Part shown: positions 1 to 64,000 of the stretch, piece by piece
Layout of the letters: the number at the start of each line of letters is the position of its first letter
How positions within the stretch are numbered: position 1 is the first letter of the stretch
Notes under the pieces: model-generated
Databases searched by the model: none
What the model was told of the DNA's origin: nothing
What the model saw: only the letters and a program-made list of their open reading frames with translations
Assembly (NCBI GenBank): GCA_000687695.1
Contig: JHWZ01000015.1
Span: 1-64,000, forward strand
Origin: Lachnospiraceae bacterium P6B14
GTDB lineage: Bacteria > Bacillota > Clostridia > Lachnospirales > Lachnospiraceae
Length of the DNA stretch: 64,000 nucleotides
Direction of reading: 5' to 3'
Translations under genes and position numbers: made by a program

Positions 1-217
1 CGACTTCCCATTCCCGGGCCCTTCTTGTACTGTTTCGAAACGCATTGTTGATCGATGTCAGTGTGTCTCCGGCGTACTTTAGGGCTATTTCCATAAATTC
101 ATCACGGACGCCTTTCACAAACTCCGCAAACTCGAGAGGGAATTTCATAAAAGATTCTGTGATTTTTTCCAAATTGGGTATTCCATTTTTCTCAAAATAC
201 TGTATACTGTTAGACAT
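1..217 (-). CDS. ISLre2-type transposase, N-terminal fragment cut by window edge
   Basis: An open frame of 72 codons starts with ATG at 217 behind a good AGGAGA site and runs off the left edge. It begins MSNSIQYFEKNGIPNLEKI and continues with charged helical sequence ending RREWEV-like. This start resembles ISLre2 family transposases (UPF0236), which open with a similar 'SI..FE..' segment followed by a paired-helix region. The catalytic part lies outside the window, so the family call rests on the N-terminus only. The Shine-Dalgarno sequence can be paired with an upstream inverted segment (see finding). Expected role: transposition of the element that borders ruvB. Confidence 0.6.
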   Translation of the reverse strand, partial: MSNSIQYFEKNGIPNLEKITESFMKFPLEFAEFVKGVRDEFMEIALKYAGDTLTSINNAFRNSTRRAREWEV

Positions 218-218
218 A

Positions 219-275
219 GGGTAGTTCTCCTTTCGGTTTTTTCTAGCAATCAAACCTTATCATAGGGGACTACCC
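219..275 (-). promoter_or_regulatory. Hairpin that can mask the transposase ribosome binding site
   Basis: In the transposase leader, GGGTAGT (275-269) is complementary to ACTACCC (225-219), and the adjoining CCCCT can pair with the AGGAG of the ribosome binding site with one bulge. The start codon follows at 217. A transcript entering from outside the element would fold this stem and hide the ribosome binding site. That is a known way of limiting transposase synthesis in other IS families; here it is inferred from base pairing only. Confidence 0.45.
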
Positions 276-378
276 TTTTTCAATACCCTTTTTTCTAAAT
301 CCTACTAAAATTTTACGCTAGCTCAGGAATCTTATACATTATCAAAAATACCAAGCACGGGGTAACACCCACGCCATC

Positions 379-1365
379 TTATGGCAGCAGATAGCGATAT
401 GCTTCATCGGTCACCACTCGACCGCGGGGAGTTCTCGCGAGCAGTCCCTTTTGTATCAAAAACGGCTCGTACACGTCCTCGATAGTCCCTGCATCCTCAC
501 CGATACTGACCGCTATGGTCTCAATCCCCACCGGGCCTCCGCCATAATGATCGATCATCGCCATAAGAAGCGCCCTGTCAACGGAATCTAACCCAAGCTT
601 ATCAACCTCGAGAATATCCATCGCTTTGTCAGCTACCTCTAAAGTTATCTCTCCGTCAAACCTGATCTGGGCAAAATCCCTGACACGCTTAAGCAGTCTG
701 TTTGCTATACGCGGCGTACCTCTGGATCGTCTGGCAATAGCCATGGCCCCTTCATCATCAACAGGCACCTTGAGAACTCTTGCTGATCTTTCGACGATCT
801 CCTTTAGCTCCTCATCATCGTAAAACTCCAGTCTGTGGATCACACCGAAACGATCTCTGAGCGGTGCTGTAAGCATGCCCGCTCTCGTAGTCGCTCCGAT
901 AAGGGTAAAATGCGGCAGGTCAAGTCTTACACTCCTCGCAGCCGGCCCCTTTCCAATCACAATATCGATACCAAAATCTTCCATCGCCGGATACATAACC
1001 TCTTCGACCTGACGGTTCAGTCTGTGTATCTCGTCGACAAAAAGGATATCACCTTCATTTAGATTATTAAGGATCGAAGCCATATCACCGGGCTTCTCTA
1101 TGGCAGGTCCGGATGTGATCTTTATTCCGACATCCATCTCATTTGCTATGATCTGTGCCAAAGTCGTCTTTCCAAGCCCCGGAGGTCCGTAAAGAAGCAC
1201 ATGATCAAGAGCCTCACCACGCTCCTTTGCTGCGTCAATATAGACCTTCAGCGTCTCCTTGGCCTTTTTCTGACCGACATATTCACTGAGAAGCTTCGGT
1301 CTGAGGCTATTCTCAATCTTATAATCCTCTTCGATCAATTCAGTCGAAATTACTCTTTTTTCCAT
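379..1365 (-). CDS. ruvB: Holliday junction branch migration ATPase RuvB
   Basis: RuvB is the hexameric AAA+ motor that works with RuvA to move Holliday junctions during recombinational repair. The 328-residue protein has normal length. Visible motifs are Walker A GPPGLGKT (60-67), Walker B with DEIH (111-114), the sensor segment GATTRAG (about 157-163) and the C-terminal winged-helix DNA-binding domain with [10 protein letters not shown]. The start ATG at 1365 has AGGAAGAGGAT in front. It lies 11 bp after ruvA and is surely cotranscribed with it. ruvC is not present here. Downstream is an IS end, about 100 bp after the stop codon. Confidence 0.97.
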
Positions 1366-1376
1366 ATCCTCTTCCT

Positions 1377-1982
1377 TTAGATTACTTTAAGCGCCTGCTT
1401 AAGAATAGCTTCCGTATCCGTCGCATCACTGACAGCTATAACACTCTTCACTGCCCTCATCGCATCCGCAGATGAATATCCGAGCGCAACGAGCGCCTCA
1501 ATCGCATCCTTCAAGGCATCTGTATCACCCTGCGTCCCGGCCGTCTCTCCAGCAGGCCTCTTAGCAGCGATAAAGTCGTCAGAGTCACACTTGTCTCTGA
1601 GCTCCAAGACTACCTTCTCAGCTGTCTTCTTTCCGATACCTGGTGCCTTCGCTATAGCCTTCGAGTCCTCAGCGAGAATCGCAAATCGAAGCTGGTCTAC
1701 ATCCAATGTGGACAGTATCCCGAGCGCACCCTTGGGTCCGACTCCGTTCACGGTTATAAGCATCTTAAAAAAGTCACAGGCGTCACGGGTCAAAAACCCG
1801 TAAAGCTGCATCAGATCCTCACGCACATGCAGATACGTATAAAGCCTTACCTCCTCGCCTGCATGCGGCATCCTCTCCAACTCCGACGCCGGCACAAAAA
1901 TCTCATATCCTATCCCGTTATTCTCAAGCAGCACATAGTTTTCATGTACGCTATCTACTATTCCTCTGACAAATCCAATCAT
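1377..1982 (-). CDS. ruvA: Holliday junction binding protein RuvA
   Basis: RuvA binds the four-way junction as a tetramer and loads RuvB. The 201-residue product shows the N-terminal OB fold ([12 protein letters not shown] start typical of the family), two helix-hairpin-helix segments including [11 protein letters not shown] and [14 protein letters not shown], and a C-terminal three-helix domain with [11 protein letters not shown] that contacts RuvB. The ATG at 1982 follows GGAGGATAAAAG. ruvB follows after 11 bp, giving a standard ruvAB pair; the 58 bp upstream separate it from the cls stop. Confidence 0.97.
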
Positions 1983-2040
1983 CTTTTATCCTCCACAAGC
2001 GAGACCGGGTGGGAACCATTTGTCATATCCCGCTAAATAC

Positions 2041-3645
2041 CTACACCAGTGAATCAAACACCTTGAGGACAAACTGCGCGAGCTTTCTCAGTCGCGGTCT
2101 GTGCTTCCACTCATCATAAGTGATCTCTCTGCTGACGCGTATCGTCTCGGCGATATCACTCTCAACACTGCCCACAAACTGCCTGTCATAAACCCAGATA
2201 CCATTTTCATAATGAAGATAAAAGCTTCGGTAATCCATATTTACCGTACCCACGATAACACTGTGCTCATTCATGATTACCTTCGTATGGATGAATCCCG
2301 GAGTATACTCGTATATTCTGATACCATTTTTCAAAAGTACTCCGTAATTATACTCAGTCATCCATTTGATACGCTTTTTATCAGGAATATTCGGCGTGAT
2401 TATACGCACATCTACGCCCCTGAGCCTCGCCTCCACCAGCGAGTCGATCATCATATCCTCGAGGATCAGGTACGGTGTCGTCACAAAAAGCTTCCGCTCC
2501 GAATACTGGATCATCTGTTTGTACGCTATACTGAAAAAGCTCCTCGGTCCCAACGCAGGACCGTCCCTTAACACATGACAGTACACATCATTCACGGGCG
2601 ACGGCTTCATCGTACGATATCTGTTGAAATTGATCTTCTCATCGGGATGACATGCATGCCACATCTCCAAAAATGTGATCGTCATGCCCCACACAGCGTC
2701 ACCGCTCACACGGATCCCGGCATCCTTCCAAACTCCGAAACGCTCAACGAGATTTGCGTACTCATCAGCGATATTGAACCCGCCCGTGTAAGCATACTCT
2801 CCATCTATAACGACGATCTTCTGATGCGTCCTGAAGTTCATGTAAAGCTTGTTCACATAACGGCCGATCGGATTAAAAACGACCACCTCGATCCCTTCTT
2901 CACGAAGCGTCGACGCAAACGTCGTCGGCGTACGCATCAGCGCCCCGAAGTCATCAAACATAAACTTGACCTCGACGCCCTCCTTGCGTTTTCTCACTAA
3001 GAGCTCATGAAGCTTGTCCCAGAGTGCTCCCTCTGCAACGATAAAAAACTCCAGAAAAATAAACCTTCTCGCATTCTCAAGCTTTTCAAAGATATCATCG
3101 AGCACCAGCTCGCCCATCTCGAAGTAAACGGCCTCATTATTCTTGCAAATCGGCATACCCTCAGCGTCCATATACGAGGACAGCCTTGACGAAACCGGAT
3201 GCTGTCTGCGGAAAACCTCGGAAACCTCAGGATATCTGATCAGTTGTTTATCGATCCATGCAAAACGCTTGGCAATTTGGCGGTTCAGGGCATTTTTCCT
3301 GCCGACACGACCGAACATGAAAAACATCACGATACCGGCTATCGGCAACACGACGACGATCGACAGCCAACCGAACTTGTAACTCATGGATCTGTCATCA
3401 TTGGTAAGAAGAAGGATGGCGAGAATCCCGCATCCCTCCGTGATCAGGTAGAACGCCGATGAAAATTGTCCCAAAAGAAAAGGTATGGCAATAATGATCG
3501 CGAACTGAAGGATAACCAAAGAAGCCACGACAAGCGCCCTTTTAAAGCCACTTGAAGAGCTCTCGACACGACCCTCCATATCCCGCAGATGCTTAAGCCT
3601 GCGGTGATCGCGCCACCTCATATTCCTGTCACGTTTCGTAGCCAT
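2041..3645 (-). CDS. cls: Cardiolipin synthase (phospholipase D family)
   Basis: The enzyme condenses phosphatidylglycerol molecules to cardiolipin at the membrane. Two HKD motifs are visible: HQKIVVIDGEYAYTGG in the middle and HTKVIMNEHSVIVGTVNMD near the C-terminus. Two hydrophobic segments near the N-terminus (VASLVILQFAIIIAIPFLL and the following SIVVVLPIAGIVMFF) anchor it, as is usual for bacterial Cls. The open frame extends 38 codons further, but the ATG at 3645 is chosen because GGAGGAAACG precedes it; the protein is then 534 residues. It stands alone upstream of ruvA and is divergent from the exonuclease-like gene at 3829. Confidence 0.93.
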   Translation of the reverse strand: MATKRDRNMRWRDHRRLKHLRDMEGRVESSSSGFKRALVVASLVILQFAIIIAIPFLLGQFSSAFYLITEGCGILAILLLTNDDRSMSYKFGWLSIVVVLPIAGIVMFFMFGRVGRKNALNRQIAKRFAWIDKQLIRYPEVSEVFRRQHPVSSRLSSYMDAEGMPICKNNEAVYFEMGELVLDDIFEKLENARRFIFLEFFIVAEGALWDKLHELLVRKRKEGVEVKFMFDDFGALMRTPTTFASTLREEGIEVVVFNPIGRYVNKLYMNFRTHQKIVVIDGEYAYTGGFNIADEYANLVERFGVWKDAGIRVSGDAVWGMTITFLEMWHACHPDEKINFNRYRTMKPSPVNDVYCHVLRDGPALGPRSFFSIAYKQMIQYSERKLFVTTPYLILEDMMIDSLVEARLRGVDVRIITPNIPDKKRIKWMTEYNYGVLLKNGIRIYEYTPGFIHTKVIMNEHSVIVGTVNMDYRSFYLHYENGIWVYDRQFVGSVESDIAETIRVSREITYDEWKHRPRLRKLAQFVLKVFDSLV

Positions 3646-3828
3646 CGTTTCCTCCACCGGGGTATCAGGACCCACTTTCACCAATACTTTTATATAATAA
3701 CATATTTTTTTTGATTGCGCTAGCCTAAAATGTATGTTATGATAAAAAAAATACAACATCTTGGTATTTTTATGAAAATATGATTATAGTGACATTCATA
3801 TGTAGGCATAAAGAAGGGAACGCTTGAA

Positions 3829-4914
3829 ATGGAGACATACACCGCAACACTGAATATCGACCCCGACAGTCTCAGGCAGATCAGACAGCTTCTGCCATCT
3901 GAAAATACGTGCTTTTTTGATATAGAAACAACAGGCCTGTCGCCGAGTGTTTCAAATGTATATCTGATAGGTGCAGCCGAGATCACTGACGGCAAAGCTG
4001 CTCTCACACAGTGGTTTGCGGATGACTATACCTCTGAGCCTGCTCTTTTAGAGGCTTTTTCAGAGTATCTGTCACGTTTTGATACCGTGGTTCATTATAA
4101 CGGAACAACCTTTGATGTGCCTTATCTTACAAAAAAATACGTATATCACAACATCCCTGATCCCTTTTTGAAGTTAGACAGTCTGGATCTGTATCGAGAG
4201 GTCAACTCATTCTGCAGGAAACACCGAAAGGATAAGACCGCACCAAATATATTCGGAACGGAAAACCTGAAGCTCACCTCTATAGAGAAAGCTGTCGGAT
4301 TTGACCGGGGACAGGATTTCTCGGGTAAGGAATGTATAGACATCTACACTACGTATATGCAGGAAAAGTTCGCGCATAACGAGGCAAACACGGCTTCTCT
4401 CAGAGGGTCTCTGCTCTCACACAATCATGACGACCTGATAGGGACCATGCTCTCTACTCTCATGCTCACGTACACAAGGTACACACCAAACACTCCTACG
4501 TTTACGATGACCGAGGACACCGCCATTTTTAATGACATCTTGCCCGAGGGACTTTATTATCCGTTTACACTGACCTATGATAACGTACGTATGTCAGGAT
4601 CTGAGGTCACAGTAAGAGTACCCATGTATACAGGCACTCTGTATCACTACTTCCCGGATCACAAAAACTACTATTATCTCCCGGATGAGGATATGGCAGT
4701 CCACAAATCCGTCGGCGGATACGTTGATAAGGATCACAGAGAACAGGCTACTGCTCTAAACTGCTACACAAAAAAAACAGGTACGTTCATACCTGTTCCC
4801 GATAAGTATTCCACAGACTCGCCGATTTTCCATGAAAAAAACGCCCCGAAGGGCGCTTGTTACATCGAGAATCACTCTGCTTCTGCAGTTGAGATGATCT
4901 CCTTTTTGTTATAG
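3829..4914 (+). CDS. RNase H-like 3'-5' exonuclease domain protein (YprB type)
   Basis: A 361-residue plus-strand gene among minus-strand neighbours. Residues about 28-200 form an RNase H-like exonuclease fold of the YprB/DEDD class: FDIETTGLSP gives the first acidic pair, VVHYNGTTFDVPYL the second, and SHNHDDLIGTM near residue 205 the third acidic site. The C-terminal about 130 residues are not recognised. Such proteins are annotated as ribonuclease H-like; the substrate is not known. The start follows AGGGAACGCTTGAA. The last 43 bp overlap the end of rpmF on the opposite strand, so the two mRNAs have complementary 3' ends. Confidence 0.8.
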   Translation: METYTATLNIDPDSLRQIRQLLPSENTCFFDIETTGLSPSVSNVYLIGAAEITDGKAALTQWFADDYTSEPALLEAFSEYLSRFDTVVHYNGTTFDVPYLTKKYVYHNIPDPFLKLDSLDLYREVNSFCRKHRKDKTAPNIFGTENLKLTSIEKAVGFDRGQDFSGKECIDIYTTYMQEKFAHNEANTASLRGSLLSHNHDDLIGTMLSTLMLTYTRYTPNTPTFTMTEDTAIFNDILPEGLYYPFTLTYDNVRMSGSEVTVRVPMYTGTLYHYFPDHKNYYYLPDEDMAVHKSVGGYVDKDHREQATALNCYTKKTGTFIPVPDKYSTDSPIFHEKNAPKGACYIENHSASAVEMISFLL

Positions 4915-5060
4915 CTGCCGCAGTTCTTGCATACGCGATGCGGAACCATCAGAGAACCACACTTACTGCACTTTACAAGTGTAGCTGCTGACATCTTCCA
5001 ATTTGCTCTACGCTTATCTCTGCGTGCCCTGGATGATTTATTCTTAGGACAGATACTCAT
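4872..5060 (-). CDS. rpmF: 50S ribosomal protein L32
   Basis: Small 62-residue ribosomal protein of the large subunit. It starts MSICPKNKSSRARRDKRRANW, as L32 proteins do, and has a zinc ribbon with two CxxC pairs (CSKC and CKNC), so this is the zinc-binding form. The ATG at 5060 has AAGGAGGTGTATCAGAC before it. It has its own strong promoter at 5136-5164. In many Firmicutes a DUF177 gene lies directly upstream; here the upstream gene is a cell-wall hydrolase instead. Its 3' end overlaps the convergent gene ending at 4914. Confidence 0.96.
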   Translation of the reverse strand: MSICPKNKSSRARRDKRRANWKMSAATLVKCSKCGSLMVPHRVCKNCGSYNKKEIISTAEAE

Positions 5061-5135
5061 GTCTGATACACCTCCTTAATTCTTTCTTATATCAAATAAT
5101 CATTATAATTTGCGTTAAACACGCTCACTTGACCT

Positions 5136-5164
5136 ATTATATAGGTATGAGTCCGCGTTGTCAA
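5136..5164 (-). promoter_or_regulatory. Promoter of rpmF
   Basis: A perfect consensus sigma-A promoter reads leftward: TTGACA at 5164-5159, a 17 bp spacer, and TATAAT at 5141-5136. It lies just after the stop codon of the hydrolase gene and about 75 bp before the rpmF start. Strength fits a ribosomal protein gene. Confidence 0.8.
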
Positions 5165-5186
5165 GCAGTTTTTTCTATTTTTTTAC

Positions 5187-6743
5187 CTATTTTTTCTTAT
5201 CTGCAGAACTATCCGAAAGCGCGGGACTGTCCTTTAGTACCATAACGGTATGATGCCCCTCCGCGACAAGGATATCTCCTCGTTTCAGGTTATCCGATGA
5301 AGACAGGTATTTCTTTTCGGTATATACCGTAAAAAGTCCGGTTTTCTCTAGCATCTTGGCCATGTTCCCGGTATAGAACGTATCCCTGTAATCCGGGAAC
5401 GGCAAGGTCTTGTTATATGCGTAATACCCGCAGTTAACAACTACTCTTATCAGCGACGAGCAGTCAGCCTCGCATGCATTCTTTATGTTTTTCAGAACCC
5501 AATTCACCTTTGCAGCCTCAACGAAGCAGGTATCACGGTTATCCTGGGCATATCCGATATTGTCATTTGCACAGGCCTGCTCCATTGCCTTTGCCATCAG
5601 GTTTGCGGCTTTCTCATCCTTGCAGCGGATCATCTTGTTCCAGCCGTTAACATACCACGCACGCACATAGACCTCACGTCCTGTCTGATCACCCGGAATA
5701 CCCTTACTGATCTTTGAGTTTTCATTGATGGACGCATGTCCTATCGCAACCATACTCTCATCAACGACGATAGGCGGTTGCTTGGTGTATTTCGGTGTAG
5801 CCGTTGCAGTCGCGGTAGGTTTAGCAGATGCAGTAGGCTTAGCAGATGCAGTGGGCTTAGCCGATGCAGTGGGCTTAGCCGATGCTGTGGGCTTTGGTGT
5901 TTTGGTTGGCTTTGGAGTTTTTGTCGGCTTCGGTGTGGCTGTAGGCGTAGCGGTCGGAGTCGGCGAAGCAACAACTGACTCCTCTTTTACAGTAACCTTA
6001 CAGGTGTATGTAAGCTTTCCGATCTTTCCGGTCAGGGTAGCCTTGCCCTTTTTAAGACCGGTGAGAGAAACCGTGTACTTGGTCGTTTTACTTATACTTG
6101 CGTATGTCTCCCCCTCCTTGTCCAAAGACCATGTGACCTTTTTCGGAGCATTCACCATCTTGACCTTTTTGGTCTTTCCTACATACATCGACACCTTCGT
6201 CTTGCTGAGTGAAGCAGGCGTAGCTGTCGGAGTAGCCGTAGCTACAGGTGTTTTGGTCGGCTTAGGTGTCTTGGACACCTTTGGGGTAGCTGTAGGCTTT
6301 GGTGTTTTGGTCGGCTTGGGAGTTTTTGTAGGCTTGGGAGTGGCGGTCGATACAGGGGTAGATGTAGCCTCCTGCTCCTTTTTAACAGTCACGGCACATG
6401 TGTATGTGACAGAATCGATCGTGGCAAAAACATTTGCCTTACCTTTCTTTAGGCCTTCGATCGTAACGGAATTATCTGACTGTTTTTTGAAAGAAATGAT
6501 ACCGGCGCTCGAAGCATCCATAGACCATGCTGCCTTTTTGGTGGTATTTTCCACGGAAAGCTTTTTGGTCTTGCCGATGTAGACTGTAAGCTTATCCTTA
6601 CTGAGTCCAACCGTATTCGCTGCAGTCGCCGCCGTATCAGTATTGGATTTTTTAGCGTAAATCGGTTCACTGTAAGCCAGGCCACCGAAAACAAGCGACA
6701 TGACTAACAGCATCGCGATTCGTTTTTTAACTCTCCCACTCAT
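5187..6743 (-). CDS. Secreted cell-wall hydrolase-like protein with two Ig-like domains
   Basis: A signal peptide (KKRIAMLLVMSLVFGGLAYS, cleavage near the alanine before KKSN) is followed by two bacterial Ig-like (Big-type) domains, each with a 'VYIGKTKKL' or 'MYVGKTKKV' core and ending TYTCxVTVK. Thr/Pro/Lys-rich linkers (repeated KPTKTP, ATP and KPTASA units) join them to a C-terminal domain. That domain has ADCSSLIRVVVN and, about 60 residues later, GHHTVMVL, matching the Cys and His of NlpC/P60 or CHAP-like cysteine peptidases; it is probably a peptidoglycan hydrolase. The ATG at 6743 is preferred for its GGAGGAGAT site; the frame extends 12 codons further into ackA's stop. It lies between ackA and rpmF, where DUF177 is common. 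Confidence 0.75.
   Translation of the reverse strand: MSGRVKKRIAMLLVMSLVFGGLAYSEPIYAKKSNTDTAATAANTVGLSKDKLTVYIGKTKKLSVENTTKKAAWSMDASSAGIISFKKQSDNSVTIEGLKKGKANVFATIDSVTYTCAVTVKKEQEATSTPVSTATPKPTKTPKPTKTPKPTATPKVSKTPKPTKTPVATATPTATPASLSKTKVSMYVGKTKKVKMVNAPKKVTWSLDKEGETYASISKTTKYTVSLTGLKKGKATLTGKIGKLTYTCKVTVKEESVVASPTPTATPTATPKPTKTPKPTKTPKPTASAKPTASAKPTASAKPTASAKPTATATATPKYTKQPPIVVDESMVAIGHASINENSKISKGIPGDQTGREVYVRAWYVNGWNKMIRCKDEKAANLMAKAMEQACANDNIGYAQDNRDTCFVEAAKVNWVLKNIKNACEADCSSLIRVVVNCGYYAYNKTLPFPDYRDTFYTGNMAKMLEKTGLFTVYTEKKYLSSSDNLKRGDILVAEGHHTVMVLKDSPALSDSSADKKK
5812..5900 (-). repeat. 18-bp tandem repeats coding for KPTASA units
   Basis: Four near-identical 18 bp units code for consecutive six-residue KPTASA repeats in the linker before the hydrolase domain. 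Silent differences separate the copies, so they are not brand new. Copy number in such linkers often varies between strains. Confidence 0.7.
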
Positions 6744-6775
6744 TAAAACGATCTCCTCCCTAAAACGCCCGTTTA

Positions 6776-7972
6776 TCAACCGACCAGAGCCACGGTCTCA
6801 CGCGCTATCGCAAGCTCCTCGTTGGTCGGTACCACCACTACCTTTACTTTTGAATCCGGAGTCGAGATCACTGTCTCCTCCCCGCGGATTTTATTCTTTT
6901 CCTGATCGATCGTAATTCCCATGTAGCCGAAATGCTCCATGATCTGATTTCTGACAACAAAGTTGTTCTCGCCGAGTCCCGCGGTAAACGCGATGGCATC
7001 AACTCCGTTTAACGAAGCGATATAAGCTCCGATGTACTTCGCGGTACGATATGAGAATACGTCGATAGCAAGCTCTGCTTTTTTATTTCCGTCGTTCGCT
7101 GCTGCCTCGAGATCTCTGAAGTCACTGGATACGCCACCTGAAAGTCCGTACACACCCGACTCCTTGTTAAGGATTGTCATAACCTCTTCAAGAGACTTGT
7201 TCAGGCAGTGCGCCAGATATTCAACGATAGTCGGATCCATGTCCCCGCAGCGGGTTCCCATGATAAGACCCTCCATCGGAGTAAGTCCCATACTGGTGTC
7301 AACCACCTTGCCGTTTTTGATAGCGGACACTGATGAACCGTTTCCGAGGTGACATACGATGACCTTTGAGTTGTTCGGATCGAGTCCGAGAATCTCATAA
7401 GTACGCTTGGATACGAAACTGTGACTGGTTCCGTGGAATCCGTAACGACGAACCATGTATTTCTCATAATACTCATACGGAAGACCATACATGTACGCAA
7501 CCGGCTCCATCGTCTGATGGAATGCGGTGTCGAATACTCCGACATTCGGAACGCCCGGAAGCTTTGCCTCACAGGCTCTGACTCCGATGAGGTTCGCAGG
7601 GTTGTGAAGCGGCGCCAACGGCGATACCTCCTCAACTCCCTTGATAACCTCCTCATCAATGATCACTGATTTTGTGAACTTCTCACCACCATGCACAAGA
7701 CGATGTCCGATGGCATCGATCTCCTGAAGTGATGAGATCACTCCGTGCTCGGGATCAACGAGAGCATCTATTACCATGCCTATAGCGACCTCATGGTCAG
7801 GCATGTCCTTCTCAATAACAACCTTCTCTCCTGTTTTTTTCGGTGTATGATTCAGTCTTCCATCTATACCGATACGCTCGCAAAGTCCTACGGCAAGCGC
7901 CTCCTCTGTCTCTGAATCGATAAGCTGATACTTAAGTGATGAACTGCCACAGTTGATTACCAAAACCTTCAT
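6776..7972 (-). CDS. ackA: Acetate kinase
   Basis: Converts acetyl phosphate and ADP to acetate and ATP, the final energy-yielding step of acetate fermentation. The 398-residue length is standard. Family motifs are VLVINCGSSSLKYQL at the N-terminus, GHRLVHGGE, FDTAFH, RYGFHGTSH, HLGNGSS, GLMMGTR-like GLIMGTRCGDMDP, and FTAGLGEN near the end. No phosphotransacetylase gene is adjacent. The start at 7972 uses a GGAGGAG site that lies inside the end of the preceding coiled-coil gene, 3 bp away, so the two are likely translated together. Confidence 0.97.
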   Translation of the reverse strand: MKVLVINCGSSSLKYQLIDSETEEALAVGLCERIGIDGRLNHTPKKTGEKVVIEKDMPDHEVAIGMVIDALVDPEHGVISSLQEIDAIGHRLVHGGEKFTKSVIIDEEVIKGVEEVSPLAPLHNPANLIGVRACEAKLPGVPNVGVFDTAFHQTMEPVAYMYGLPYEYYEKYMVRRYGFHGTSHSFVSKRTYEILGLDPNNSKVIVCHLGNGSSVSAIKNGKVVDTSMGLTPMEGLIMGTRCGDMDPTIVEYLAHCLNKSLEEVMTILNKESGVYGLSGGVSSDFRDLEAAANDGNKKAELAIDVFSYRTAKYIGAYIASLNGVDAIAFTAGLGENNFVVRNQIMEHFGYMGITIDQEKNKIRGEETVISTPDSKVKVVVVPTNEELAIARETVALVG

Positions 7973-7975
7973 GTC

Positions 7976-8662
7976 TTAAAACTCCTCCTTTATGAACGCG
8001 TCCTCATCAAGCTCCAAAGGATCACCCTTGGATGATGTGACCTCTAATTGAAGATCATCGTTTTTAGATGGTTCTACCGGTGTCGCAGGCGCCGGCGCCG
8101 CACTCTGGTTCGCACCTCCGAGCTGTCCCATAAGTTCATTCTGATTTCCTTCGATGATCGAAATGCTCTGCTTGAGCGCATCAGCGTATCTCGCATGAAT
8201 ACTCTCAGAATCCTTCAACGCCTGCTGGATGTGAAGCTTCGCATCCGCCAGAAGGTCGTTTGTATAAGCAAGCGCGCCGCGTCTCATCTCGTCAGACTCC
8301 TTTACAGCCTGATTAAGAAGCTCAGTAGCCTCCTCCTGTGCCTGACGCATGATCTCGTCCGCGCGTGTATATGCTGCCTGCATGATCTCGTTTTCGTCGA
8401 GAAGCTGATTCGTTTTCGCCTGAGCCTGAGAGAGCATCGTCTCTGCTCTTCGCTGCGCGTCATTCAGGATGTCATCGCGGTTCGTGATAACCTTCTGATA
8501 TCTCCTGATCTCATCCGGCGCTGAAAGTCTTAACTCCTCCAAAAGCTCCAAAAGCTCATCCTTATCAACGGATATCTTGTTCGCATAGAACTTTGAAGGC
8601 TTGCAGGTCTCCAAATACTTGTAAATATCCTCAATAGTCTGTTCAATCTTCGATGCGTTCAT
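7976..8662 (-). CDS. Coiled-coil protein, DivIVA/V-ATPase subunit H-like
   Basis: A 228-residue soluble protein with an N-terminal segment (IEQTIEDIYKYLETCKPSKFYANKISVDKDELLELLEELR) followed by a long heptad-rich coiled coil (about 50-175) and an acidic, disordered tail rich in Ala/Pro then Asp/Glu. Related proteins in Clostridia are annotated as ATPase subunit H-like or DivIVA-like; no enzyme motif is visible. It might act as a scaffold at the membrane or division site, but that is inference. It sits between rsmD and ackA, 24 bp after rsmD and 3 bp before ackA, so it belongs to that operon. Confidence 0.7.
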   Translation of the reverse strand: MNASKIEQTIEDIYKYLETCKPSKFYANKISVDKDELLELLEELRLSAPDEIRRYQKVITNRDDILNDAQRRAETMLSQAQAKTNQLLDENEIMQAAYTRADEIMRQAQEEATELLNQAVKESDEMRRGALAYTNDLLADAKLHIQQALKDSESIHARYADALKQSISIIEGNQNELMGQLGGANQSAAPAPATPVEPSKNDDLQLEVTSSKGDPLELDEDAFIKEEF

Positions 8663-8686
8663 CTCTCTCCTCCTGATCTTGTATTC

Positions 8687-9241
8687 TTATGTTTGTTTTT
8701 TCAAAAAAATATGCCGGTTCGACTTATAGTCCTTGATACGCACTATCTCATAGAAATCCTCGTCTATGAAATCCGGCTCCGTGTCAAGCGCCGACTCGAT
8801 GATGATCAGCGTCTCATCCCCAAGCGCCTTTGAATCCATAAGCGCTGTAAGGATCCTCTCCTCAAACCCTTTCCGGTATGGCGGATCCGCAAAAATGATA
8901 TCAAACGGATCGTCTTCCACATATCTCGATATATATGCGATCACGTCAGTCTGAATGACTGATGCCTGCTCTGATAGTCTCGTCTTTTCGAGATTCTGTC
9001 TTATACACTTTAACGCGTGTTTCTCTCTCTCAATGAATACTGCGCTCTTCGCGCCGCGGCTCAAAGCCTCTATTCCTATCCCGCCGGAGCCAGCGAACAA
9101 ATCGAGAAATCTGCAATCATACAGCTCGTCCTGCAGGATATTAAACAAGGTTTCCTTTATACGATCCGTCGTCGGTCTGGTATCCTGACCCGGCGGCGTG
9201 ACGAGTGGAATCCTCTTCGCCTTTCCTGCAATAACCCGCAT
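8687..9241 (-). CDS. rsmD: 16S rRNA (guanine966-N2)-methyltransferase
   Basis: RsmD methylates G966 of 16S rRNA in the 30S head. The 184-residue protein starts MRVIAGKAKRIPL and has the SAM-binding loop FLDLFAGSGGIGIEALSRGA and the N6/N2-methyltransferase motif IFADPPY, both diagnostic. ATG at 9241 follows GGAGGATAAC. In Firmicutes coaD usually follows; here a coiled-coil gene follows at 24 bp. recG lies upstream with a 121 bp gap that shows no gene. Confidence 0.95.
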   Translation of the reverse strand: MRVIAGKAKRIPLVTPPGQDTRPTTDRIKETLFNILQDELYDCRFLDLFAGSGGIGIEALSRGAKSAVFIEREKHALKCIRQNLEKTRLSEQASVIQTDVIAYISRYVEDDPFDIIFADPPYRKGFEERILTALMDSKALGDETLIIIESALDTEPDFIDEDFYEIVRIKDYKSNRHIFLKKQT

Positions 9242-9362
9242 GTTATCCTCCAGCTGAGGGCTCGTGAAACGCCCCGTGAAACACTACTTTAATAGTTTAC
9301 AATATTTCCGTGATTTTTTCAAGCAAAACTCTAGAAAAAATGGCAAATTCTACTCTTGTAGA

Positions 9363-11444
9363 TCACAGAGTAACATCCCCCATATATTGAGAAATCTTTT
9401 TCATCAATCGAATATTTTGATTTTCAACTCCCTGGAACGACCTTTTTACGTTTGTCAAGTCTTTTTGTTCAGAAAAAAGTTTTTCAAGAGAATATTTTTT
9501 TGCTTCCTCTGCCGCAGCTTCGAGTATAGACGCATCCTCGTAGATATCAGCGAGTGTAAACACCTTCTCTCCACTCTGCAGGGTTCCAAACAGATCTCCC
9601 TGCCCTCTGTTCTTGAGATCCTCACTTGCCACATAAAACCCATCGTTCGATCTCTCGAGCACCTGAAGTCTCTCTTTTGACTCCTGAGTAGTCACTCCCA
9701 TCATAAATATACAATACGACTGAGCCGAGCCACGTCCTATGCGTCCTCTCAGCTGATGGAGAGTCGCGAGTCCGAATCGCTCAGCGTTTTCTATGAGCAT
9801 CGTGGTCGCATTCGGAACATCGATACCAACCTCTATCACGGTTGTGGATACAAGTATGTCGATCTCATGGGCGGCAAACTTCTCCATGATCTCATCCTTC
9901 TGCTTTGGTTTCATCCTGCCGTGTAACGCCTCGATCCTGATCGCAGGTGGCATGATCGTCCTAAGCTCTTCCGCATAGATAGTGACGTTTTCCAGATCAC
10001 TGTCCTCGCTCTCATCCACCATAGGACAGATCACATAACACTGCTCGCCGTCATTTATCCTCTTTTGCATAAACACATACGCGTTTTCTCTGTAGTTCGT
10101 TCCGACTAAAGCGTTCTTCACCGGAAGCCTGTTTGCCGGCTTCTCATCGATAACAGTCAGATCCATATCTCCGTAAAGAATCAGAGCCAGCGTCCTCGGT
10201 ATCGGTGTCGCGCTCATCGCGAGCACATGCGGCTCCTCTCCCTTTTTGAAAAAAGTCTCCCTCTGACGTACACCGAATCGGTGCTGCTCATCGGTCACGA
10301 CCATGCCGAGATCGGAGAACTCCACATCCTCCTGTAACAGCGCATGCGTACCGATGATTATATCTATCTCACCTGCTTTAAGGCGCTCCTTTACAGTCTT
10401 TTTCTCTTTCGCTGTCATGGCCCCCGTAAGCTGATCGACTACCAGACGATCGCCGAGCATGCCCTGAAATGTCTTTACATGCTGGCTTGCGAGCACCTCT
10501 GTCGGCACCATAAGAGCACCCTGGTATCCGTTTTTTACAACTTCATACAGGCATAACAGAGCTACTATCGTCTTTCCTGATCCGACATCACCTTGGACAA
10601 GTCTGCTCATCACGTTACCGGAGGCCATATCCTTCATGATCTCGTCATATGCTTTATCCTGCGCGTTCGTAAGATCGAACGGCAGGGCATTTTTAAACTC
10701 CTCAACCTCAGGGTCCCGCTTTATCAGGTGCGTGCTCTTTTTCTGTATCGCGCTCTGCTTTATGTGCTTTAGCGCGAGTATATACAAGAAAAGCTCATCA
10801 AATACAAGGCGCCTTCTCGCTTCTCTGAGATCCTCCTTCTGTTTCGGAAAGTGGATGTCCTTCACCGCCTTTTTGTATCCGATGAGATTATTTCTGGTTC
10901 TGATGTCCTTTGGAAGATATTCCAAGATATCCTCGGACTCCTTAAGCGCGATCTCCATGGATTTGATTATCGCGTTGTTTGTGAGACCCTTTGTGAGCGG
11001 ATAGATCGGACGGAGTTTGCCCACGATGTTATAAAACTCCTGCTTTGTATATATCTTCGGCTGCTCCATCACAAGACGGTCGCGCTTTTTCGCAACACGA
11101 CCACGAAGTATGTACACCGTCCCCATGTGCAGCTGATTTTTCAAAAATGGCATGTTGAACCATGTCACATCGAGCATCTTGCCACTGTGATCTGTCATGA
11201 CTGTGGTGAGGATCTTTAAGCTGCCCTTCAGCTTCATCTGCGGACGGGAAACCATGTTCGCTTCAATCGCGACGAGCTCACCCTCCTTTATTGTTCTGAT
11301 CTCTCGTATAGGGCGCACTTCATCATAATCGCGCGGGTAGTGCTCCAATAGGTCACCAACCGTTTCGATATCGATCTTTTGGTATTTTTCAACAGCCTTT
11401 TCGCCGACGCCCTTTACGGACATGATACCATCTTCCTGAAGCAT
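9363..11444 (-). CDS. recG: ATP-dependent DNA helicase RecG
   Basis: RecG remodels stalled forks and branched DNA. The 693-residue product has the N-terminal wedge/OB domain (to about 200), then a superfamily 2 helicase core: Walker A GDVGSGKT around residue 290, DEQHRFGVRQR (motif II), SATPIPRTLAL (motif III) and the C-terminal helicase lobe with QLRGRIGRG. The ATG at 11444 is preceded by GGGAGGATTTTTT. That ribosome binding site lies in the proximal arm of a hairpin, and the promoter overlaps the distal arm (see finding). Confidence 0.97.
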   Translation of the reverse strand: MLQEDGIMSVKGVGEKAVEKYQKIDIETVGDLLEHYPRDYDEVRPIREIRTIKEGELVAIEANMVSRPQMKLKGSLKILTTVMTDHSGKMLDVTWFNMPFLKNQLHMGTVYILRGRVAKKRDRLVMEQPKIYTKQEFYNIVGKLRPIYPLTKGLTNNAIIKSMEIALKESEDILEYLPKDIRTRNNLIGYKKAVKDIHFPKQKEDLREARRRLVFDELFLYILALKHIKQSAIQKKSTHLIKRDPEVEEFKNALPFDLTNAQDKAYDEIMKDMASGNVMSRLVQGDVGSGKTIVALLCLYEVVKNGYQGALMVPTEVLASQHVKTFQGMLGDRLVVDQLTGAMTAKEKKTVKERLKAGEIDIIIGTHALLQEDVEFSDLGMVVTDEQHRFGVRQRETFFKKGEEPHVLAMSATPIPRTLALILYGDMDLTVIDEKPANRLPVKNALVGTNYRENAYVFMQKRINDGEQCYVICPMVDESEDSDLENVTIYAEELRTIMPPAIRIEALHGRMKPKQKDEIMEKFAAHEIDILVSTTVIEVGIDVPNATTMLIENAERFGLATLHQLRGRIGRGSAQSYCIFMMGVTTQESKERLQVLERSNDGFYVASEDLKNRGQGDLFGTLQSGEKVFTLADIYEDASILEAAAEEAKKYSLEKLFSEQKDLTNVKRSFQGVENQNIRLMKKISQYMGDVTL

Positions 11445-11448
11445 AAAA

Positions 11449-11507
11449 AATCCTCCCTGTGCTTATCACACAAGGAGGATTATAACACATATTTCGCATT
11501 TACGCAA
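11449..11507 (-). promoter_or_regulatory. recG promoter and leader hairpin
   Basis: TTGCGT (11507-11502), a 17 bp spacer and TATAAT (11484-11479) form a promoter. AATCCTCC (11481-11474) is the exact complement of GGAGGATT (11456-11449), the recG ribosome binding site, with a further 4 bp inner stem (GTGTG/CACA region). The distal arm overlaps the -10 box, so a transcript started here lacks most of it, whereas a read-through transcript contains both arms. Confidence 0.6.
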
Positions 11508-11566
11508 ATCGGCACATGATTTTGGCGGGATGTCGAAAGTCCGGACTCACTTCGTTCGTCCGCACG

Positions 11567-11586
11567 AAAAAACGCTTCGCGTTTTT
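11567..11586 (-). terminator. ssrA: Terminator downstream of tmRNA
   Basis: On the minus strand AAAAACGC, a GAA loop and GCGTTTTTT form an 8 bp stem ending in a T run. It is symmetrical and could work in both directions. It lies about 70 bp past the tmRNA 3' end. Confidence 0.55.
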
Positions 11587-11610
11587 ACCCCGGGGTGGTT
11601 CTTCCTTACG

Positions 11611-11667
11611 ACCCCCGGGTCCACCTATACATGTAGCATGGCTACATGTATAGGTGGACCTGGGGGG
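11611..11667. repeat. Inverted duplication of the tmRNA 3' end
   Basis: Two 27-base arms (11611-11637 and 11641-11667) separated by three bases match in 25 positions, 20 of them consecutive. One arm contains the 3' T-stem and acceptor strands of tmRNA and its first trailer bases; the other is an inverted copy just downstream. The trailer can therefore pair with the mature 3' end. Confidence 0.8.
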
Positions 11668-12014
11668 AGTTGAACCCCCGTCCAAACCAGAGTCCCACGT
11701 ACTTCTACTATCATAGTCGGTCGTTATGGCATAAGCCATATTCCCTTACCCGTTGGAGATCGACATCCTCAGGGGTCGGTAGTGCGTAGGATCTTTGATA
11801 CCGCCACGCACGGGACGATACCAGGGAGCCTGCTAAGGATGATACCGAAGTGTGGTCGCAGGAAGCCTCACAACGGCATCAGGTGCGATTAGGCAGCCTG
11901 AGCTACTACTTTATTAGTATTAGCGTTTAATTTTAAAGTCTGCGTTTTAACGTGGTCACAGTCCACGGATAGCTTCTCCGTCTTCCGCCGGCCTGTCGAA
12001 ACCGGTACAAGCCC
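11653..12014 (-). ncRNA. ssrA: Transfer-messenger RNA (tmRNA)
   Basis: tmRNA rescues stalled ribosomes together with SmpB. The 5' end GGGCTTG pairs with CAGGTCC at the 3' end (two G-U pairs), followed at the 5' side by the conserved CGGTTTCGACAGG and at the 3' side preceded by the TTCAACT T-loop with a GGGGG/CCCCC stem. The single open tag frame at about 11893-11928 reads ANTNKVVAQAA and ends in TAA. The acceptor is followed by ACCT, so a full CCA is not encoded. smpB, rnr and secG lie upstream with an ABC/DUF4097 block in between. A promoter is at 12075-12102. Overall about 362 nt, normal for one-piece tmRNA. Confidence 0.93.
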
Positions 12015-12074
12015 TCGGTTGATCTCCGCGCATCCTAAACGCGGAATAAAAACTCAACGCCTTCCACAGCGTTT

Positions 12075-12102
12075 TGTATATTGTAATAAAAACTCTTGTC
12101 AA
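12075..12102 (-). promoter_or_regulatory. Promoter of tmRNA
   Basis: TTGACA (12102-12097), a 16 bp spacer and TATACA (12080-12075) read leftward, about 60 bp before the mature tmRNA 5' end. The -35 box begins inside the T run of the preceding gene's terminator. Confidence 0.65.
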
Positions 12103-12111
12103 AAAATAGAC

Positions 12112-12138
12112 GGGTCACGGAATATATTTCCGTGACCC
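12112..12138 (-). terminator. Terminator of the ABC permease gene
   Basis: A perfect 11 bp stem GGGTCACGGAA/TTCCGTGACCC with a 5-base loop, followed on the minus strand by a short spacer and TTTTTT. It starts 29 bp after the permease stop codon and runs straight into the tmRNA promoter. Confidence 0.85.
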
Positions 12139-12166
12139 TCATATGATTAGGAGTAGATCGTAACAG

Positions 12167-14215
12167 CTAGTTTATTGCACCCGCATCCTGAAGCACCTTG
12201 ATGGTATTCATACTTTCAGGTGTCAGGCAGACGCTGACATGCATCTCATCAGACCTTCGTATATAGTCCGGATCCTCTTCACGTGTCGGATCGGATATGT
12301 ATAACTTCATGTTTATCTGGCAGATAGTATCGTTTGCTTTCTGATCTCCTACAAAATCAGCAGTCTTTTTGGTATAAGGAAGTACTGTTCCCTCCGCCAT
12401 GTCAGCAAGGACAGCATAATATAGATCCGTATTGTTTACATGACTCAGTCTTACTATCTCATTTTCTGCGCCATCATCATTCGGAAGCGTTGCCGGATCC
12501 TTGAAAACCTGAGTCTCATGCTTCACAACGGTACCATCCGCATAATCATAAATGAAATCACCGTTTGTGTTATAATCTTCAATAGTTGGATCAACCTCGG
12601 TAACGAACGCATCTGCATCCCATTTTATGCTATTTTCGTCTGAAAAATTAGAGAAGTTGATCTCAGCCGTATTCAGCTTTTTCGGATTACTTCCGAGCAT
12701 GCTGTACGCCATATGAGCTCCGTCCTTTACAAATGGAAGGAACGAATCCAGCACCTGATTGATGGTCTCTTTGTTCAATGAAAACTCAGTAATATATGCC
12801 TGGTCGTCAGCTCCAAACCGGAACAACACCCCATAATTCATCTGACCGGACTCATCTATACCAAACCCGTTTCTTGAATCATTTTTGAGTCTGGTATCGT
12901 TAATCAGTTCGTTCTGCTTTTCCAGGATACTTTTTACTATCTCAGGATCCTTGTCTTTGTAAAAGACGATCTCATCAAGATCACCTGCGTTTGTTCCCTC
13001 CAGGCTGATCCATACATCATCTACTTCATCAAAGGACGGCAGAAGCTTCGGTCCGATAACACCGGTAACCAAAAGCACAAGATAAAGCGCCATAGCTCCG
13101 ATAGTTATACCACCCTGCAGGAAGTTCGTCTTTTTATTCTTAAAAATGTGAATCGTCTTCTGCAGAAGCATCTCACTTACGAAAAATCCAATGATTCCAC
13201 CGATCAAAAGAGCCACTACAGTCATCGTAACAAGCATAGGTCTGTTTCTGTCGACAACAATAAATCCTGAACAAAGATATATCACGCCTCCAAACACAAG
13301 GCCTGCCATACAGACCATGAAGAGGACACGAAATACGATCTTGCACCAGTCAAATGCGACCATCTCGCCTGTCTTCTCAAGCTTTTTACGGTTGTATAGG
13401 ATCGCTGATAATACAAACAGTACTGCTGCCGGGATAAGCATCCAAAGACAGCCGAGATACCCTCCCACGCCGCTTACTTCTTTCGCGACTTCATCAATTC
13501 CAAGTGAACTTGAAGTCTTTACGAAAAAGCCAACAGGGAATAAGATTTCATAACCGCCGTAGAACGCCTCTGAAATCCCTCCGTTTCCATAGCTTTTTAC
13601 GATCGGATGATACAAAATCAGACTGTTGATAAACGAAATAATAATCCTTGCAAATATCCAAAGTGCATTGAGCACACCGTATGTAGCAAAAGTAAGAATT
13701 GCATTTCCGCATACAACTACCGCAAACAATGCGAGCGAGAAGAAAAACAATATCTCAACCAATGATTCCACTAAACCAAGCAGGATGATGGGATACATCC
13801 ATCCGTATCCTCCCACAAGCGGGATGACAGACAGATAGCAAACAAGTACAGTTCCAATCATCGTGATAAGACAAGATATGGAAAATGTCCCAAAGTACTC
13901 GAGTCGTGAAACCGGGAAAGAATGAAGCATATATGATGCTCTCTTTTTGTATCCGTAGTTGAATGTAATAACTGCAAGACAAATGCATATCGCCCCGATC
14001 AGAACAGGATTTGTAAGCAGCTCAACTATATCACGAACAGCATATAATGTCGAAGCCTGAGCCTCTATGGCATCATCATTTACAAGTCTCATCACTTCAG
14101 GAATAAACCCGAAGCCAAAAAACACGATAAGCATGGTGATAATGGTGGTAAGATGACCCTTCAGCTCGATGGCCAACAGCTTTTTATTACAAAAGGATGT
14201 CTTTGATCGCATCAT
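12167..14215 (-). CDS. ABC transporter permease with large extracytoplasmic domain
   Basis: A 682-residue membrane protein. The first about 400 residues contain roughly ten hydrophobic segments (e.g. TTIITMLIVFFGFGFIPEV, LIGAICICLAVITFNYGY, VALLIGGIIGFFVSEMLL) and the last about 280 form a hydrophilic domain presumably outside the membrane. It is the permease partner of the adjacent ATPase, as in GntR/YtrA-linked ABC-2 exporters of Firmicutes. The ATG at 14215 (or the next codon, 14212) follows GGGAGGTGAGA; the frame overlaps the ATPase end by about 29 bp, so the two are coupled. Substrate unknown; such systems usually respond to envelope stress or antimicrobial compounds. Confidence 0.8.
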   Translation of the reverse strand: MMRSKTSFCNKKLLAIELKGHLTTIITMLIVFFGFGFIPEVMRLVNDDAIEAQASTLYAVRDIVELLTNPVLIGAICICLAVITFNYGYKKRASYMLHSFPVSRLEYFGTFSISCLITMIGTVLVCYLSVIPLVGGYGWMYPIILLGLVESLVEILFFFSLALFAVVVCGNAILTFATYGVLNALWIFARIIISFINSLILYHPIVKSYGNGGISEAFYGGYEILFPVGFFVKTSSSLGIDEVAKEVSGVGGYLGCLWMLIPAAVLFVLSAILYNRKKLEKTGEMVAFDWCKIVFRVLFMVCMAGLVFGGVIYLCSGFIVVDRNRPMLVTMTVVALLIGGIIGFFVSEMLLQKTIHIFKNKKTNFLQGGITIGAMALYLVLLVTGVIGPKLLPSFDEVDDVWISLEGTNAGDLDEIVFYKDKDPEIVKSILEKQNELINDTRLKNDSRNGFGIDESGQMNYGVLFRFGADDQAYITEFSLNKETINQVLDSFLPFVKDGAHMAYSMLGSNPKKLNTAEINFSNFSDENSIKWDADAFVTEVDPTIEDYNTNGDFIYDYADGTVVKHETQVFKDPATLPNDDGAENEIVRLSHVNNTDLYYAVLADMAEGTVLPYTKKTADFVGDQKANDTICQINMKLYISDPTREEDPDYIRRSDEMHVSVCLTPESMNTIKVLQDAGAIN

Positions 14216-15092
14216 TCTCACCTCCCAACTCATTTATGAATATCTCTTCAAGCGACAGCGGCATAAACTCGGTAAATACCGGTGCTGTTTCCCGAATCCT
14301 TGTTTCCAATACTTCGCGCTCTCCCTCCAGGATTAACGTATGCATACGCCCCTGCGAAGTATGACGTAGAACTTTCATTCCCTCTCCGAACTCAGGAAGC
14401 TCGCCTTCTTCCTGATAAGCGATCGTAACCTTGGCAAAGCCCTCCTGCAATTCATCATAGGACTTCTCCATGATTATCTGTCCGTGATTCATGATACCTA
14501 TATGATCACAGACATCCTCCAACTCACGCAGGTTATGCGATGATACAAGCACCGTCGTTCCGTCCGTGGCCACACTTTCCATGATGATCTTCCATACGGT
14601 GTGTCTCGCCATCGGATCAAGTCCGTCCATCGGCTCATCAAGTATAAGAATATCCGGACGCGCGCTGATAGCAAGAAGTACCGAAGCCTGTTTCTGCATA
14701 CCCTTTGACATTTTTCTGAAAAGTGTTTTCTCATCGAGCTTATCAAAAAGCCCTATAAGTCTCTTCAGTCTTTCCTCATCAAACTTCGGATAAACGGCTT
14801 TATATAACCGCGCCATATTTTTTAGTGTAGATCCGCTTGTGTAGTAGATCTCGTCCGGAACATATGCCATCTTCTCCTTGATAGCTTTGTTCTCGTACAC
14901 AGGCTCGTCGTCGATCTTTATCTCACCCGAGTCCGCGTTAAAAATGCCCATGATATGTCTGATCAAAGTGGACTTTCCGCTTCCGTTCGGTCCGACCAGG
15001 CCGTAAACACTGCCGGTCTCGACTGTAAAGTTCACCCCGTCGAGTGCCTTTACGCCGTCAAAGTCCTTTACGATCTCACTTCCAATAATCAT
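14187..15092 (-). CDS. ABC transporter ATP-binding protein
   Basis: The energy-coupling ATPase of the exporter. Motifs: Walker A GPNGSGKST, the signature MSKGMQKQASVLLAI (degenerate LSGGQ), Walker B DILILDEPMDGLD and the H-loop SSHNLREL. 301 residues when started at 15092, the third codon of the frame, which has the better distance to AAGGAGG. The gene overlaps the regulator upstream by about 17 bp and the permease downstream by about 29 bp, so the three form one operon under the promoter at 15551-15579. Confidence 0.92.
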   Translation of the reverse strand: MIIGSEIVKDFDGVKALDGVNFTVETGSVYGLVGPNGSGKSTLIRHIMGIFNADSGEIKIDDEPVYENKAIKEKMAYVPDEIYYTSGSTLKNMARLYKAVYPKFDEERLKRLIGLFDKLDEKTLFRKMSKGMQKQASVLLAISARPDILILDEPMDGLDPMARHTVWKIIMESVATDGTTVLVSSHNLRELEDVCDHIGIMNHGQIIMEKSYDELQEGFAKVTIAYQEEGELPEFGEGMKVLRHTSQGRMHTLILEGEREVLETRIRETAPVFTEFMPLSLEEIFINELGGENDAIKDILL

Positions 15093-15432
15093 CGACATCC
15101 TCCTTTCTTACTCCCAAAAACTTTAACTCTTCAATAGTGTGTCTAAGAGTTTCTTTCAGCTCCTGAATCTTTTTATCATTTTTCTCGGGCACTCCGGCAA
15201 CGAAGCATCCTCGCCCCTGTGCCGTGTAAACATAACCCTCATGCTCGAGCTCTCTGTATGCCTTACTGATCGTGTTAGGATTGATCGTAAGCATCGTAGC
15301 GAGCTCTCTCACCGACGGTAGCTTCTCATCCTTTGCGAGAACCCCACCGATGATCTGCTTCTTGACGCCGTCCATGATCTGCTCATAAATCGGCCTCGCG
15401 TCGCGATAGTTGACCTGTATCAATGGCCTCAC
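15076..15432 (-). CDS. GntR-family regulator, YtrA type
   Basis: A short 118-residue GntR protein: an N-terminal winged helix (PIYEQIMDGVKKQIIGGVLAKDEKLPSVRELATMLTINPNTISKAYRELEHEGY class, shown by LPSVRELA and NPNTISKAYREL) and only a small helical tail, which is the YtrA subfamily form. These proteins typically repress their own ABC operon. A perfect 17-base inverted repeat lies over the -10 box upstream (15517-15563), fitting autorepression. First gene of the three-gene operon with ATPase and permease. Confidence 0.92.
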   Translation of the reverse strand: MRPLIQVNYRDARPIYEQIMDGVKKQIIGGVLAKDEKLPSVRELATMLTINPNTISKAYRELEHEGYVYTAQGRGCFVAGVPEKNDKKIQELKETLRHTIEELKFLGVRKEDVDDYWK

Positions 15433-15516
15433 CTCCTCACTTTCTTTCTCTTTTCTTTATGGATAGTGAAGTTATGGATAGTATGGAAACGCGATGTTTC
15501 CGAGGATAACAAAATA

Positions 15517-15563
15517 GCTGTGTTATAACTGTATTAGTTATCCTAGTACAGTTATAACACAGC
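15517..15563 (-). promoter_or_regulatory. Operator: perfect inverted repeat upstream of GntR gene
   Basis: GCTGTGTTATAACTGTA at 15517-15533 is repeated exactly in inverted orientation at 15547-15563, with 13 bases between. The right arm covers the -10 box at 15551-15556. This is the likely binding site of the YtrA-type regulator. Confidence 0.75.
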
Positions 15564-15579
15564 AAAGAGAGTATGTCAA
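15551..15579 (-). promoter_or_regulatory. Promoter of the GntR/ABC operon
   Basis: TTGACA at 15579-15574, a 17 bp spacer and TATAAC at 15556-15551 read leftward toward the regulator gene. The -10 box lies inside the inverted repeat, so binding there would block RNA polymerase. Confidence 0.75.
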
Positions 15580-15594
15580 GAACTTTTTTTAAAT

Positions 15595-16479
15595 TTATTG
15601 AATACTGATATCGCCTGCGTTTGTAGTGATATTCATGGCGAATGATCCACCTGAGGTTGTATAGTTACTACCCTGCTCCTGTGATTGGACGGTGATCTTT
15701 CCTATGTTTGTCACGAGGTTCATGTTATAATTGGAGATATCTTCTACGCTTCCCTCGATGTGAATGTTTCCTGCGTTTGCACCTGCGTTGATATCACCGT
15801 AACGGCTTGCTCTGACCGTGATATCTCCGGAATCGGTTGAGAGCTCGGACTGGCCCATATCCACGCTCTCCATTGTGATCGAGCCGGCGGCTGATTTGGC
15901 GGCAGTTGCCTGACTGTTTACGTTTGCGACTACGATATCTCCGGCAGAAGTGATCAGATTAGTCACGTAAATGGTTACGTCTCTGATGTGAATGTGAGTT
16001 CCACCACATGTTATCTTTGCAGTTGCAAGCTGAGCATTCTGCGGAACCATGATGTAAAGCTCACTCATGTAATCCTGCATCGGGTTTGTTATACTTCCCT
16101 GCTGGGTTATATTTAAAGTCTTTCCGTTCTGAGTGATGCTTGGCTCAAGCCCCTCGACCGTCTCATAATCAACCTCGTACTTGTCTCCCGGCTTGATGAT
16201 CACGGTCATACTGTCGACATTCACGTCAAGCTCCATAAACTGATCCAAAGGCATCTGCTTCGACACAGGCCTCGATGCGTCATAACCATCCCCGTCTCTC
16301 ATATGGTCAAAATCATTATTATTTGAATAACTAAAAATGTTTCCTGATCCATTTGACCCGGAACCGGCTGACGGCATCAGAATATAGATTATCCCTCCGA
16401 TCATCGCCAGCCCGATAAGAGCCGCAAAGATTATAGCGAGAACCACTCCGACACTGATCTTCTTATTATTCTGTTCCAT
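15595..16479 (-). CDS. Membrane-anchored DUF4097 protein
   Basis: A 294-residue protein with one N-terminal membrane helix (VGVVLAIIFAALIGLAMIGGIIYIL) and an extracytoplasmic region of repeating short beta strands ('SAGDIVVANVNS', 'SAAGSITMESV', 'NAGNIHIEGSV', 'NAGDISIQ'), the parallel beta-helix-like DUF4097 repeat. Function unknown; DUF4097 proteins are often found next to PspC-type and envelope-stress genes. The start follows GGAGGTTTGTT, 13 bp after smpB. The GntR/ABC operon lies downstream with its own promoter just past the stop codon. Confidence 0.8.
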   Translation of the reverse strand: MEQNNKKISVGVVLAIIFAALIGLAMIGGIIYILMPSAGSGSNGSGNIFSYSNNNDFDHMRDGDGYDASRPVSKQMPLDQFMELDVNVDSMTVIIKPGDKYEVDYETVEGLEPSITQNGKTLNITQQGSITNPMQDYMSELYIMVPQNAQLATAKITCGGTHIHIRDVTIYVTNLITSAGDIVVANVNSQATAAKSAAGSITMESVDMGQSELSTDSGDITVRASRYGDINAGANAGNIHIEGSVEDISNYNMNLVTNIGKITVQSQEQGSNYTTSGGSFAMNITTNAGDISIQ

Positions 16480-16492
16480 AACAAACCTCCAA

Positions 16493-16957
16493 CTACAGTT
16501 TTAATTTGAAATCTCTCTCGGCCGAGCGTTTCAGATCCTTTTTCTTTATATCCTCACGCTTGTCATATAGCTTCTTACCTTTCGCAAGCGCTATCTCGAC
16601 CTTTATAAGTGACCCCTTAAAGTAAACCTCCATAGGGATCAGCGTAAAACCCTTCTCCTTTATCTTTCCGATAAGCTTTCTGATCTCACTTTTGTGCATC
16701 AAAAGCTTGCGCGGCCGTAAGGGATCACGATTAAAAATGTTGCCCTTCTCATACGGACTAACATGCATCCCATATAGCATCACTTCGTTATTCTTATCAA
16801 TTCGTACGAATGCCTCATTCAGCGAGCAGTGTCCCATCCTGATGGATTTCACCTCAGTCCCGACCAGCTCGATCCCGCACTCATACGTCTCCTCGATGAA
16901 ATAATCGTGCCGCGCTTTTTTATTATTAGCTATTAGTTTTTTTGATGTCGCTCCCAT
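16493..16957 (-). CDS. smpB: SsrA-binding protein SmpB
   Basis: SmpB binds tmRNA and delivers it to stalled ribosomes. The 154-residue protein has the family hallmarks: [32 protein letters not shown] at the N-terminus (key part RHDYFIE and GTEVKS), [15 protein letters not shown] near the C-terminus, and a basic tail. Its ribosome binding site GGAGGAA lies in the last codons of rnr and its ATG follows the rnr stop by 1 base, so translation is coupled. tmRNA is 4.5 kb downstream rather than adjacent. Confidence 0.97.
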
Positions 16958-16958
16958 A

Positions 16959-18980
16959 TTATTCCTCCAACATGAGAAAATCTATTGTGCGCATGGAAAG
17001 ATCCACACGTGCAACCGAAACGCGCACCGGCTGTCCTAGACGATACTCCTTGCGCGTACGATGACCCACAACGCGGAACTTGTCCTCCTCATAATCATAA
17101 CGATCATCTGTCATATCGCTGAGTCTCACCATACCCTCAACAGTATTCGGCAGTTCAACATAGATTCCCCAGCTTGTCACACCGCTGATAACACCCTCAT
17201 ACTCATCACCGATATGATCCTGCATAAAGGCGACCTTCTTGATACGATCAACCTCTCTCTCGGCATCATCAGCCCGCCTTTCCCTCTCGGAAGCAAGCTT
17301 CGCTGTGGCCGCAAGATTGTCCGCATAATAAGACAACCTCTCCGGCGTGAGCTTACCATGCCGATACTCTTTTAAGATTCTATGTATCGCCAGATCAGGA
17401 TATCGCCTTATCGGTGAAGTAAAGTGTGAATAATACTTCGCCGCCAGACCGAAATGCCCGTCATTCGTAACGCGATACTCAGCTCTCATCATAGCTCTGA
17501 GAGCAAGCTGCGTCAAAAATGACTCCTCCGGCTCTCCCTTGATATCATCCATGAGTGAACGGATAACCTTCGGATGGATTTTATCCTGACCGATCTTCAT
17601 ATGATGGCCAAAGTAAGATGTCACCCTCGCGAGATCCTTTATCTTCTCCCTCTCAGGCTCATCATGACATCTGTAGATAAACGGAAGCTCAAGCCAAAAC
17701 GCCTCCTCTGCCACCGTCCTGTTCGCCGCAAGCATGAACTCCTCGATGATCTTTGTCGCAACATTTCTGTCGTACGGATAGATAGCCACAGGCCTTCCTG
17801 CGGGATCCAGATCAATCTTGCACTCAGGCAGATCAAAATCTATAGAGCCCTTCTTCTCCCTGCGCTTACGCATCTTCGTCGCCAGCTCCTGCATCAGAAC
17901 ATACCACGCGATACGCTTTTTATACTTCAAAAAAATATCAAGACACTCGTTACCGAGCTCCTTCGCGGCTTTTTTGATATGACGCGTATGCACTCCATGC
18001 TCAGATGTCATACCTGCCTTCTCAGCTATCTTCAAAAGCTCGCTTACATCATGGTAAGTCATGCGCTCATTAACATTGATAACAGACTCGACGATCTCAT
18101 GCGAAACCACCTTACCGGACCTGTCAATCCTCATGACACAGCTGAGCGTAAGCCTGTCCTCGCCCTCATTCAGCGAGCAGATCCCGTTCGACAGTTTTTT
18201 CGGAAGCATCGGGATAACGCGATCAGCGAGATAAATACTCGTTCCTCGACTCCTCGCCTCACGATCCAAAGGACTACCTGACGTTACATAGTGACTTACA
18301 TCAGCAATATGCACACCAAGAAGATAACCGTCACCATCTGCTGACAGCGTGATCGCATCATCAAAATCCTTCGTGTCGTCACCGTCGATCGTGACAGTCA
18401 CGAGATCTCTGAAGTCAGTCCTACCCTTCCTCTCGGCTTTAGAAACCGATGAAGGAAGCTTCTTTGCCTGACGTATCACATCCTCGGGATACTCAACCTG
18501 TATCTCCATCCCTCTGATGACACTCTCTACATCAACTCCCGGCTCATCCAGATATCCGAGCACCTTTGTCACGGCACCCTCAGGGCTTTTTCCCGCGGTA
18601 GCATACTCCGTGATGGTCACCTGAACCTTCTGTCCGTCCTTCGCACCATGAGTACGTCCCTTCGGAATATAAAAATCCGGAAGCTTGGCATCATCCGGAA
18701 GAACAAATGTAGTCTTTCCATTCTTCTGAAAAGTCCCGACAAATCCGGTCACTGCATGCTTCACTACCCTGTCGATCTCACCCTCTGATTTGTGTCTTCC
18801 GCCTGCACGCTCTCTGGTCACGATCACTTTGACGATATCGCCGTTCATCGCTCCCCGCGTCAGCCTCTCAGGAATAAACACATCATCCTCGAGGCCTTCC
18901 ACTCTCACGAAACCAAACCCCTGTTTAGTCCCCATATATTCGCCTGTATACACAGGTAATTCTATCTTATTCCTACTCAT
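16959..18980 (-). CDS. rnr: Ribonuclease R
   Basis: A 3'-5' exoribonuclease of the RNB family that degrades structured RNA and assists trans-translation. Visible are cold-shock-type OB folds near the N-terminus ([17 protein letters not shown]), the RNB catalytic centre DFDDAITL with preceding [25 protein letters not shown], and a C-terminal S1 domain ([28 protein letters not shown]). The frame begins 37 codons earlier, inside a palindromic repeat; the ATG at 18980 has AAAAAGGATTGCTT and gives 673 residues. smpB follows directly. Confidence 0.95.
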
Positions 18981-19013
18981 AAGCAATCCTTTTTCTTCAG
19001 TTCCAATGTTCCC

Positions 19014-19162
19014 GTGGCCATACGGAGTAGCATGCTGCCATGTCCGGAGGGCCTGTCGGAAGCGTCGGTGCGCAGCGTGCGTACTGTGCACGCGTGCACC
19101 GCTACGGTTCCGAATGACGTGAGTGGAGCCCGTAGGACATGCAGCTGCTACGGTATGGCCAC
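19014..19162. repeat. Long imperfect palindrome upstream of rnr
   Basis: GTGGCCATAC at 19014 is matched by GTATGGCCAC ending at 19162; inside are further nested arms (CATGTCC/GGACATG, GGTGC/GCACC, GTGCGTAC-like centre). The 149 bp element lies between the secG terminator and the rnr ribosome binding site. Confidence 0.7.
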
Positions 19163-19175
19163 TAAGTCTGCAATG

Positions 19176-19204
19176 AAAAAACTCCTCCCATGAGTGGAAG
19201 GAGT
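19176..19204 (-). terminator. Terminator of secG
   Basis: ACTCCTTCC and GGGAGGAGT form a stem on the minus strand followed by TTTTTTC. It lies about 20 bp after the secG stop, so rnr is probably transcribed from a start downstream of it or by read-through. Confidence 0.75.
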
Positions 19205-19222
19205 CAGTTTTTTTCCTGTGTA

Positions 19223-19465
19223 TCAGTCAAGCCAATTCGTACAAAGAATCAGCGACAACACTACGAAGATAACAGACGCAACACGTGTGATCTTCACGAG
19301 AACACCCTCGGCTGAACGCCCCTTGTTTCTCGTCCAATAAGTATCGGCTGAACCCGACAGGGCTCCAAGACCGGAATTCTTTCCTTCCTGCATTAAAACT
19401 ACGATGACCAAAAGTACACACACAATGATATACACGATGGTCGCAAGCAAACGTAACGTACTCAT
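19223..19465 (-). CDS. secG: Preprotein translocase subunit SecG
   Basis: Small 80-residue membrane subunit of the SecYEG channel. Two hydrophobic helices (LLATIVYIIVCVLLVIVVLM and ITRVASVIFVVLSLIL) flank the conserved loop with QEGKNSGLGALSGSADTYW, typical of SecG. Start ATG follows AAGGAGAAAGTTTCAA. It stands at the head of the usual secG-rnr-smpB order and follows ftsZ by 34 bp. Confidence 0.95.
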   Translation of the reverse strand: MSTLRLLATIVYIIVCVLLVIVVLMQEGKNSGLGALSGSADTYWTRNKGRSAEGVLVKITRVASVIFVVLSLILCTNWLD

Positions 19466-19499
19466 TTGAAACTTTCTCCTTTATCCTTTATAAATATTA

Positions 19500-20882
19500 T
19501 TAACTCTGTTTTTTGTTCCTGACAAAATCAGGAATCTTTATACCGCTGTCAGACGCAGATGAACTCTGTGGCTGAGGTGCCGGAGCCGGTGTAGGCGTCG
19601 GAGCCGGTGCAGGTGCCGGAGCAGCTGTTGTACCGGACGGATGAACAACCGACTGACTAACCACACCACCACTCTGCGGTGCTCTCGGAATACTCGGCTG
19701 AGGAGCCGATGCTCCTGCAGGCTGTGCTGTCGGCTGAGCCGGACGAGCTGCCTGAGCGCCAAATCCTTTATTCAAAAAGCTGAGACCCTGCGACTGCGGT
19801 TTCGCAGCAGCCGGTGAAGACGATGACGAACCCCCTGCCGGAGCAGCAGCTCTGCTCATGAAGCTCGGTCTGGCAGCAGATCCCGAAAATCCGCCACTGA
19901 ATACTGAGCTCGTAGCAGCTGTCGCCGAAACGGCGTCAATACCTGTTGCAATAACCGTGATAGTCACGGTATCGGAAGCATTCTCATCATACATGGAACC
20001 GAAGATGATATTCGCTTCCTCTCCTGCAAGCTGCTGTACATAGGATGCTGCCTCATTTGCCTCTATCAGGCTGACATCACCTGAGATATTGATGATGACG
20101 TGAGAAGCACCATCGATCGAAGTCTCAAGAAGTGGCGAACTGATAGCCTGCTTCACAGCATCTACGCACTTATCATCACCACTACCGGTACCGATACCGA
20201 TGTGGGCAATACCCTTATCCTTCATGACCGTAACGACATCGGCGAAGTCAAGATTGATAAGCGCCGGTGTGTTGATCAGGTCCGTGATACCCTGTACGCT
20301 CTGCTGAAGAACCTCATCAGCCTTCTTGAACGCGTCAGGAATCGAAGTCCTGCGGTCACATATAGCAAGAAGCTTCTCGTTCGGAATAACGATCAGCGTG
20401 TCAACACAGTTTTTCAGCTTGTCGATACCGCCGATAGCGTTGTTCATACGCTTTTTGCCCTCGAAAGCAAACGGCTTTGTTACGATACCGACTGTAAGCT
20501 TGCCCATCTCCTTTGCAATCTGGGCAATAACAGGCGCTGCACCCGTACCGGTTCCGCCACCCATACCACAGGTGACAAACACCATATCCGCGTCGCGTAC
20601 AGCCTCAGCGAGCTCCTCTCGGTTCTCCTCTGCTGCCTTCTCACCAACCTCGGGCACGGCTCCGCATCCAAGTCCCTTGGTCAGCTTCTCGCCGATCTGG
20701 ATCCACTTTGGTGCCTTGCACTCCTTCAGTACCTGAATATCTGTATTTACGCAGATAAAATCAACTCCACGGATTCCCTCTTCTATCATTTCATTTACAG
20801 CATTGTTGCCGGCACCGCCGACACCGATAACCAGAAGGTTTGCTGCTGCATCATCTCGTCCATTCGATTTGATCTCTAACAA
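19500..20882 (-). CDS. ftsZ: Cell division protein FtsZ
   Basis: Tubulin-like GTPase that forms the division ring. Motifs: [13 protein letters not shown], the GTP-binding [12 protein letters not shown] (about 104-115), [12 protein letters not shown] (T7 loop region). A long Pro/Ala/Gln/Ser linker follows, and the C-terminal peptide IPDFVRNKK is the conserved tail that binds FtsA/SepF. An ATG-start frame would begin at 20918, but AAGGAGG lies just before a TTG at 20882, and the product then opens MLEIKSN, as in related FtsZ proteins; the TTG start is chosen, 460 residues. ftsA is not present. The gene has its own promoter after the phosphorelay operon. Confidence 0.96.
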
Positions 20883-20926
20883 CGGTGTTTCCTCCTTTTT
20901 GGACAAATCACTCCACATACAGATAT

Positions 20927-20955
20927 ATATTACGAAATTTTTACAAAAAAATCAA
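20927..20955 (-). promoter_or_regulatory. Promoter of ftsZ
   Basis: TTGATT (20955-20950), 17 bp, TAATAT (20932-20927) lies in the gap between the large kinase gene and ftsZ, about 45 bp before the TTG start. Confidence 0.55.
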
Positions 20956-20990
20956 GTAGTATTTTCTAAAAGATGCGAAAAAATGCGAAA

Positions 20991-23900
20991 TCACTCGTCA
21001 AATGCAGCCGAAACCGCATCAAAATCGAAGTTGTCGACAGCCTGACGTATGGTAGCAACACGCTCCTTTTCATCATCCGGCATACGGAAACCTTCGAGTT
21101 CCGACAGTACATCGGAGATTCCCACATCGTCACAGTCGGCAGCGTACGACCTGATACGTTCGTATAAATCATTCAGAGTATCCGCATCTACGACAGGTAA
21201 ACTGTCATCCTCGGCCGGCTCATCCTCGCCAACTTTGACAACCGGACGCAGAATCTCTCTGTAGGAGACATAATCCGTCATTACCCTGTCATGGTTTTCA
21301 CGGATAAAGTCTATATCCCCACTCTTTCCGGCTATCTCGAGTGCTTCGGCATCGTTACCCAGATCCACGGCTCCGATAAGACGTGCGGAACTTTTTAACG
21401 CATGGATCTTTATCGTATAACTGTCCCAATCCTCTTCATCAAAGAACGCTTTTAATTCCTTTTCCTTTGCATCCATGGAGTCATAGAATATCTGGACCAC
21501 GTCGGAAAGAGCAGCCTCCGATCCGCAGCTTTTAAGCGCATAATCCGCATCGATGCCCTGAAGGGTGTGATAAACACTCTTTGGATTTTCTTCCGATGCT
21601 CCGTTCCTAATCTCATTTTCATCAGCCTCCCACTCGGGTGCTTCATCCGAGGCGGTAACGGCTGCCGTAGAACTCATATCCTCGTCACCCGGGAAGTCAA
21701 ACTCATCCGGAATATCCTCCTCATTCGGAGTATCCGGAACGAAGCCGCCAAGTCCGTAGCTGATATCACCTTCATCCATGTAGAGCAAGCCGAATGTTCC
21801 GGGTCCGCAGTTCGCAGAGATGGCTGATGATGCTTTCTGAAAGATAATATGTTTAAAATCAAACTTTTTCCTGACCTGTTCCTCTATCCAAACGAAATCT
21901 TCTTCTGTCAGATCAACATAAGTTACAAATAAAAGATCTCTATCAGGATTTGCTCTGGCAGGAAGCGCTCTCTTTAAATACTTTTCATAACATTTGTATG
22001 TGCTTCCCATCATCATGCGATCAACTCCGAATACATCATTTTTCACCCGAAGTGAAGGACGTATCCACAGTGACTTAAGAATAGAGTTCAGTCTAGGATT
22101 GATATGACCGCCTCTTGCCATATAGTCGGTTCCCGCGATGACAAAGCTGCAATGAATCCTCTTTTTTACCTCCTCGATCTCTTCGAGGATCTTTGGCACC
22201 GGCAATCCTCTCTGCGTCATACGATATGCAGACAGCACCAAAAGCGCCATCGCACTCGAAAGTCCACCCGAGCTTACAACAGAAACGTTTTCAAAGTTTC
22301 TCGCAGCTGCGCTTGCCCTGTTGAACTCCTCACTCATACTGGGGGTAAGCGTGATATGGATTATATGGTGCGCTCTTCCGAGATGTTTTGAGAAAAATGC
22401 CATGAAATCCTCTTCAGTCGGTGCATCCGATTTTACGTTATGCCCCGGTACACTCATATAGCGTATCAACTCGTCTGACACCATTTCCTCGCCATCGGCA
22501 AACACACCGTCGTCAGTATACACAACAAACGGTATGATCGGTATCTGCAGATCTCTGACGATCTCCTCCGGTATATCCGACATACTGCAGGTGGTGATGA
22601 GCACGGGGATCTTTTTCGCATATCGACCTGCGGTGTTAATATGTTCCTTCGTCATCTCACTATCGGATGTACGACGAACCTTTTCCTCAGGAAGGAATCG
22701 GATCAGCATATCCTCAAGCTGTTTACCCGAAACAGGCTTCATCAGATATGCATCAAAACCGGTCGTATTATAAAGCTCCTGATTCTCCCCTCCTGCATTT
22801 GCGGTAAGTACCACGATCGGTACATTTGTATTCAATCCACCTATCTGTCTTCTTATTTCCTTAAAGCACTCGATACCATCCATCTCAGGCATAAGGTGAT
22901 CTAAGAATATCACATCATAGCTGTTTTTCACTGTATATTTCAAGGCTTCAGCCCCGGATAAAGCCAGATCGATCGTCATCTCAGTACCGTCGAGCAGCTT
23001 TTTCTCGACCTCAAGGTTCATCTCATTGTCATCGACGATCAGAACTCTGGCCTTCGGAGCGTGGAACATATGCTCGAACTTTTCTGTTTTTCCGATATGT
23101 CCGCCGCCCTCTATCTGGATATTTCCGATACGCTCTTCGTCTTCGATCTTTTGACGCAGATCTACGGTAAAGGTCGATCCCTGCCCGTACACACTGTCAA
23201 CGGTGATCTGACCATCCATAAGCTCTACAAGCTGCTTTACTATGGAGAGGCCGAGTCCCGTACCTTCGATGTGGCGGTTTTTCTCCTCATCCACACGCTG
23301 GAAGGAATCAAACAAATGAGGCAGCGCATCCTGCTTGATACCCATTCCGGTATCAGAGACAACTGCCTTCAGGGTCACGTTTTCACCGCTTTCCCTCTCA
23401 CATTCCATATGCAGAGTGACCGAGCCTTCTTTTGTATACTTCACAGCGTTATTGAGCAGATTGATAAGAACCTGTTTAACACGGACCTCATCTCCGAAAA
23501 GAGTTGAAGGGATCGACGGATCTATATCAACGTTAAACTTAAGCCCCTTCTCCTCTGCCTTCAGCCAGATCATGTTTACGATCTCGGACACAAGCTCGCC
23601 GACATCATAACTCACCGGAACTATATCCATCTTTCCGGCTTCTATCTTGCTCACGTCAAGAATATCGTTGATAAGTGCAAGGAGCATCTTTCCTGCACCC
23701 TGTATGTTTCTCGCATCCTTTCTGATCTCTTCAGATGCATCCTCCTGCCTTAAGATTATCTCATTCAGGCCAAGTACTGTGTTGATGGGAGTACGGATCT
23801 CGTGGCTCATGCTCGAAAAAAACTGGTTTTGCGAGCGGATCGCCTCTTCAGCTCTGCGAGCCTCTTCGCGAGCTCGCTCACTCTCATTTTCAAACAGAAG

Positions 23901-24443
23901 GTTCAAAAACCATACCATGGTATACACTAAAAATCCTACGACCACAACGGAAATCCCGACATCTATGATAGTCATCGGGGTATCATGGAGCGCAACTGCA
24001 TCCGGGAAACAAAATGAAACGACAAGAGCAATTACGGTCTCAATCGTCACTACGGAAATCAGGATCCTCCTTATCATACCGGAGACGATGACACCGACGT
24101 ACATATATCCGAAGATTACCCAGATAATACCTCCGCCGGTTATTCCTCCGCCAAAATAGAATATTATGGGAAGAATTCCAAAGGTAAATCCGAATGCGAC
24201 CAACATGGCACCCAGATTCGCCTTTTTTTTCCATACGGAGATCGCGGTAATGGCAGGAACAGAGAACAATGCCCCTATCATTATAATGATCTCTATCAAA
24301 CTGTCTCCAGCGATAATATCACCAACCAGCGCCAGAAACTCGCCGACCATGGCTATTATCGTCATCATTACGAACTTTCTTTCCGTAAAGTTTCTTTCAG
24401 GATCTCTGAGGAAAGCCTTCAGCTTTTGAAATAGCTTCATCAC
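20991..24443 (-). CDS. Hybrid histidine kinase with REC, DegV and HPt domains
   Basis: A 1150-residue membrane signalling protein. About six hydrophobic segments (25-180) lead into a coiled coil, HisKA (SHEIRTPI, His214), HATPase with NLLNNAVKY, DTGMGI and GTGLGLS (about 329-400), a receiver (VDDNE, Asp515 in FLDHLMPEMDG, K569), a DegV domain (about 612-890) and an HPt domain with KIHALKSSA (His1014). DegV features are the ITTCSMSDIP start, PIIPF, ADGEEM, DYMARGGHINPRL and ANCGPGTFG. DegV proteins bind fatty acids (FakB in staphylococci). This DegV insertion inside a phosphorelay protein is unusual. The start overlaps the preceding kinase gene by 4 bp (ATGA). Role: presumably lipid-responsive phosphotransfer; no DNA-binding domain. 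Confidence 0.85.
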   Translation of the reverse strand: MMKLFQKLKAFLRDPERNFTERKFVMMTIIAMVGEFLALVGDIIAGDSLIEIIIMIGALFSVPAITAISVWKKKANLGAMLVAFGFTFGILPIIFYFGGGITGGGIIWVIFGYMYVGVIVSGMIRRILISVVTIETVIALVVSFCFPDAVALHDTPMTIIDVGISVVVVGFLVYTMVWFLNLLFENESERAREEARRAEEAIRSQNQFFSSMSHEIRTPINTVLGLNEIILRQEDASEEIRKDARNIQGAGKMLLALINDILDVSKIEAGKMDIVPVSYDVGELVSEIVNMIWLKAEEKGLKFNVDIDPSIPSTLFGDEVRVKQVLINLLNNAVKYTKEGSVTLHMECERESGENVTLKAVVSDTGMGIKQDALPHLFDSFQRVDEEKNRHIEGTGLGLSIVKQLVELMDGQITVDSVYGQGSTFTVDLRQKIEDEERIGNIQIEGGGHIGKTEKFEHMFHAPKARVLIVDDNEMNLEVEKKLLDGTEMTIDLALSGAEALKYTVKNSYDVIFLDHLMPEMDGIECFKEIRRQIGGLNTNVPIVVLTANAGGENQELYNTTGFDAYLMKPVSGKQLEDMLIRFLPEEKVRRTSDSEMTKEHINTAGRYAKKIPVLITTCSMSDIPEEIVRDLQIPIIPFVVYTDDGVFADGEEMVSDELIRYMSVPGHNVKSDAPTEEDFMAFFSKHLGRAHHIIHITLTPSMSEEFNRASAAARNFENVSVVSSGGLSSAMALLVLSAYRMTQRGLPVPKILEEIEEVKKRIHCSFVIAGTDYMARGGHINPRLNSILKSLWIRPSLRVKNDVFGVDRMMMGSTYKCYEKYLKRALPARANPDRDLLFVTYVDLTEEDFVWIEEQVRKKFDFKHIIFQKASSAISANCGPGTFGLLYMDEGDISYGLGGFVPDTPNEEDIPDEFDFPGDEDMSSTAAVTASDEAPEWEADENEIRNGASEENPKSVYHTLQGIDADYALKSCGSEAALSDVVQIFYDSMDAKEKELKAFFDEEDWDSYTIKIHALKSSARLIGAVDLGNDAEALEIAGKSGDIDFIRENHDRVMTDYVSYREILRPVVKVGEDEPAEDDSLPVVDADTLNDLYERIRSYAADCDDVGISDVLSELEGFRMPDDEKERVATIRQAVDNFDFDAVSAAFDE

Positions 24444-26497
24444 GCATCCCTCCCTTCTTCATTTGTCACGATCGAAGGAAGAACATGTTTCATTACCCTC
24501 TCAAACTCAGCTATGTCTATAGGCTTGGCTATAAAACCGTCAAAGCCCTCTTTCATAAACATTTCTCTGGCACCTGATAACGCATTTGCCGTAAGCGCTA
24601 TGATGACCGGTGACCTTCTCATACGATCCGCCATCTCGCGTATTCTCTTCATACACTCCACGCCATCCATTTCAGGCATCATATGATCCATATAGATAAC
24701 ATCGTAATCCTCTTTTTCATATTTTAACAAAGCCTCTGCTCCGCTTTCAGCCGTGTCCGTATACATTTTGTATTCACGAAGAAGACCTGATGCGACGACC
24801 AGATTCATTGGTTCATCATCGACGATAAGAGCGGTTCTTCCGACCAAAGACAGCTTATCCATCTTATCCTCGGTCTCCTCAAATACATATCCGTTATTAA
24901 GTATCTGAACGACAGGTATGCCGTATAGAGGTTTCGGCATGACCTTAATCTGACTGCCCTGTTCCAAAGAGAAGTCCGGAACGGCAGACATTGCCACCTG
25001 ATATCCGCGTTTGCAGAGATCTTCAAAATACTCCCTGTTGCTCTCATATTCATCCTGTCCCGTAAAAATATGAGTCACATTCAGTTTTTGCAACAACCTT
25101 TCGGTGTCCTCATTTGAACTTGCCGAGAACAAACGCACACCAAGACCTGTAGCAATATTTACTGCCATACGCTTGTAAAACTCTCTGACCATGGGGAGTT
25201 TGTACTTGCTCGGATCATTATAGAACATGATATCACCGGAGAAGCCTTCCTTTACACTGAGACACTTCGCCGGATCGATAACAACCTGAGGTATGGATAG
25301 TTTGACTGTTGTACCCATCCCCCTCTTACTTTCAATCTTAACGAATCCTTTCATCTTGTGGACAAATCCATAAACGATCGGAAGGCCGATACCTATACCT
25401 CCGGTACTTCTGTTTCTCTTTTTATTGGCCTGGTACATTCCCTTTGATACCTGCGCGATATCCTTTCTGGTCATTCCTACACCGGTATCGGCAACCTCAA
25501 TGATAAGATTGACGCCATAGTCTTTTGTTTTGGATGTTAACTTGATATAGATTCCTCCGGTGTGTGTAAACTTGATAGCATTGCTCAACAGATGCTTAAA
25601 CACCTTGTGAAGCTTTTTGATATCACCCTTCATCATGTTTGGAACATTCGGATCGAGATCCACTATCAGCTCAATATCTCTTTTTTCAGTACTCTGATGA
25701 TAATTTGTCACCACGTCATGAATAAGGGACATAGTCATATACTTTTCTTCCTCGAGAATCAGCTCGCCTCTTTTGATCTCAGTATAATCCTGAATACTCT
25801 CTATCTGATCAGAAAGCCTGAGCCCCGCGGCATAGATCGCGTCTACTTCCTCTGACTCCTCTTTATTCATAAAAAGCCTGGACATACCGTTTACTACATT
25901 TACGGGCGTACGAAGCTCATGCGAGATATTTGAAAGAAAATCTTCCATATCCTCGTTTGTTTCTTTTGCTTCGATCTCACCTCTAAGCTTTATTTCCTGT
26001 TGTGCTATACGGTTTCTGACCGTCAGACGACAGAATACGTAGATACAGACCACGGCTCCTGTATGAAGAATGATCCTTGAAATCAACAATGCATCCACCG
26101 ATGTCACCTCATCGGTATAATTCATCAAAACCTGGTTCATCATGACTGCAACAAACTCAATGAGAATGATATTCAGCATATACAATCTGTCAAGAAGCGA
26201 CATGACAGTAAGCATAATAGCAGTCACCACAACGACATCAAACTGGCTTGTTCTGTGTACGGCATGATAAAACGAAGCCATCAAGGCATACAAAAAGAAA
26301 AGCACTTTCATCTGGTTCTCAGTCATTCTGTGCGTAAAACTGATAACCAAAAGTGCTACAAGTGCTATAAAAACAACCGGGATCATCCATCCTTCCCAGC
26401 CTAAAAGGATCGTCTCCAATCCTAAACCAAGATAACCGACAGATATGACTGTCAGTACAAATGCTTCCAAACCGCTTGTTGTTTGTCTGTTTTCCAT
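24440..26497 (-). CDS. Membrane hybrid histidine kinase with pseudo-receiver and receiver
   Basis: A 685-residue protein. The first about 160 residues form five or six membrane helices (e.g. VVFIALVALLVISF, VVVVTAIMLTVMSL, IILHTGAVVCIYVF) without a recognised ligand domain. HisKA with SHELRTPV (His193) and HATPase with LLSNAIKFT, DTGVGM and GGIGIGL follow. Residues about 420-535 look like a receiver fold without acidic site. The C-terminal receiver (VDDEPMNL, Asp604 in MDHMMPEMDG, AKPI) is complete. It overlaps the DegV kinase start by 4 bp and follows the double-receiver gene by 3 bp, so all three are one translation unit. Confidence 0.88.
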   Translation of the reverse strand: MENRQTTSGLEAFVLTVISVGYLGLGLETILLGWEGWMIPVVFIALVALLVISFTHRMTENQMKVLFFLYALMASFYHAVHRTSQFDVVVVTAIMLTVMSLLDRLYMLNIILIEFVAVMMNQVLMNYTDEVTSVDALLISRIILHTGAVVCIYVFCRLTVRNRIAQQEIKLRGEIEAKETNEDMEDFLSNISHELRTPVNVVNGMSRLFMNKEESEEVDAIYAAGLRLSDQIESIQDYTEIKRGELILEEEKYMTMSLIHDVVTNYHQSTEKRDIELIVDLDPNVPNMMKGDIKKLHKVFKHLLSNAIKFTHTGGIYIKLTSKTKDYGVNLIIEVADTGVGMTRKDIAQVSKGMYQANKKRNRSTGGIGIGLPIVYGFVHKMKGFVKIESKRGMGTTVKLSIPQVVIDPAKCLSVKEGFSGDIMFYNDPSKYKLPMVREFYKRMAVNIATGLGVRLFSASSNEDTERLLQKLNVTHIFTGQDEYESNREYFEDLCKRGYQVAMSAVPDFSLEQGSQIKVMPKPLYGIPVVQILNNGYVFEETEDKMDKLSLVGRTALIVDDEPMNLVVASGLLREYKMYTDTAESGAEALLKYEKEDYDVIYMDHMMPEMDGVECMKRIREMADRMRRSPVIIALTANALSGAREMFMKEGFDGFIAKPIDIAEFERVMKHVLPSIVTNEEGRDA

Positions 26498-26500
26498 AGG

Positions 26501-27283
26501 CTATTTTTCCTTTTTGTGACTTGCTATAACTGCTTTGATCTTTCCCAAGAGCTCTTCCCTTGATGTTGTCTTGAGAATGTACCCCGCCGGTCCCAGACTC
26601 ATTACTCGCTGCACGCTTTCCTTGGTTCCTACACCCGTCAAAAATACAACAGGGATATCTTTGACCTCATCTTCACTGCGGAGCATCTCCAGTACCTTTG
26701 GTCCGTCCACTACCGGCATCTCATAGTCAAGCAGGATGAGATCTACTTTATTCTTCATCAAAAATGTGATCGCCTGAGTTCCGTTAAGAACGATATTGGT
26801 CTGGTATTTATCTCCGATCCAGCCTCGAACGACCTTGGCGTATGCCGGATCATCATCCACGATAAGAATCCTCGATTGTCCGCCGTCATTTTCATCATCT
26901 ACAAGCTGATCGATCATATCACCGAGCTTATCCATATTGATCGGCAGATAAAAGCGATCAAAATCCGACAGATTTTTCTTCTTTCTGGTGATATCGACCA
27001 AAAAATCCTTCTCACCGATCAGGATCATCTTCTGACCGGTCACATCAACCTCATCGATAATCTCATTCAAAAGTGTCATGCTGTCAACATCGTCAGTGAT
27101 GGACTCGGACAAGTACAGCACGAAAAGATCGACCTTTCCCGCATGTCTGCTTATCTCTCGAATATCCGCCCCTATATTGGTAACCTTAAAATGCAGATCC
27201 TCGAGTTTATTTTTAATGCCTCTGAGCACTATACTCTGCTGGATCTCTATAACAACGAGATGCTTTCCTTCTCTATCAGTCAT
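26501..27283 (-). CDS. Response regulator with two receiver domains, no output domain
   Basis: A 260-residue protein. The C-terminal receiver (about 135-258) is complete: VDDDPAYAK, phosphoacceptor Asp186 in LLDYEMP, FLTGVG and ILKTTS. The N-terminal half (to about 120) has a receiver-like fold pattern (LVVIEI, VDLFVLYLSE, MILIGEKDF, FYLP) but no phosphoacceptor Asp. There is no DNA-binding or enzyme domain, so it acts through protein contacts, like CheY- or Spo0F-type shuttles. The ATG at 27283 is preferred (AAAGGGGAAGTAT); an ATG six codons earlier lacks a site. First gene of the three-gene phosphorelay operon. Confidence 0.85.
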   Translation of the reverse strand: MTDREGKHLVVIEIQQSIVLRGIKNKLEDLHFKVTNIGADIREISRHAGKVDLFVLYLSESITDDVDSMTLLNEIIDEVDVTGQKMILIGEKDFLVDITRKKKNLSDFDRFYLPINMDKLGDMIDQLVDDENDGGQSRILIVDDDPAYAKVVRGWIGDKYQTNIVLNGTQAITFLMKNKVDLILLDYEMPVVDGPKVLEMLRSEDEVKDIPVVFLTGVGTKESVQRVMSLGPAGYILKTTSREELLGKIKAVIASHKKEK

Positions 27284-27323
27284 ATACTTCCCCTTTCGCA
27301 TGTCTTTTCGCGTCGTACATTTT

Positions 27324-27353
27324 ATTATAACAAAAAAAGCCCCACTTTCGCAA
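27324..27353 (-). promoter_or_regulatory. Promoter of the phosphorelay operon
   Basis: TTGCGA (27353-27348), 18 bp, TATAAT (27329-27324). The -35 box lies in the terminator hairpin of ftsQ and the -10 box follows the T run. The distance to the start codon is about 40 bp. Confidence 0.55.
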
Positions 27354-27357
27354 GGCT
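27338..27357 (-). terminator. Terminator downstream of ftsQ
   Basis: AGCCTTGC and GTGGGGCT form a short stem with flanking A and T runs (AAAA...TTTTTTT), so it can act in both directions. It separates the ftsQ end from the signalling operon. Confidence 0.7.
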
Positions 27358-27376
27358 TTTTTGCGTTTCTTCTACA

Positions 27377-28099
27377 TTACTTACTGTCTTTTTTAAAAAT
27401 GATAGTCGATCCGGCCTTATAGTTTGTCATGTCAATGGTTCCCTTGTCTCCACTCCTCTTTGCGGTCTTCATTATATCAGGCAGTATCGATATAACCTCG
27501 TCGTAGTCACTTCTCCTGCCGAGTTTCACCGTTACCTTTCCGCTGTGCAGTTCCGCATGCCCCTCCGTATCAAAAACAGCTTTATCCCAGTCAATACTGT
27601 AATATGTGAGCCTGCTCGACATATTCAGCATCTGAGACAAAAGCTCCTCCCTGCCGGTAGACAAGGTCTGATACAGGGTAAAATCAGTGACATCATCCGT
27701 CTCAAAATAAGGGATATCCTTTATTTCTTCCTCTGTTGTTTTCAAAACCATCCCATCCTTGTCGAAATAGATAAAATGTCTTGAAAACTTGACTCCCGCA
27801 AGTATCTTCTTTTCAACAAGCTTTATGTGCAGCTCCCCGAACGACGGATAGCTGAGCTCCGCCTCTCTCACATAAGGCGGATCCTTTGTAAACCCAAGCG
27901 CATCGTAAATAAGGTTTGTCAGGACATTTTTCTGAAAAAACGATGTCTGATAGGTCTTTGCGACCTCATCCTCTTTAAAAAAAGTATTACCCTCGACAGT
28001 CACTGTTCTTATCTTGAACAAAAACCACAGCGAGATTAGCAATACCGCGACTATCGCTACTATAATGGGTATTTTATATCTAAGCTTCAATCCACGCAT
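27377..28099 (-). CDS. ftsQ: Cell division protein FtsQ/DivIB
   Basis: A 240-residue bitopic membrane protein: short basic N-terminus, one helix (IPIIVAIVAVLLISLWFLF) and an extracytoplasmic POTRA domain beginning IRTVTVEGNTFFKEDEV, the hallmark of FtsQ/DivIB. It bridges FtsL, FtsB and FtsW/PBP in the divisome. It lies 28 bp after ftsW in the division cluster; in most Firmicutes murG or murB would sit between. Sequence identity to known DivIB is low, so the call rests on topology, POTRA pattern and position. Confidence 0.85.
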   Translation of the reverse strand: MRGLKLRYKIPIIVAIVAVLLISLWFLFKIRTVTVEGNTFFKEDEVAKTYQTSFFQKNVLTNLIYDALGFTKDPPYVREAELSYPSFGELHIKLVEKKILAGVKFSRHFIYFDKDGMVLKTTEEEIKDIPYFETDDVTDFTLYQTLSTGREELLSQMLNMSSRLTYYSIDWDKAVFDTEGHAELHSGKVTVKLGRRSDYDEVISILPDIMKTAKRSGDKGTIDMTNYKAGSTIIFKKDSK

Positions 28100-28127
28100 T
28101 TTTACTCATTCCTCTACATCGAAGTGA

Positions 28128-29306
28128 TTATCTCGATTCGATTCCCGTCCTCGCCGATATACCGAGCACGATTCCGATTTCCGCCATCATAAAGATAACT
28201 GATGAACCTCCGTAGCTGATTAGCGGCAGGGGGATTCCCGTCGATGGGATCGTATTAGTCACGACCGCAATATTTATAAGCGCCTGCAACGCTATATGAA
28301 CAAGCACGCCAACACAGATAAGCGATGAAAAAAGATCCGGCGCGCGCATCGCGATCAGGTATATCCTCCAACAAAGCAGTATGAACATGAGGATGACCAG
28401 ACCCGCTCCCACGAGCCCCAGCTCCTCACATATTACCGAAAAGATCATGTCATTGTACGGCTCAGGCAAAAATCCGAGCTTCTGCATACTCTCGCCCAGC
28501 CCGGACCCGAATATACCACCCGACGCAATAGCGTACAGACCGTGAACGATCTGTGCTCCCTTCGGATGAGACTCGGGGTTTTTCCATATCTCGATACGCT
28601 CAGCTCTGAAGCCTTTTCCGAGATAGAATACGTACAGATATGCAAACAGTCCTCCTGCTCCGAAAAGAGCCATGTACGGCCATTTTTTCCTCGCAACGAT
28701 CACGCACGTGATCCATGCGGTGAAGAACATTACGATGGCGGAGCTTAAGTCCTCCTTCGCAACAAGTCCTAAAGGTATGGCGACCGGAAGAAAAATACGG
28801 AGCATCCTCTTCCACTCAACGAACTTTGGCGGGATTGAACACAGATAATATGCCACCAAAAGGATGACTGCCACCTTCGAAAACTCAGCCGGCTGGAATG
28901 ATATCGGTCCTATCTTAAGCCATCTGTTGGCTCCATTCAGGGCTCCCGACTGAAAAAGAACAAGCGCCTGTAAAGCAACCGCTATCAGAAACAGAACCTG
29001 TACAAGCCTGATCCTAAGCGCAGTAAACGGCTTGATGAAAAACCTGTAATTGAACTTGGTCGCAGCGAGCATAGCCACGCAACCGATCAAAACGTTTATC
29101 GCCTGACGCCTTAAGAAAAATGTCGAGTCGTCGTATTTGACCTGCGCGGAGTATGAGCTCGCGCTGTAGATCATGAGCATACCGAATCCGATGATGCAAA
29201 ACGTGATTAAAAGCAGACTATAATCAAAGCCACCGTAGGCAGCCTCTCTGCTCTTCTTTAGTCTCCTGTCGCGCCGCTCGCGACGCTCTTCACGTGTTGC
29301 TTCCAC
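28128..29306 (-). CDS. ftsW: Peptidoglycan polymerase FtsW
   Basis: A SEDS-family glycosyltransferase with about ten membrane helices that polymerises septal lipid II with its class B PBP partner. The family signatures are FDYSLLLITFCIIGFGMLMIYSASSY at the start (GMLMIYSAS), NGANRWLKIGPISFQPAEFSKVAVIL (key part RWLKIG..SFQPAE) and the C-terminal TNTIPSTGIPLPLISYGGSS (NxIPSTGIPLPLISYG). 392 residues. FtsW rather than RodA by position in the division cluster. The start is preceded by a GGAG-type site. The upstream gap to mraY holds two palindromic repeats, where murD is usually found. Confidence 0.95.
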   Translation of the reverse strand: MEATREERRERRDRRLKKSREAAYGGFDYSLLLITFCIIGFGMLMIYSASSYSAQVKYDDSTFFLRRQAINVLIGCVAMLAATKFNYRFFIKPFTALRIRLVQVLFLIAVALQALVLFQSGALNGANRWLKIGPISFQPAEFSKVAVILLVAYYLCSIPPKFVEWKRMLRIFLPVAIPLGLVAKEDLSSAIVMFFTAWITCVIVARKKWPYMALFGAGGLFAYLYVFYLGKGFRAERIEIWKNPESHPKGAQIVHGLYAIASGGIFGSGLGESMQKLGFLPEPYNDMIFSVICEELGLVGAGLVILMFILLCWRIYLIAMRAPDLFSSLICVGVLVHIALQALINIAVVTNTIPSTGIPLPLISYGGSSVIFMMAEIGIVLGISARTGIESR

Positions 29307-29339
29307 TTTTTTTCTCCTAAAGTATCAGTATAATGTCGA

Positions 29340-29413
29340 GATGTATAATATGCTTCTGCTCGGAGACGGGCCAAGTCTGTCAAGTCTCCTCGCAGGGCGC
29401 ATATCTATACATC
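29340..29413 (+). repeat. Dispersed palindromic repeat, copy 1
   Basis: Outer arms GATGTATAATATGC (29340-29353) and GCATATCTATACATC (29399-29413), inner arms CTGCTCGGAGAC and GTCTCCTCGCAG. Read on the plus strand it matches copies 2 and 3 read on the minus strand: each has TATGCTTC, GAGACG, AAGTCTC and GCGCATA in the same order. Confidence 0.75.
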
Positions 29414-29435
29414 TCTTGTCGTTTTAGTTCCGGAA

Positions 29436-29515
29436 CGAAAAGTATTATGCGCCCCGTGAAGAGACTTAGCGAACGCAGTTCGGTTCGTCTCTGAACGGAA
29501 GCATAATACTTTTCG
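29436..29515 (-). repeat. Dispersed palindromic repeat, copy 2
   Basis: Perfect 15-base outer arms CGAAAAGTATTATGC and GCATAATACTTTTCG with inner GAGAC/GTCTC and a small TTCG-type centre. It lies head to head with copy 1, 22 bp away, and ends 5 bp before the mraY stop. Confidence 0.8.
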
Positions 29516-29520
29516 GACAG

Positions 29521-30498
29521 TTAAAGCCCTGCCGGATGCGATAACAATGCGACGAAACACATGATCATCGTTATCACGGTAAACAAAGTATCGATCTGAA
29601 TCTCCGTCATGCCGCCCAACTCAAAGTGATGATGGATCGGTGCCATACGGAAAAGCCTCTTTCCATGAGTAAGCTTGAAACATCCCACCTGCAGCATTAC
29701 GGATATCGACTCAACGAGGTAGATAAAGCCTACAATGATGATCAGTAGCGGATCATACAAAAGAATACACATCGAAGATAGCCAACCACCGATAGCCAGC
29801 GACCCCGTATCTCCCATAAACACCTTCGCGGGATGCGAATTAAACAGCAAAAATCCCATGAGTCCGCCGAGCAAAAGTCCGCTCATCGGCTCCATACCCG
29901 GTGCAGCCTGGCGTGTTACCACGATAAAGAATAATGCCACTACACAGGTAACAGATGACACCAGTCCGTCAAGACCGTCCGTTAGGTTGGTTCCGTTGAC
30001 AGTTCCGAGTACCACGAAAAATACAAAGATACAAAACAGCCATGTAGGCATGGTAAAGCAATATTCGGTAAACGGAATATGCACGATGGCTTCTTTTTTC
30101 TCGACAAGGAAGAAATATACCAAAAAGCCTGATGTAAGCACGAACTGAAGTGCCATCTTCTGTATCACGGAAAGTCCGTCCGAGCTTTTTTTCACCACCT
30201 TGAGGAAATCATCGATACATCCGATGATACCGAAACCGATAGTCATCATAAGCACCGGGATTATTTCCGGACAGCTTCTGAGGTAAAACAGCGACGGTAC
30301 AAGGATTCCGATAAGGATCGCGATACCACCCATGGTAGGTGTTCCGTTCTTTTTCAGATGCGACTCAGGGCCATCCTCTCTCTCCGTCTGTCCGAACTTA
30401 AACCTGCGAAGTGCCGGTATCAGTGCCGGAAGTATCACGATCACTACCACAAGTGAAAGCAGTATCGGCAGTATCTCCCTGAAAAAATCGATATTCAT
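29521..30498 (-). CDS. mraY: Phospho-N-acetylmuramoyl-pentapeptide transferase
   Basis: MraY transfers phospho-MurNAc-pentapeptide to undecaprenyl phosphate, making lipid I. About ten membrane helices and the catalytic signatures are present: HLKKNGTPTMGGIAI, IDDFLK, NGTNLTDGLDGL, MGDTGSLAIGG and the histidine-rich PIHHHFELGG. The ATG at 30498 (GGAGG eight bases upstream) is chosen over a TTG five codons earlier; 325 residues. Cotranscribed with the PBP gene 40 bp upstream. murF and murE are absent before it, and murD is absent after it. Confidence 0.96.
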   Translation of the reverse strand: MNIDFFREILPILLSLVVVIVILPALIPALRRFKFGQTEREDGPESHLKKNGTPTMGGIAILIGILVPSLFYLRSCPEIIPVLMMTIGFGIIGCIDDFLKVVKKSSDGLSVIQKMALQFVLTSGFLVYFFLVEKKEAIVHIPFTEYCFTMPTWLFCIFVFFVVLGTVNGTNLTDGLDGLVSSVTCVVALFFIVVTRQAAPGMEPMSGLLLGGLMGFLLFNSHPAKVFMGDTGSLAIGGWLSSMCILLYDPLLIIIVGFIYLVESISVMLQVGCFKLTHGKRLFRMAPIHHHFELGGMTEIQIDTLFTVITMIMCFVALLSHPAGL

Positions 30499-30538
30499 TT
30501 CAATGACCTCCAATCACTTATTCTTTATTTCAGTTTAT

Positions 30539-32590
30539 TTATTCTTCATTCTGTTCCTGATCAGAATCATCCTGTTGTTCCTGCTCATCATCCTGACGCT
30601 CGGGCTCCTGTTCTTCTTCTTCCCTGTCAGGCTCTGCCTGTTCTTCTTCCTCTTCTCTCTGTGCTCGTTCGCGCTCTCTCTGAGCCTCCTCTGCAGCCTC
30701 TTCTGCCTCTTTTCTCTTTTTCTCGGCCTTGGCTTCAGCCACTGCTTTCTCGTCGGCATAGATCCCGATGAACGGCAATACCTTCTTCAACAGTCTGCTC
30801 GCAAACTGTGTCGCAAAGGTTGAATGAGCCTGATCCTCTACATTCGGCTCATCTACGATAACATAGATCGCCACTTGAGGATCTTCGATCGGAACCGCAC
30901 CGATAAACGATACCAAATAGTTTTTCAAAGCAAGGGGTCTCTTCTCGGCAGTTCCCGTTTTTCCACCGACACTGTATCCGATAACCTTTGCGGGCTGTGC
31001 AGTTCCATCTTCAACAGTCGCTTTCAAAAATTTTCTGATCTTAGCCGAGGTCTCCTCAGAAGTAGTATCCTTAACAACAGTAGGCTCAATCCTTTTAACC
31101 GGATCCCCCTCTGATGTCACGATTTCCTTTACAAGATGCGGCTGATAGTACTTTCCGCCGTTTATCAGTGAACAAAACGCGCCCATCATCTGAACCATGG
31201 TTACGGTCTGTGTCTGACCGAAGCTGGATGTTGCAAGCTCGACTGGATTGAGCTGTTCCTTTGGATGAATGATACCCGATGTCTCTCCCGGCAGATCTAT
31301 ACCGGTTCTCTGACCGAATCCGAAAAGCTTTGTATACTTTGAAAACTTTTCTCTGCCAAGCTTCGCGGCGATATCCATAAGGCCCACGTTACAGGACTCC
31401 ATAAGAATATGCTGAAGGTTCAAAAAGCCGTGACCGCTACGATTCGCACAGTGGATATCCGTTCCGGAGACTTTTTTTACACCAGTACAGTCTACGGAAA
31501 AATCCTCGTTTATAAGCGCCTCATCGAGTGCAGCCGCTATGGTAAACGGTTTGAACGTCGATCCCGGCTCATATGCAGAGCCGATACAGAAGTTCGCCCA
31601 CATATTCATCAGGTTTTCCTTCTTCTGATCCTCACTCATCTCATCTATCCTCTGTTGAGTATACATGGTCTTGAGTGTTCGGGGATCATTGAGGTCAAAG
31701 CTTGACTCTGAAGCCATGGCGATGATCTCGCCGTTATTCGGGTTCATCAGCATCACGCCGACGTGCTTCGCGGGGCCTGCTCCTGACTTTTTTTGGAACC
31801 ATTTTATCTGTTGCTCCACGACCTCCTGCACGTGTGCATCGATAGTGAGAACAACATTATTTCCGTCCTTTGCATTTTTGATGGTACGCTGAAGGTTCAT
31901 GTTCGAGTCAAAGTATCCGTACTCACGTCCCGTAGAACCGTTCAACTCATCGTTATAGTACTCCTCGATCCCGTAGGTACCGGATTCATCACTTCCCATG
32001 AATCCGATAATATTGCAGCCTACACTGTTTAACGGATATGATCTCGAATATGTCTCCTCGAACCAAAGTCCATCGATAAGCTCATCCTTCGACATTTTTT
32101 CACGGAAGGCCTCTACCTGCTCATCAGTCAGCTCCTTCAGATCATCGACATGCTCATACATCGAGTTTGGCTTTGATGAGATTATATCCTCTAACTTGTC
32201 TCTGGAAATATCAAAGTTCGACGCCAGCGCATCAACCGTTCTCATGTGCATCTGATCGTTGTTGTTCAGCGTTCTGGGCTCAAGGATAAGGTTATAGCGT
32301 CTTAACGAGATCGCCATGGTCGTACCGTTTCTGTCCTTAATAGCGCCTCTTTGGAAGTTTAGAACGGAGTTTGTGTATGACTGCTGTGCAAGCGCAGCTT
32401 TTCTGAAACGGTTGCCGTCGTTTTTATCGAGCAAAAATATCTGAATCAAAAGTCCCACGAAACCAATAAAAAAGAGTGCAAAAAAAACGAAAAGAGTACC
32501 TCTCATTCTCCTTGTAAATCGTTTTATTTTGCCTCTTTTAGGTCTGCGAAACTGAGCATTTCGCGATTCATATTGCTGTCTGCTACTCAT
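30539..32590 (-). CDS. Class B penicillin-binding protein (FtsI/Pbp2B-like)
   Basis: Septal transpeptidase partner of FtsW. One N-terminal helix (GTLFVFFALFFIGFVGLLIQIFLL) is followed by a dimerisation domain and the transpeptidase domain with SxxK GSTFKPFTI, SxN SCNVG and KTG GGKTGTAEK. No PASTA domains are visible. A tail of about 70 residues rich in Glu, Gln, Arg and Asp follows the catalytic domain (about 612-683); this is unusual for an extracytoplasmic end. 683 residues. The ribosome binding site is weak and distant. It sits between ftsL and mraY, consistent with ftsI; pbpB would be the Bacillus name. Confidence 0.9.
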   Translation of the reverse strand: MSSRQQYESRNAQFRRPKRGKIKRFTRRMRGTLFVFFALFFIGFVGLLIQIFLLDKNDGNRFRKAALAQQSYTNSVLNFQRGAIKDRNGTTMAISLRRYNLILEPRTLNNNDQMHMRTVDALASNFDISRDKLEDIISSKPNSMYEHVDDLKELTDEQVEAFREKMSKDELIDGLWFEETYSRSYPLNSVGCNIIGFMGSDESGTYGIEEYYNDELNGSTGREYGYFDSNMNLQRTIKNAKDGNNVVLTIDAHVQEVVEQQIKWFQKKSGAGPAKHVGVMLMNPNNGEIIAMASESSFDLNDPRTLKTMYTQQRIDEMSEDQKKENLMNMWANFCIGSAYEPGSTFKPFTIAAALDEALINEDFSVDCTGVKKVSGTDIHCANRSGHGFLNLQHILMESCNVGLMDIAAKLGREKFSKYTKLFGFGQRTGIDLPGETSGIIHPKEQLNPVELATSSFGQTQTVTMVQMMGAFCSLINGGKYYQPHLVKEIVTSEGDPVKRIEPTVVKDTTSEETSAKIRKFLKATVEDGTAQPAKVIGYSVGGKTGTAEKRPLALKNYLVSFIGAVPIEDPQVAIYVIVDEPNVEDQAHSTFATQFASRLLKKVLPFIGIYADEKAVAEAKAEKKRKEAEEAAEEAQRERERAQREEEEEQAEPDREEEEQEPERQDDEQEQQDDSDQEQNEE

Positions 32591-32602
32591 ACCAAACCGG
32601 GG

Positions 32603-33073
32603 TTACATCTCCGGGATCTCTCCATAGCAACGGATTTCCGCGCTTTTTTTCTTTGTGTAGGTGACGATGTTTGACTTCCTGATAGGCTTCATACCGAGCT
32701 TCGTCGCCTTTTTATAGATCTTCTTTAAGTTTACCCCATCCTCCATCTGTTCTGCGAGTGCATCGTTGGATTTTTCGAGCTCCACGACCTCACGTTGTAA
32801 TTTTATCACATTTTTGGATAAATAGGTAGACTGAAAATTTAAATTTAAGTAAATAATTCCAACAAACATTACCGCAAGGAATGTGAACACTATTACACCA
32901 ATCGAGAAAATGTCGACTTTTCGGTGTGTAGACGGCTCTTCGATTGCTATCGGCTCACGATTTATCCTGCGTCCCGGATTCTGAACATAATCAGGTGCCG
33001 CATCTATCGCTCTGGCCGCTGTTCCAAACTGATAAAACTGTGCTCTTTCGTTAAAGTTCCTTCTTTCGCTCAT
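32603..33073 (-). CDS. ftsL: FtsL-like division protein
   Basis: A 156-residue bitopic protein: cytoplasmic N-terminus of about 55 residues, one membrane helix (IFSIGVIVFTFLAVMFVGIIYLNL) and an extracytoplasmic coiled coil (LQREVVELEKSNDALAEQME) with a short tail. Topology and the place between rsmH and the PBP gene identify it as FtsL; sequence alone would be weak. Its ATG follows the rsmH stop codon with no gap, so translation is coupled. Confidence 0.8.
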   Translation of the reverse strand: MSERRNFNERAQFYQFGTAARAIDAAPDYVQNPGRRINREPIAIEEPSTHRKVDIFSIGVIVFTFLAVMFVGIIYLNLNFQSTYLSKNVIKLQREVVELEKSNDALAEQMEDGVNLKKIYKKATKLGMKPIRKSNIVTYTKKKSAEIRCYGEIPEM

Positions 33074-34009
33074 CTACATCTCCTTGATAAATACTCTCAG
33101 CTTCGCGCTCCGCGCTCTTTTGTTTCTTGCAACCTCATCCTCAGTTGGGATGATCGGCTTGTGTGGCTTCATCTTCCCTAACGGTTTTCTTCCGCATGTA
33201 CATACCGGAAAGTTCGGTGGACATATACATGGGTTTTCCGCTTTCAAAAATGCCTGCTTCACGATTCTGTCTTCCAGCGAGTGAAACGTGATAATACACA
33301 ACCTTCCGCCGGGCTTCAGACTCCCTATCATGTCATCAAGACTCTCTGTGAGCACCTCGAGTTCATGATTGCACTCAATCCTCAGTGCCTGGAAGGTTTT
33401 TCTCGCGGGATGACCTTTTTTGTTTTTCTCACGTTCCGGCATCGAGCTTCTGATGATGTCCACCAGCTCACCGGTCGTTTTGATTTCCTTGGTTTCCCGA
33501 GTCCTTACTATCCTTGCAGCTATGGATCCTGCATATTTTTCTTCACCGTATTCCCTCAGAATACGTTTAAGATCTTCTTCGGTGTAGGTATTTATGATAT
33601 CTGCTGCGGTTAAGGTCTGATCCGCGTCCATCCTCATATCGAGCGGTGTATCCTCTTTGTAAGAAAACCCTCTCTCCGGATCGTCGAACTGGTGGGACGA
33701 TACTCCCAAGTCCAACAGGATCCCATCGACCTCATCCACCTGCAGATCATCAAGCACCTGCCTCATGTTTCTGAAATTACTCTTTACTATGGTCACGCGG
33801 CTGTCATTACCAAGTCTGGCTCCTGCCGCTCTTATTGCCTCTTCATCCTGATCAATGCCGATCAGGCGCCCGTCATTCCCCAGCATGTCGAGGATTGCCG
33901 AAGAATGACCGGCCCCTCCCAGCGTTCCATCCACATATATGCCACCCTTCCGAATGGCAAGCTGCTCGATGGTTTCACCAAGCAGAACGGATTCATGTTT
34001 GAACTCCAC
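33074..34009 (-). CDS. rsmH: 16S rRNA (cytosine1402-N4)-methyltransferase
   Basis: RsmH (MraW) methylates C1402 in the ribosomal P site. The 311-residue protein has [13 protein letters not shown] at the start, SAM-binding [58 protein letters not shown] and the [11 protein letters not shown] motif, all typical. The start codon is GTG at 34009, behind AAGGAGAACATA. It is second in the cluster after mraZ, 10 bp away. Confidence 0.97.
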
Positions 34010-34019
34010 TATGTTCTCC

Positions 34020-34448
34020 TTAGAAGCTGAGACCGAACTCTGACATATGGTCAGCTATCTCATCTATATCAGCGATATCATCGCCACTGTCATATCTTTC
34101 CTTACTCCACAGCTCAACCTTTCCGAGGACACCGATAAATACGATATCCTTGTCAATACCGACTCTCTCCCGAAGGCTCGCCGGGATCAGTGTCCTGCCC
34201 TGCTTGTCGCAATCACAGGTCGCTGCATTTGCCATGAAGGTTCTTTGAAGCGCTCTGGCTTCCTTTGTTCCGGGAAGCTCTTTGAGCTTAGTGAGAAAAA
34301 CCTCCCACTCATCCATTGGGTAAGCATACAGGCAACCATCAAGTCCGACCGTAACAACAAAGGACTCGCCCAAGCCATCCCTGAGCTTGGCCGGGATGAT
34401 CACGCGCCCCTTCGCATCTATGCCGTGTTCGTAGGTTCCCATGAACAT
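34020..34448 (-). CDS. mraZ: Transcriptional regulator MraZ
   Basis: First gene of the division cluster. The 142-residue protein is a SpoVT/AbrB-like dimer with two repeats: [23 protein letters not shown] (key DxKGRVxxPxKLR) and [19 protein letters not shown] (DKQGRxxxPxxLR). MraZ represses this operon in other bacteria by binding spaced direct repeats upstream; three such repeats lie at 34489-34518. The start follows GAGGTAGTAAGC. Confidence 0.96.
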
Positions 34449-34488
34449 GCTTACTACCTCGTCATTTGTTTACACTAGTATCCTTATA

Positions 34489-34539
34489 ACTCTCCACTCT
34501 CCACCACTTTTCACCACTATGGTTACATTTTACTCCACT
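34489..34539 (-). promoter_or_regulatory. MraZ-box repeats upstream of mraZ
   Basis: On the minus strand AGTGGTGAAA, AGTGGTGGAG and AGTGGAGAGT are consecutive 10-bp direct repeats (34518-34489), with another AGTGGAGT about 21 bp upstream (to 34539). MraZ in other species binds GTGGN-like repeats with 10 bp period, so this fits autoregulation of the cluster. Confidence 0.7.
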
Positions 34540-34585
34540 TTCATGGAAAATGCAAGCATTTTTTCAAAAAAAATCAATTAAAAAA

Positions 34586-34612
34586 AGCCCGGAAACATCG
34601 AATTTCCGAGCT
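34586..34612 (-). terminator. Terminator of lgt
   Basis: AGCTCGGAAA and TTTCCGGGCT form a stem on the minus strand with a 7-base loop, followed by a run of T. It separates lgt from the mraZ promoter region. Confidence 0.75.
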
Positions 34613-34683
34613 TTCGCAATATATTATGCAATAATAATGTCAAGCCACAATATATGGTGTTTTGTTTCAAGAAAATCAGAGGA

Positions 34684-35706
34684 TCATTCTTTCCGGTCGG
34701 TGGATTTTTCCTCCTTTTCCTCCTCGTTTATCGCCTCGATCACCTTGTTGATGAAAGCTGTGGTATTGCCCTCCATCGCCGAGGCATCCTCAGAGTTCGG
34801 ACCAGTCTTTGCTTTAACTGCTTCCCGCATCGCCTCAGGCACCTCAGGCTTTCCGCTCGTCTTTATGCGGGCTATGATCCAGATGACCACTCCCACTACA
34901 ACACATATTCCAGCGAGGAGCTGTGAGACCGGTATTCCGGTCGAGCCGATCTTCAGCTGATCGGTTCTCACTGCCTCGATCCAGAAACGCCCCACACCGT
35001 AACCTACCAGGTACAAAAGGGAAATCTCTCCATGGAACTTTTTCTTTTTCGTAAAGAATATCATGAGCAATAGCACCATCAGATTCCATAGAGATTCATA
35101 GAGAAACGTCGGATGCACCTGAATAAAATCCTTTCCGTCTATGGTCTGGATATGCGCTCTCATCTCATCTGTGACAAATGTCTGATTGACATTTGCCAGA
35201 TTCAGTCGCATCGCGAAGAAGCTGTCCGTATATCCGCCGAACACCTCCTGATTTGTAAAGTTACCCCAGCGGCCGATAGCCTGTCCGAGTATAAGACCGC
35301 AAAGAGCGGTATCCCAAAACAGAAGGAAGTTGTACTTTTTGATCCTGCAAAAAATATATGCAGATAAAAATGCCGCGATCACGCCGCCATATATGGCAAG
35401 CCCACCGTTTCGGATATTGAATATCTGCAAGAGGTCATCCTTGTAATGATCCCACGCAAAGATCACATAATAAAGTCTTGCTCCTATAAGTGAAAAAATG
35501 ATACCCCAGATCACATAATCACTGTAAATGCTTGTTTTCTGACCGGTCGTCTTCGCCTGTCTGCAAGCCATGAGTAATCCAAAGAGCATACCAAAGGCGA
35601 TGATCACGCCATAAAGAGCTATATCGATGCCGAAAACGGAAAACTTCTTCGGCAGTTCACTTATATAAATACCAAGGTGTGGAAATGCCACATCTGCTGC
35701 ATTCAT
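34684..35706 (-). CDS. lgt: Prolipoprotein diacylglyceryl transferase
   Basis: Lgt adds diacylglycerol to the lipobox cysteine of prelipoproteins at the membrane. Seven or so membrane helices are present with the family signature GRWGNFTNQEVFGG, and upstream YGVIIAFGMLFG and GGLAIYGGVIAAF; the conserved HPTFLYES follows. The last about 75 residues are a charged tail (Glu/Lys-rich, ending STDRKE) longer than in most Lgt proteins. 340 residues. The start follows GGAGGAGTTCTG. It stands between ychF and the division cluster with its own terminator. Confidence 0.95.
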   Translation of the reverse strand: MNAADVAFPHLGIYISELPKKFSVFGIDIALYGVIIAFGMLFGLLMACRQAKTTGQKTSIYSDYVIWGIIFSLIGARLYYVIFAWDHYKDDLLQIFNIRNGGLAIYGGVIAAFLSAYIFCRIKKYNFLLFWDTALCGLILGQAIGRWGNFTNQEVFGGYTDSFFAMRLNLANVNQTFVTDEMRAHIQTIDGKDFIQVHPTFLYESLWNLMVLLLMIFFTKKKKFHGEISLLYLVGYGVGRFWIEAVRTDQLKIGSTGIPVSQLLAGICVVVGVVIWIIARIKTSGKPEVPEAMREAVKAKTGPNSEDASAMEGNTTAFINKVIEAINEEEKEEKSTDRKE

Positions 35707-35754
35707 CAGAACTCCTCCAATACTATTTTTCAGCAGTCATACTGTATCACATTT

Positions 35755-36855
35755 TTAAACGTTGAACCTGAACAGAACGACGTCTCCGTCTTTCATGACG
35801 TACTCTTTACCTTCACTTCGTACGAGACCTTTTTCCTTGGCACCGTTCATGCCGTTGTTCTCGATCAGGTTTTCATATGAAACGACCTCGGCGCGGATAA
35901 AACCTCTCTCAAAATCGGTATGGATCTTTCCTGCCGCCTGAGGAGCCTTCGTCCCTTCCGTGATAGTCCATGCTCTGGTCTCATCCGGTCCGGTTGTCAG
36001 GAAACTGATAAGGCCGAGTATGTGATAGCTCGCTCTGATGAGCTTCTCAAGACCTGACTCCTTGAGTCCGAGATCATCTAAAAACTCCTTCTTTTCATCG
36101 TCATCAAGCTCAGCGATCTCCTGCTCTATCTGAGCACAGATCACGAATACCTCTGAGTTCTCCTCTTTAGCGAACTCTCTTACCTTGGCAACCTGTGCGT
36201 TTGACGCACCGTCATCGGCGAGGTCATCTTCAGATACGTTCGCTGCGTAGATCACAGGCTTTGCGGTAAGGAGATTATACTCCTTGAACCACGCTTTCTC
36301 ATCGTCATCCTCAGAAAGCTCAAAGTTCTTGGCAAGTTTGTTCTCCTCGAGAAAAGCTTTTATCTTCTGTACGAACTCCAGCTCCTTTTTGAGCTTTTTG
36401 TCGTTGTTTGCACCACGTCCCACCTTGGCGATACGACGCTCAAGTATCTCGATGTCGGAGAAGATCAGCTCAAGGTTTATCGTCTCTATATCTCTGAGCG
36501 GATCGATGCTTCCGTCTACATGAACGATATTATCATCCTCGAAACAACGTACGACGTGCACGATAGCGTCGACCTCACGTATGTTTGACAAAAACTGGTT
36601 ACCGAGTCCCTCGCCTTTGCTTGCTCCCTTTACGAGTCCTGCGATATCAACAAACTCGATGACAGCCGGGATCTTTTTCGCCGATGAGTGCATCTCGGCA
36701 AGCACATCCACTCTCTCATCCGGTACAGGTACTACTCCCACATTCGGATCTATCGTACAGAAAGGGTAGTTCGCTGACTCAGCTCCTGCCTTGGTTAGCG
36801 AGTTAAAGAGCGTACTCTTTCCGACGTTCGGTAAACCTACGATTCCTAATTTCAT
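35755..36855 (-). CDS. ychF: Redox-regulated ATPase YchF (Obg-like)
   Basis: A TRAFAC-class nucleotidase that hydrolyses ATP in preference to GTP and associates with ribosomes. Motifs: [18 protein letters not shown] at the start (P-loop GLPNVGKS), [20 protein letters not shown], the coiled-coil insertion, and a C-terminal TGS-like domain with [26 protein letters not shown]. The frame runs 15 codons further, but the ATG at 36855 has GGAGGTATATAAG and the family start. 366 residues. No operon partner is obvious. Confidence 0.97.
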
Positions 36856-36930
36856 TCTTATATACCTCCAAAAATCAGTCTGGTGCCGAAACCATACCAT
36901 AGCATCCGCATGCCTACTCCGTATGGTTTC

Positions 36931-37587
36931 TTAGTTTAGTTTGCTTTTAAAGGAATTAACATTATCAGTTATGTCACCTTCGAAGATTTGTGTTCCCGCA
37001 ACAAATACGTTTGCACCCGCACTACGCACCTCGGAAACATTCTCGAGCGTGATGCCTCCGTCTACCTCGATGTCGACAGGCAGCTCCTTTTCATCGATGA
37101 TGCTGCGGAGCTTTTTTATCTTGGCGAATGTATCAGTAATGATCTTCTGCCCACCGTAACCGGGATAAACCGTCATCACAAGCACCATCGACAGCTTATC
37201 AAGGATCGGTAGCACCGGATCGATCGGTGTATCAGGTCGGATGGCAACTGCCGGTTTTACACCGTAACCGAGTATCTCAATGATCGTATCATAGAGCTTA
37301 TCGCCGCAGGCCTCAGAATGAACAGTGATACCATCTGCTCCGGCCTCAGCGAAATCCCTTATATGCTCTATGGGATCGGCTATCATCAGATGAACATCGA
37401 AAAACAGCTCGGAATGGTCCCTGAGGCCCTTAACGATAGGGATGCCGAACGAAAGGTTCGGGACAAACACTCCGTCCATCACATCGATGTGAACGTAATC
37501 CGCTCCCGCTTTCTCTATAGTCGCGACCTGATCACCCAGGCACGCTACATCAGCCGCAAGTATTGACGGCGCAAGTTTACAAGTCAT
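36931..37587 (-). CDS. rpe: Ribulose-phosphate 3-epimerase
   Basis: Interconverts ribulose 5-phosphate and xylulose 5-phosphate in the pentose phosphate pathway. A TIM barrel of about 218 residues: KLAPSILAADVACLGDQV, the metal-binding HIDVMDGVFVPN, VHLMI, GADGITVHSEA, MTVYPGYGGQKI (flexible loop) and VDGGIT followed by AGANVFVAGTQIF. The second of two ATG codons (37587) fits the GGAGG distance better. In Bacillus-type order rpe follows rsgA; here a surface protein gene lies between them. Its promoter overlaps the preceding terminator. Confidence 0.97.
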   Translation of the reverse strand: MTCKLAPSILAADVACLGDQVATIEKAGADYVHIDVMDGVFVPNLSFGIPIVKGLRDHSELFFDVHLMIADPIEHIRDFAEAGADGITVHSEACGDKLYDTIIEILGYGVKPAVAIRPDTPIDPVLPILDKLSMVLVMTVYPGYGGQKIITDTFAKIKKLRSIIDEKELPVDIEVDGGITLENVSEVRSAGANVFVAGTQIFEGDITDNVNSFKSKLN

Positions 37588-37630
37588 CATAGTCCTCCAT
37601 TTAGGAACAACTCATCGTCTAACGTACAAC

Positions 37631-37659
37631 ATTATACAAAAAAAGCCCTGCGAATGCAA
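37631..37659 (-). promoter_or_regulatory. Promoter of rpe
   Basis: TTGCAT (37659-37654), 17 bp, TATAAT (37636-37631). The -35 box is inside the stem of the upstream gene's terminator and the -10 box comes directly after its T run. Confidence 0.6.
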
Positions 37660-37663
37660 GGCT
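37644..37663 (-). terminator. Terminator of the surface protein gene
   Basis: AGCCTTGC, ATTC loop and GCAGGGCT on the minus strand, followed by TTTTTTT. The layout nearly copies the terminator at 27338-27357. Confidence 0.8.
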
Positions 37664-37701
37664 TTTCTTGTTATCTTTTGGATCATGGATTCATATGAGA
37701 A

Positions 37702-39780
37702 TTATTTTACTTTTCCCTTGTATCCCTGCTTCTTGAACAGTTTTTCGTACGCAGCTTTCTTTGCCTTCGGTACGGTTGCTACCGCACTTGCCGGTACTCC
37801 GCGGAACGCCAGTGTGCCTACAAGCTTGATATCAGATGTCTTAACTACGATCTTTTTAAGCTTCTTGCAGCCATCCATAGCGAACTTACCGATACCATTG
37901 ATCTTGAACGCACCAACCTTAGCCGGGATAGTCACAGACTTCGCTGACGCCTTTACCTTGGCGAGAACCGCCGTGTTCTTTCCGGTTACTGTGTAAGTCA
38001 ATCCACCGGCTTTGAAACTGGTTCCCTTCTTAGGTGCTTTATACGGAATGTAGAGTCTGAATTTTTCAGTCCAGTTGCCACCATAATTGTTTTCGATATC
38101 AACATCTACTGACATGATAGCCGAACCTGACAACGTACCTGCAGGTATGGTTATAGCTTTTGCAAAAGCAATTCCATTTTCTTTATCAATGGACATCTTT
38201 GTATCTTTTACTTTTACTTTACTTCCGAGACTGTTTCCGTTCTCATCAATAAGTGTTACATATTTATATTTTGCAGACTTAAACCATTCTCCGCCCTCGA
38301 TTCCCAAGTAAACAGTCAGATCTATTGTACCATCGGATGAAATCTCTGTAATACTGGTGTCCGGTGTCGCCTTTGACGTTGAGTAGAAACAATCAATGCC
38401 TTCACCAGCTTCAATTATGATACACTGAGCTGCTTCAGGCTTTTGATCTTTGTATCCGACCGCAGCACACACCTCACCCATGCCTTCGATCTTAGGTATT
38501 ACAATCTTCAAAACCGGTGAATCCGGATTTGGCTGCGTGATCTGAACCAGATTAAGAATTTCATCCGGCAGCTTATCTCCAACGCTAGACGGCTGTTCAT
38601 CATTACCCCGGGTAAACTGATATAAAGAAATATCCTTTTTATCAGTTATATATGACTGATTTCCATCAGCATCCGTATATCGGAAGGAAACATACATCGG
38701 CTGACCATACGGTGCCGAAAAGTTTGCATCTTTTCCATAACAACCTTCATCCACTATGGCTATCTTGCCATTACTATACCCGAAAGCATCAGGATGTGCT
38801 CCCTCAAATACATTTCCTTCAACAAAGTTTACCCAGATGCCCAGTCCTCTAGCCTCTGCCTTATCTTCACCTTCATTTACATCGTACTCTCTGTAATCAA
38901 AGCTGACATACATCCAATCACTATTTGGTGCTATTCCCGAAAGCGTAACTTTGTAACTCATATCATGAGGATCCTTGTCGGAGATTACACTTGCTTTCGC
39001 ATATCCCGCAGCATCGGCGCCTGTGAGCACAGTATCATTATCTGTATCCGAATCTCTATCCTTATAGGATACCGAAAGACATTTATCAAAATCTACGATA
39101 TATCTGCTGTTTTCCAACATATCATTACTTAGATGAACATAAACTTCCTTCTGTTTACCATTGACTACTTTTAAGTCATCTGAAATATATCCCTCAGCAC
39201 TTCTCTTGTCTGTAGTATAAAAACCAGCCGGAAGATTCGGCATAAGGATCATCTTATTGTTCTTCTTACCACCTGTATATGTGATCATAACAGGCTCCAT
39301 AACCTTTGCTTCAACATCAACAAGACGAGAATCCTGATCAGACTCCTTTACTGTAACATCATTGCAGGCAGAACCATCAAGATGTGTAACCTTCAGCTTG
39401 CTGGCAGGAACATGAGTAACCTTTTTACCATCTACATAATCGAACCAAAATGATTCAACAGGTGGCATACCAAATCCCCATCCTTCTTCAATACCTTTTG
39501 TGAGATACTCTGGATTCTCACAATCACGATACGGGATCACCTGGTCCTGAACATCAACCGGAACAGTATTACCATACTGATCCTTGCTGGTAATAACTAC
39601 GTCTTTTCTCAACTCGTCATCCCAAGACATATTATACCAAGCAGCAACAAAAAGACCGGTGGTCTTTGGCAGCTCGCTCGTTACCTTCGCAGCTGCATTC
39701 GGTGCGAAACCGATTCCGGCCATCAGTGAAAACATCATCACTAAAGCCGCAACAATTGACGTTACTCGTTTCATTCTCAT
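37702..39780 (-). CDS. Secreted surface protein with BspA-type leucine-rich repeat end
   Basis: A 692-residue secreted protein: signal peptide (MKRVTSIVAALVMMFSLMAGIGFAPNAAA), a long beta-rich region without recognised domain (about 30-590), and a C-terminal segment FKAGGLTYTVTGKNTAVLAKVKA..VTIPAKVGAFKINGIGKFAMDGCKKLKKIVVK of LRR_5/BspA type, here only about two repeats. Function unknown; such proteins are surface adhesins or binding proteins in Clostridia. The ATG at 39780 follows AAGGAGGAATCTATT. It stands between rsgA and rpe, which are normally adjacent, and has its own promoter and terminator. Confidence 0.75.
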   Translation of the reverse strand: MRMKRVTSIVAALVMMFSLMAGIGFAPNAAAKVTSELPKTTGLFVAAWYNMSWDDELRKDVVITSKDQYGNTVPVDVQDQVIPYRDCENPEYLTKGIEEGWGFGMPPVESFWFDYVDGKKVTHVPASKLKVTHLDGSACNDVTVKESDQDSRLVDVEAKVMEPVMITYTGGKKNNKMILMPNLPAGFYTTDKRSAEGYISDDLKVVNGKQKEVYVHLSNDMLENSRYIVDFDKCLSVSYKDRDSDTDNDTVLTGADAAGYAKASVISDKDPHDMSYKVTLSGIAPNSDWMYVSFDYREYDVNEGEDKAEARGLGIWVNFVEGNVFEGAHPDAFGYSNGKIAIVDEGCYGKDANFSAPYGQPMYVSFRYTDADGNQSYITDKKDISLYQFTRGNDEQPSSVGDKLPDEILNLVQITQPNPDSPVLKIVIPKIEGMGEVCAAVGYKDQKPEAAQCIIIEAGEGIDCFYSTSKATPDTSITEISSDGTIDLTVYLGIEGGEWFKSAKYKYVTLIDENGNSLGSKVKVKDTKMSIDKENGIAFAKAITIPAGTLSGSAIMSVDVDIENNYGGNWTEKFRLYIPYKAPKKGTSFKAGGLTYTVTGKNTAVLAKVKASAKSVTIPAKVGAFKINGIGKFAMDGCKKLKKIVVKTSDIKLVGTLAFRGVPASAVATVPKAKKAAYEKLFKKQGYKGKVK

Positions 39781-39805
39781 AATAGATTCCTCCTTAAGAA
39801 TAATA

Positions 39806-39839
39806 ATATCCGACAACCATTATAACAGCTTTCGGATAT
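39806..39839 (-). promoter_or_regulatory. Inverted repeat centred on the -10 box of the surface protein gene
   Basis: ATATCCGA (39806-39813) and TCGGATAT (39832-39839) flank a TATAAT (39824-39819) lying exactly at the centre. A regulator binding both arms would cover the -10 box. The -35 region is weak (ACAAAT-like), so activation or an alternative factor is possible. Confidence 0.45.
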
Positions 39840-39865
39840 CATTTGTTATGCTACAGGCATATTTA

Positions 39866-40765
39866 TCATCTTTTGCTCCTGCCGGCCTTGACGGCCATCA
39901 GGTTTAACTCTTCGAACATCTGCGCGTAGGAAGCATATCTTTCTTCATCTATCGTCACGCCGACCGCATCTCTCACGGCACAATCAGGCTCATGAATATG
40001 CGTACACATCTGGAATCGACACTGTCCCAGATAATCATCAAACTCCGGCATATATGCCGCCAACTCCTCAGGCAACATCTCCGGTACGCTGAGCGCCGAG
40101 AAACCCGGTGTATCACACAAAAATGTTCCCTCGTCCATCTGATACAGCTCAGAGTGTCTGGTCGTATGCTTTCCTCGTTGAGTTTTTTTGCTTACGGACC
40201 CGACCTCAGGGTTTATATCAGGACAGATATGACTTACCAGCGAGGATTTTCCTACTCCTGACGGACCTGCAAGCACCGTAGTCTTTCCCTTCATGGCAGC
40301 ACGTACGGCACGTATTCCGCTCCCGTCGAGATTCGATACAGGGAGGACTCCGAGCGTACACTTCTCATACGCCTTCTCCAGCTCTTCGACATCATCCTTG
40401 CCAACAAGATCCGTCTTCGTCAGGCATAGCCATACAGGGACATCCTGCATATCCATCATCAAAAGAAACCTGTCAAGAAGGCCTCTGTTCGGCTTTGGGG
40501 ACTTCAGAGAAAACACTACTATCGCCTGGTCAACATTTGCCACGGCAGGCCGAATCAGCTCATTTTTGCGTGGAAGAATAACATCGATGTTTCCAAGTAG
40601 CGCATCGTCGTCAAGTACAGAAAGAACGACATCATCACCAACGAGCGGTTTGATATCGTCCTTCCGAAATATTCCCTTTGCCTTACATTCGTAGACAGCA
40701 TCAGGGGTTGCTACATAGTAGAAACCCCCGACTCCACGAATGATCTTTCCTGTGATCATATTCAT
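39866..40765 (-). CDS. rsgA: Ribosome small subunit GTPase RsgA
   Basis: A circularly permuted GTPase that assists late 30S assembly. N-terminal OB fold (GKIIRGVGGFYYVAT), permuted G motifs TKTDL (G4), GPSGVGKSSLVSHI (P-loop, G1), DTPGFSAL (G3), and a C-terminal zinc site with C.FQMCTHIHEPDCAV. 299 residues. It follows prkC by 6 bp, as in the Bacillus prkC-rsgA order, and its product is a known target of PrkC-family kinases in other Firmicutes. Confidence 0.96.
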   Translation of the reverse strand: MNMITGKIIRGVGGFYYVATPDAVYECKAKGIFRKDDIKPLVGDDVVLSVLDDDALLGNIDVILPRKNELIRPAVANVDQAIVVFSLKSPKPNRGLLDRFLLMMDMQDVPVWLCLTKTDLVGKDDVEELEKAYEKCTLGVLPVSNLDGSGIRAVRAAMKGKTTVLAGPSGVGKSSLVSHICPDINPEVGSVSKKTQRGKHTTRHSELYQMDEGTFLCDTPGFSALSVPEMLPEELAAYMPEFDDYLGQCRFQMCTHIHEPDCAVRDAVGVTIDEERYASYAQMFEELNLMAVKAGRSKR

Positions 40766-40771
40766 ATTCTG

Positions 40772-42823
40772 TTATTCTTCCCTGAACGAGATAGGATACC
40801 TCGCTACCTCGGTGCCATTTTTGTAAACAATGATATTTCCCTGATTTCCGCTCTTTCCTTTGACACCCGACAGAGTATACGGGAAGTCGTTGTATGAAAG
40901 AGTCGTCGTCTCGATAACTGTCTTTGATCCATCCTGTGAAAGCACGAACTTGATAGTTGCCGGATCATCCGTATCAAAATCAAATACCTGATCTATAGTG
41001 ACTGAGCCAACGTAGTTCTTTGCAGGCTCCTCACCCTTACTGATGGTGATATTGATTTTTGTACCTTCCTTAACTTCTTTTCCGCCGCCAGGTGACTGCA
41101 TGCATACCTCGCCTGCCTCATAGCTTGATGAATAAGCCTTTGAAGTCTTTCCGAGCTGAAGGTTCGCAGCCATGATGGCTTCCTTAGCTTCATCTCTTGA
41201 CATACCGAGGAGCTTCGGAACACTTACCATCTTTTCTTCCTTGCCTTTGCTGACATGAAGAGTGATCGTTGATCCCGGCTCTATCTGAGAACCTGCCTTC
41301 GGTGTAGTCTCGGCAACCTTGCCTTTTTCATAAATATCACTGAATACCTCTGAACCAACCTCAACTGTATATCCGGCAAGTTCAAGATTTGTTGTGGCCT
41401 CCTCTACGGTCTGACCGAGAACAGAGATAAGTCCCTCCGTGATCGGTCCCTTGCTGACCAGAAGTACAACCTCCGATCCTTCCTGAACAGTGGTTCCGGC
41501 TTCAGGATTTGTGCCTACGCAGAAGCCCTTCTTTACCTCATTATTGTCAACCTCTTCGATCTTGTACTTGAGATTTGCACCATCAAGAATCGTCTTCGCT
41601 GACTCCAGTTCCTCGTTAAATACATCAGGAACAAGTGTCATTCCCTCAGGAACAGCTGAAGGATCTACGGTAGCTGTAGCCACAGGTGCAGGTGTTGCCT
41701 CCTCGCCGGACGGTGAACTGCTGCCCCACAGTCCTATGAATCTTCCGAGAAGGAAAATAAGGATGATAAAAATGATCATCGCTACGGCTATACTTCCGAT
41801 GATCAGAGCCTTTTCAAGCTTCGGATCAACATCATCGTCTGAGTCATCCTCTTCGGGCTGATATACCGGCTGCTGTTGCATAGGCATCGGCTGTGGCTGA
41901 GGATGCGGAGTTGCCGCCTTGATGGTATTTACATCGTTGTTTGAAATAAAGATAGTCTCCGAATCGGCATAGATCGGTTTAACGATACCATAATCGCCAC
42001 TCGGATCCTGTAAAAACATCTTCATGTCCGCGATCAGATCTGCAGCGGATGCATACCTCATCTCGGTCTTTTTCTGCATACATTTTGCAACAATATTGCT
42101 GAGTCCCTTCGGGATGGTAGCATCGATAGCCGCAAGAGGAGTTGCATCCTCCTGGATATGCGCCAGAGCTACGGCAACGGCGCTCTCACCCGTAAACGGC
42201 ATAGAGCCTGAAAGCATCTCATACAATGTCACGCCGAGTGAATAGATATCACTCTTCTCATCCGAGAATCCGCCTCTTGCCTGCTCCGGTGAGATATAGT
42301 GAACTGATCCCATCGCATTCGCAGTGATGGTATTTGAGCTGGCCGCCTTGGCGATACCGAAATCGGAAACCTTTGCAGTACCATCACGTGATATAAGAAT
42401 GTTCTGCGGTTTGATATCACGATGAATAATATTATGCGCATGCGCGGCATCAAGACCGGCAGCTATCTGAAGCGCAATGCCTACCGCCTCTTTGACCTTG
42501 AGCTTGCCTTTCTGGTCGATGTAACGCTTAAGCGTGATACCGTCTACGAACTCCATGACGATATAATGCATACCCTCTTCTTCTCCGACATCGTAAACGC
42601 TCACGATATTCGGATGAGTGATGGCAGCTACCGCCTGTGCCTCCTGACGGAACTTTGATACAAACTTGGTATCCTCACTATATTCAGTTTTGAGAACCTT
42701 CAGTGCTACAAACCTGTTCAGTCTGTGATCCTTTGCACGATAAACATCGGCCATACCGCCTGTGCCGACTTTCTCAAGGATCTCATAACGATTACCGATC
42801 ATACTTCCTATGTTGACGATCAT
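40772..42823 (-). CDS. prkC: PASTA-domain Ser/Thr protein kinase
   Basis: Hanks-type kinase that senses muropeptides or lipid II. The kinase domain (about 12-270) has VGTGGMADVYRA, IVMEFVDG, HRDIKPQNIL, DFGIAKA and the SPEQARG segment. A Pro/Gln-rich juxtamembrane region, one membrane helix (ALIIGSIAVAMIIFIILIFLLG) and three PASTA repeats (starting about residues 393, 465 and 535; e.g. VPDVFNEELESAKTIL, VPKLLGMSRDEAKEAI) follow, and then a short beta-rich end of about 80 residues not typical of PASTA. 683 residues. Paired with the PP2C phosphatase 22 bp upstream. Confidence 0.96.
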   Translation of the reverse strand: MIVNIGSMIGNRYEILEKVGTGGMADVYRAKDHRLNRFVALKVLKTEYSEDTKFVSKFRQEAQAVAAITHPNIVSVYDVGEEEGMHYIVMEFVDGITLKRYIDQKGKLKVKEAVGIALQIAAGLDAAHAHNIIHRDIKPQNILISRDGTAKVSDFGIAKAASSNTITANAMGSVHYISPEQARGGFSDEKSDIYSLGVTLYEMLSGSMPFTGESAVAVALAHIQEDATPLAAIDATIPKGLSNIVAKCMQKKTEMRYASAADLIADMKMFLQDPSGDYGIVKPIYADSETIFISNNDVNTIKAATPHPQPQPMPMQQQPVYQPEEDDSDDDVDPKLEKALIIGSIAVAMIIFIILIFLLGRFIGLWGSSSPSGEEATPAPVATATVDPSAVPEGMTLVPDVFNEELESAKTILDGANLKYKIEEVDNNEVKKGFCVGTNPEAGTTVQEGSEVVLLVSKGPITEGLISVLGQTVEEATTNLELAGYTVEVGSEVFSDIYEKGKVAETTPKAGSQIEPGSTITLHVSKGKEEKMVSVPKLLGMSRDEAKEAIMAANLQLGKTSKAYSSSYEAGEVCMQSPGGGKEVKEGTKINITISKGEEPAKNYVGSVTIDQVFDFDTDDPATIKFVLSQDGSKTVIETTTLSYNDFPYTLSGVKGKSGNQGNIIVYKNGTEVARYPISFREE

Positions 42824-42845
42824 AACTCTCCTACATCCTTTCTCT

Positions 42846-43568
42846 CTAGATTCTCACCAGCACTGCGCTGATATTATCCTTACCCCCGGCCTCATTAGCA
42901 GCATCTATCAGATCCTGCCCAATCTCCGAGAGACTTCTGTCTTCATTATCAATTATCTTTTCAATCTCATTGTCATCAAGCATATTTGACAACCCATCAG
43001 AGCATAACAGGAATACATCCTTTTCTCTGATGTCCACATCGAAGAAATCCGGTTTCGGATACGGCGTGGTACCAAGTGCCCTGGTGATGATATTTTTATT
43101 CGGATGTGTTCTCATCTGATCCTTTTGGAGCTCACCTGAGAGAACCATCTCCTCGACCAATGAATGATCGACTGTAATCTGCTCAATCCCATCTCTGATG
43201 CGATACAGCCTCGAGTCGCCGATATTGATCACGCAGGCCGTATCCTCAAGAACGACCATACCAACAAGCGTCGTCCCCATACCACGAAATGCAGGGTCCT
43301 CATAAGACTTATTAAGGATTGCTTCATTCGCAGCCCTGAGGGCATCCTCCATACCGCCAACCGGCGTCCGTCTTTCACAGTTTCTGATATTCTCAACGAA
43401 AGCCTCGATACCGATCTTCGACGCAAGGTCACCCGCGTTGTGTCCACCCATACCATCCGCTACGAGAAACAGATTCGGAAAAACACCAACTGCATCCTGT
43501 TCACAGAAAACACTGTCCTGATTGCTATCGCGAGTACGTCCCATGTCTGTTATAGAAAACGATTCCAC
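42846..43568 (-). CDS. prpC: PP2C-family Ser/Thr phosphatase
   Basis: Removes phosphate from the targets of the adjacent kinase. PPM-family motifs: MGRTRDSNQDSVF, NLFLVADGMGGHNAGD, GTTLVGMVV, INIGDSRLYRIRDG, TRALGT, FLLCSDGLSNMLDD and GKDNISAVLVRI at the end, giving the acidic metal-binding residues. The frame extends 17 codons upstream into rlmN, but AGGAGG sits before a GTG at 43568, giving 240 residues as in PrpC/Stp. The spacing to GTG is a little long (11 bp). Confidence 0.94.
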   Translation of the reverse strand: MESFSITDMGRTRDSNQDSVFCEQDAVGVFPNLFLVADGMGGHNAGDLASKIGIEAFVENIRNCERRTPVGGMEDALRAANEAILNKSYEDPAFRGMGTTLVGMVVLEDTACVINIGDSRLYRIRDGIEQITVDHSLVEEMVLSGELQKDQMRTHPNKNIITRALGTTPYPKPDFFDVDIREKDVFLLCSDGLSNMLDDNEIEKIIDNEDRSLSEIGQDLIDAANEAGGKDNISAVLVRI

Positions 43569-43576
43569 AGCTAGTT

Positions 43577-44692
43577 TTACCTCCTCATGTTTTTGTGTTT
43601 CCGGGAAAGCTGACCGCATGCTGCATCGATCTCACTTCCCATCTCCCTTCTTATAGTAACATTTATTCGATTTTTTTCAAGTATTTTTTGAAATCTTTGT
43701 ATATCTTTATCAGCGGATCTGGCATGCTCCCGTTCCTTCACCTCATTTAACGGGATCAGGTTGATATGCGTCGGCATGCCGTTTTTCTGCAGTTTTTTGC
43801 ATCTGTCTACAAGCTCCCCGGCACACTCCTCGCTGTCATTTACCCCTTTTATCATCGAGTACTCAAAAGTTACTCTTCTTCCTGTTTTTTTGAAAAATAC
43901 CAAGCACGCGTTAAAAACATCCTCCATCGGATACGCCTTAGCAACCGGCATGATTCTCCGTCTGATCTCATCATTCGGAGCATGCAGACTCAATGCCAAA
44001 GTGATCGGCAGTCCCTCATCCGCCAGTCTTAGTATCCCATCCGGCAGTCCGCAGGTCGATATGGTTACATGTCTTGCGCTCAAGTTCCTGCCGTTCTCGT
44101 CCGTAAGCAACCTTACAAAGCCCATCACATTATCATAATTATCAAACGGCTCTCCCATGCCCATGATGATAATACTGTTTATATGTCCTTTTCCATCTGC
44201 CGCCTTAACCTCAGATCCCGGCTGCTCATCTCTATCCGCATTCGGACTTTTTTGATATTGCTCTCTCTCGATATCATAAACCTGCGATAGCATCTCATCC
44301 GGCGTCAGGTTTCTCACCAGTCCATCCATGGTAGACGCACAGAAACTGCACCCCATCCTGCATCCGACCTGCGATGACACACACACGCTGTCGCCATGCT
44401 TGTATCGCATCCATACACTTTCTATCGTCTCACCATCCGGCAGCTCAAATAAAAACTTCGCCGTAGACCCGTCAGCCGCCTGCTGCTTTTTCAGTACAGT
44501 CAGCGGATCGAGTACATACTCGCTCGCGAGCTTCTCCCGAAACCCCGCAGGGAGATTACTCATCTGCTCGTAGGTACTCACTCGTTTCACATGCACCCAC
44601 TCATATAGCTGCTTCGCCCGAAACGGCTTTTCTCCCATATTGATCACTAAATCCTCAAGCATGGGTTTGTTATATTCACGCAATCTTTTCAT
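43577..44692 (-). CDS. rlmN: Dual-specificity 23S rRNA/tRNA methyltransferase RlmN
   Basis: Radical SAM enzyme that makes 2-methyladenosine at A2503 of 23S rRNA and A37 of tRNAs. The iron-sulfur motif is CRMGCSFC within QVGCRMGCSFCAST; MGMGEPFDNYDNV, STCGLPDGI and SLHAPNDEIRRRIMP are also standard, and Cys near the end (DAACGQL) is the methyl-carrying residue. The ATG at 44692 is chosen (GGGAG site); earlier ATGs at 44737 and nearby lie in a palindrome without a ribosome binding site. 371 residues. PP2C follows directly. Confidence 0.96.
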   Translation of the reverse strand: MKRLREYNKPMLEDLVINMGEKPFRAKQLYEWVHVKRVSTYEQMSNLPAGFREKLASEYVLDPLTVLKKQQAADGSTAKFLFELPDGETIESVWMRYKHGDSVCVSSQVGCRMGCSFCASTMDGLVRNLTPDEMLSQVYDIEREQYQKSPNADRDEQPGSEVKAADGKGHINSIIIMGMGEPFDNYDNVMGFVRLLTDENGRNLSARHVTISTCGLPDGILRLADEGLPITLALSLHAPNDEIRRRIMPVAKAYPMEDVFNACLVFFKKTGRRVTFEYSMIKGVNDSEECAGELVDRCKKLQKNGMPTHINLIPLNEVKEREHARSADKDIQRFQKILEKNRINVTIRREMGSEIDAACGQLSRKHKNMRR

Positions 44693-44711
44693 GTCCACTC
44701 CCTGCGCAGTC

Positions 44712-44839
44712 ATATGTCTGTTTATCTGTGGGGGCACGCTTGCGCTTTTTTATCATACGTCACGTTGTGCGCGTGTAAAATACACACGCTGCGCAACGAC
44801 GTATGATACACATCCCCCACAGTTATAAATCAGACATAT
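44712..44839. repeat. Long palindrome upstream of rlmN
   Basis: ATATGTCTG at 44712 is matched by CAGACATAT ending at 44839. Nested arms include GTGGGGG/CCCCCAC, ATCATACGTC/GACGTATGAT and GCGCGTGT/ACACACGC around an AAAAT loop. The element ends about 20 bp before the rlmN start. Confidence 0.8.
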
Positions 44840-44887
44840 ATCCTGCGCTTAGTCTGTCACCGGCAAGCTTTCACCAGATATCCGGAT

Positions 44888-45028
44888 GTGAGCATGTGTC
44901 CATAAATAACCAGCGAGGGATGTGTCGCGAACGCCGGTGCGTAGGCAGCGTATTTTGCTGCCATGCACCGCTGCGTTCGGGAAAAAAGCGAAAGCGTGCC
45001 CTCGCGGTTTTATGGAGCACATGCTCAC
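44888..45028. repeat. Long palindrome at the rsmB stop codon
   Basis: GTGAGCATGTG (44888-44898) and CACATGCTCAC (45018-45028) flank nested arms (CGAGGG/CCCTCG, CGAACGC/GCGTTCG, GGTGC/GCACC, GGCAGC/GCTGCC). The outer arm includes the first base of the rsmB stop triplet. It may double as a terminator or mRNA 3' stabiliser. Confidence 0.8.
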
Positions 45029-46347
45029 TACTTGAGTTTTCGAAAGCGGGCAACAAAAAAACCATCCATCTGCTGTATCCCCGGCAGTATCTGCAACCGC
45101 CCCCTCGACGTCTGCATACTGATCAACGACCCCGGCAGATACGCATTAAGGCTTTCCGGTGTGAGCCCCAGCTCATCCTCGATCCACTGCGCATTCTGCT
45201 CATTCTCCTTCGGATGTATCGTACATGTACTGTAGATCAGAACCCCTCCGGGCTTAAGCATTGTAACCGACGCAGATACTATATCCCGCTGGATCTTAAC
45301 AAGTTCATCAACCACCGTCGGCGAACGAAACCTAAGCTCAGGCTTGCGTCCGATGATACCGTAGCCCGAGCACGGCACATCGCAAAGAACGATATCCGCC
45401 TTCTCCTTCCATGTCGGATCCGGTTCTCTGCCGTCCCACAACTTCACCTCGGCATTAACAAATCTCATGCGCCTTATATTCTCACGTATCCTCGAAAGCT
45501 TTCTCTCACTGAGATCACGAATGCTTACCACACCCGTTCCATCGATACACATCAGAGCATGTATCGCCTTTCCACCGGGTGCGCCGCAGACATCCACAAC
45601 CTGGTTCCCCGGCTTGATCCCCGCCACGGTCACGGGAAGCTGTGATCCCTCGTCCTGAACGTAAAAGAATCCCTCATCGTAACCCGGCAACGCTGTCACA
45701 TCCGGACAATCACGGACTATCAGCGTATCCTTCATGTATCGTCCCTGCTCATAGGGACAGGTTAACATCTGAGCATATTCATCGGGATCGATCTTGTTCG
45801 CATCTATGTGAAGAGTGATCTCTCCCTGTCTTTCAAAAAAAGATCTCGCCATCTTCGCAGTGGTTTTCTTTCCAAAGCCTGCCACAAGCACATCCCAAAG
45901 ATCTTTCGGTATGGCGTATTTTTCATGCGGTTCCAACCTCTTCCACGGATCGAGCATCGGAGGCTCCTCAAGCTCTCTTACATAGCCTCTCATAACGGCA
46001 TTGATAAAACCGCGCTTACCTTCTTCCCGGGACAACGATTGGATCTCATCACAAGCCGCATACGCCGGGATCGAATCCATGAACTCCAGCTCATAAAACC
46101 CCATCCTGAGCAGCGTCCTGACATCCACATCCATCTTTCTGACCGGCCGGTCAGAAAACCTTCTTATCATGGCATCCAGTAAAACAGTCCTCTCGATGGT
46201 ACCGTAGGCCTCCCTTTTGACAGCTGCGGCGTCTTTTTTGGACAGACCTTCCCTCTCAACGATCTCATGAAAAACGGCATCACTGTGCTCGCCCTTTTCC
46301 ATGACCCTAAGTACTAACTCAAAAATCTGCTCTCTAGTATTACCCAT
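45028..46347 (-). CDS. rsmB: 16S rRNA (cytosine967-C5)-methyltransferase
   Basis: RsmB methylates C967 of 16S rRNA. An N-terminal NusB-like helical domain (about 1-140) is followed by the Rossmann methyltransferase domain with QDEGSQLPVTVAGIKPGNQVVDVCGAPGGKAIH (key DVCGAPGGK), DVPCSGYGIIGRKPE with the catalytic TC-PC cysteine, and YSTCTIHPKENE. 439 residues. The start follows GGAGGAAGTATAA. It lies in the fmt-rsmB-rlmN order; the gaps on both sides hold palindromic repeats. Confidence 0.95.
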   Translation of the reverse strand: MGNTREQIFELVLRVMEKGEHSDAVFHEIVEREGLSKKDAAAVKREAYGTIERTVLLDAMIRRFSDRPVRKMDVDVRTLLRMGFYELEFMDSIPAYAACDEIQSLSREEGKRGFINAVMRGYVRELEEPPMLDPWKRLEPHEKYAIPKDLWDVLVAGFGKKTTAKMARSFFERQGEITLHIDANKIDPDEYAQMLTCPYEQGRYMKDTLIVRDCPDVTALPGYDEGFFYVQDEGSQLPVTVAGIKPGNQVVDVCGAPGGKAIHALMCIDGTGVVSIRDLSERKLSRIRENIRRMRFVNAEVKLWDGREPDPTWKEKADIVLCDVPCSGYGIIGRKPELRFRSPTVVDELVKIQRDIVSASVTMLKPGGVLIYSTCTIHPKENEQNAQWIEDELGLTPESLNAYLPGSLISMQTSRGRLQILPGIQQMDGFFVARFRKLK

Positions 46348-46363
46348 TTATACTTCCTCCAAG

Positions 46364-46435
46364 GAAAGTCTTATGCGCACCGCGAAGAGACTTGATCGCT
46401 GATCCCGTCTCTGAGCGGAAGCATAATACTTTTCG
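46364..46435 (-). repeat. Dispersed palindromic repeat, copy 3
   Basis: Arms GAAAGTCTTATGC and GCATAATACTTTTC with inner GAAGAGAC/GTCTCTGAGC. In the same orientation as copy 2 (29436-29515), sharing TATGCGC, CGAAGAGACTT, GTCTCTGA, CGGAAGCATAATACTTTTCG. It fills the gap between fmt and rsmB up to the rsmB ribosome binding site. Confidence 0.8.
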
Positions 46436-46441
46436 ACGGAA

Positions 46442-47377
46442 TTAACTAAAACACTTTTCGCCGGTCTGAAGTCTGTTACCATTAAGGAAGCTCGCCGCGT
46501 CCATCCTCTTTTTCCCTTCAGGCTGCACTTCGAGAAACTGAAGCTGCCCCTTTCCTGTCTGCACCGTAAAACTCTTTTTATTCACGCCTGAGACAGTCCC
46601 GGGTTCATACTCACTGTCCTCGGGTATCACCGCTGCCTTCCATAGCTTCAACGTTTTTCCTTTAAAATCACAGTAAACATTCGGCCAGTTGCTTAAGCCT
46701 CGCACGTATCGCTCTATGCGAACAGCCTCCCACGAAAAATCGATCCTGCCGAGTTCCTTTGTAAGGAGCTTCGCGTAAGTCGACTCCGAATCATCCTGCT
46801 TTTTCGGCCGGATCGAACCATCCTCTATGCCGTCAAGTGTCTCAAGCAAAAGCTCTCTGCCCAGCGGAGCGAGCTTGTTAAAAAGACTCTCATCCGTCTC
46901 ATCAGGCTCTATCGTGACCTTTTTCTTTAAAAGCATATCGCCGGTGTCCAGACCCTCATCCATCTGCATGGTCGTGATACCGGTAACGGTATCTCCTGTG
47001 ATGATCGCCCACTGCATCGGAGCAGCACCACGCCATCTGGGTAATAGCGACGCATGCACATTCACGCAACCGTATTTCGGCATCGTGAGAATCTCCTTCG
47101 GCAGTATCTGACCGAAAGCGATAACTACGATCACATCACACGGGATATTTTTTAACTCATCTATAAACTCTTTTTCTTTAACACGGGCAGGTGTATAGAC
47201 CGGGATATCATGCTCTAATGCGCACTGCTTTACAGGCGTGTAGGTGAGCTTTCCACTCCTGCCTCTCGCCTTGTCAGGCTGCGTGATCACCGCTGTGACC
47301 TCGTGCTTATCTGAGCTTATGAGCCCCTCTAAAACCGGAATGGAAAAATCCGGTGTCCCCATAAATACTACCTGCAT
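46442..47377 (-). CDS. fmt: Methionyl-tRNA formyltransferase
   Basis: Formylates Met-tRNAi with 10-formyl-THF so that translation can start with fMet. MQVVFMGTPDFSIPVLEGL at the start, NVHASLLPRWRGAAPMQWAII with the catalytic N-H-D set, and TTMQMDEGLDTGDML are diagnostic; a C-terminal OB-like domain follows. 311 residues. The ATG at 47377 has GGAGGATTTTTG; a TTG one codon earlier is less likely. It follows def by about 30 bp in the usual order. Confidence 0.97.
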   Translation of the reverse strand: MQVVFMGTPDFSIPVLEGLISSDKHEVTAVITQPDKARGRSGKLTYTPVKQCALEHDIPVYTPARVKEKEFIDELKNIPCDVIVVIAFGQILPKEILTMPKYGCVNVHASLLPRWRGAAPMQWAIITGDTVTGITTMQMDEGLDTGDMLLKKKVTIEPDETDESLFNKLAPLGRELLLETLDGIEDGSIRPKKQDDSESTYAKLLTKELGRIDFSWEAVRIERYVRGLSNWPNVYCDFKGKTLKLWKAAVIPEDSEYEPGTVSGVNKKSFTVQTGKGQLQFLEVQPEGKKRMDAASFLNGNRLQTGEKCFS

Positions 47378-47406
47378 CAAAAATCCTCCATACTAAACCG
47401 GAATGA

Positions 47407-47913
47407 TCACTGGAGTCCCTCTCGCTCCATGATCTCCTTCACTTCATCATTGTCATAAAGAATACCATCCTCTGCATTCTCTACGTACATATGGCCATCG
47501 AGATGATCGATCTCATGTATCAGTGCTCTGGCAAGTAACTCCTCTCCCTCGATCTCGATCTCATTCATCTCTGAATCAAGACATCTCACCTTAACATAAT
47601 TCGGTCTGGTAACGATACCTGCCTTTTCCGGCACACTAAGACATCCCTCAAAACCTCTCTGCTCACCTGAGGTCTCGACTACGGTCGGGTTGATCATAAC
47701 GATAGGATTCGAACGGTCTTCCGTGATATCCACCACCGCGATCCTTTTCAGTATCCCTACCTGAGGCGCCGCGAGTCCTACACCGTCAGCATCATACATA
47801 GTATCCATCATATCCATGATCAGCGTACGAAGCTTGTCTGTCATCTCCTTTACAGGCTTACACGGCTTCTCAAGCGCGCTGTCCGGATATATTCTTATGT
47901 TTCTGATTGCCAT
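47407..47913 (-). CDS. def: Peptide deformylase
   Basis: Removes the formyl group from nascent chains. The three deformylase motifs are GVGLAAPQVG, EGCLSVP (metal-binding Cys) and LIHEIDHLDG (HExxH metal site). 168 residues from the ATG at 47913, which has GGAGGAATAAA; an upstream ATG in frame is poorly placed. In the priA-def-fmt operon. Confidence 0.97.
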   Translation of the reverse strand: MAIRNIRIYPDSALEKPCKPVKEMTDKLRTLIMDMMDTMYDADGVGLAAPQVGILKRIAVVDITEDRSNPIVMINPTVVETSGEQRGFEGCLSVPEKAGIVTRPNYVKVRCLDSEMNEIEIEGEELLARALIHEIDHLDGHMYVENAEDGILYDNDEVKEIMEREGLQ

Positions 47914-47963
47914 TTTATTCCTCCGTTTCATGCTTTGTAAGCATAATTGATTACTTGGTATTT

Positions 47964-50204
47964 TTATGCAGGACTCCTGTGATATGTTATAAAGCAGTCC
48001 CTCATCAGCGGATCCTTGTCGGTCCGCTCATCTATCGTTTTTATCACTCTGTCAATATCGCCGGGGTCTTCGCTTTTTACAAAAAGACTCATCCTGTGGC
48101 GGTCCTTGATGAAGCTGAGCATATCAGGCGCGGGTCCTATCCGAACAGTCCCCTCGGATATAACCTCATCTATCATCGCCGACAGCTTCTCGGATAGCTT
48201 GTTCACGTGCTCATTGTTTTCTGACGATATCAGTATCTTTAACATCGACCTGTACGGCGGATACCCGGATACTCTTCGAAACGACATCTCCTGCGCGTAA
48301 AAATCGTCAGGATCATTGTTCTCAATCGACTTTATACAGTAGTTTTCAGGCTGGTAGGTCTGTATGACAAACTCTCCCGCGAGCTCATCCCTGCCGGCTC
48401 TGCCGCCCGCCTGCATCAAAAGGTCAAATGTCTGCTCGTGACTTCTGAAATCACTCATATGCATCGACAGATCCGCTGCTATCGCACCGACCAGAGTCAC
48501 CTTCGGAATATCATGTCCCTTGACTATCATCTGTGTACCTACGAGGATATCTGCCTGCTCTTTTCTGAACGGAGCTAAGACTCTCTCATGACCACCCTTC
48601 TGTTTGGTCGTATCAGCATCCATACGTAGCACTCTTGCAGTCGGAAACTCGTTTGCTATGATCTCACATACCTGCTCCGTCCCCATGCCAAAGGATGCAA
48701 TATAAGGCGATCCGCAGGACGGACAGGTTTTCGGCATCGGCTCTGTATGTCCGCAATAATGACAAACCAGATGCGGATTTTTCTTTCTTCCGTGCTCCGT
48801 CATCGACACATCACAATGTGAGCATTTTAACACATATCCGCAGCTTCTGCAAGAAACAAATCCCGCGTAACCTCTGCGGTTGATAAAGAGCATCGTCTGC
48901 TCGCCCTTACGTAGTCTGTCCTCTATTTTTTCTTTCAGTAACCTCGAAAATATCGAGTGATTTTTCGCTTTTAATTCTTCTCTGAGATCCACTACATGAA
49001 CTGTCGGAAGGCATGCCCCGGTGGCGCGTTCTCTCATCCTGAGAAGCTTGTATTTACCTTCTTGGGCGGCCTTATATGACTCAACGGATGGTGTCGCGCT
49101 GCCTAGTATCACGGACGCACCGCAGCGTTTTGCCCTTTCACGTGCCACCTCTCTGGCGTGATACGTAGGAGTTTTATCACTCTGATAGCTGCCGTCATGC
49201 TCCTCATCTATTATGATAAGACCCAGATTATCAAACGGCACAAACAATGCCGACCTCGGCCCCACCACGATATCCACCTCATGCTCCTTCGCACGCATGA
49301 ACTGATCATATCTCTCACCGGCACTCATACGCGAATGGAGCACCGTTACTCTGTCGTGAAAAAGCCTGGAGAATCTCTCCACGGTCTGATGCGTAAGCGC
49401 GATCTCCGGTATCAGCACTACGGCCTGTTTCCCGTCAGCGATCACACTTTTCAGGATTGACATATAAACCTCGGTCTTTCCCGAACCGGTCACGCCATAT
49501 AAAAGATAGGTGTTTTTTTCACCCTTCTCATAGTCCGATAAAAATGCTCCGACACACGTTTTTTGCTCGTCTGTAAGAGCTATCTCCCTGCCGGGATCAT
49601 CTAGAGAAATATCCTCGAGCTCATCCGGGCGTCTCTCAATACGTTCGCTTGTCACGGATATGATACCCGCCATTTTGAGCGAATCAATAACCGCCTTTGT
49701 AGCCTTATACCTCTCTCTGGCCACACGTGATGATAGTGTCCCGTCCTGAAGCATGCCTCTGATCAAACGTGCTTTGGCAACGTGGTGTTTTTCTTCTTCT
49801 TTTTCTGCTATCTTCTCGGCTTCTTCGGGCGAAATAACAAAATTAAGCCAGTGCTCCTCCACTGACTTAACTCGTTCCCGAATCGGCAAAACAGTCCTTA
49901 TCGCCTCGTTCATCGTAGAGCCGTAATGCTCCTTGATCCAGGCTGCCAGGGATAAAAGCTGTCCCTCGACAGGGACCTCTCCCTCCTGTATACTGATTAT
50001 CTCTTTAAGCTGATCCCACTTGCTCTCATTTTTCAGATCAACAACATAACCGGTTATCTGTCTGTCCCCGCGTCCGAAAGGGATCAGCACCGGTGTACCG
50101 GGCTGCACGCTGCCCTTAAGCCTGTCGGGGATCAAATAATCAAAGGTTCTGTCGAGAGCATCCACGGAGATATTTACAATAACCGAAGCGATATCTCCGC
50201 ACAT
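47964..50204 (-). CDS. priA: Primosomal replication protein N' (PriA helicase)
   Basis: PriA recognises stalled forks and reloads the replicative helicase. The N-terminal DNA-binding domain (VIVNISVDALDRTFDYLIPDRL) precedes a superfamily 2 helicase core with Walker A GVTGSGKTEVY, DEEHDGSYQSDKTPTYHARE, GSATPSVESY and the zinc-binding cysteines CRSCGYVLKCSHCD and CHYCGH..CPSCGS (eight Cys). 746 residues from the ATG at 50204 (GGGGG site); a TTG four codons earlier is less likely. First gene of the long minus-strand operon to rsgA. Confidence 0.96.
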   Translation of the reverse strand: MCGDIASVIVNISVDALDRTFDYLIPDRLKGSVQPGTPVLIPFGRGDRQITGYVVDLKNESKWDQLKEIISIQEGEVPVEGQLLSLAAWIKEHYGSTMNEAIRTVLPIRERVKSVEEHWLNFVISPEEAEKIAEKEEEKHHVAKARLIRGMLQDGTLSSRVARERYKATKAVIDSLKMAGIISVTSERIERRPDELEDISLDDPGREIALTDEQKTCVGAFLSDYEKGEKNTYLLYGVTGSGKTEVYMSILKSVIADGKQAVVLIPEIALTHQTVERFSRLFHDRVTVLHSRMSAGERYDQFMRAKEHEVDIVVGPRSALFVPFDNLGLIIIDEEHDGSYQSDKTPTYHAREVARERAKRCGASVILGSATPSVESYKAAQEGKYKLLRMRERATGACLPTVHVVDLREELKAKNHSIFSRLLKEKIEDRLRKGEQTMLFINRRGYAGFVSCRSCGYVLKCSHCDVSMTEHGRKKNPHLVCHYCGHTEPMPKTCPSCGSPYIASFGMGTEQVCEIIANEFPTARVLRMDADTTKQKGGHERVLAPFRKEQADILVGTQMIVKGHDIPKVTLVGAIAADLSMHMSDFRSHEQTFDLLMQAGGRAGRDELAGEFVIQTYQPENYCIKSIENNDPDDFYAQEMSFRRVSGYPPYRSMLKILISSENNEHVNKLSEKLSAMIDEVISEGTVRIGPAPDMLSFIKDRHRMSLFVKSEDPGDIDRVIKTIDERTDKDPLMRDCFITYHRSPA

Positions 50205-50229
50205 AGTTTCCCCCAAATAGTTTGATTAA

Positions 50230-50988
50230 TTATCCGTTTATTACGTCACTCATATCATAACGACCCGCGGGCTTTCCTGCCATATACTTAGCGGCAGCGA
50301 TCGCACCCTTGCCGAATACGGCTTTCGAGTAGGCACGATGAGAAAAGGTTATGACCTCATCACTTCCCGCAAATATCACATCGTGATCACCGACTATGGT
50401 ACCGCCACGAACCGCGGATATTCCTATCTCTTTGGAGTCTCTCTTCTCATGCTTGTCCGATCTGTCATACACATAGTGATAAGCACCGTCAGCCGCTTCA
50501 TTCACGGCGTCAGCCAGAGCCAGCGCAGTCCCGGACGGGGCATCCACCTTCTGGTTGTGATGCTTCTCTACTATCTCAATATCAAAGCCCTCAGCGCCAA
50601 AGACCTTTGTAGCGTCTTTAAGAAGCTTTAACAATACATTAATCCCCAGGCTCATATTTGCCGAACGAAGGATCGGCACTCTCTTTGCCGCATCCTCGAT
50701 ATCAGCCATCTGCTCGTCAGTATAGCCCGTAGTGCAAAGAACTGCCGCAATGGCTCTCTCCTCACAATAGTTAAGGATATCCGCAAGAGCATCCGGACGT
50801 GAAAAATCGATCACCACATCAGCGTCAATATCGCAATCAGCGATAGACTCAAATATCGGGTATTTCAGATCTCTGTTGGGTTTTACATCCACTCCTGCAA
50901 CTATCTCGACATCTTCATCTGCGTTCGAAAGGTCCGTGATCATGCGTCCCATGGCGCCGCAGCAACCGCACATAATAATCTTTGTCAT
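50230..50988 (-). CDS. dapB: 4-hydroxy-tetrahydrodipicolinate reductase
   Basis: Second dedicated enzyme of lysine and diaminopimelate synthesis, using NAD(P)H. MTKIIMCGCCGAMGRMI is the dinucleotide-binding start (GxxGxMG), EKHHNQKVDAPSGTAL carries the catalytic His and Lys, and HDVIFAGSDEVITFSHRA follows. 252 residues from the ATG at 50988 with AGGGGGATAAG. dapA ends 10 bp upstream, so the two form a pair; the gap to priA is 25 bp. Confidence 0.97.
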   Translation of the reverse strand: MTKIIMCGCCGAMGRMITDLSNADEDVEIVAGVDVKPNRDLKYPIFESIADCDIDADVVIDFSRPDALADILNYCEERAIAAVLCTTGYTDEQMADIEDAAKRVPILRSANMSLGINVLLKLLKDATKVFGAEGFDIEIVEKHHNQKVDAPSGTALALADAVNEAADGAYHYVYDRSDKHEKRDSKEIGISAVRGGTIVGDHDVIFAGSDEVITFSHRAYSKAVFGKGAIAAAKYMAGKPAGRYDMSDVING

Positions 50989-50998
50989 CTTATCCCCC

Positions 50999-51892
50999 TC
51001 AACACTTAACATCTATACCAACTTTTTTCATTTCCTCACGAAGCATATCCGCATGTGATTTCTCCATCTCGGTCAGAGGCAAACGAAGCGGTCCGACCTC
51101 CATACCCATGATGTTCATAGCCTTCTTCACGGGGATGGGATTAACCTCGCAGAACAGCGCTTTGATCAGGTGATAATACTTAAGCTGTGCCTTTGCGCCG
51201 GTAGCAAAATCGCCATCCAAACATGCCTTAACCATATCATGTGTTTCCTTCGGAAGGATATTTGAAAGAACGGAAATAACGCCCTTTCCTCCTACTGACA
51301 TGATCGGCACCGTGATATCATCATTTCCCGAATACACATCCACTCCGCCATCAGACATTGAAAGAACCTTTACAGTCTCGGCAAGATCGCCCGTTGCATC
51401 CTTTACGGCGACGATGTTATCTACGCTTTTCCAAAGATCAACAACTGTTTCAGCCTCGATCTTTACTCCGGTACGTCCCGGAATATTGTAAAGAATAACA
51501 GGAAGCTTTGCAGCCTCGGCAATAGCGGTAAAGTGACCCTTAAGTCCACTCTGGGTAGCCTTGTTATAATACGGGGTCACAACAAGAAGCGCGTCAGCGC
51601 CCGCATCAACAGCCTCGGTTGAAAGCTGGATGGCAGTCTGGGTTGAGTTTGATCCGGTTCCGGCGATCACGGGGATACGGCCATTGACCTTGTCGCAGGT
51701 AAACCTGATGGCATCCATATGCTCCTTCTCGGAAAGAGTAGACGCCTCACCCGTAGTACCGCAGATGATTATCGAATTGGTTCCACCCTTGATCTGGAAC
51801 TCCAGTATTTCTTCAAGCTTATCGTAGTTTACACTCCCATCAGCATTCATCGGTGTAACGAGTGCCACACCTGCTCCCTCAAAAATAGACAT
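50999..51892 (-). CDS. dapA: 4-hydroxy-tetrahydrodipicolinate synthase
   Basis: Condenses pyruvate with aspartate semialdehyde. TIM barrel of about 297 residues: GAGVALVTPMNADGSVN, IICGTTGEASTLSEKEH, GTGSNSTQTAI, VVTPYYNKATQSG, ILYNIPGRTGVKI (catalytic Tyr), AVKDATGDL (Schiff-base Lys) and VYSGNDD. ATG at 51892 follows AAAGGAATTGCGT. No lysine riboswitch is visible in the 40 bp upstream. Confidence 0.97.
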   Translation of the reverse strand: MSIFEGAGVALVTPMNADGSVNYDKLEEILEFQIKGGTNSIIICGTTGEASTLSEKEHMDAIRFTCDKVNGRIPVIAGTGSNSTQTAIQLSTEAVDAGADALLVVTPYYNKATQSGLKGHFTAIAEAAKLPVILYNIPGRTGVKIEAETVVDLWKSVDNIVAVKDATGDLAETVKVLSMSDGGVDVYSGNDDITVPIMSVGGKGVISVLSNILPKETHDMVKACLDGDFATGAKAQLKYYHLIKALFCEVNPIPVKKAMNIMGMEVGPLRLPLTEMEKSHADMLREEMKKVGIDVKC

Positions 51893-51932
51893 ACGCAATT
51901 CCTTTCCGCCATTCGGCCATATAATAAAACTG

Positions 51933-52430
51933 TCAGACTGTCTCGTCCTTTTTCAACTCTATCTCACTTATCACATTAAAATAAGGTGTCAGTTCCTCAG
52001 GTAGTATAGTCCCGGTCACATACAGCTTTCTGTAGTCACCCTCCATGGTAAGCAGTTCCTTGATATGCTCCACTTCGAGTATTCCCAGATCCAGGACACC
52101 GAGCAACTCATCAAGCACGATGATGTTACTCTCACCGGTCTCTATGACCTTTCTGGCAAAATGAACGCCATTTAAGATGTTCTGTTTTTCCTCTTCCTTC
52201 TCCTCGATAGACAGGTCGCGATAAAAACTCTCCGACTTGTCAAAACGGAAAAACTGGACCTCCGGCTCAAGCCTCTCCAAAAGCCTGAAATCGTCACCGG
52301 CTTTCCCCTTCAAAAACTGGATGATCGTCACACGTTCTCCTTCGCTTACATCGCGAAGCGCCTGTCCGAGGGCAGCTGAGGTTTTACCCTTTCCTCTGCC
52401 GTAGAAGGCATGTATGATCTTCGTTTCCAT
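51933..52430 (-). CDS. Cob(I)yrinic acid a,c-diamide adenosyltransferase (CobO/BtuR-like)
   Basis: A P-loop protein of about 165 residues that fits corrinoid adenosyltransferases of the CobO/BtuR group: AFYGRGKGKTSAALGQALR at the start (Walker A GRGKGKTS), IIQFLKG, and IIVLDELLGVLDLGIL (Walker B). These attach the adenosyl group to cobalt of corrinoids. No other cobalamin genes are nearby, so it may serve salvage. The ATG at 52430 gives the family start; the frame extends 44 codons upstream over the HAD gene, but with no better site. Confidence 0.85.
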   Translation of the reverse strand: METKIIHAFYGRGKGKTSAALGQALRDVSEGERVTIIQFLKGKAGDDFRLLERLEPEVQFFRFDKSESFYRDLSIEEKEEEKQNILNGVHFARKVIETGESNIIVLDELLGVLDLGILEVEHIKELLTMEGDYRKLYVTGTILPEELTPYFNVISEIELKKDETV

Positions 52431-52510
52431 CAGTGTTTGCTTCCTTTCCTTATGGTTTTCATTCTCCTCGTTACCACCCATATACACTGAAATCTTATTA
52501 TAACACAGGT

Positions 52511-53305
52511 CTAAATATTTTTCAAGACCTGTAACACTCCGTCTTCGGGCATGGGACCGCAAACCTCATCGGCAGCCTCTTTCACCTCGTCTCTTGCGCT
52601 CGCAACGACGTAGCTGTGCCCGTAATCAAACATCTCGATATCATTGAAATTGTCGCCAAAAACGATCGTTTCCTCGGGCGTTATACCCAAATGCTTTTGC
52701 AAAAATGCCACGGCCGTGCCCTTCCCCGACTGGGGAGACACACAGTCAAGCCACTGCTTGCCGGCTATCACCGTCTTCACTTTCTTCTCCCACTTCGGAA
52801 TAAACCACTCCTTAGTCAATTCCTCGATCATATCCCTGTGGTAGAGAGAAACCTTCGGACACTCATCATCGATACCATCATCGATCCCCGGTACCGCCTC
52901 CATATCAAAGCCATAGCTTCCGACCATCCAGCGATACAGCTCGGAATCCTCGGATCTGCAGTAGGTTCTTTTGATCCCGGCCACCATGACATCGATCTGA
53001 GGTATTTTTCTGGCATCATGGATCAGCTCGTACACTGTATCCGGCGACAAACACGCGCTATGGATAACATTTCTGAAACCGTCAGCGACAAATCCGCCAC
53101 CCTCACATATGAAAAAAATCTTCTCAGCGACCGGCCGAAAAACCTTGTACATACTTGCGTACTGACGACCGGAGCACGCAACAAAGGTGATGCCTCTCTT
53201 TGCAAAATCCTCGATCAGAGAAAAATATTCCGGATTTATGATGCCCTCACCGCTCCCGTCGGGAACGAGGGTGCCGTCTATGTCGGATATTACCAGTTTA
53301 ACCAT
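52511..53305 (-). CDS. HAD-superfamily hydrolase, Cof type
   Basis: A 264-residue cytoplasmic phosphatase. Motif I is VISDIDGTLVPDG (nucleophile and acid Asp), motif II is CSGR, and motif III/IV is KGTAVAFLQKHLG then VFGDNFNDIEMF. The cap between motifs II and III is of the Cof type. Substrate unknown; this group acts on sugar phosphates or FMN. The start follows GAGGTAAAGA. It is monocistronic or read with cobO; a palindromic region follows on its upstream side. Confidence 0.88.
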   Translation of the reverse strand: MVKLVISDIDGTLVPDGSGEGIINPEYFSLIEDFAKRGITFVACSGRQYASMYKVFRPVAEKIFFICEGGGFVADGFRNVIHSACLSPDTVYELIHDARKIPQIDVMVAGIKRTYCRSEDSELYRWMVGSYGFDMEAVPGIDDGIDDECPKVSLYHRDMIEELTKEWFIPKWEKKVKTVIAGKQWLDCVSPQSGKGTAVAFLQKHLGITPEETIVFGDNFNDIEMFDYGHSYVVASARDEVKEAADEVCGPMPEDGVLQVLKNI

Positions 53306-53326
53306 TCTTTACCTCTTTAAAAGGAA

Positions 53327-53501
53327 GCCACGAGTACTACGCACTCGTGGCGATCGCGTCGCCTCGGATATGCCACTGCGGATGTACACCTGCCTGCGTA
53401 CGCAGGCAGGCTTGAAACCGAAGTCAGCACACGCCCGACAAGCAAGCTTGCCGCCGTGTGCTGATTTCGTTTCAGCGTATGCTTCGCATACGAGTACATC
53501 C
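53327..53501. repeat. Cluster of hairpins between ilvC and the HAD gene
   Basis: Four stems in about 175 bp: GCCACGAGT/ACTCGTGGC (53327-53351); the perfect 22-bp palindrome at 53389-53410 (CCTGCCTGCGT and its complement); GCTTGAAAC..TCAGCACACG/CGTGTGCTGA..GTTTCAGC (about 53410-53476); and CGTATGC/GCATACG (53476-53492). GGATGTAC and GTACATCC form an outer pair. No gene is seen here. Confidence 0.75.
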
Positions 53502-53529
53502 TATATCATATCTCTCGTCTTTAGACGCG

Positions 53530-54555
<1,026 letters not shown>

Positions 54556-54622
54556 TCATACCTCCTAAAAATACTTCATTATTGTTTTATAGCCAAGCGG
54601 GGTTTTCCCGTAGGTTACATTT

Positions 54623-55111
54623 TTAAACCGAGCCTCTGGCCAGACCCGTGATTCCGGTACGCACCAGCTCCAATACTTCGATGTTGTATCCCTTGAGTCT
54701 CTCGAGGAGCACATCGACCTTTGCCTGGTTTCCGGTCATCTCAATGATCATCGAATCATCCGAGATATCATCGATCTTTCCGCGAAAAATGTCCGCTATC
54801 GCGTTTATGGTCTGCAGATCATCCCTATCCGCCCTTACCTTGACCAGGCAAAGCTCTCTGTATACGGAATGATCATCAGCAAGCTCCTTTACTTTTTTTA
54901 CATCCTCAAGCTTGGAGACCTGTTTTTTGATCTGATCAAGGATGATGTCATCTCCCGTAACCGCAACCGTGATCCTCGAATATCTGCTGTCCTCAGTCAC
55001 GCCCGAGGAAACCGAATCAATGTTGTAGCCACGTCTGGCAAAAAGTCCCACGACACGCATAAGCACGCCGGATGTGTTGTTTACCAGAATAGATAATACC
55101 ACCTTGCTCAT
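54623..55111 (-). CDS. ilvN: Acetolactate synthase small (regulatory) subunit
   Basis: Regulatory subunit that mediates valine feedback on acetolactate synthase. The N-terminal ACT domain (LSILVNNTSGVLMRVVGLFARRGYNIDSVSSG) and the C-terminal ALS_ss domain are both present; 162 residues, standard. ilvC follows. It has its own promoter at 55150-55178; no T-box or leader peptide is seen, so regulation by amino-acid starvation is not evident. Confidence 0.95.
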   Translation of the reverse strand: MSKVVLSILVNNTSGVLMRVVGLFARRGYNIDSVSSGVTEDSRYSRITVAVTGDDIILDQIKKQVSKLEDVKKVKELADDHSVYRELCLVKVRADRDDLQTINAIADIFRGKIDDISDDSMIIEMTGNQAKVDVLLERLKGYNIEVLELVRTGITGLARGSV

Positions 55112-55149
55112 CAGTAATACCTCTTTTGATCAAATATGTAACGACATAC

Positions 55150-55178
55150 ATTCTAGCAACATGTACGCGTGTTGTCAA
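55150..55178 (-). promoter_or_regulatory. Promoter of ilvN-ilvC
   Basis: TTGACA (55178-55173), 17 bp, TAGAAT (55155-55150). The -35 box overlaps the stop codon of the LCP gene, so it is independent of it. About 40 bp to the ilvN start. Confidence 0.7.
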
Positions 55179-56278
55179 GAATTGAAGATAAATTTCTTTA
55201 ATGCGGCCTTGTTTTTGTTGAGATCCGGTACCAATACGGACTGTCCGTTCATCACCTGATTCGTGTATGTACCGTCTTTCGGGATCACAAACTGATTCAG
55301 CTTTGTCGTACCCATCCCGACAACAGCCATAAGGTAGCTGTAGATATCATCCTTTACGACATCCGTGGTCACACTTGGAAGAACATCTGCAGCAAGGTCG
55401 ATAAGCTCCGTCGGCGACAGCTTCTTCACCTTGGTCACGATGGACTGTATCGTAAGACGCTGTCTCTCCACACGGCCGAAGTCATCGCCCTTTCCACTCT
55501 TTGTGTATACTCCGAGAATCCTTCCGTCCGGAAGCTTTCTTCCTTTGCGGACACGACAATATCCGAGTGCCTGATGTCCGTTTAATATCTGTTTTCCGAC
55601 CTTCATGTTGCGGTATTTTTTACGTTTGATCGCAGCGCTGGTGTTGTTAAGTGCATCACACTCCGACTGAGTGAGCTCCACCTCGACTCCACCGAGCTTA
55701 TCGATAACATTTATAAATGCGTCGAAGTTTACCTCAGCATAGCCATCCATCTTTATATCGAAGTTCTGGGCTATCGTTTCATATAAGAGCGGGATCCCAC
55801 CATAATAATAAGCCGAATTAAGCTTCTGGTTGCCATACCCCGGGATAGGCACATACATGTCGCGCATAAGCGATGTGAGCTTTAACTTGCTGTGTTTGAT
55901 ATCAAGCGTCGCGATCATCATGGAATCGGATCTTCTGTCGGCGCCTTTTTTGGACAGCTCATCAAGATTCTTGTCCGCTCCGACTAAAAGGATATTTACG
56001 ATCTGCGTGTCTGACTTAAGCTTGTATTTCGACAGATCTACCTGCTCCAGCGCTTTGGTCTCATCGTAGTTGATCATCCCGAGCGCCTTGTCGCCCTTAT
56101 GCACGAGCGTCGCGGCCATCACTCCGGCGACAGCCGAAAGCATCACTCCGAATACGAGAAACACCCTCGATATGATCTTTCTTGTACGCTTTCTCTTCTG
56201 CTTCTTTTTCTGAGCCGCACGAGGGTTCCTCGGTACAGGCTGCTGTGTTCTTTGTTCGTCATTCATCTGATTTGTCAT
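55175..56278 (-). CDS. LytR-CpsA-Psr family protein
   Basis: Membrane enzyme that joins secondary wall polymers to peptidoglycan. A basic cytoplasmic start, one helix (FLVFGVMLSAVAGVMAATLV) and the LCP domain with ILLVGADK, RRSDSMMIATLD, SLMRDMYVPIPGYGNQKLNSAYYYGG and GYCRVRKG..DFGRVERQRLTI, which carry the conserved Asp and Arg residues. 367 residues. Two glycosyltransferases lie upstream in the same direction, so a wall polysaccharide function is likely. Confidence 0.92.
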   Translation of the reverse strand: MTNQMNDEQRTQQPVPRNPRAAQKKKQKRKRTRKIISRVFLVFGVMLSAVAGVMAATLVHKGDKALGMINYDETKALEQVDLSKYKLKSDTQIVNILLVGADKNLDELSKKGADRRSDSMMIATLDIKHSKLKLTSLMRDMYVPIPGYGNQKLNSAYYYGGIPLLYETIAQNFDIKMDGYAEVNFDAFINVIDKLGGVEVELTQSECDALNNTSAAIKRKKYRNMKVGKQILNGHQALGYCRVRKGRKLPDGRILGVYTKSGKGDDFGRVERQRLTIQSIVTKVKKLSPTELIDLAADVLPSVTTDVVKDDIYSYLMAVVGMGTTKLNQFVIPKDGTYTNQVMNGQSVLVPDLNKNKAALKKFIFNS

Positions 56279-56299
56279 TCTTCCACTCCAATCCTATTA

Positions 56300-57214
56300 T
56301 TACATTATCAAAAATAACCCGATGTTCCTTATCGCCCCGCTTTTGGTAAAACCGTAGCGGATCATACGCACGCGCCTTGCAAAAAACGACGCGCCTTGCA
56401 TGGTAGAAAACACATGCGCTATCTGTTTTTGATCACCTGTGAGCCTGTCTCCATATACACGATAAAACACGGCGCCCTGTCTGTATATCTGTCTGATCGA
56501 ATCTCTCTGGGCTCCGATATTTGAAAACCTGTCTTTCAAAAAGTCGGTATGATCAAGCCCGCCAACCTGGTTTCCTTCATGCTGCCTGTATAGCAGAGTC
56601 GTCTCATCGAGAAAACCGATCCGACCGAACCCTGCCGCAATCAGAGCGAGCCACCAATCATGAAACCTGATCCCCTTTGGGATCCTGTCGAGAAACCCGA
56701 CCAAAGCCCGGTTGATCATGACCGTACAGCCCATACATTTATTTTCCATCAAAAGATGATTCATGTCAATCTTTTTCGTATTAAAATGAGACGAGTGCAA
56801 AAAACTACGATTTTTCACGTTTCTACCATAGTAGAGTTCCGCATCGGTATATACCAGGACCGGCGTATCCGGCTCCCCGTCTTCTGTCTTTTTCATCTTA
56901 TCAAGGGTTTTTTCTATCTTTTCTTCCTTCCAGACATCATCCTGATCACATAGCATCACGTAGTCTGCCGATGTCTTTTTCAGCCCTCTCAAGAAGTTCC
57001 TTGTATATCCCAGGTTCTTGTTATTTATATATAAAATGATCTCCGGATGATCCTTCGCGTATTCATTTATAATATCAACTGTGCGGTCCGTAGATCCATC
57101 ATCAAATACGAGTATCCTATCCGCGCGCCTCGTCTGTGCAAGCAGCGAATCGAGCTGGGCGTGCAGGTACTTTTCTCCGTTGTATGTTGCAAGCACGATA
57201 TCAATCGTTTTCAT
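56300..57214 (-). CDS. Glycosyltransferase family 2 protein
   Basis: A 304-residue GT-A enzyme: IDIVLATYNGEKYLHAQLDSLLAQT at the start, ILVFDDGSTDRTVDI (nucleotide-sugar Asp), YVMLCDQDDVWKEEKI (metal-binding QDD). The C-terminal hydrophobic stretch is amphipathic rather than a clear helix. Similar to rhamnosyl- or polysaccharide glycosyltransferases of the family. Overlaps the previous gene by 14 bp. Product sugar unknown. Confidence 0.88.
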   Translation of the reverse strand: MKTIDIVLATYNGEKYLHAQLDSLLAQTRRADRILVFDDGSTDRTVDIINEYAKDHPEIILYINNKNLGYTRNFLRGLKKTSADYVMLCDQDDVWKEEKIEKTLDKMKKTEDGEPDTPVLVYTDAELYYGRNVKNRSFLHSSHFNTKKIDMNHLLMENKCMGCTVMINRALVGFLDRIPKGIRFHDWWLALIAAGFGRIGFLDETTLLYRQHEGNQVGGLDHTDFLKDRFSNIGAQRDSIRQIYRQGAVFYRVYGDRLTGDQKQIAHVFSTMQGASFFARRVRMIRYGFTKSGAIRNIGLFLIM

Positions 57215-58151
57215 CTTTGAATCCTTTTTTCCAATATGCCTTGTTCATGGAAAGGCTGATCACGAGCGGCTTTGGCAGGTGGCGATATCTCTTTCCCAGG
57301 AAATACCCTGCGTATTTGAACCCACTTTTCAGCACGAGCTCCGGCAAAACCCGCCATCTTCCGGTCTTTATAAGATTAACAGCTGTCGTTTTTACGAGAC
57401 GTATACCCTCAGACTCAGAGGGGACAGCATCAAACACCTTATTAAACTGTCTGTGCGATACCGCGATATCGAAGTTTCTTCGCAGATACTGCATGTTTGT
57501 ATACATGTGCGAATGATTCACCTTGGCATCGGCCACATAGGCTATCGTGTATCCCGCCTCTATAACTGACGCCGCAAAGATCGAATCCTCATTAAGAATA
57601 ACATGACACGTAAATCCGCCCAATTCACCAAATACACTTCGTCTGTACATCGCGCACACGTTGGAACAGAAATATGTCTTTATTCCGAGCGTCGGAATAT
57701 CTTCCTTTGACTTAATACAGCTTTGCTTCGGATAATTAAAAAGCCTTGTGAAACTCTCGATAGGATTTGTCCTGACATCCGCAAGCTGTCTGGCATACGC
57801 GGACGCAACTTTCGTATCATCGAAAGCCGATAAAAGCTTCTGAACGAGGTACTCATCCTCCGGCACGGCATCCTGTGTCATGAAAAGGATGAACTCGGCA
57901 TCGGAAAAGCTTACTCCCTTATTTCTGGTAGCACCATAATCAAATACTCTCTTCGGAAGCGTTGTAACAGTCACCTTCTCAAGCCGTACCAGCTTGCGTA
58001 TAAGCTCATCGTCCACCGATTCATCCCCTGAAAGTGTTACCATCAGAAAAATATTATCAGGACTCACGGTCTGTCTGCCAAGCATCCCGATCAGCTTATC
58101 GAGCTTTTCGTCAGGCTTGTATACCGGCACTATGATATCCACCAAACTCAT
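57201..58151 (-). CDS. Glycosyltransferase family 2 protein
   Basis: A GT-A enzyme of 316 residues: VDIIVPVYKPDEKLDKLIGML, VFDYGATRNKGVSFSDAEFILFMTQDAVPEDEYLV (key MTQDA), and ALHDRY-like segments replaced by CSNVCAMYRRSVFGELGGF. The last about 60 residues contain a basic, hydrophobic stretch typical of rhamnan synthesis GTs (GYFLGKRYRHLPK). ATG at 58151 has AAGGGGAGTCGGAT. It overlaps the next GT by 14 bp; the promoter is at 58203-58231. Confidence 0.87.
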   Translation of the reverse strand: MSLVDIIVPVYKPDEKLDKLIGMLGRQTVSPDNIFLMVTLSGDESVDDELIRKLVRLEKVTVTTLPKRVFDYGATRNKGVSFSDAEFILFMTQDAVPEDEYLVQKLLSAFDDTKVASAYARQLADVRTNPIESFTRLFNYPKQSCIKSKEDIPTLGIKTYFCSNVCAMYRRSVFGELGGFTCHVILNEDSIFAASVIEAGYTIAYVADAKVNHSHMYTNMQYLRRNFDIAVSHRQFNKVFDAVPSESEGIRLVKTTAVNLIKTGRWRVLPELVLKSGFKYAGYFLGKRYRHLPKPLVISLSMNKAYWKKGFKDEND

Positions 58152-58202
58152 ATCCGACTCCCCTTCCGCAGACAACTCATCATATGGTGCACACACTTTC
58201 TT

Positions 58203-58231
58203 ATTATACTATAACTTGATTCAAATTGCAA
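58203..58231 (-). promoter_or_regulatory. Promoter of the glycosyltransferase operon
   Basis: TTGCAA (58231-58226), 17 bp, TATAAT (58208-58203), directly after the T run of the rpsT terminator and about 50 bp before the first glycosyltransferase. Confidence 0.65.
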
Positions 58232-58238
58232 GAAAAAA

Positions 58239-58262
58239 GCCTGCCGGATTATCCGACAGGCT
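58239..58262 (-). terminator. Terminator of rpsT
   Basis: GCCTGTCGG and CCGGCAGGC form a GC-rich stem on the minus strand followed by TTTTTT. It ends the rpsT transcript about 60 bp after the stop codon. Confidence 0.85.
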
Positions 58263-58317
58263 GTTCGTCATATATTTCGGGGAACGACCCCGTTTTAGGG
58301 AATATAACGGATGGGGT

Positions 58318-58581
58318 TTAGCCAAGGGCATTTACAGCCTTGGTCAGGCGCGACACCTTGCGGGCAGTAGTATTCTTGTGATAGATACCCTTTTTGGTCG
58401 CCTTGTCAAGCTCGGATACAGCAGCACGAAGTGCCTCTGTAGCTGCAGCCTTATCTCCGGCTTCGATAGCAACCTCGACCTTCTTTACAGCGGTCTTGAT
58501 GCGTGAACGTACTGACTTGTTGCGGTCTGCACGCTTTCTTGAAACCAGAATACGCTTCTTTGCTGACTTGATATTAGCCAA
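58318..58581 (-). CDS. rpsT: 30S ribosomal protein S20
   Basis: Small basic protein that binds 16S rRNA. The open frame starts at 58596 with ATG, but GGAGGTG falls before the TTG at 58581, which gives the conserved start [29 protein letters not shown] is therefore used, leaving 87 residues. A TTG start is also found in E. coli rpsT. The gene is single, with a promoter not clearly visible and a terminator. Confidence 0.95.
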
Positions 58582-58652
58582 TTCTAACACCTCCATCTTT
58601 TTATTTGCTATAAACAGATACTCCCGTATTCTATATTAAAAAAGGCAAAATG

Positions 58653-59123
58653 TCAAGCGATTTTTTGTAAAATCATGCGTAATTCCTTTAAATCTTCGTC
58701 AGTGATCTCCCCCGGTTTCTTTTTACTCAGGAAATCGAGTATCTGATAAAGCAGATCAAACAATACACAAAGTCTGCTGTTTTCATCTCTTAACCATCGC
58801 TCCCTCACCTTCCCGGAAAATCTCCTTCTCTTTTTAAAACGATCAAACTTCCCAGGATATTTTTCCTCCAGATATGCCTCCACATACCTTAGGATATCCG
58901 ACGGGTATACTCCGACCACCCAGGCAAGATCAAACAGGCTTCTTAAACTGAAGTTTTTGAAATCCTCCGTCCTCTCCCAGTTACTCATCGTCTTTTGGGA
59001 TACACCGCAAAGCTTTCCGAAACTCTTTTGAGACACCATATACATTCTTTTCCTCAATAGTCGCACCGCATGTCCAACCGCCCTCGAATACAGTTGTCTT
59101 GCTGTCTTCTTTCTTAAATCCAT
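58653..59123 (-). CDS. XRE-type helix-turn-helix protein
   Basis: A 156-residue protein with an N-terminal HTH (SQKSFGKLCGVSQKTMSNWERTEDF, about 33-57) and a basic helical remainder with no other domain. Function unknown; likely transcription factor. The ATG at 59123 has AAAGGAGCTTAGCT; upstream in-frame extension has no site. It is divergent to the XRE gene at 59369, so the 245 bp between them probably hold both promoters and a shared operator. Confidence 0.72.
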   Translation of the reverse strand: MDLRKKTARQLYSRAVGHAVRLLRKRMYMVSQKSFGKLCGVSQKTMSNWERTEDFKNFSLRSLFDLAWVVGVYPSDILRYVEAYLEEKYPGKFDRFKKRRRFSGKVRERWLRDENSRLCVLFDLLYQILDFLSKKKPGEITDEDLKELRMILQKIA

Positions 59124-59368
59124 AGCTAAGCTCCTTTCAAAAGAAATATAATTGTCCCCAAAGCGCAAACGCCCTGTTCTGCGCCTTTTCCACGATCTAT
59201 TATACTCCCCGCAAACATGCATGTGTGCAGATTTTGTCAGCTTTTAGAAACAATTTTACTATTTATTTTAAATATAAGTAATCCGGGTTTGCGGGTAACA
59301 TTTTCCCCTGATAAAATGGTCGAAGCAATTTATCACCCATACTCAAGGTACAATAAAGGAGGGATATT
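59124..59368. promoter_or_regulatory. Divergent intergenic region between two XRE genes
   Basis: 245 bp of AT-rich DNA. The right gene has a strong AAGGAGGGATATT site. No strong consensus promoter or operator was identified by eye. Confidence 0.4.
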
Positions 59369-59689
59369 ATGGATCCGGATTTCAGCACAATTGTGGGCTC
59401 CAGGCTCAGGGAGGTCCGCACAGCCGCAGGCTTTACAGTCAATCAGTTTTCCAAGCTGTTCGATTGCAGCGAAGATCACTATCGGCGCATCGAACGTGGC
59501 ATCTACACACTCTCTTTGGAAAAGCTTGCCAGACTATACTCCTGGGCCGGTATCGATCCGCTTTTTCTGATCACGGGAAAACGGCGTTGGCTCGACAGCT
59601 CAGACGGAAAAGAATCGGAAGAAAGTGAGAATCTAATCATGATGAAGCAACTAATCGGTTACTGCAACTCTGTAGCAAAGGAGGGATAA
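59369..59689 (+). CDS. XRE-type helix-turn-helix regulator
   Basis: A 106-residue protein that is almost all HTH: VGSRLREVRTAAGFTVNQFSKLFDCSEDHYRRIERGIYTLSLEKLARL (key FSKLFDCSEDHYRRIERG). It follows AAGGAGGGATATT and overlaps the next gene by a TAAcATG junction, so it is coupled to the LytTR gene. It probably controls transcription of this small locus. Confidence 0.82.
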   Translation: MDPDFSTIVGSRLREVRTAAGFTVNQFSKLFDCSEDHYRRIERGIYTLSLEKLARLYSWAGIDPLFLITGKRRWLDSSDGKESEESENLIMMKQLIGYCNSVAKEG

Positions 59690-59690
59690 C

Positions 59691-60377
59691 ATGCCTCGTG
59701 TACTTATTTTCGGAGACAGACCAATTGATTTCATTTCGACTTCCTCAAAAGAAAAAGTGGACGTGATCGTATCAAGAAATCTCGAACGCACCAAAAAAAG
59801 AATCTCTTACGAGACCTTCGTCATGATAATAATAGATCTGGAGAACAATGTGGAAAACGGGATTCAACTTGCTGAGTTTATCAGGAACTCTCCCATCCAG
59901 CGCGCCACACCTATCGTTTTCATCTCAAAAAACCACAACAATGAACAAGCCGCCTTTCACGACTATCACTGCTATGATTACTTTATCAAACCTCTCTCAC
60001 CGCGTGACATCATAAAGATCATGTATCTTTGTCAATTCAAGGTAGATAAAGACAGATTCAGGCGTCTGGTTGTTTTCCAAATTCGTACCGAGAGATATCC
60101 GGTACGGATCAACGATATCCTCTACATTGAAAAGCTTTCCAGAAAGGTAATTGTTCACACTGTCTCCGGTAAGTTCTATGTTTCAACACTCTCCCTGTCT
60201 GACCTGGTATGCGAATACACGCCTGATTTCGTACGTATCCATCGATCAGTGATCGTAAATAAAAACCATGTCAACAGCATAATACCTGCCGAATCCAAGC
60301 TTTTGATGAATCACACCGATGATGAACTCTTCATCGGACGAACTTTTTTGAAGAAAGTGCGTGAATCATTTGACTGA
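59691..60377 (+). CDS. LytTR-family response regulator with degenerate receiver
   Basis: A 228-residue protein. The C-terminal LytTR DNA-binding domain is clear: FQIRTERYPVRINDILYIEKLSRKVIVHT, SLSDLVCEY, FVRIHRSVIVNKNHVNSI, and LMNHTDDELFIGRTFLKKV. The N-terminal half has a receiver fold: phosphoacceptor-like Asp in VMIIIDLENN and Lys in FIKPLS, but the acidic pair near the start is replaced by GD in LIFGDRPIDF. Coupled with the XRE gene. No histidine kinase is nearby. Confidence 0.82.
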   Translation: MPRVLIFGDRPIDFISTSSKEKVDVIVSRNLERTKKRISYETFVMIIIDLENNVENGIQLAEFIRNSPIQRATPIVFISKNHNNEQAAFHDYHCYDYFIKPLSPRDIIKIMYLCQFKVDKDRFRRLVVFQIRTERYPVRINDILYIEKLSRKVIVHTVSGKFYVSTLSLSDLVCEYTPDFVRIHRSVIVNKNHVNSIIPAESKLLMNHTDDELFIGRTFLKKVRESFD

Positions 60378-60438
60378 TTGATTTCTTTTAGGTATAATGT
60401 TTCCCGTGAACATTTTTACCGAAAAGAATGGAGAAGTC

Positions 60439-61101
60439 ATGAAAGAACTGTATTTGATACGTCACGGGAGACAGGACTCAAAGCTGTGTAACGTCGATGT
60501 AGGTTTATCCAGAGAGGGTTTTCTGCAGGCTACATACGCAGGAAACAGAATGGCGAACTACGGAATCGAGCGCGTGTACACTTCTGACATGCAACGTGCC
60601 ATAGAAACCGGTACTACCATCGCGCATATACTCGAGGTTCCTTATGAACAGATAAAAGATATAGAAGAAATTCACTTCGGTGGATTCACCGGAAAAACAG
60701 ATGAGCAGATACGCTCATTATATGGTGCGTTTCAGGCTGAACGCAGAAAACATGAGGCGGATATTCCGTTTCCCGTCGGCGGCGAATGCGGCGCTGATGT
60801 CGCTGCACGTGCCATGCCTGTTCTGCGATACATCTGCTCCCGCCCCGAGGACAAGGTTGCCATCGTAACTCATGGTGGCGTGATCAGATCAGTCTGCGCT
60901 CATATACTCGGTGCAAACCAAAAGGATAAACTGAAGTTCGGTATCGATATAGAAAACGGAAGCATCACCGAGCTGATCTACGACCCCGAGCGCGATTTCT
61001 TTTTCCTTGAGAGATTCAATGACTTCGCTCACCTCGAGGGACACAACGATCTTCTGCGTGCCGGCTGGAAAACATCTCTTGAGAGACAGATCGAGCCGTA
61101 A
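60439..61101 (+). CDS. Histidine phosphatase superfamily protein (PGM-like)
   Basis: A 220-residue enzyme: KELYLIRHGRQDS with catalytic His in RHG, YTSDMQRAIETG, a proton-donor region EIHFGGFTG, and VAIVTHGGVIRSV with the second His. It is of the branch that contains cofactor-dependent phosphoglycerate mutases and alpha-ribazole or broad-specificity phosphatases; substrate unknown. ATG at 60439 has GGAGAAGTC. The stop is followed within 5 bp by a long palindrome. Confidence 0.87.
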   Translation: MKELYLIRHGRQDSKLCNVDVGLSREGFLQATYAGNRMANYGIERVYTSDMQRAIETGTTIAHILEVPYEQIKDIEEIHFGGFTGKTDEQIRSLYGAFQAERRKHEADIPFPVGGECGADVAARAMPVLRYICSRPEDKVAIVTHGGVIRSVCAHILGANQKDKLKFGIDIENGSITELIYDPERDFFFLERFNDFAHLEGHNDLLRAGWKTSLERQIEP

Positions 61102-61105
61102 GGGA

Positions 61106-61260
61106 CGGCCACGTAGGCGGTCGGTTCTGATTTATCTGCTCGGGACTCCACTCGCGTCATTCTGAAACGTAGCAGTGCCGGAAACTCTTTGAGTTTCCTT
61201 AGCAGATGACGTTTCAGACAGGTCCCTCGCACGATAAATCAAACCTGCCCTACTGTGGCC
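61106..61260. repeat. Long palindrome downstream of the histidine phosphatase
   Basis: GGCCAC at 61107-61112 pairs with GTGGCC at 61255-61260; nested arms are ATTTATC/GATAAAT, GGGAC/GTCCC, TCTGAAACGT/ACGTTTCAGA, and GGAAACTC/GAGTTTCC around a TTT loop. The last part runs into the 34-bp tandem repeat. Confidence 0.75.
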
Positions 61261-61343
61261 TGTCTGGCTATATCAAATCTTCTCTACTGTGGCCTGTCTA
61301 GCGAAATCAAATCTGCTCTACTGCGACTCGCCTATCAAACAAA
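61238..61343 (+). repeat. 34-bp tandem repeat
   Basis: Units starting ATCAAA at 61238, 61272 and 61306 have exact 34 bp spacing; a shorter fourth starts at 61334. They share CTACTGTGGCCTGTCT and similar flanks. The region is likely untranslated. Short, without spacers of variable sequence, so not a CRISPR. Confidence 0.75.
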
Positions 61344-61488
61344 AACTTTTCTTCAGCTACACTCTGCAAATATGAAAGAAAGACTATCAAAAAGGAAGCC
61401 CGACCTTGCTTCGCTGCGGTCGGCCCTCGGAGGTCCAGGCTCTGGCACTTACTCCCAACCCGCTAAACAGAAAGGTTACTCAACTCAT

Positions 61489-62106
61489 ATGAATAGACTA
61501 TTTACGCATGACTCTGAAGAGAGCCATAAGGCTGAACACACCCTAAATAAGAATACACGGATAAATTATAATCTTTTAAACGATCGCACTCTGCGCGATC
61601 GTATCGACTCCTTGGGAGAGGATATACAGACTAGCAGACTCATATGGAAAGCTGTCAGAAAAATCATCAAACATCGAGATGGAACTCTATATGAAGATTT
61701 GGCATTTGTTGATACTGCTTCCCATAAGCTTGAGATTAATATGAACTATGACTATTATGATGAAACCGCTGAAATAAGTGCCTGTATTCCCAATAAGCCC
61801 ATGAGAAGAATGCTTGCAAATTCAAATCCATATTCAATAATCGGGATTCACAACCACCCAAAAAGCAATGTTCCAAGCTTTGCTGATCTGAACTCTTCAA
61901 TCACAAGAGCATATAAATACGGACTCATAATCTGTCATAACGGATTTATATTTAAGTATTTCACAAAAACCGATTATTCAAGTATTCAAGCGCGCTTTTT
62001 CCTTGCATTATTAGGGAAAATGCTATATAATTATGATAAAAAAAGAATTCAACAAACACTAATTAGACTACAAAAAGCTGGTGTAGAATTGGAGGTGCTA
62101 CCATGA
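61489..62106 (+). CDS. JAMM/MPN-motif protein (RadC/JAB-like fold), function unknown
   Basis: A 205-residue protein from the ATG at 61489 (weak AAAGG site); the frame is open from 61255 but its upstream part covers the 34-bp tandem repeat and has no ribosome binding site. Residues about 45-145 hold a JAB fold with DGTLYEDLAFVD and then HNHPKSNVPSFAD, a full HxHP(x5)SxxD zinc motif. Such domains are isopeptidases or protein/DNA-processing enzymes and are seen in polymorphic toxin and phage head-associated proteins. The small acidic gene overlaps its stop by ATGA. No phage or toxin genes accompany it. Confidence 0.72.
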   Translation: MNRLFTHDSEESHKAEHTLNKNTRINYNLLNDRTLRDRIDSLGEDIQTSRLIWKAVRKIIKHRDGTLYEDLAFVDTASHKLEINMNYDYYDETAEISACIPNKPMRRMLANSNPYSIIGIHNHPKSNVPSFADLNSSITRAYKYGLIICHNGFIFKYFTKTDYSSIQARFFLALLGKMLYNYDKKRIQQTLIRLQKAGVELEVLP

Positions 62107-62306
62107 AAAAAGAAATTGAGGAAAAACTCGGCTGCACCATAGAGCAGCTTTTAGAAAAATGGCAAGCCGAAAAAGAACTGGCAATTGAGACGGGAATTGA
62201 TTTTGACTTTCCTACAGGTCTTGAAAACCTTGACGAAGACGAGATTATGTTCATGGCTGGCTACTGCGAGCACATTCTCGGCGAGGAAGACCGCCGAAGC
62301 GCTTGA
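62103..62306 (+). CDS. Small acidic protein coupled to the JAMM gene
   Basis: 67 residues (MKKEIEEKLGCTIEQLLEKW start), rich in Glu and Asp, helical, with no known domain. It starts inside the preceding stop codon (ATGA), so it is translated with the JAMM protein. It could be its partner or an inhibitor; this is inference from coupling and acidity. The final codons EDRRSA are followed by a stop at 62304-62306. Confidence 0.65.
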   Translation: MKKEIEEKLGCTIEQLLEKWQAEKELAIETGIDFDFPTGLENLDEDEIMFMAGYCEHILGEEDRRSA

Positions 62307-62348
62307 CGACCGTTCGGACATCAAAATCGACCATTCAGTCAAAACCTA

Positions 62349-62376
62349 TTGCATTCCTTTTGTTTTTCTGTATAAT
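62349..62376 (+). promoter_or_regulatory. Promoter of small membrane protein gene
   Basis: TTGCAT (62349-62354), 16 bp, TATAAT (62371-62376). About 75 bp before the start of the next gene. Confidence 0.6.
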
Positions 62377-62452
62377 GAGAGTCAGTTAACTGGTCAAGGT
62401 ATTATTATAAAGTGACCGGCAGGAAAACAACAGGAAATGGAGGGCTTGGCTT

Positions 62453-62647
62453 ATGGATAAGAAATTGGTTAGTATCATCACATGCTTGATCGCAATGGTA
62501 ACAACAGCTGTTTTTGTTATTTGGGGAATGTGCTTTGACGGATGGAATATCTGCTGGATCGTTTATATCCCTTGCGGTATCGCTATCGCAGCAGTAAGCA
62601 TGATAGGCAAATACACACGTGACAAAAAAGAAGGCAACATAGATTGA
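62453..62647 (+). CDS. Small membrane protein, two helices
   Basis: 64 residues with two hydrophobic segments (VSIITCLIAMVTTAVFVIWGM and ICWIVYIPCGIAIAAVSMIG) and a charged end (YTRDKKEGNID). It has a promoter and a GGAGGG ribosome binding site. Function not known. It sits just before the IS3 element end. Confidence 0.65.
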   Translation: MDKKLVSIITCLIAMVTTAVFVIWGMCFDGWNICWIVYIPCGIAIAAVSMIGKYTRDKKEGNID

Positions 62648-62723
62648 TCATTTACAATATCACATTTTAAAAGGACAGCACGGCTGTGATATGTACCCAG
62701 AATCCTGGACACATATTTATGAA

Positions 62724-63536
62724 CTAGGCTGAACACATGGATGCTTCCCTGTATTTTTGGGGAGGCATCCATTTGGTTTTTGCCTGAATTCGTTTGTTGT
62801 TGTAGTAATCGATGTATTCTTCAACAGCTTTTGAGAATCCTTCGAAAGAAGTGTATTCTTTCTCATATCCGTAGTACATCTCATTTTTTAATCTTCCAAA
62901 GAATGTCTCCATAATGCAGTTGTCATAGCAGTTTCCTTTTCGTGACATGGACTGTGTTATACCGTGTTTTTTGAGTTCTGTTCTATAGTAGGCGTGTTGA
63001 TACTGCCAACCCTGATCCGAATGGAATATAAGACCGTTTAAATCAGGGAATCTTTCGAATGCTTTTTCAAGCATACGATGGATTTGCTCCAGATTTGGAC
63101 TCATTGACAAGTCATAGGATATGATTTCATTAGTGTTCATATCAAGTATCGGCGAAATGTAGCATTTTCCCCAGCTAAAATTGAACTGAGATACATCCGT
63201 CGTCCATTTCTGCAATGGTGCAGTCGTGCTGAAATCCCTGTTGACAAGGTTATCAGCAACCTTGCCGACCTCCCCTTTGTAAGAATGATACTTTTCCTTG
63301 GGCCGCTTCCCCATTAAACCGGCTTCATGCATCAGGCGTTGAACTCGTTTATGGTTTACCTTATAACCACGGTTCAGCAATTCCTGATACACTCTTCGAA
63401 CCCCATACCTGCATTTATTGTCTTCGAAAATTTCGCTAATCTTACGCATTAAGTCCTTGTTCCTTTCGGCAACCACATCATCCTTGCTTATTTCGAAGTA
63501 GTAGGTGGATTTGGACATCGGCACAGCCTTGAGCAA
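62724..63536 (-). CDS. IS3-family transposase OrfB (integrase catalytic domain)
   Basis: About 270 residues as drawn. The DDE triad is visible: TTDVSQF, HSDQGWQYQ and NCIMETFFGRLKNE (key ETFFGRLK). The HTH-like helical start is RRVYQELLNRGYKVNHKRVQRLMHEAGLMG. In the -1 frame relative to OrfA the open frame reaches back to the slippery GAAAAAG at 63590-63584, so the active product is probably an OrfAB fusion made by -1 frameshift rather than a separately started OrfB. Confidence 0.9.
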   Translation of the reverse strand: MLKAVPMSKSTYYFEISKDDVVAERNKDLMRKISEIFEDNKCRYGVRRVYQELLNRGYKVNHKRVQRLMHEAGLMGKRPKEKYHSYKGEVGKVADNLVNRDFSTTAPLQKWTTDVSQFNFSWGKCYISPILDMNTNEIISYDLSMSPNLEQIHRMLEKAFERFPDLNGLIFHSDQGWQYQHAYYRTELKKHGITQSMSRKGNCYDNCIMETFFGRLKNEMYYGYEKEYTSFEGFSKAVEEYIDYYNNKRIQAKTKWMPPQKYREASMCSA

Positions 63537-63541
63537 GTGCT

Positions 63542-64000
63542 TCAGTTTGAATCCTTTGGAACGGAGTTCCTTGATGATCGCTGCTTTTTCGCCTTGAGTC
63601 GCGCAGCTTCCTTTTCTTCTCTCAAGGCGATCTCTTTTTTTATCACTTCGATTTCAGCTTTCATATATTCATTTTCAGCCCTTAAACGGATTAGTTCTTC
63701 GTATTCGGATTCATCAGGTTTTGGTGGCTTTCTCGTTCCTACTTTTTTCATATCTGGATTCCTCGATTTACGTCCTTTCTGTTTTGGTATAAGACCATTA
63801 TAACCGTAAATCTTGTATTTGTGAACCCATTGATAAAGTTGACCTGAAGCAATTCCTGCTGAAACAGCAACAGAGCGGCATGATTCGCCAGCTAACACCC
63901 GCGCAACTAAGGCATATCGTTCTTCTGGTGTCCATTCTTTGTATTGACACTTATTTCGTAAAGCTTCCGGACCACAAGATTCTTCAATTCTAACCCATTC
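63542..64000 (-). CDS. IS3-family OrfA (helix-turn-helix protein), cut by window edge
   Basis: An open frame of at least 152 codons running off the right edge. It holds an N-terminal HTH with EWTPEERYALVARVLAGESCRSVAVSAGIASGQLYQWVHKYK (key AVSAGIASGQLYQW) and a coiled coil (ELIRLRAENEYMKAEIEVIKKEIALREE, leucine zipper) before the stop at 63542. A GTG at 63898 is only an internal alternative start; the true start is beyond the window. Confidence 0.88.
   Translation of the reverse strand, partial: EWVRIEESCGPEALRNKCQYKEWTPEERYALVARVLAGESCRSVAVSAGIASGQLYQWVHKYKIYGYNGLIPKQKGRKSRNPDMKKVGTRKPPKPDESEYEELIRLRAENEYMKAEIEVIKKEIALREEKEAARLKAKKQRSSRNSVPKDSN

Follow-up and report, generated by a model that had tools for sequence, protein, structure and literature searches.

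A DegV domain lodged between the receiver and the HPt of a histidine kinase raises the question of what a fold akin to fatty-acid binders contributes to a phosphorelay. The case arises in the window, the 64,000-nucleotide stretch of Lachnospiraceae bacterium P6B14 contig JHWZ01000015.1 analyzed here, where a minus-strand gene (20991..24443) encodes a 1150-aa HK-REC-DegV-HPt fusion protein with six predicted long N-terminal helices. Its ORF opens with GTG, followed by ATG as codon 2, and the real start may be one residue further on. The N-terminal region (residues 1–180; 23904..24443) has no Pfam match and was judged a membrane domain from the helices of an AF2 model (19–45, 49–71, 75–97, 105–119, 122–145 and 155 onward). 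Downstream along the chain, all on the minus strand, Pfam places HisKA with His214 (residues 205–270, 5e-17; 23634..23831), HATPase_c (317–431, 9e-28; 23151..23495), a receiver of the Response_reg type with Asp515 (467–580, 7e-21; 22704..23045), the DegV domain with an altered pocket (615–889, 4.6e-35; 21777..22601) and an HPt with His1014 (981–1043, 5e-6; 21315..21503), the last scoring 27.1 bits where the cut-off is 24.6. Helices in the model continue past the HPt as a C-terminal extension (residues 1083–1150; 20994..21197). The array of membrane helices, kinase, receiver, DegV and HPt that an earlier note had read from the sequence is confirmed, and the note's placements of His214, Asp515 and His1014 are correct. 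The DegV profile (PF02645) scores 121.7 bits against a cut-off of 27, is spanned from position 3 to 278 of 280, and falls inside residues 612–890, where the note had located the domain; NCBIfam TIGR00762 DegV also matches the protein (6.7e-40).

The arrangement is not peculiar to this contig. A GTDB contig scan returned at least 499 relatives, and the best 80 of these were fetched; by their labels, they are mostly Lachnospiraceae MAGs, many from the rumen, with some Butyrivibrio isolates. By tally, a single ORF carries HK-REC-DegV-HPt in 75 of the 80 loci. An intact ORF of this kind is also present in L077 and L103, beside a second DegV ORF; two loci show REC-DegV-HPt, at a split frame (L074) or a contig edge (L080), and L083 has a different C-terminal domain after DegV. 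Because the same domain order repeats in 75/80 loci and the same gene stands on the contig of a sister species, a chance ORF or a chimeric assembly was ruled out. In a 200-genome sample of the family, at least 34 genomes, P6B14 among them, carry a kinase-to-DegV fusion, with three candidates scored per genome and one match (G163) beginning within HATPase. Outside the family, no fused ORF (frame >700 aa) was found among the matches listed for a 398-genome sample of the phylum, and none among those listed for a 146-genome sample of the order at an E limit of 1e-40; a weaker fused match could have escaped the phylum sample. We infer that this family is Lachnospiraceae, some labels reading Oscillospiraceae, Clostridiaceae, Clostridia or Eubacterium. 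Three DegV frames of 580–620 aa in other genomes are, by eye, not such kinase fusions. In the P6B14 genome itself six DegV matches exceed the cut-off: three are standalone proteins and three are fusions, namely the protein encoded at 20991..24443 and its paralogues C10 and C7. The fusion is thus no oddity of P6B14 but is found repeatedly in Lachnospiraceae of rumen and gut; a search of the open-access literature by titles and abstract openings found no description of a DegV–histidine kinase fusion. When plasmids were searched with the DegV portion, 7 records matched; at the match, six bear the annotation DegV family protein and one has no feature.

All phosphorylatable residues of HisKA, REC and HPt are present, making the protein by its domains a hybrid histidine kinase with an HPt. 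In an alignment of the P6B14 protein with the 71 complete proteins from the 80 loci that carry an HPt after DegV (the HPt form), His214, Asn328, Asp515, Thr547, Lys569, His1014 and Lys1017 are identical in 72/72 sequences, as are Asp364, Gly366 and Gly368 of HATPase, Asp471 and Asp472 of the receiver, and Ser1018 of the HPt. Autokinase and phosphotransfer activities are predicted from these residues. Mean top-residue frequency is 0.89 for HisKA, 0.80 for HATPase, 0.79 for REC and 0.67 for DegV, compared with 0.52 in the N-terminal region, 0.53 in the C-terminal extension and 0.24 in the linker that follows DegV. On this measure the DegV domain is under constraint, though less so than HisKA, HATPase and REC.

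The whole-protein AF2 model (pLDDT 79, pTM 0.39) consists of the six long N-terminal helices, kinase, receiver, DegV, helical HPt and further helices. Confidence falls below pLDDT 50 in both stretches that flank DegV, residues 593–610 before it and 905–954 after it, so the model does not set the arrangement of the domains. The linker between receiver and DegV comprises 18 residues, and that between DegV and HPt comprises 50 (905–954), which are variable and modeled with low confidence. Modeled alone from 54 aligned rows, the DegV domain reached pLDDT 92.9 and pTM 0.90. The first 45 rows of a Foldseek search with this model are all DegV/FakB-type chains, several of them complexes with palmitic, oleic, vaccenic, myristic or stearic acid according to their entry titles. 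VIA-align likewise returned 29 DegV/FakB entries at Z 27.9–32.9, many titled fatty-acid complexes, followed by a gap and then DhaQ/DhaK at Z ~16. The models thus place a complete DegV/FakB fold inside the kinase polypeptide.

The fusion gene recurs beside a second kinase gene. Just upstream and overlapping it by 4 bases lies the gene for a 685-aa partner hybrid kinase (24440..26497, minus strand) with Pfam HisKA, HATPase and REC and without HPt; by eye, a pseudo-receiver stands between these domains, of which REC is C-terminal. Next comes a 266-aa REC-only protein (26501..27301, minus strand) with a C-terminal receiver by Pfam, an N-terminal half that looks by eye like a pseudo-receiver, and no output domain by Pfam. 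The homologue cluster of the partner kinase is present in 71/80 fetched loci, and that of the REC-only protein in 52/80. Other neighbors are a sodium:alanine symporter family gene (41/80 loci) and a DUF6976 gene (20/80), labels that rest on Pfam matches of the L062 and L054 members, respectively. A cluster of ~460-aa proteins occurs in 19/80 loci, with a GGDEF or GGEEF motif in 19/19 and REC annotated in examples. A protein with REC, GGDEF and HD_5 matches adjoins the C10 pair, and an EAL-GGDEF protein lies further on. The GGDEF-bearing neighbors hint at a c-di-GMP output; none of the neighbors establishes the target of the relay.

Across the pairs, the HPt sits on one kinase or the other. Among 105 scored pairs it is on the DegV kinase only in 79, on the upstream kinase only in 22, on neither in 4 and on both in 0, giving exactly one HPt-bearing partner in 101/105. 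These counts derive from 120 fused rows that were not deduplicated, 15 of which were left out of the count for want of a domain ORF in the 200 bases upstream; some scored upstream ORFs are partial, and the one scored for L074 is the split front half of its own gene, whose true partner also lacks an HPt. Of the pairs with no HPt, two lie where a contig or locus ends (L017 and the second L103 copy); the others are L024, whose HPt region has no His, and L083, with a pseudo-receiver by eye in place of the HPt. DegV ends the protein in 26 distinct relatives (L013–L036 and the P6B14 paralogues C10 and C7), 22 of which have the HPt on the upstream kinase; the remaining four are L014 and L035, without a scored upstream ORF, L017 at its contig end and L024. 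Both the C10 and C7 pairs have the HPt on the upstream kinase and none on the DegV kinase, the C10 match, at 22.2 bits, narrowly missing the Pfam threshold of 24.6. A FastTree tree built from 111 distinct rows has three changes of HPt state. We read two of them as L083 and the truncated second copy in L103, both counted among the HPt-less rows, so that a single genuine switch is left. A shared HPt between the two kinases is suggested by this pattern; in evolutionary terms, however, it is essentially one switch kept in two lineages, and the 101 pairs are not independent events.

Whether the DegV domain could bind a fatty acid was judged from its pocket, with Staphylococcus aureus FakB1 as reference. 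In the FakB1 reports, a network of Thr62, Ser95, Ser171 and His270 holds the fatty acid carboxylate, and region 175–186 enters the bilayer in simulations (PMC8892158, PMC9136124); the latter has Arg173 as required in the FakA reaction and dispensable for fatty acid exchange, and Arg205 as contacting FakA and the membrane (PMC9136124). Positions were numbered as in FakB1 by matching motifs and their spacing to printed PDB alignments. Three sets were compared: standalone DegV proteins (n=46), distinct HPt-form fusions (n=85) and fusions without HPt (n=27, L083 included), after removal of matches <220 residues, matches with E >1e-10 and identical segments. The standalone set carries a bias, since L117–L145 are top-scoring DegV matches, L149–L160 the best standalone matches of the fused profile, and L001–L003 come from the P6B14 genome itself.

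The corresponding residues of the P6B14 fusion are Ser672, Ser704, Glu706, Gly778, His780, Met812 and Asn878. At the Thr62 position, Thr in 43/46 standalone proteins gives way to Ser in 82/85 HPt-form fusions, and Ser or Thr is found in 21/27 HPt-less ones. Ser95 is Ser in 45/46, 85/85 and 14/27 of the three sets, respectively. The His270 position is His in 43/46 standalone proteins and Asn in 84/85 HPt-form and 24/27 HPt-less fusions. Arg occupies the Arg173 position in 46/46 standalone, 12/85 HPt-form (Leu in 51, His in 8) and 14/27 HPt-less rows, and the Arg205 position in 43/46, 2/85 and 0/27; of the three standalone DegV proteins of the P6B14 genome, two have Lys in place of Arg at the latter. 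Ser171 corresponds to Gly in 45/46 standalone proteins and to Arg or Lys in 66/85 HPt-form fusions. Two residues after Ser95, Asp or Glu is found in 84/85 HPt-form fusions, against Thr, Ser or Cys in the standalone set. Mean hydropathy of the loop after Arg173 is 0.60 in standalone, -0.29 in HPt-form and 0.22 in HPt-less proteins. Approximate FakB1 tunnel positions remain small or hydrophobic in the P6B14 fusion (Ser730, Cys765, Ile769, Leu798, Ala871 and Cys879).

For the carboxylate network of the P6B14 fusion this means that Ser672 and Ser704 are kept in kind, Gly778 takes the place of Ser171 and Asn878 replaces the His; the equivalents of Arg173 and Arg205 are gone, with His780 and Met812 in their stead. 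Judged by these positions, the HPt form has retained the fold and the hydroxyls, has departed from the FakA pathway and has a conserved Asn of its own; the HPt-less form varies more. An acidic residue at Ser95+2 would probably lie near a bound carboxylate, which it would not favor, and so speaks against a simple fatty acid receptor. Arg or Lys at the Ser171 position might offset that residue, an option absent from the P6B14 fusion; equally, the acidic residue could point to a head group that is neutral or basic, or to a salt bridge with the Arg/Lys. Ligand loading would also have to differ, since the loop by which FakB1 draws fatty acid out of membranes is more polar here than in standalone proteins. 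The kinship to fatty-acid binders that the earlier note invoked thus stands as far as the full fold is concerned; with Arg173, Arg205, His270 and the membrane-insertion loop changed, fatty-acid binding cannot simply be transferred from the DegV family.

These data bear on several possible roles of the domain. From the position of a complete DegV between receiver and HPt, the earlier note had proposed that acyl chains modulate phosphotransfer between the two, so that a fatty acid in DegV would directly gate the transfer within one chain. The repeated REC-DegV-HPt order and the fatty acids named in the titles of many DegV-family crystal structures speak for such gating. However, DegV is terminal in 26 fused relatives, both P6B14 paralogues among them, 22 with an HPt on the upstream kinase instead, and the linker that would couple DegV to HPt is variable and poorly modeled. 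Absence of the HPt after DegV in these relatives leaves intrachain gating unsupported as stated, and we regard it as quite unlikely.

The altered pocket raises a different possibility, that DegV serves as a structural or protein-docking module whose ligand binding has been lost. The changes at Arg173, Arg205, His270 and the membrane loop would fit such a loss, as would the acidic residue closely after Ser95 in the HPt form and the retention of Ser95 in barely half of the HPt-less rows. FakA_C, described as FakB1-like and without the tunnel, offers a precedent (PMC9136124). Against this, the HPt form holds Ser95 in every row, Ser for Thr62 in all but three and the equivalent of Asn878 in all but one; a pocket so exactly kept suggests a ligand, and the residues at the approximate tunnel positions are still small or hydrophobic. 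We consider loss of binding rather unlikely. A third role, in which the fused DegV is still a FakB that carries fatty acid, tethered to the membrane, to FakA, could draw on the single FakA-like match in the P6B14 genome and on the Arg173 retained by a minority of HPt-form and about half of HPt-less rows. It is highly improbable, given His in the P6B14 fusion and a residue other than Arg in 73/85 HPt-form rows at that position, and the near-complete absence of Arg at the Arg205 position from both fused forms. The three standalone DegV proteins are other candidates for serving the P6B14 fatty acid kinase.

Our preferred reading, to which we give about an even chance (roughly 0.5), is that a FakB-derived, non-catalytic DegV receptor module tunes a two-kinase relay with a single HPt. 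The membrane-anchored hybrid kinase and its neighboring hybrid kinase would form one phosphorelay with one HPt between them, seated on the DegV kinase in the P6B14 subtype and on the partner in 22/26 sampled HPt-less relatives. DegV would act here as a receptor and be a substrate carrier no more: it keeps the fold and, in the P6B14 subtype, the two hydroxyls that hold the head group in FakB, and has lost features by which FakB serves FakA and docks on membranes. A cytosolic amphiphile, with an acyl chain as the likeliest candidate on a good guess, would occupy DegV and shift its seating on the receiver across the 18-residue linker; the changed seating would in turn bias the output of the kinase or of the relay toward the REC-only partner. 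More tentatively, and at less than even odds, the FakB fold may have become a dedicated intracellular lipid receptor in paired Lachnospiraceae kinases, taking an acyl chain or other amphiphile into a Ser/Ser/Asn pocket, with the HPt moved between partners. Should the domain prove to be a receptor, bacteria of rumen and gut, surrounded as they are by fatty acids, would be using the fold of a lipid carrier as a signaling input. From the altered pocket one would predict ligand binding without the FakA reaction, and the one-HPt-per-pair pattern provides a natural experiment on relay sharing by paired kinases.

The protein combines features of several known systems. With FakB/DegV proteins it shares the fold across the whole domain (Z 28–33) and, in the P6B14 subtype, the Ser/Thr and Ser of the ligand site; unlike FakB, the domain is fused to a sensor kinase, with Arg173, Arg205, His270 and the hydrophobic exchange loop changed. 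Its HisKA-HATPase-REC-HPt order is that of tripartite hybrid kinases of the BarA, TorS and ArcB type, and TorS and BarA are its best NCBIfam kinase matches, far below their cut-offs; it differs from them in the DegV between REC and HPt and in the HPt-less second hybrid kinase encoded just upstream. DhaQ (Z 16.2) illustrates a related fold in regulation. By its entry title, DhaQ is a DhaK-fold transcriptional co-activator of the dha operon, which, unlike the fusion protein, is not joined to a kinase. RpfC-type DSF sensors, which respond to a fatty acid, resemble the fusion as hybrid kinases with REC and HPt. RpfC senses DSF by its N-terminal part and is not known to carry a DegV domain.

The gene for FtsZ (19500..20918, minus strand) lies directly downstream of the fusion gene in the P6B14 species and its sister, and is given as context only. 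A cell-division link drawn from this adjacency is not general, FtsZ being beside the module in 1/80 loci only, the sister's contig (L037). G600 gave a partial HPt-form match and no ftsQ match; the ftsQ label is ours, without a Pfam match, and the ftsW, mraY and PBP labels were assigned by eye. Within the genus, P6B14 and G620 have the module beside ftsZ, and ftsQ is followed by ftsZ in G613, G599, G602, G601 and G618, in all five of which the full-length HPt-form gene was examined.

The three-gene signalling module, comprising the DegV fusion gene, its upstream partner hybrid kinase and a REC-only protein gene, is flanked by ftsQ (our label, without a Pfam match) and ftsZ (window 19500-28099), an arrangement common to the sister species, whose fusion protein is 92% identical to that of the window. 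ftsQ adjoins ftsZ in five other genus members with the fusion gene. Genes recurring near the DegV kinase among the best 80 of at least 499 related GTDB contigs include a DUF6976 gene (L062:11940-12905; cluster in 20/80 loci) and a sodium:alanine symporter gene (L062:12910-14433; cluster in 41/80).

Among the 105 scored pairs, four depart from the usual arrangement of one HPt per two kinases, two of them at L083 and L024. At L083, the fusion protein (8201-11521) carries at the HPt position, as read by eye, a pseudo-receiver resembling that of the REC-only partner, and the upstream kinase is devoid of its REC; no HPt was seen in either protein of this kinase pair. At L024, the HPt region of the upstream kinase, read by eye, lacks a phosphorylatable His, and the adjoining DegV kinase is HPt-less. 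Upstream of the DegV kinase pair at L049 lies an additional HK-REC-HPt protein (2925-6125), with an N-terminus displaying iron-sulfur and Fe-hydrogenase-like sequence by eye.

DegV was further observed, on visual reading, in two ORFs with other fusion partners: a 594-aa ORF combining a FakA-like kinase part and DegV in a single chain (L207:617-2401), and a 556-aa ORF joining DegV to a HAD-type hydrolase (L208:660-2330).
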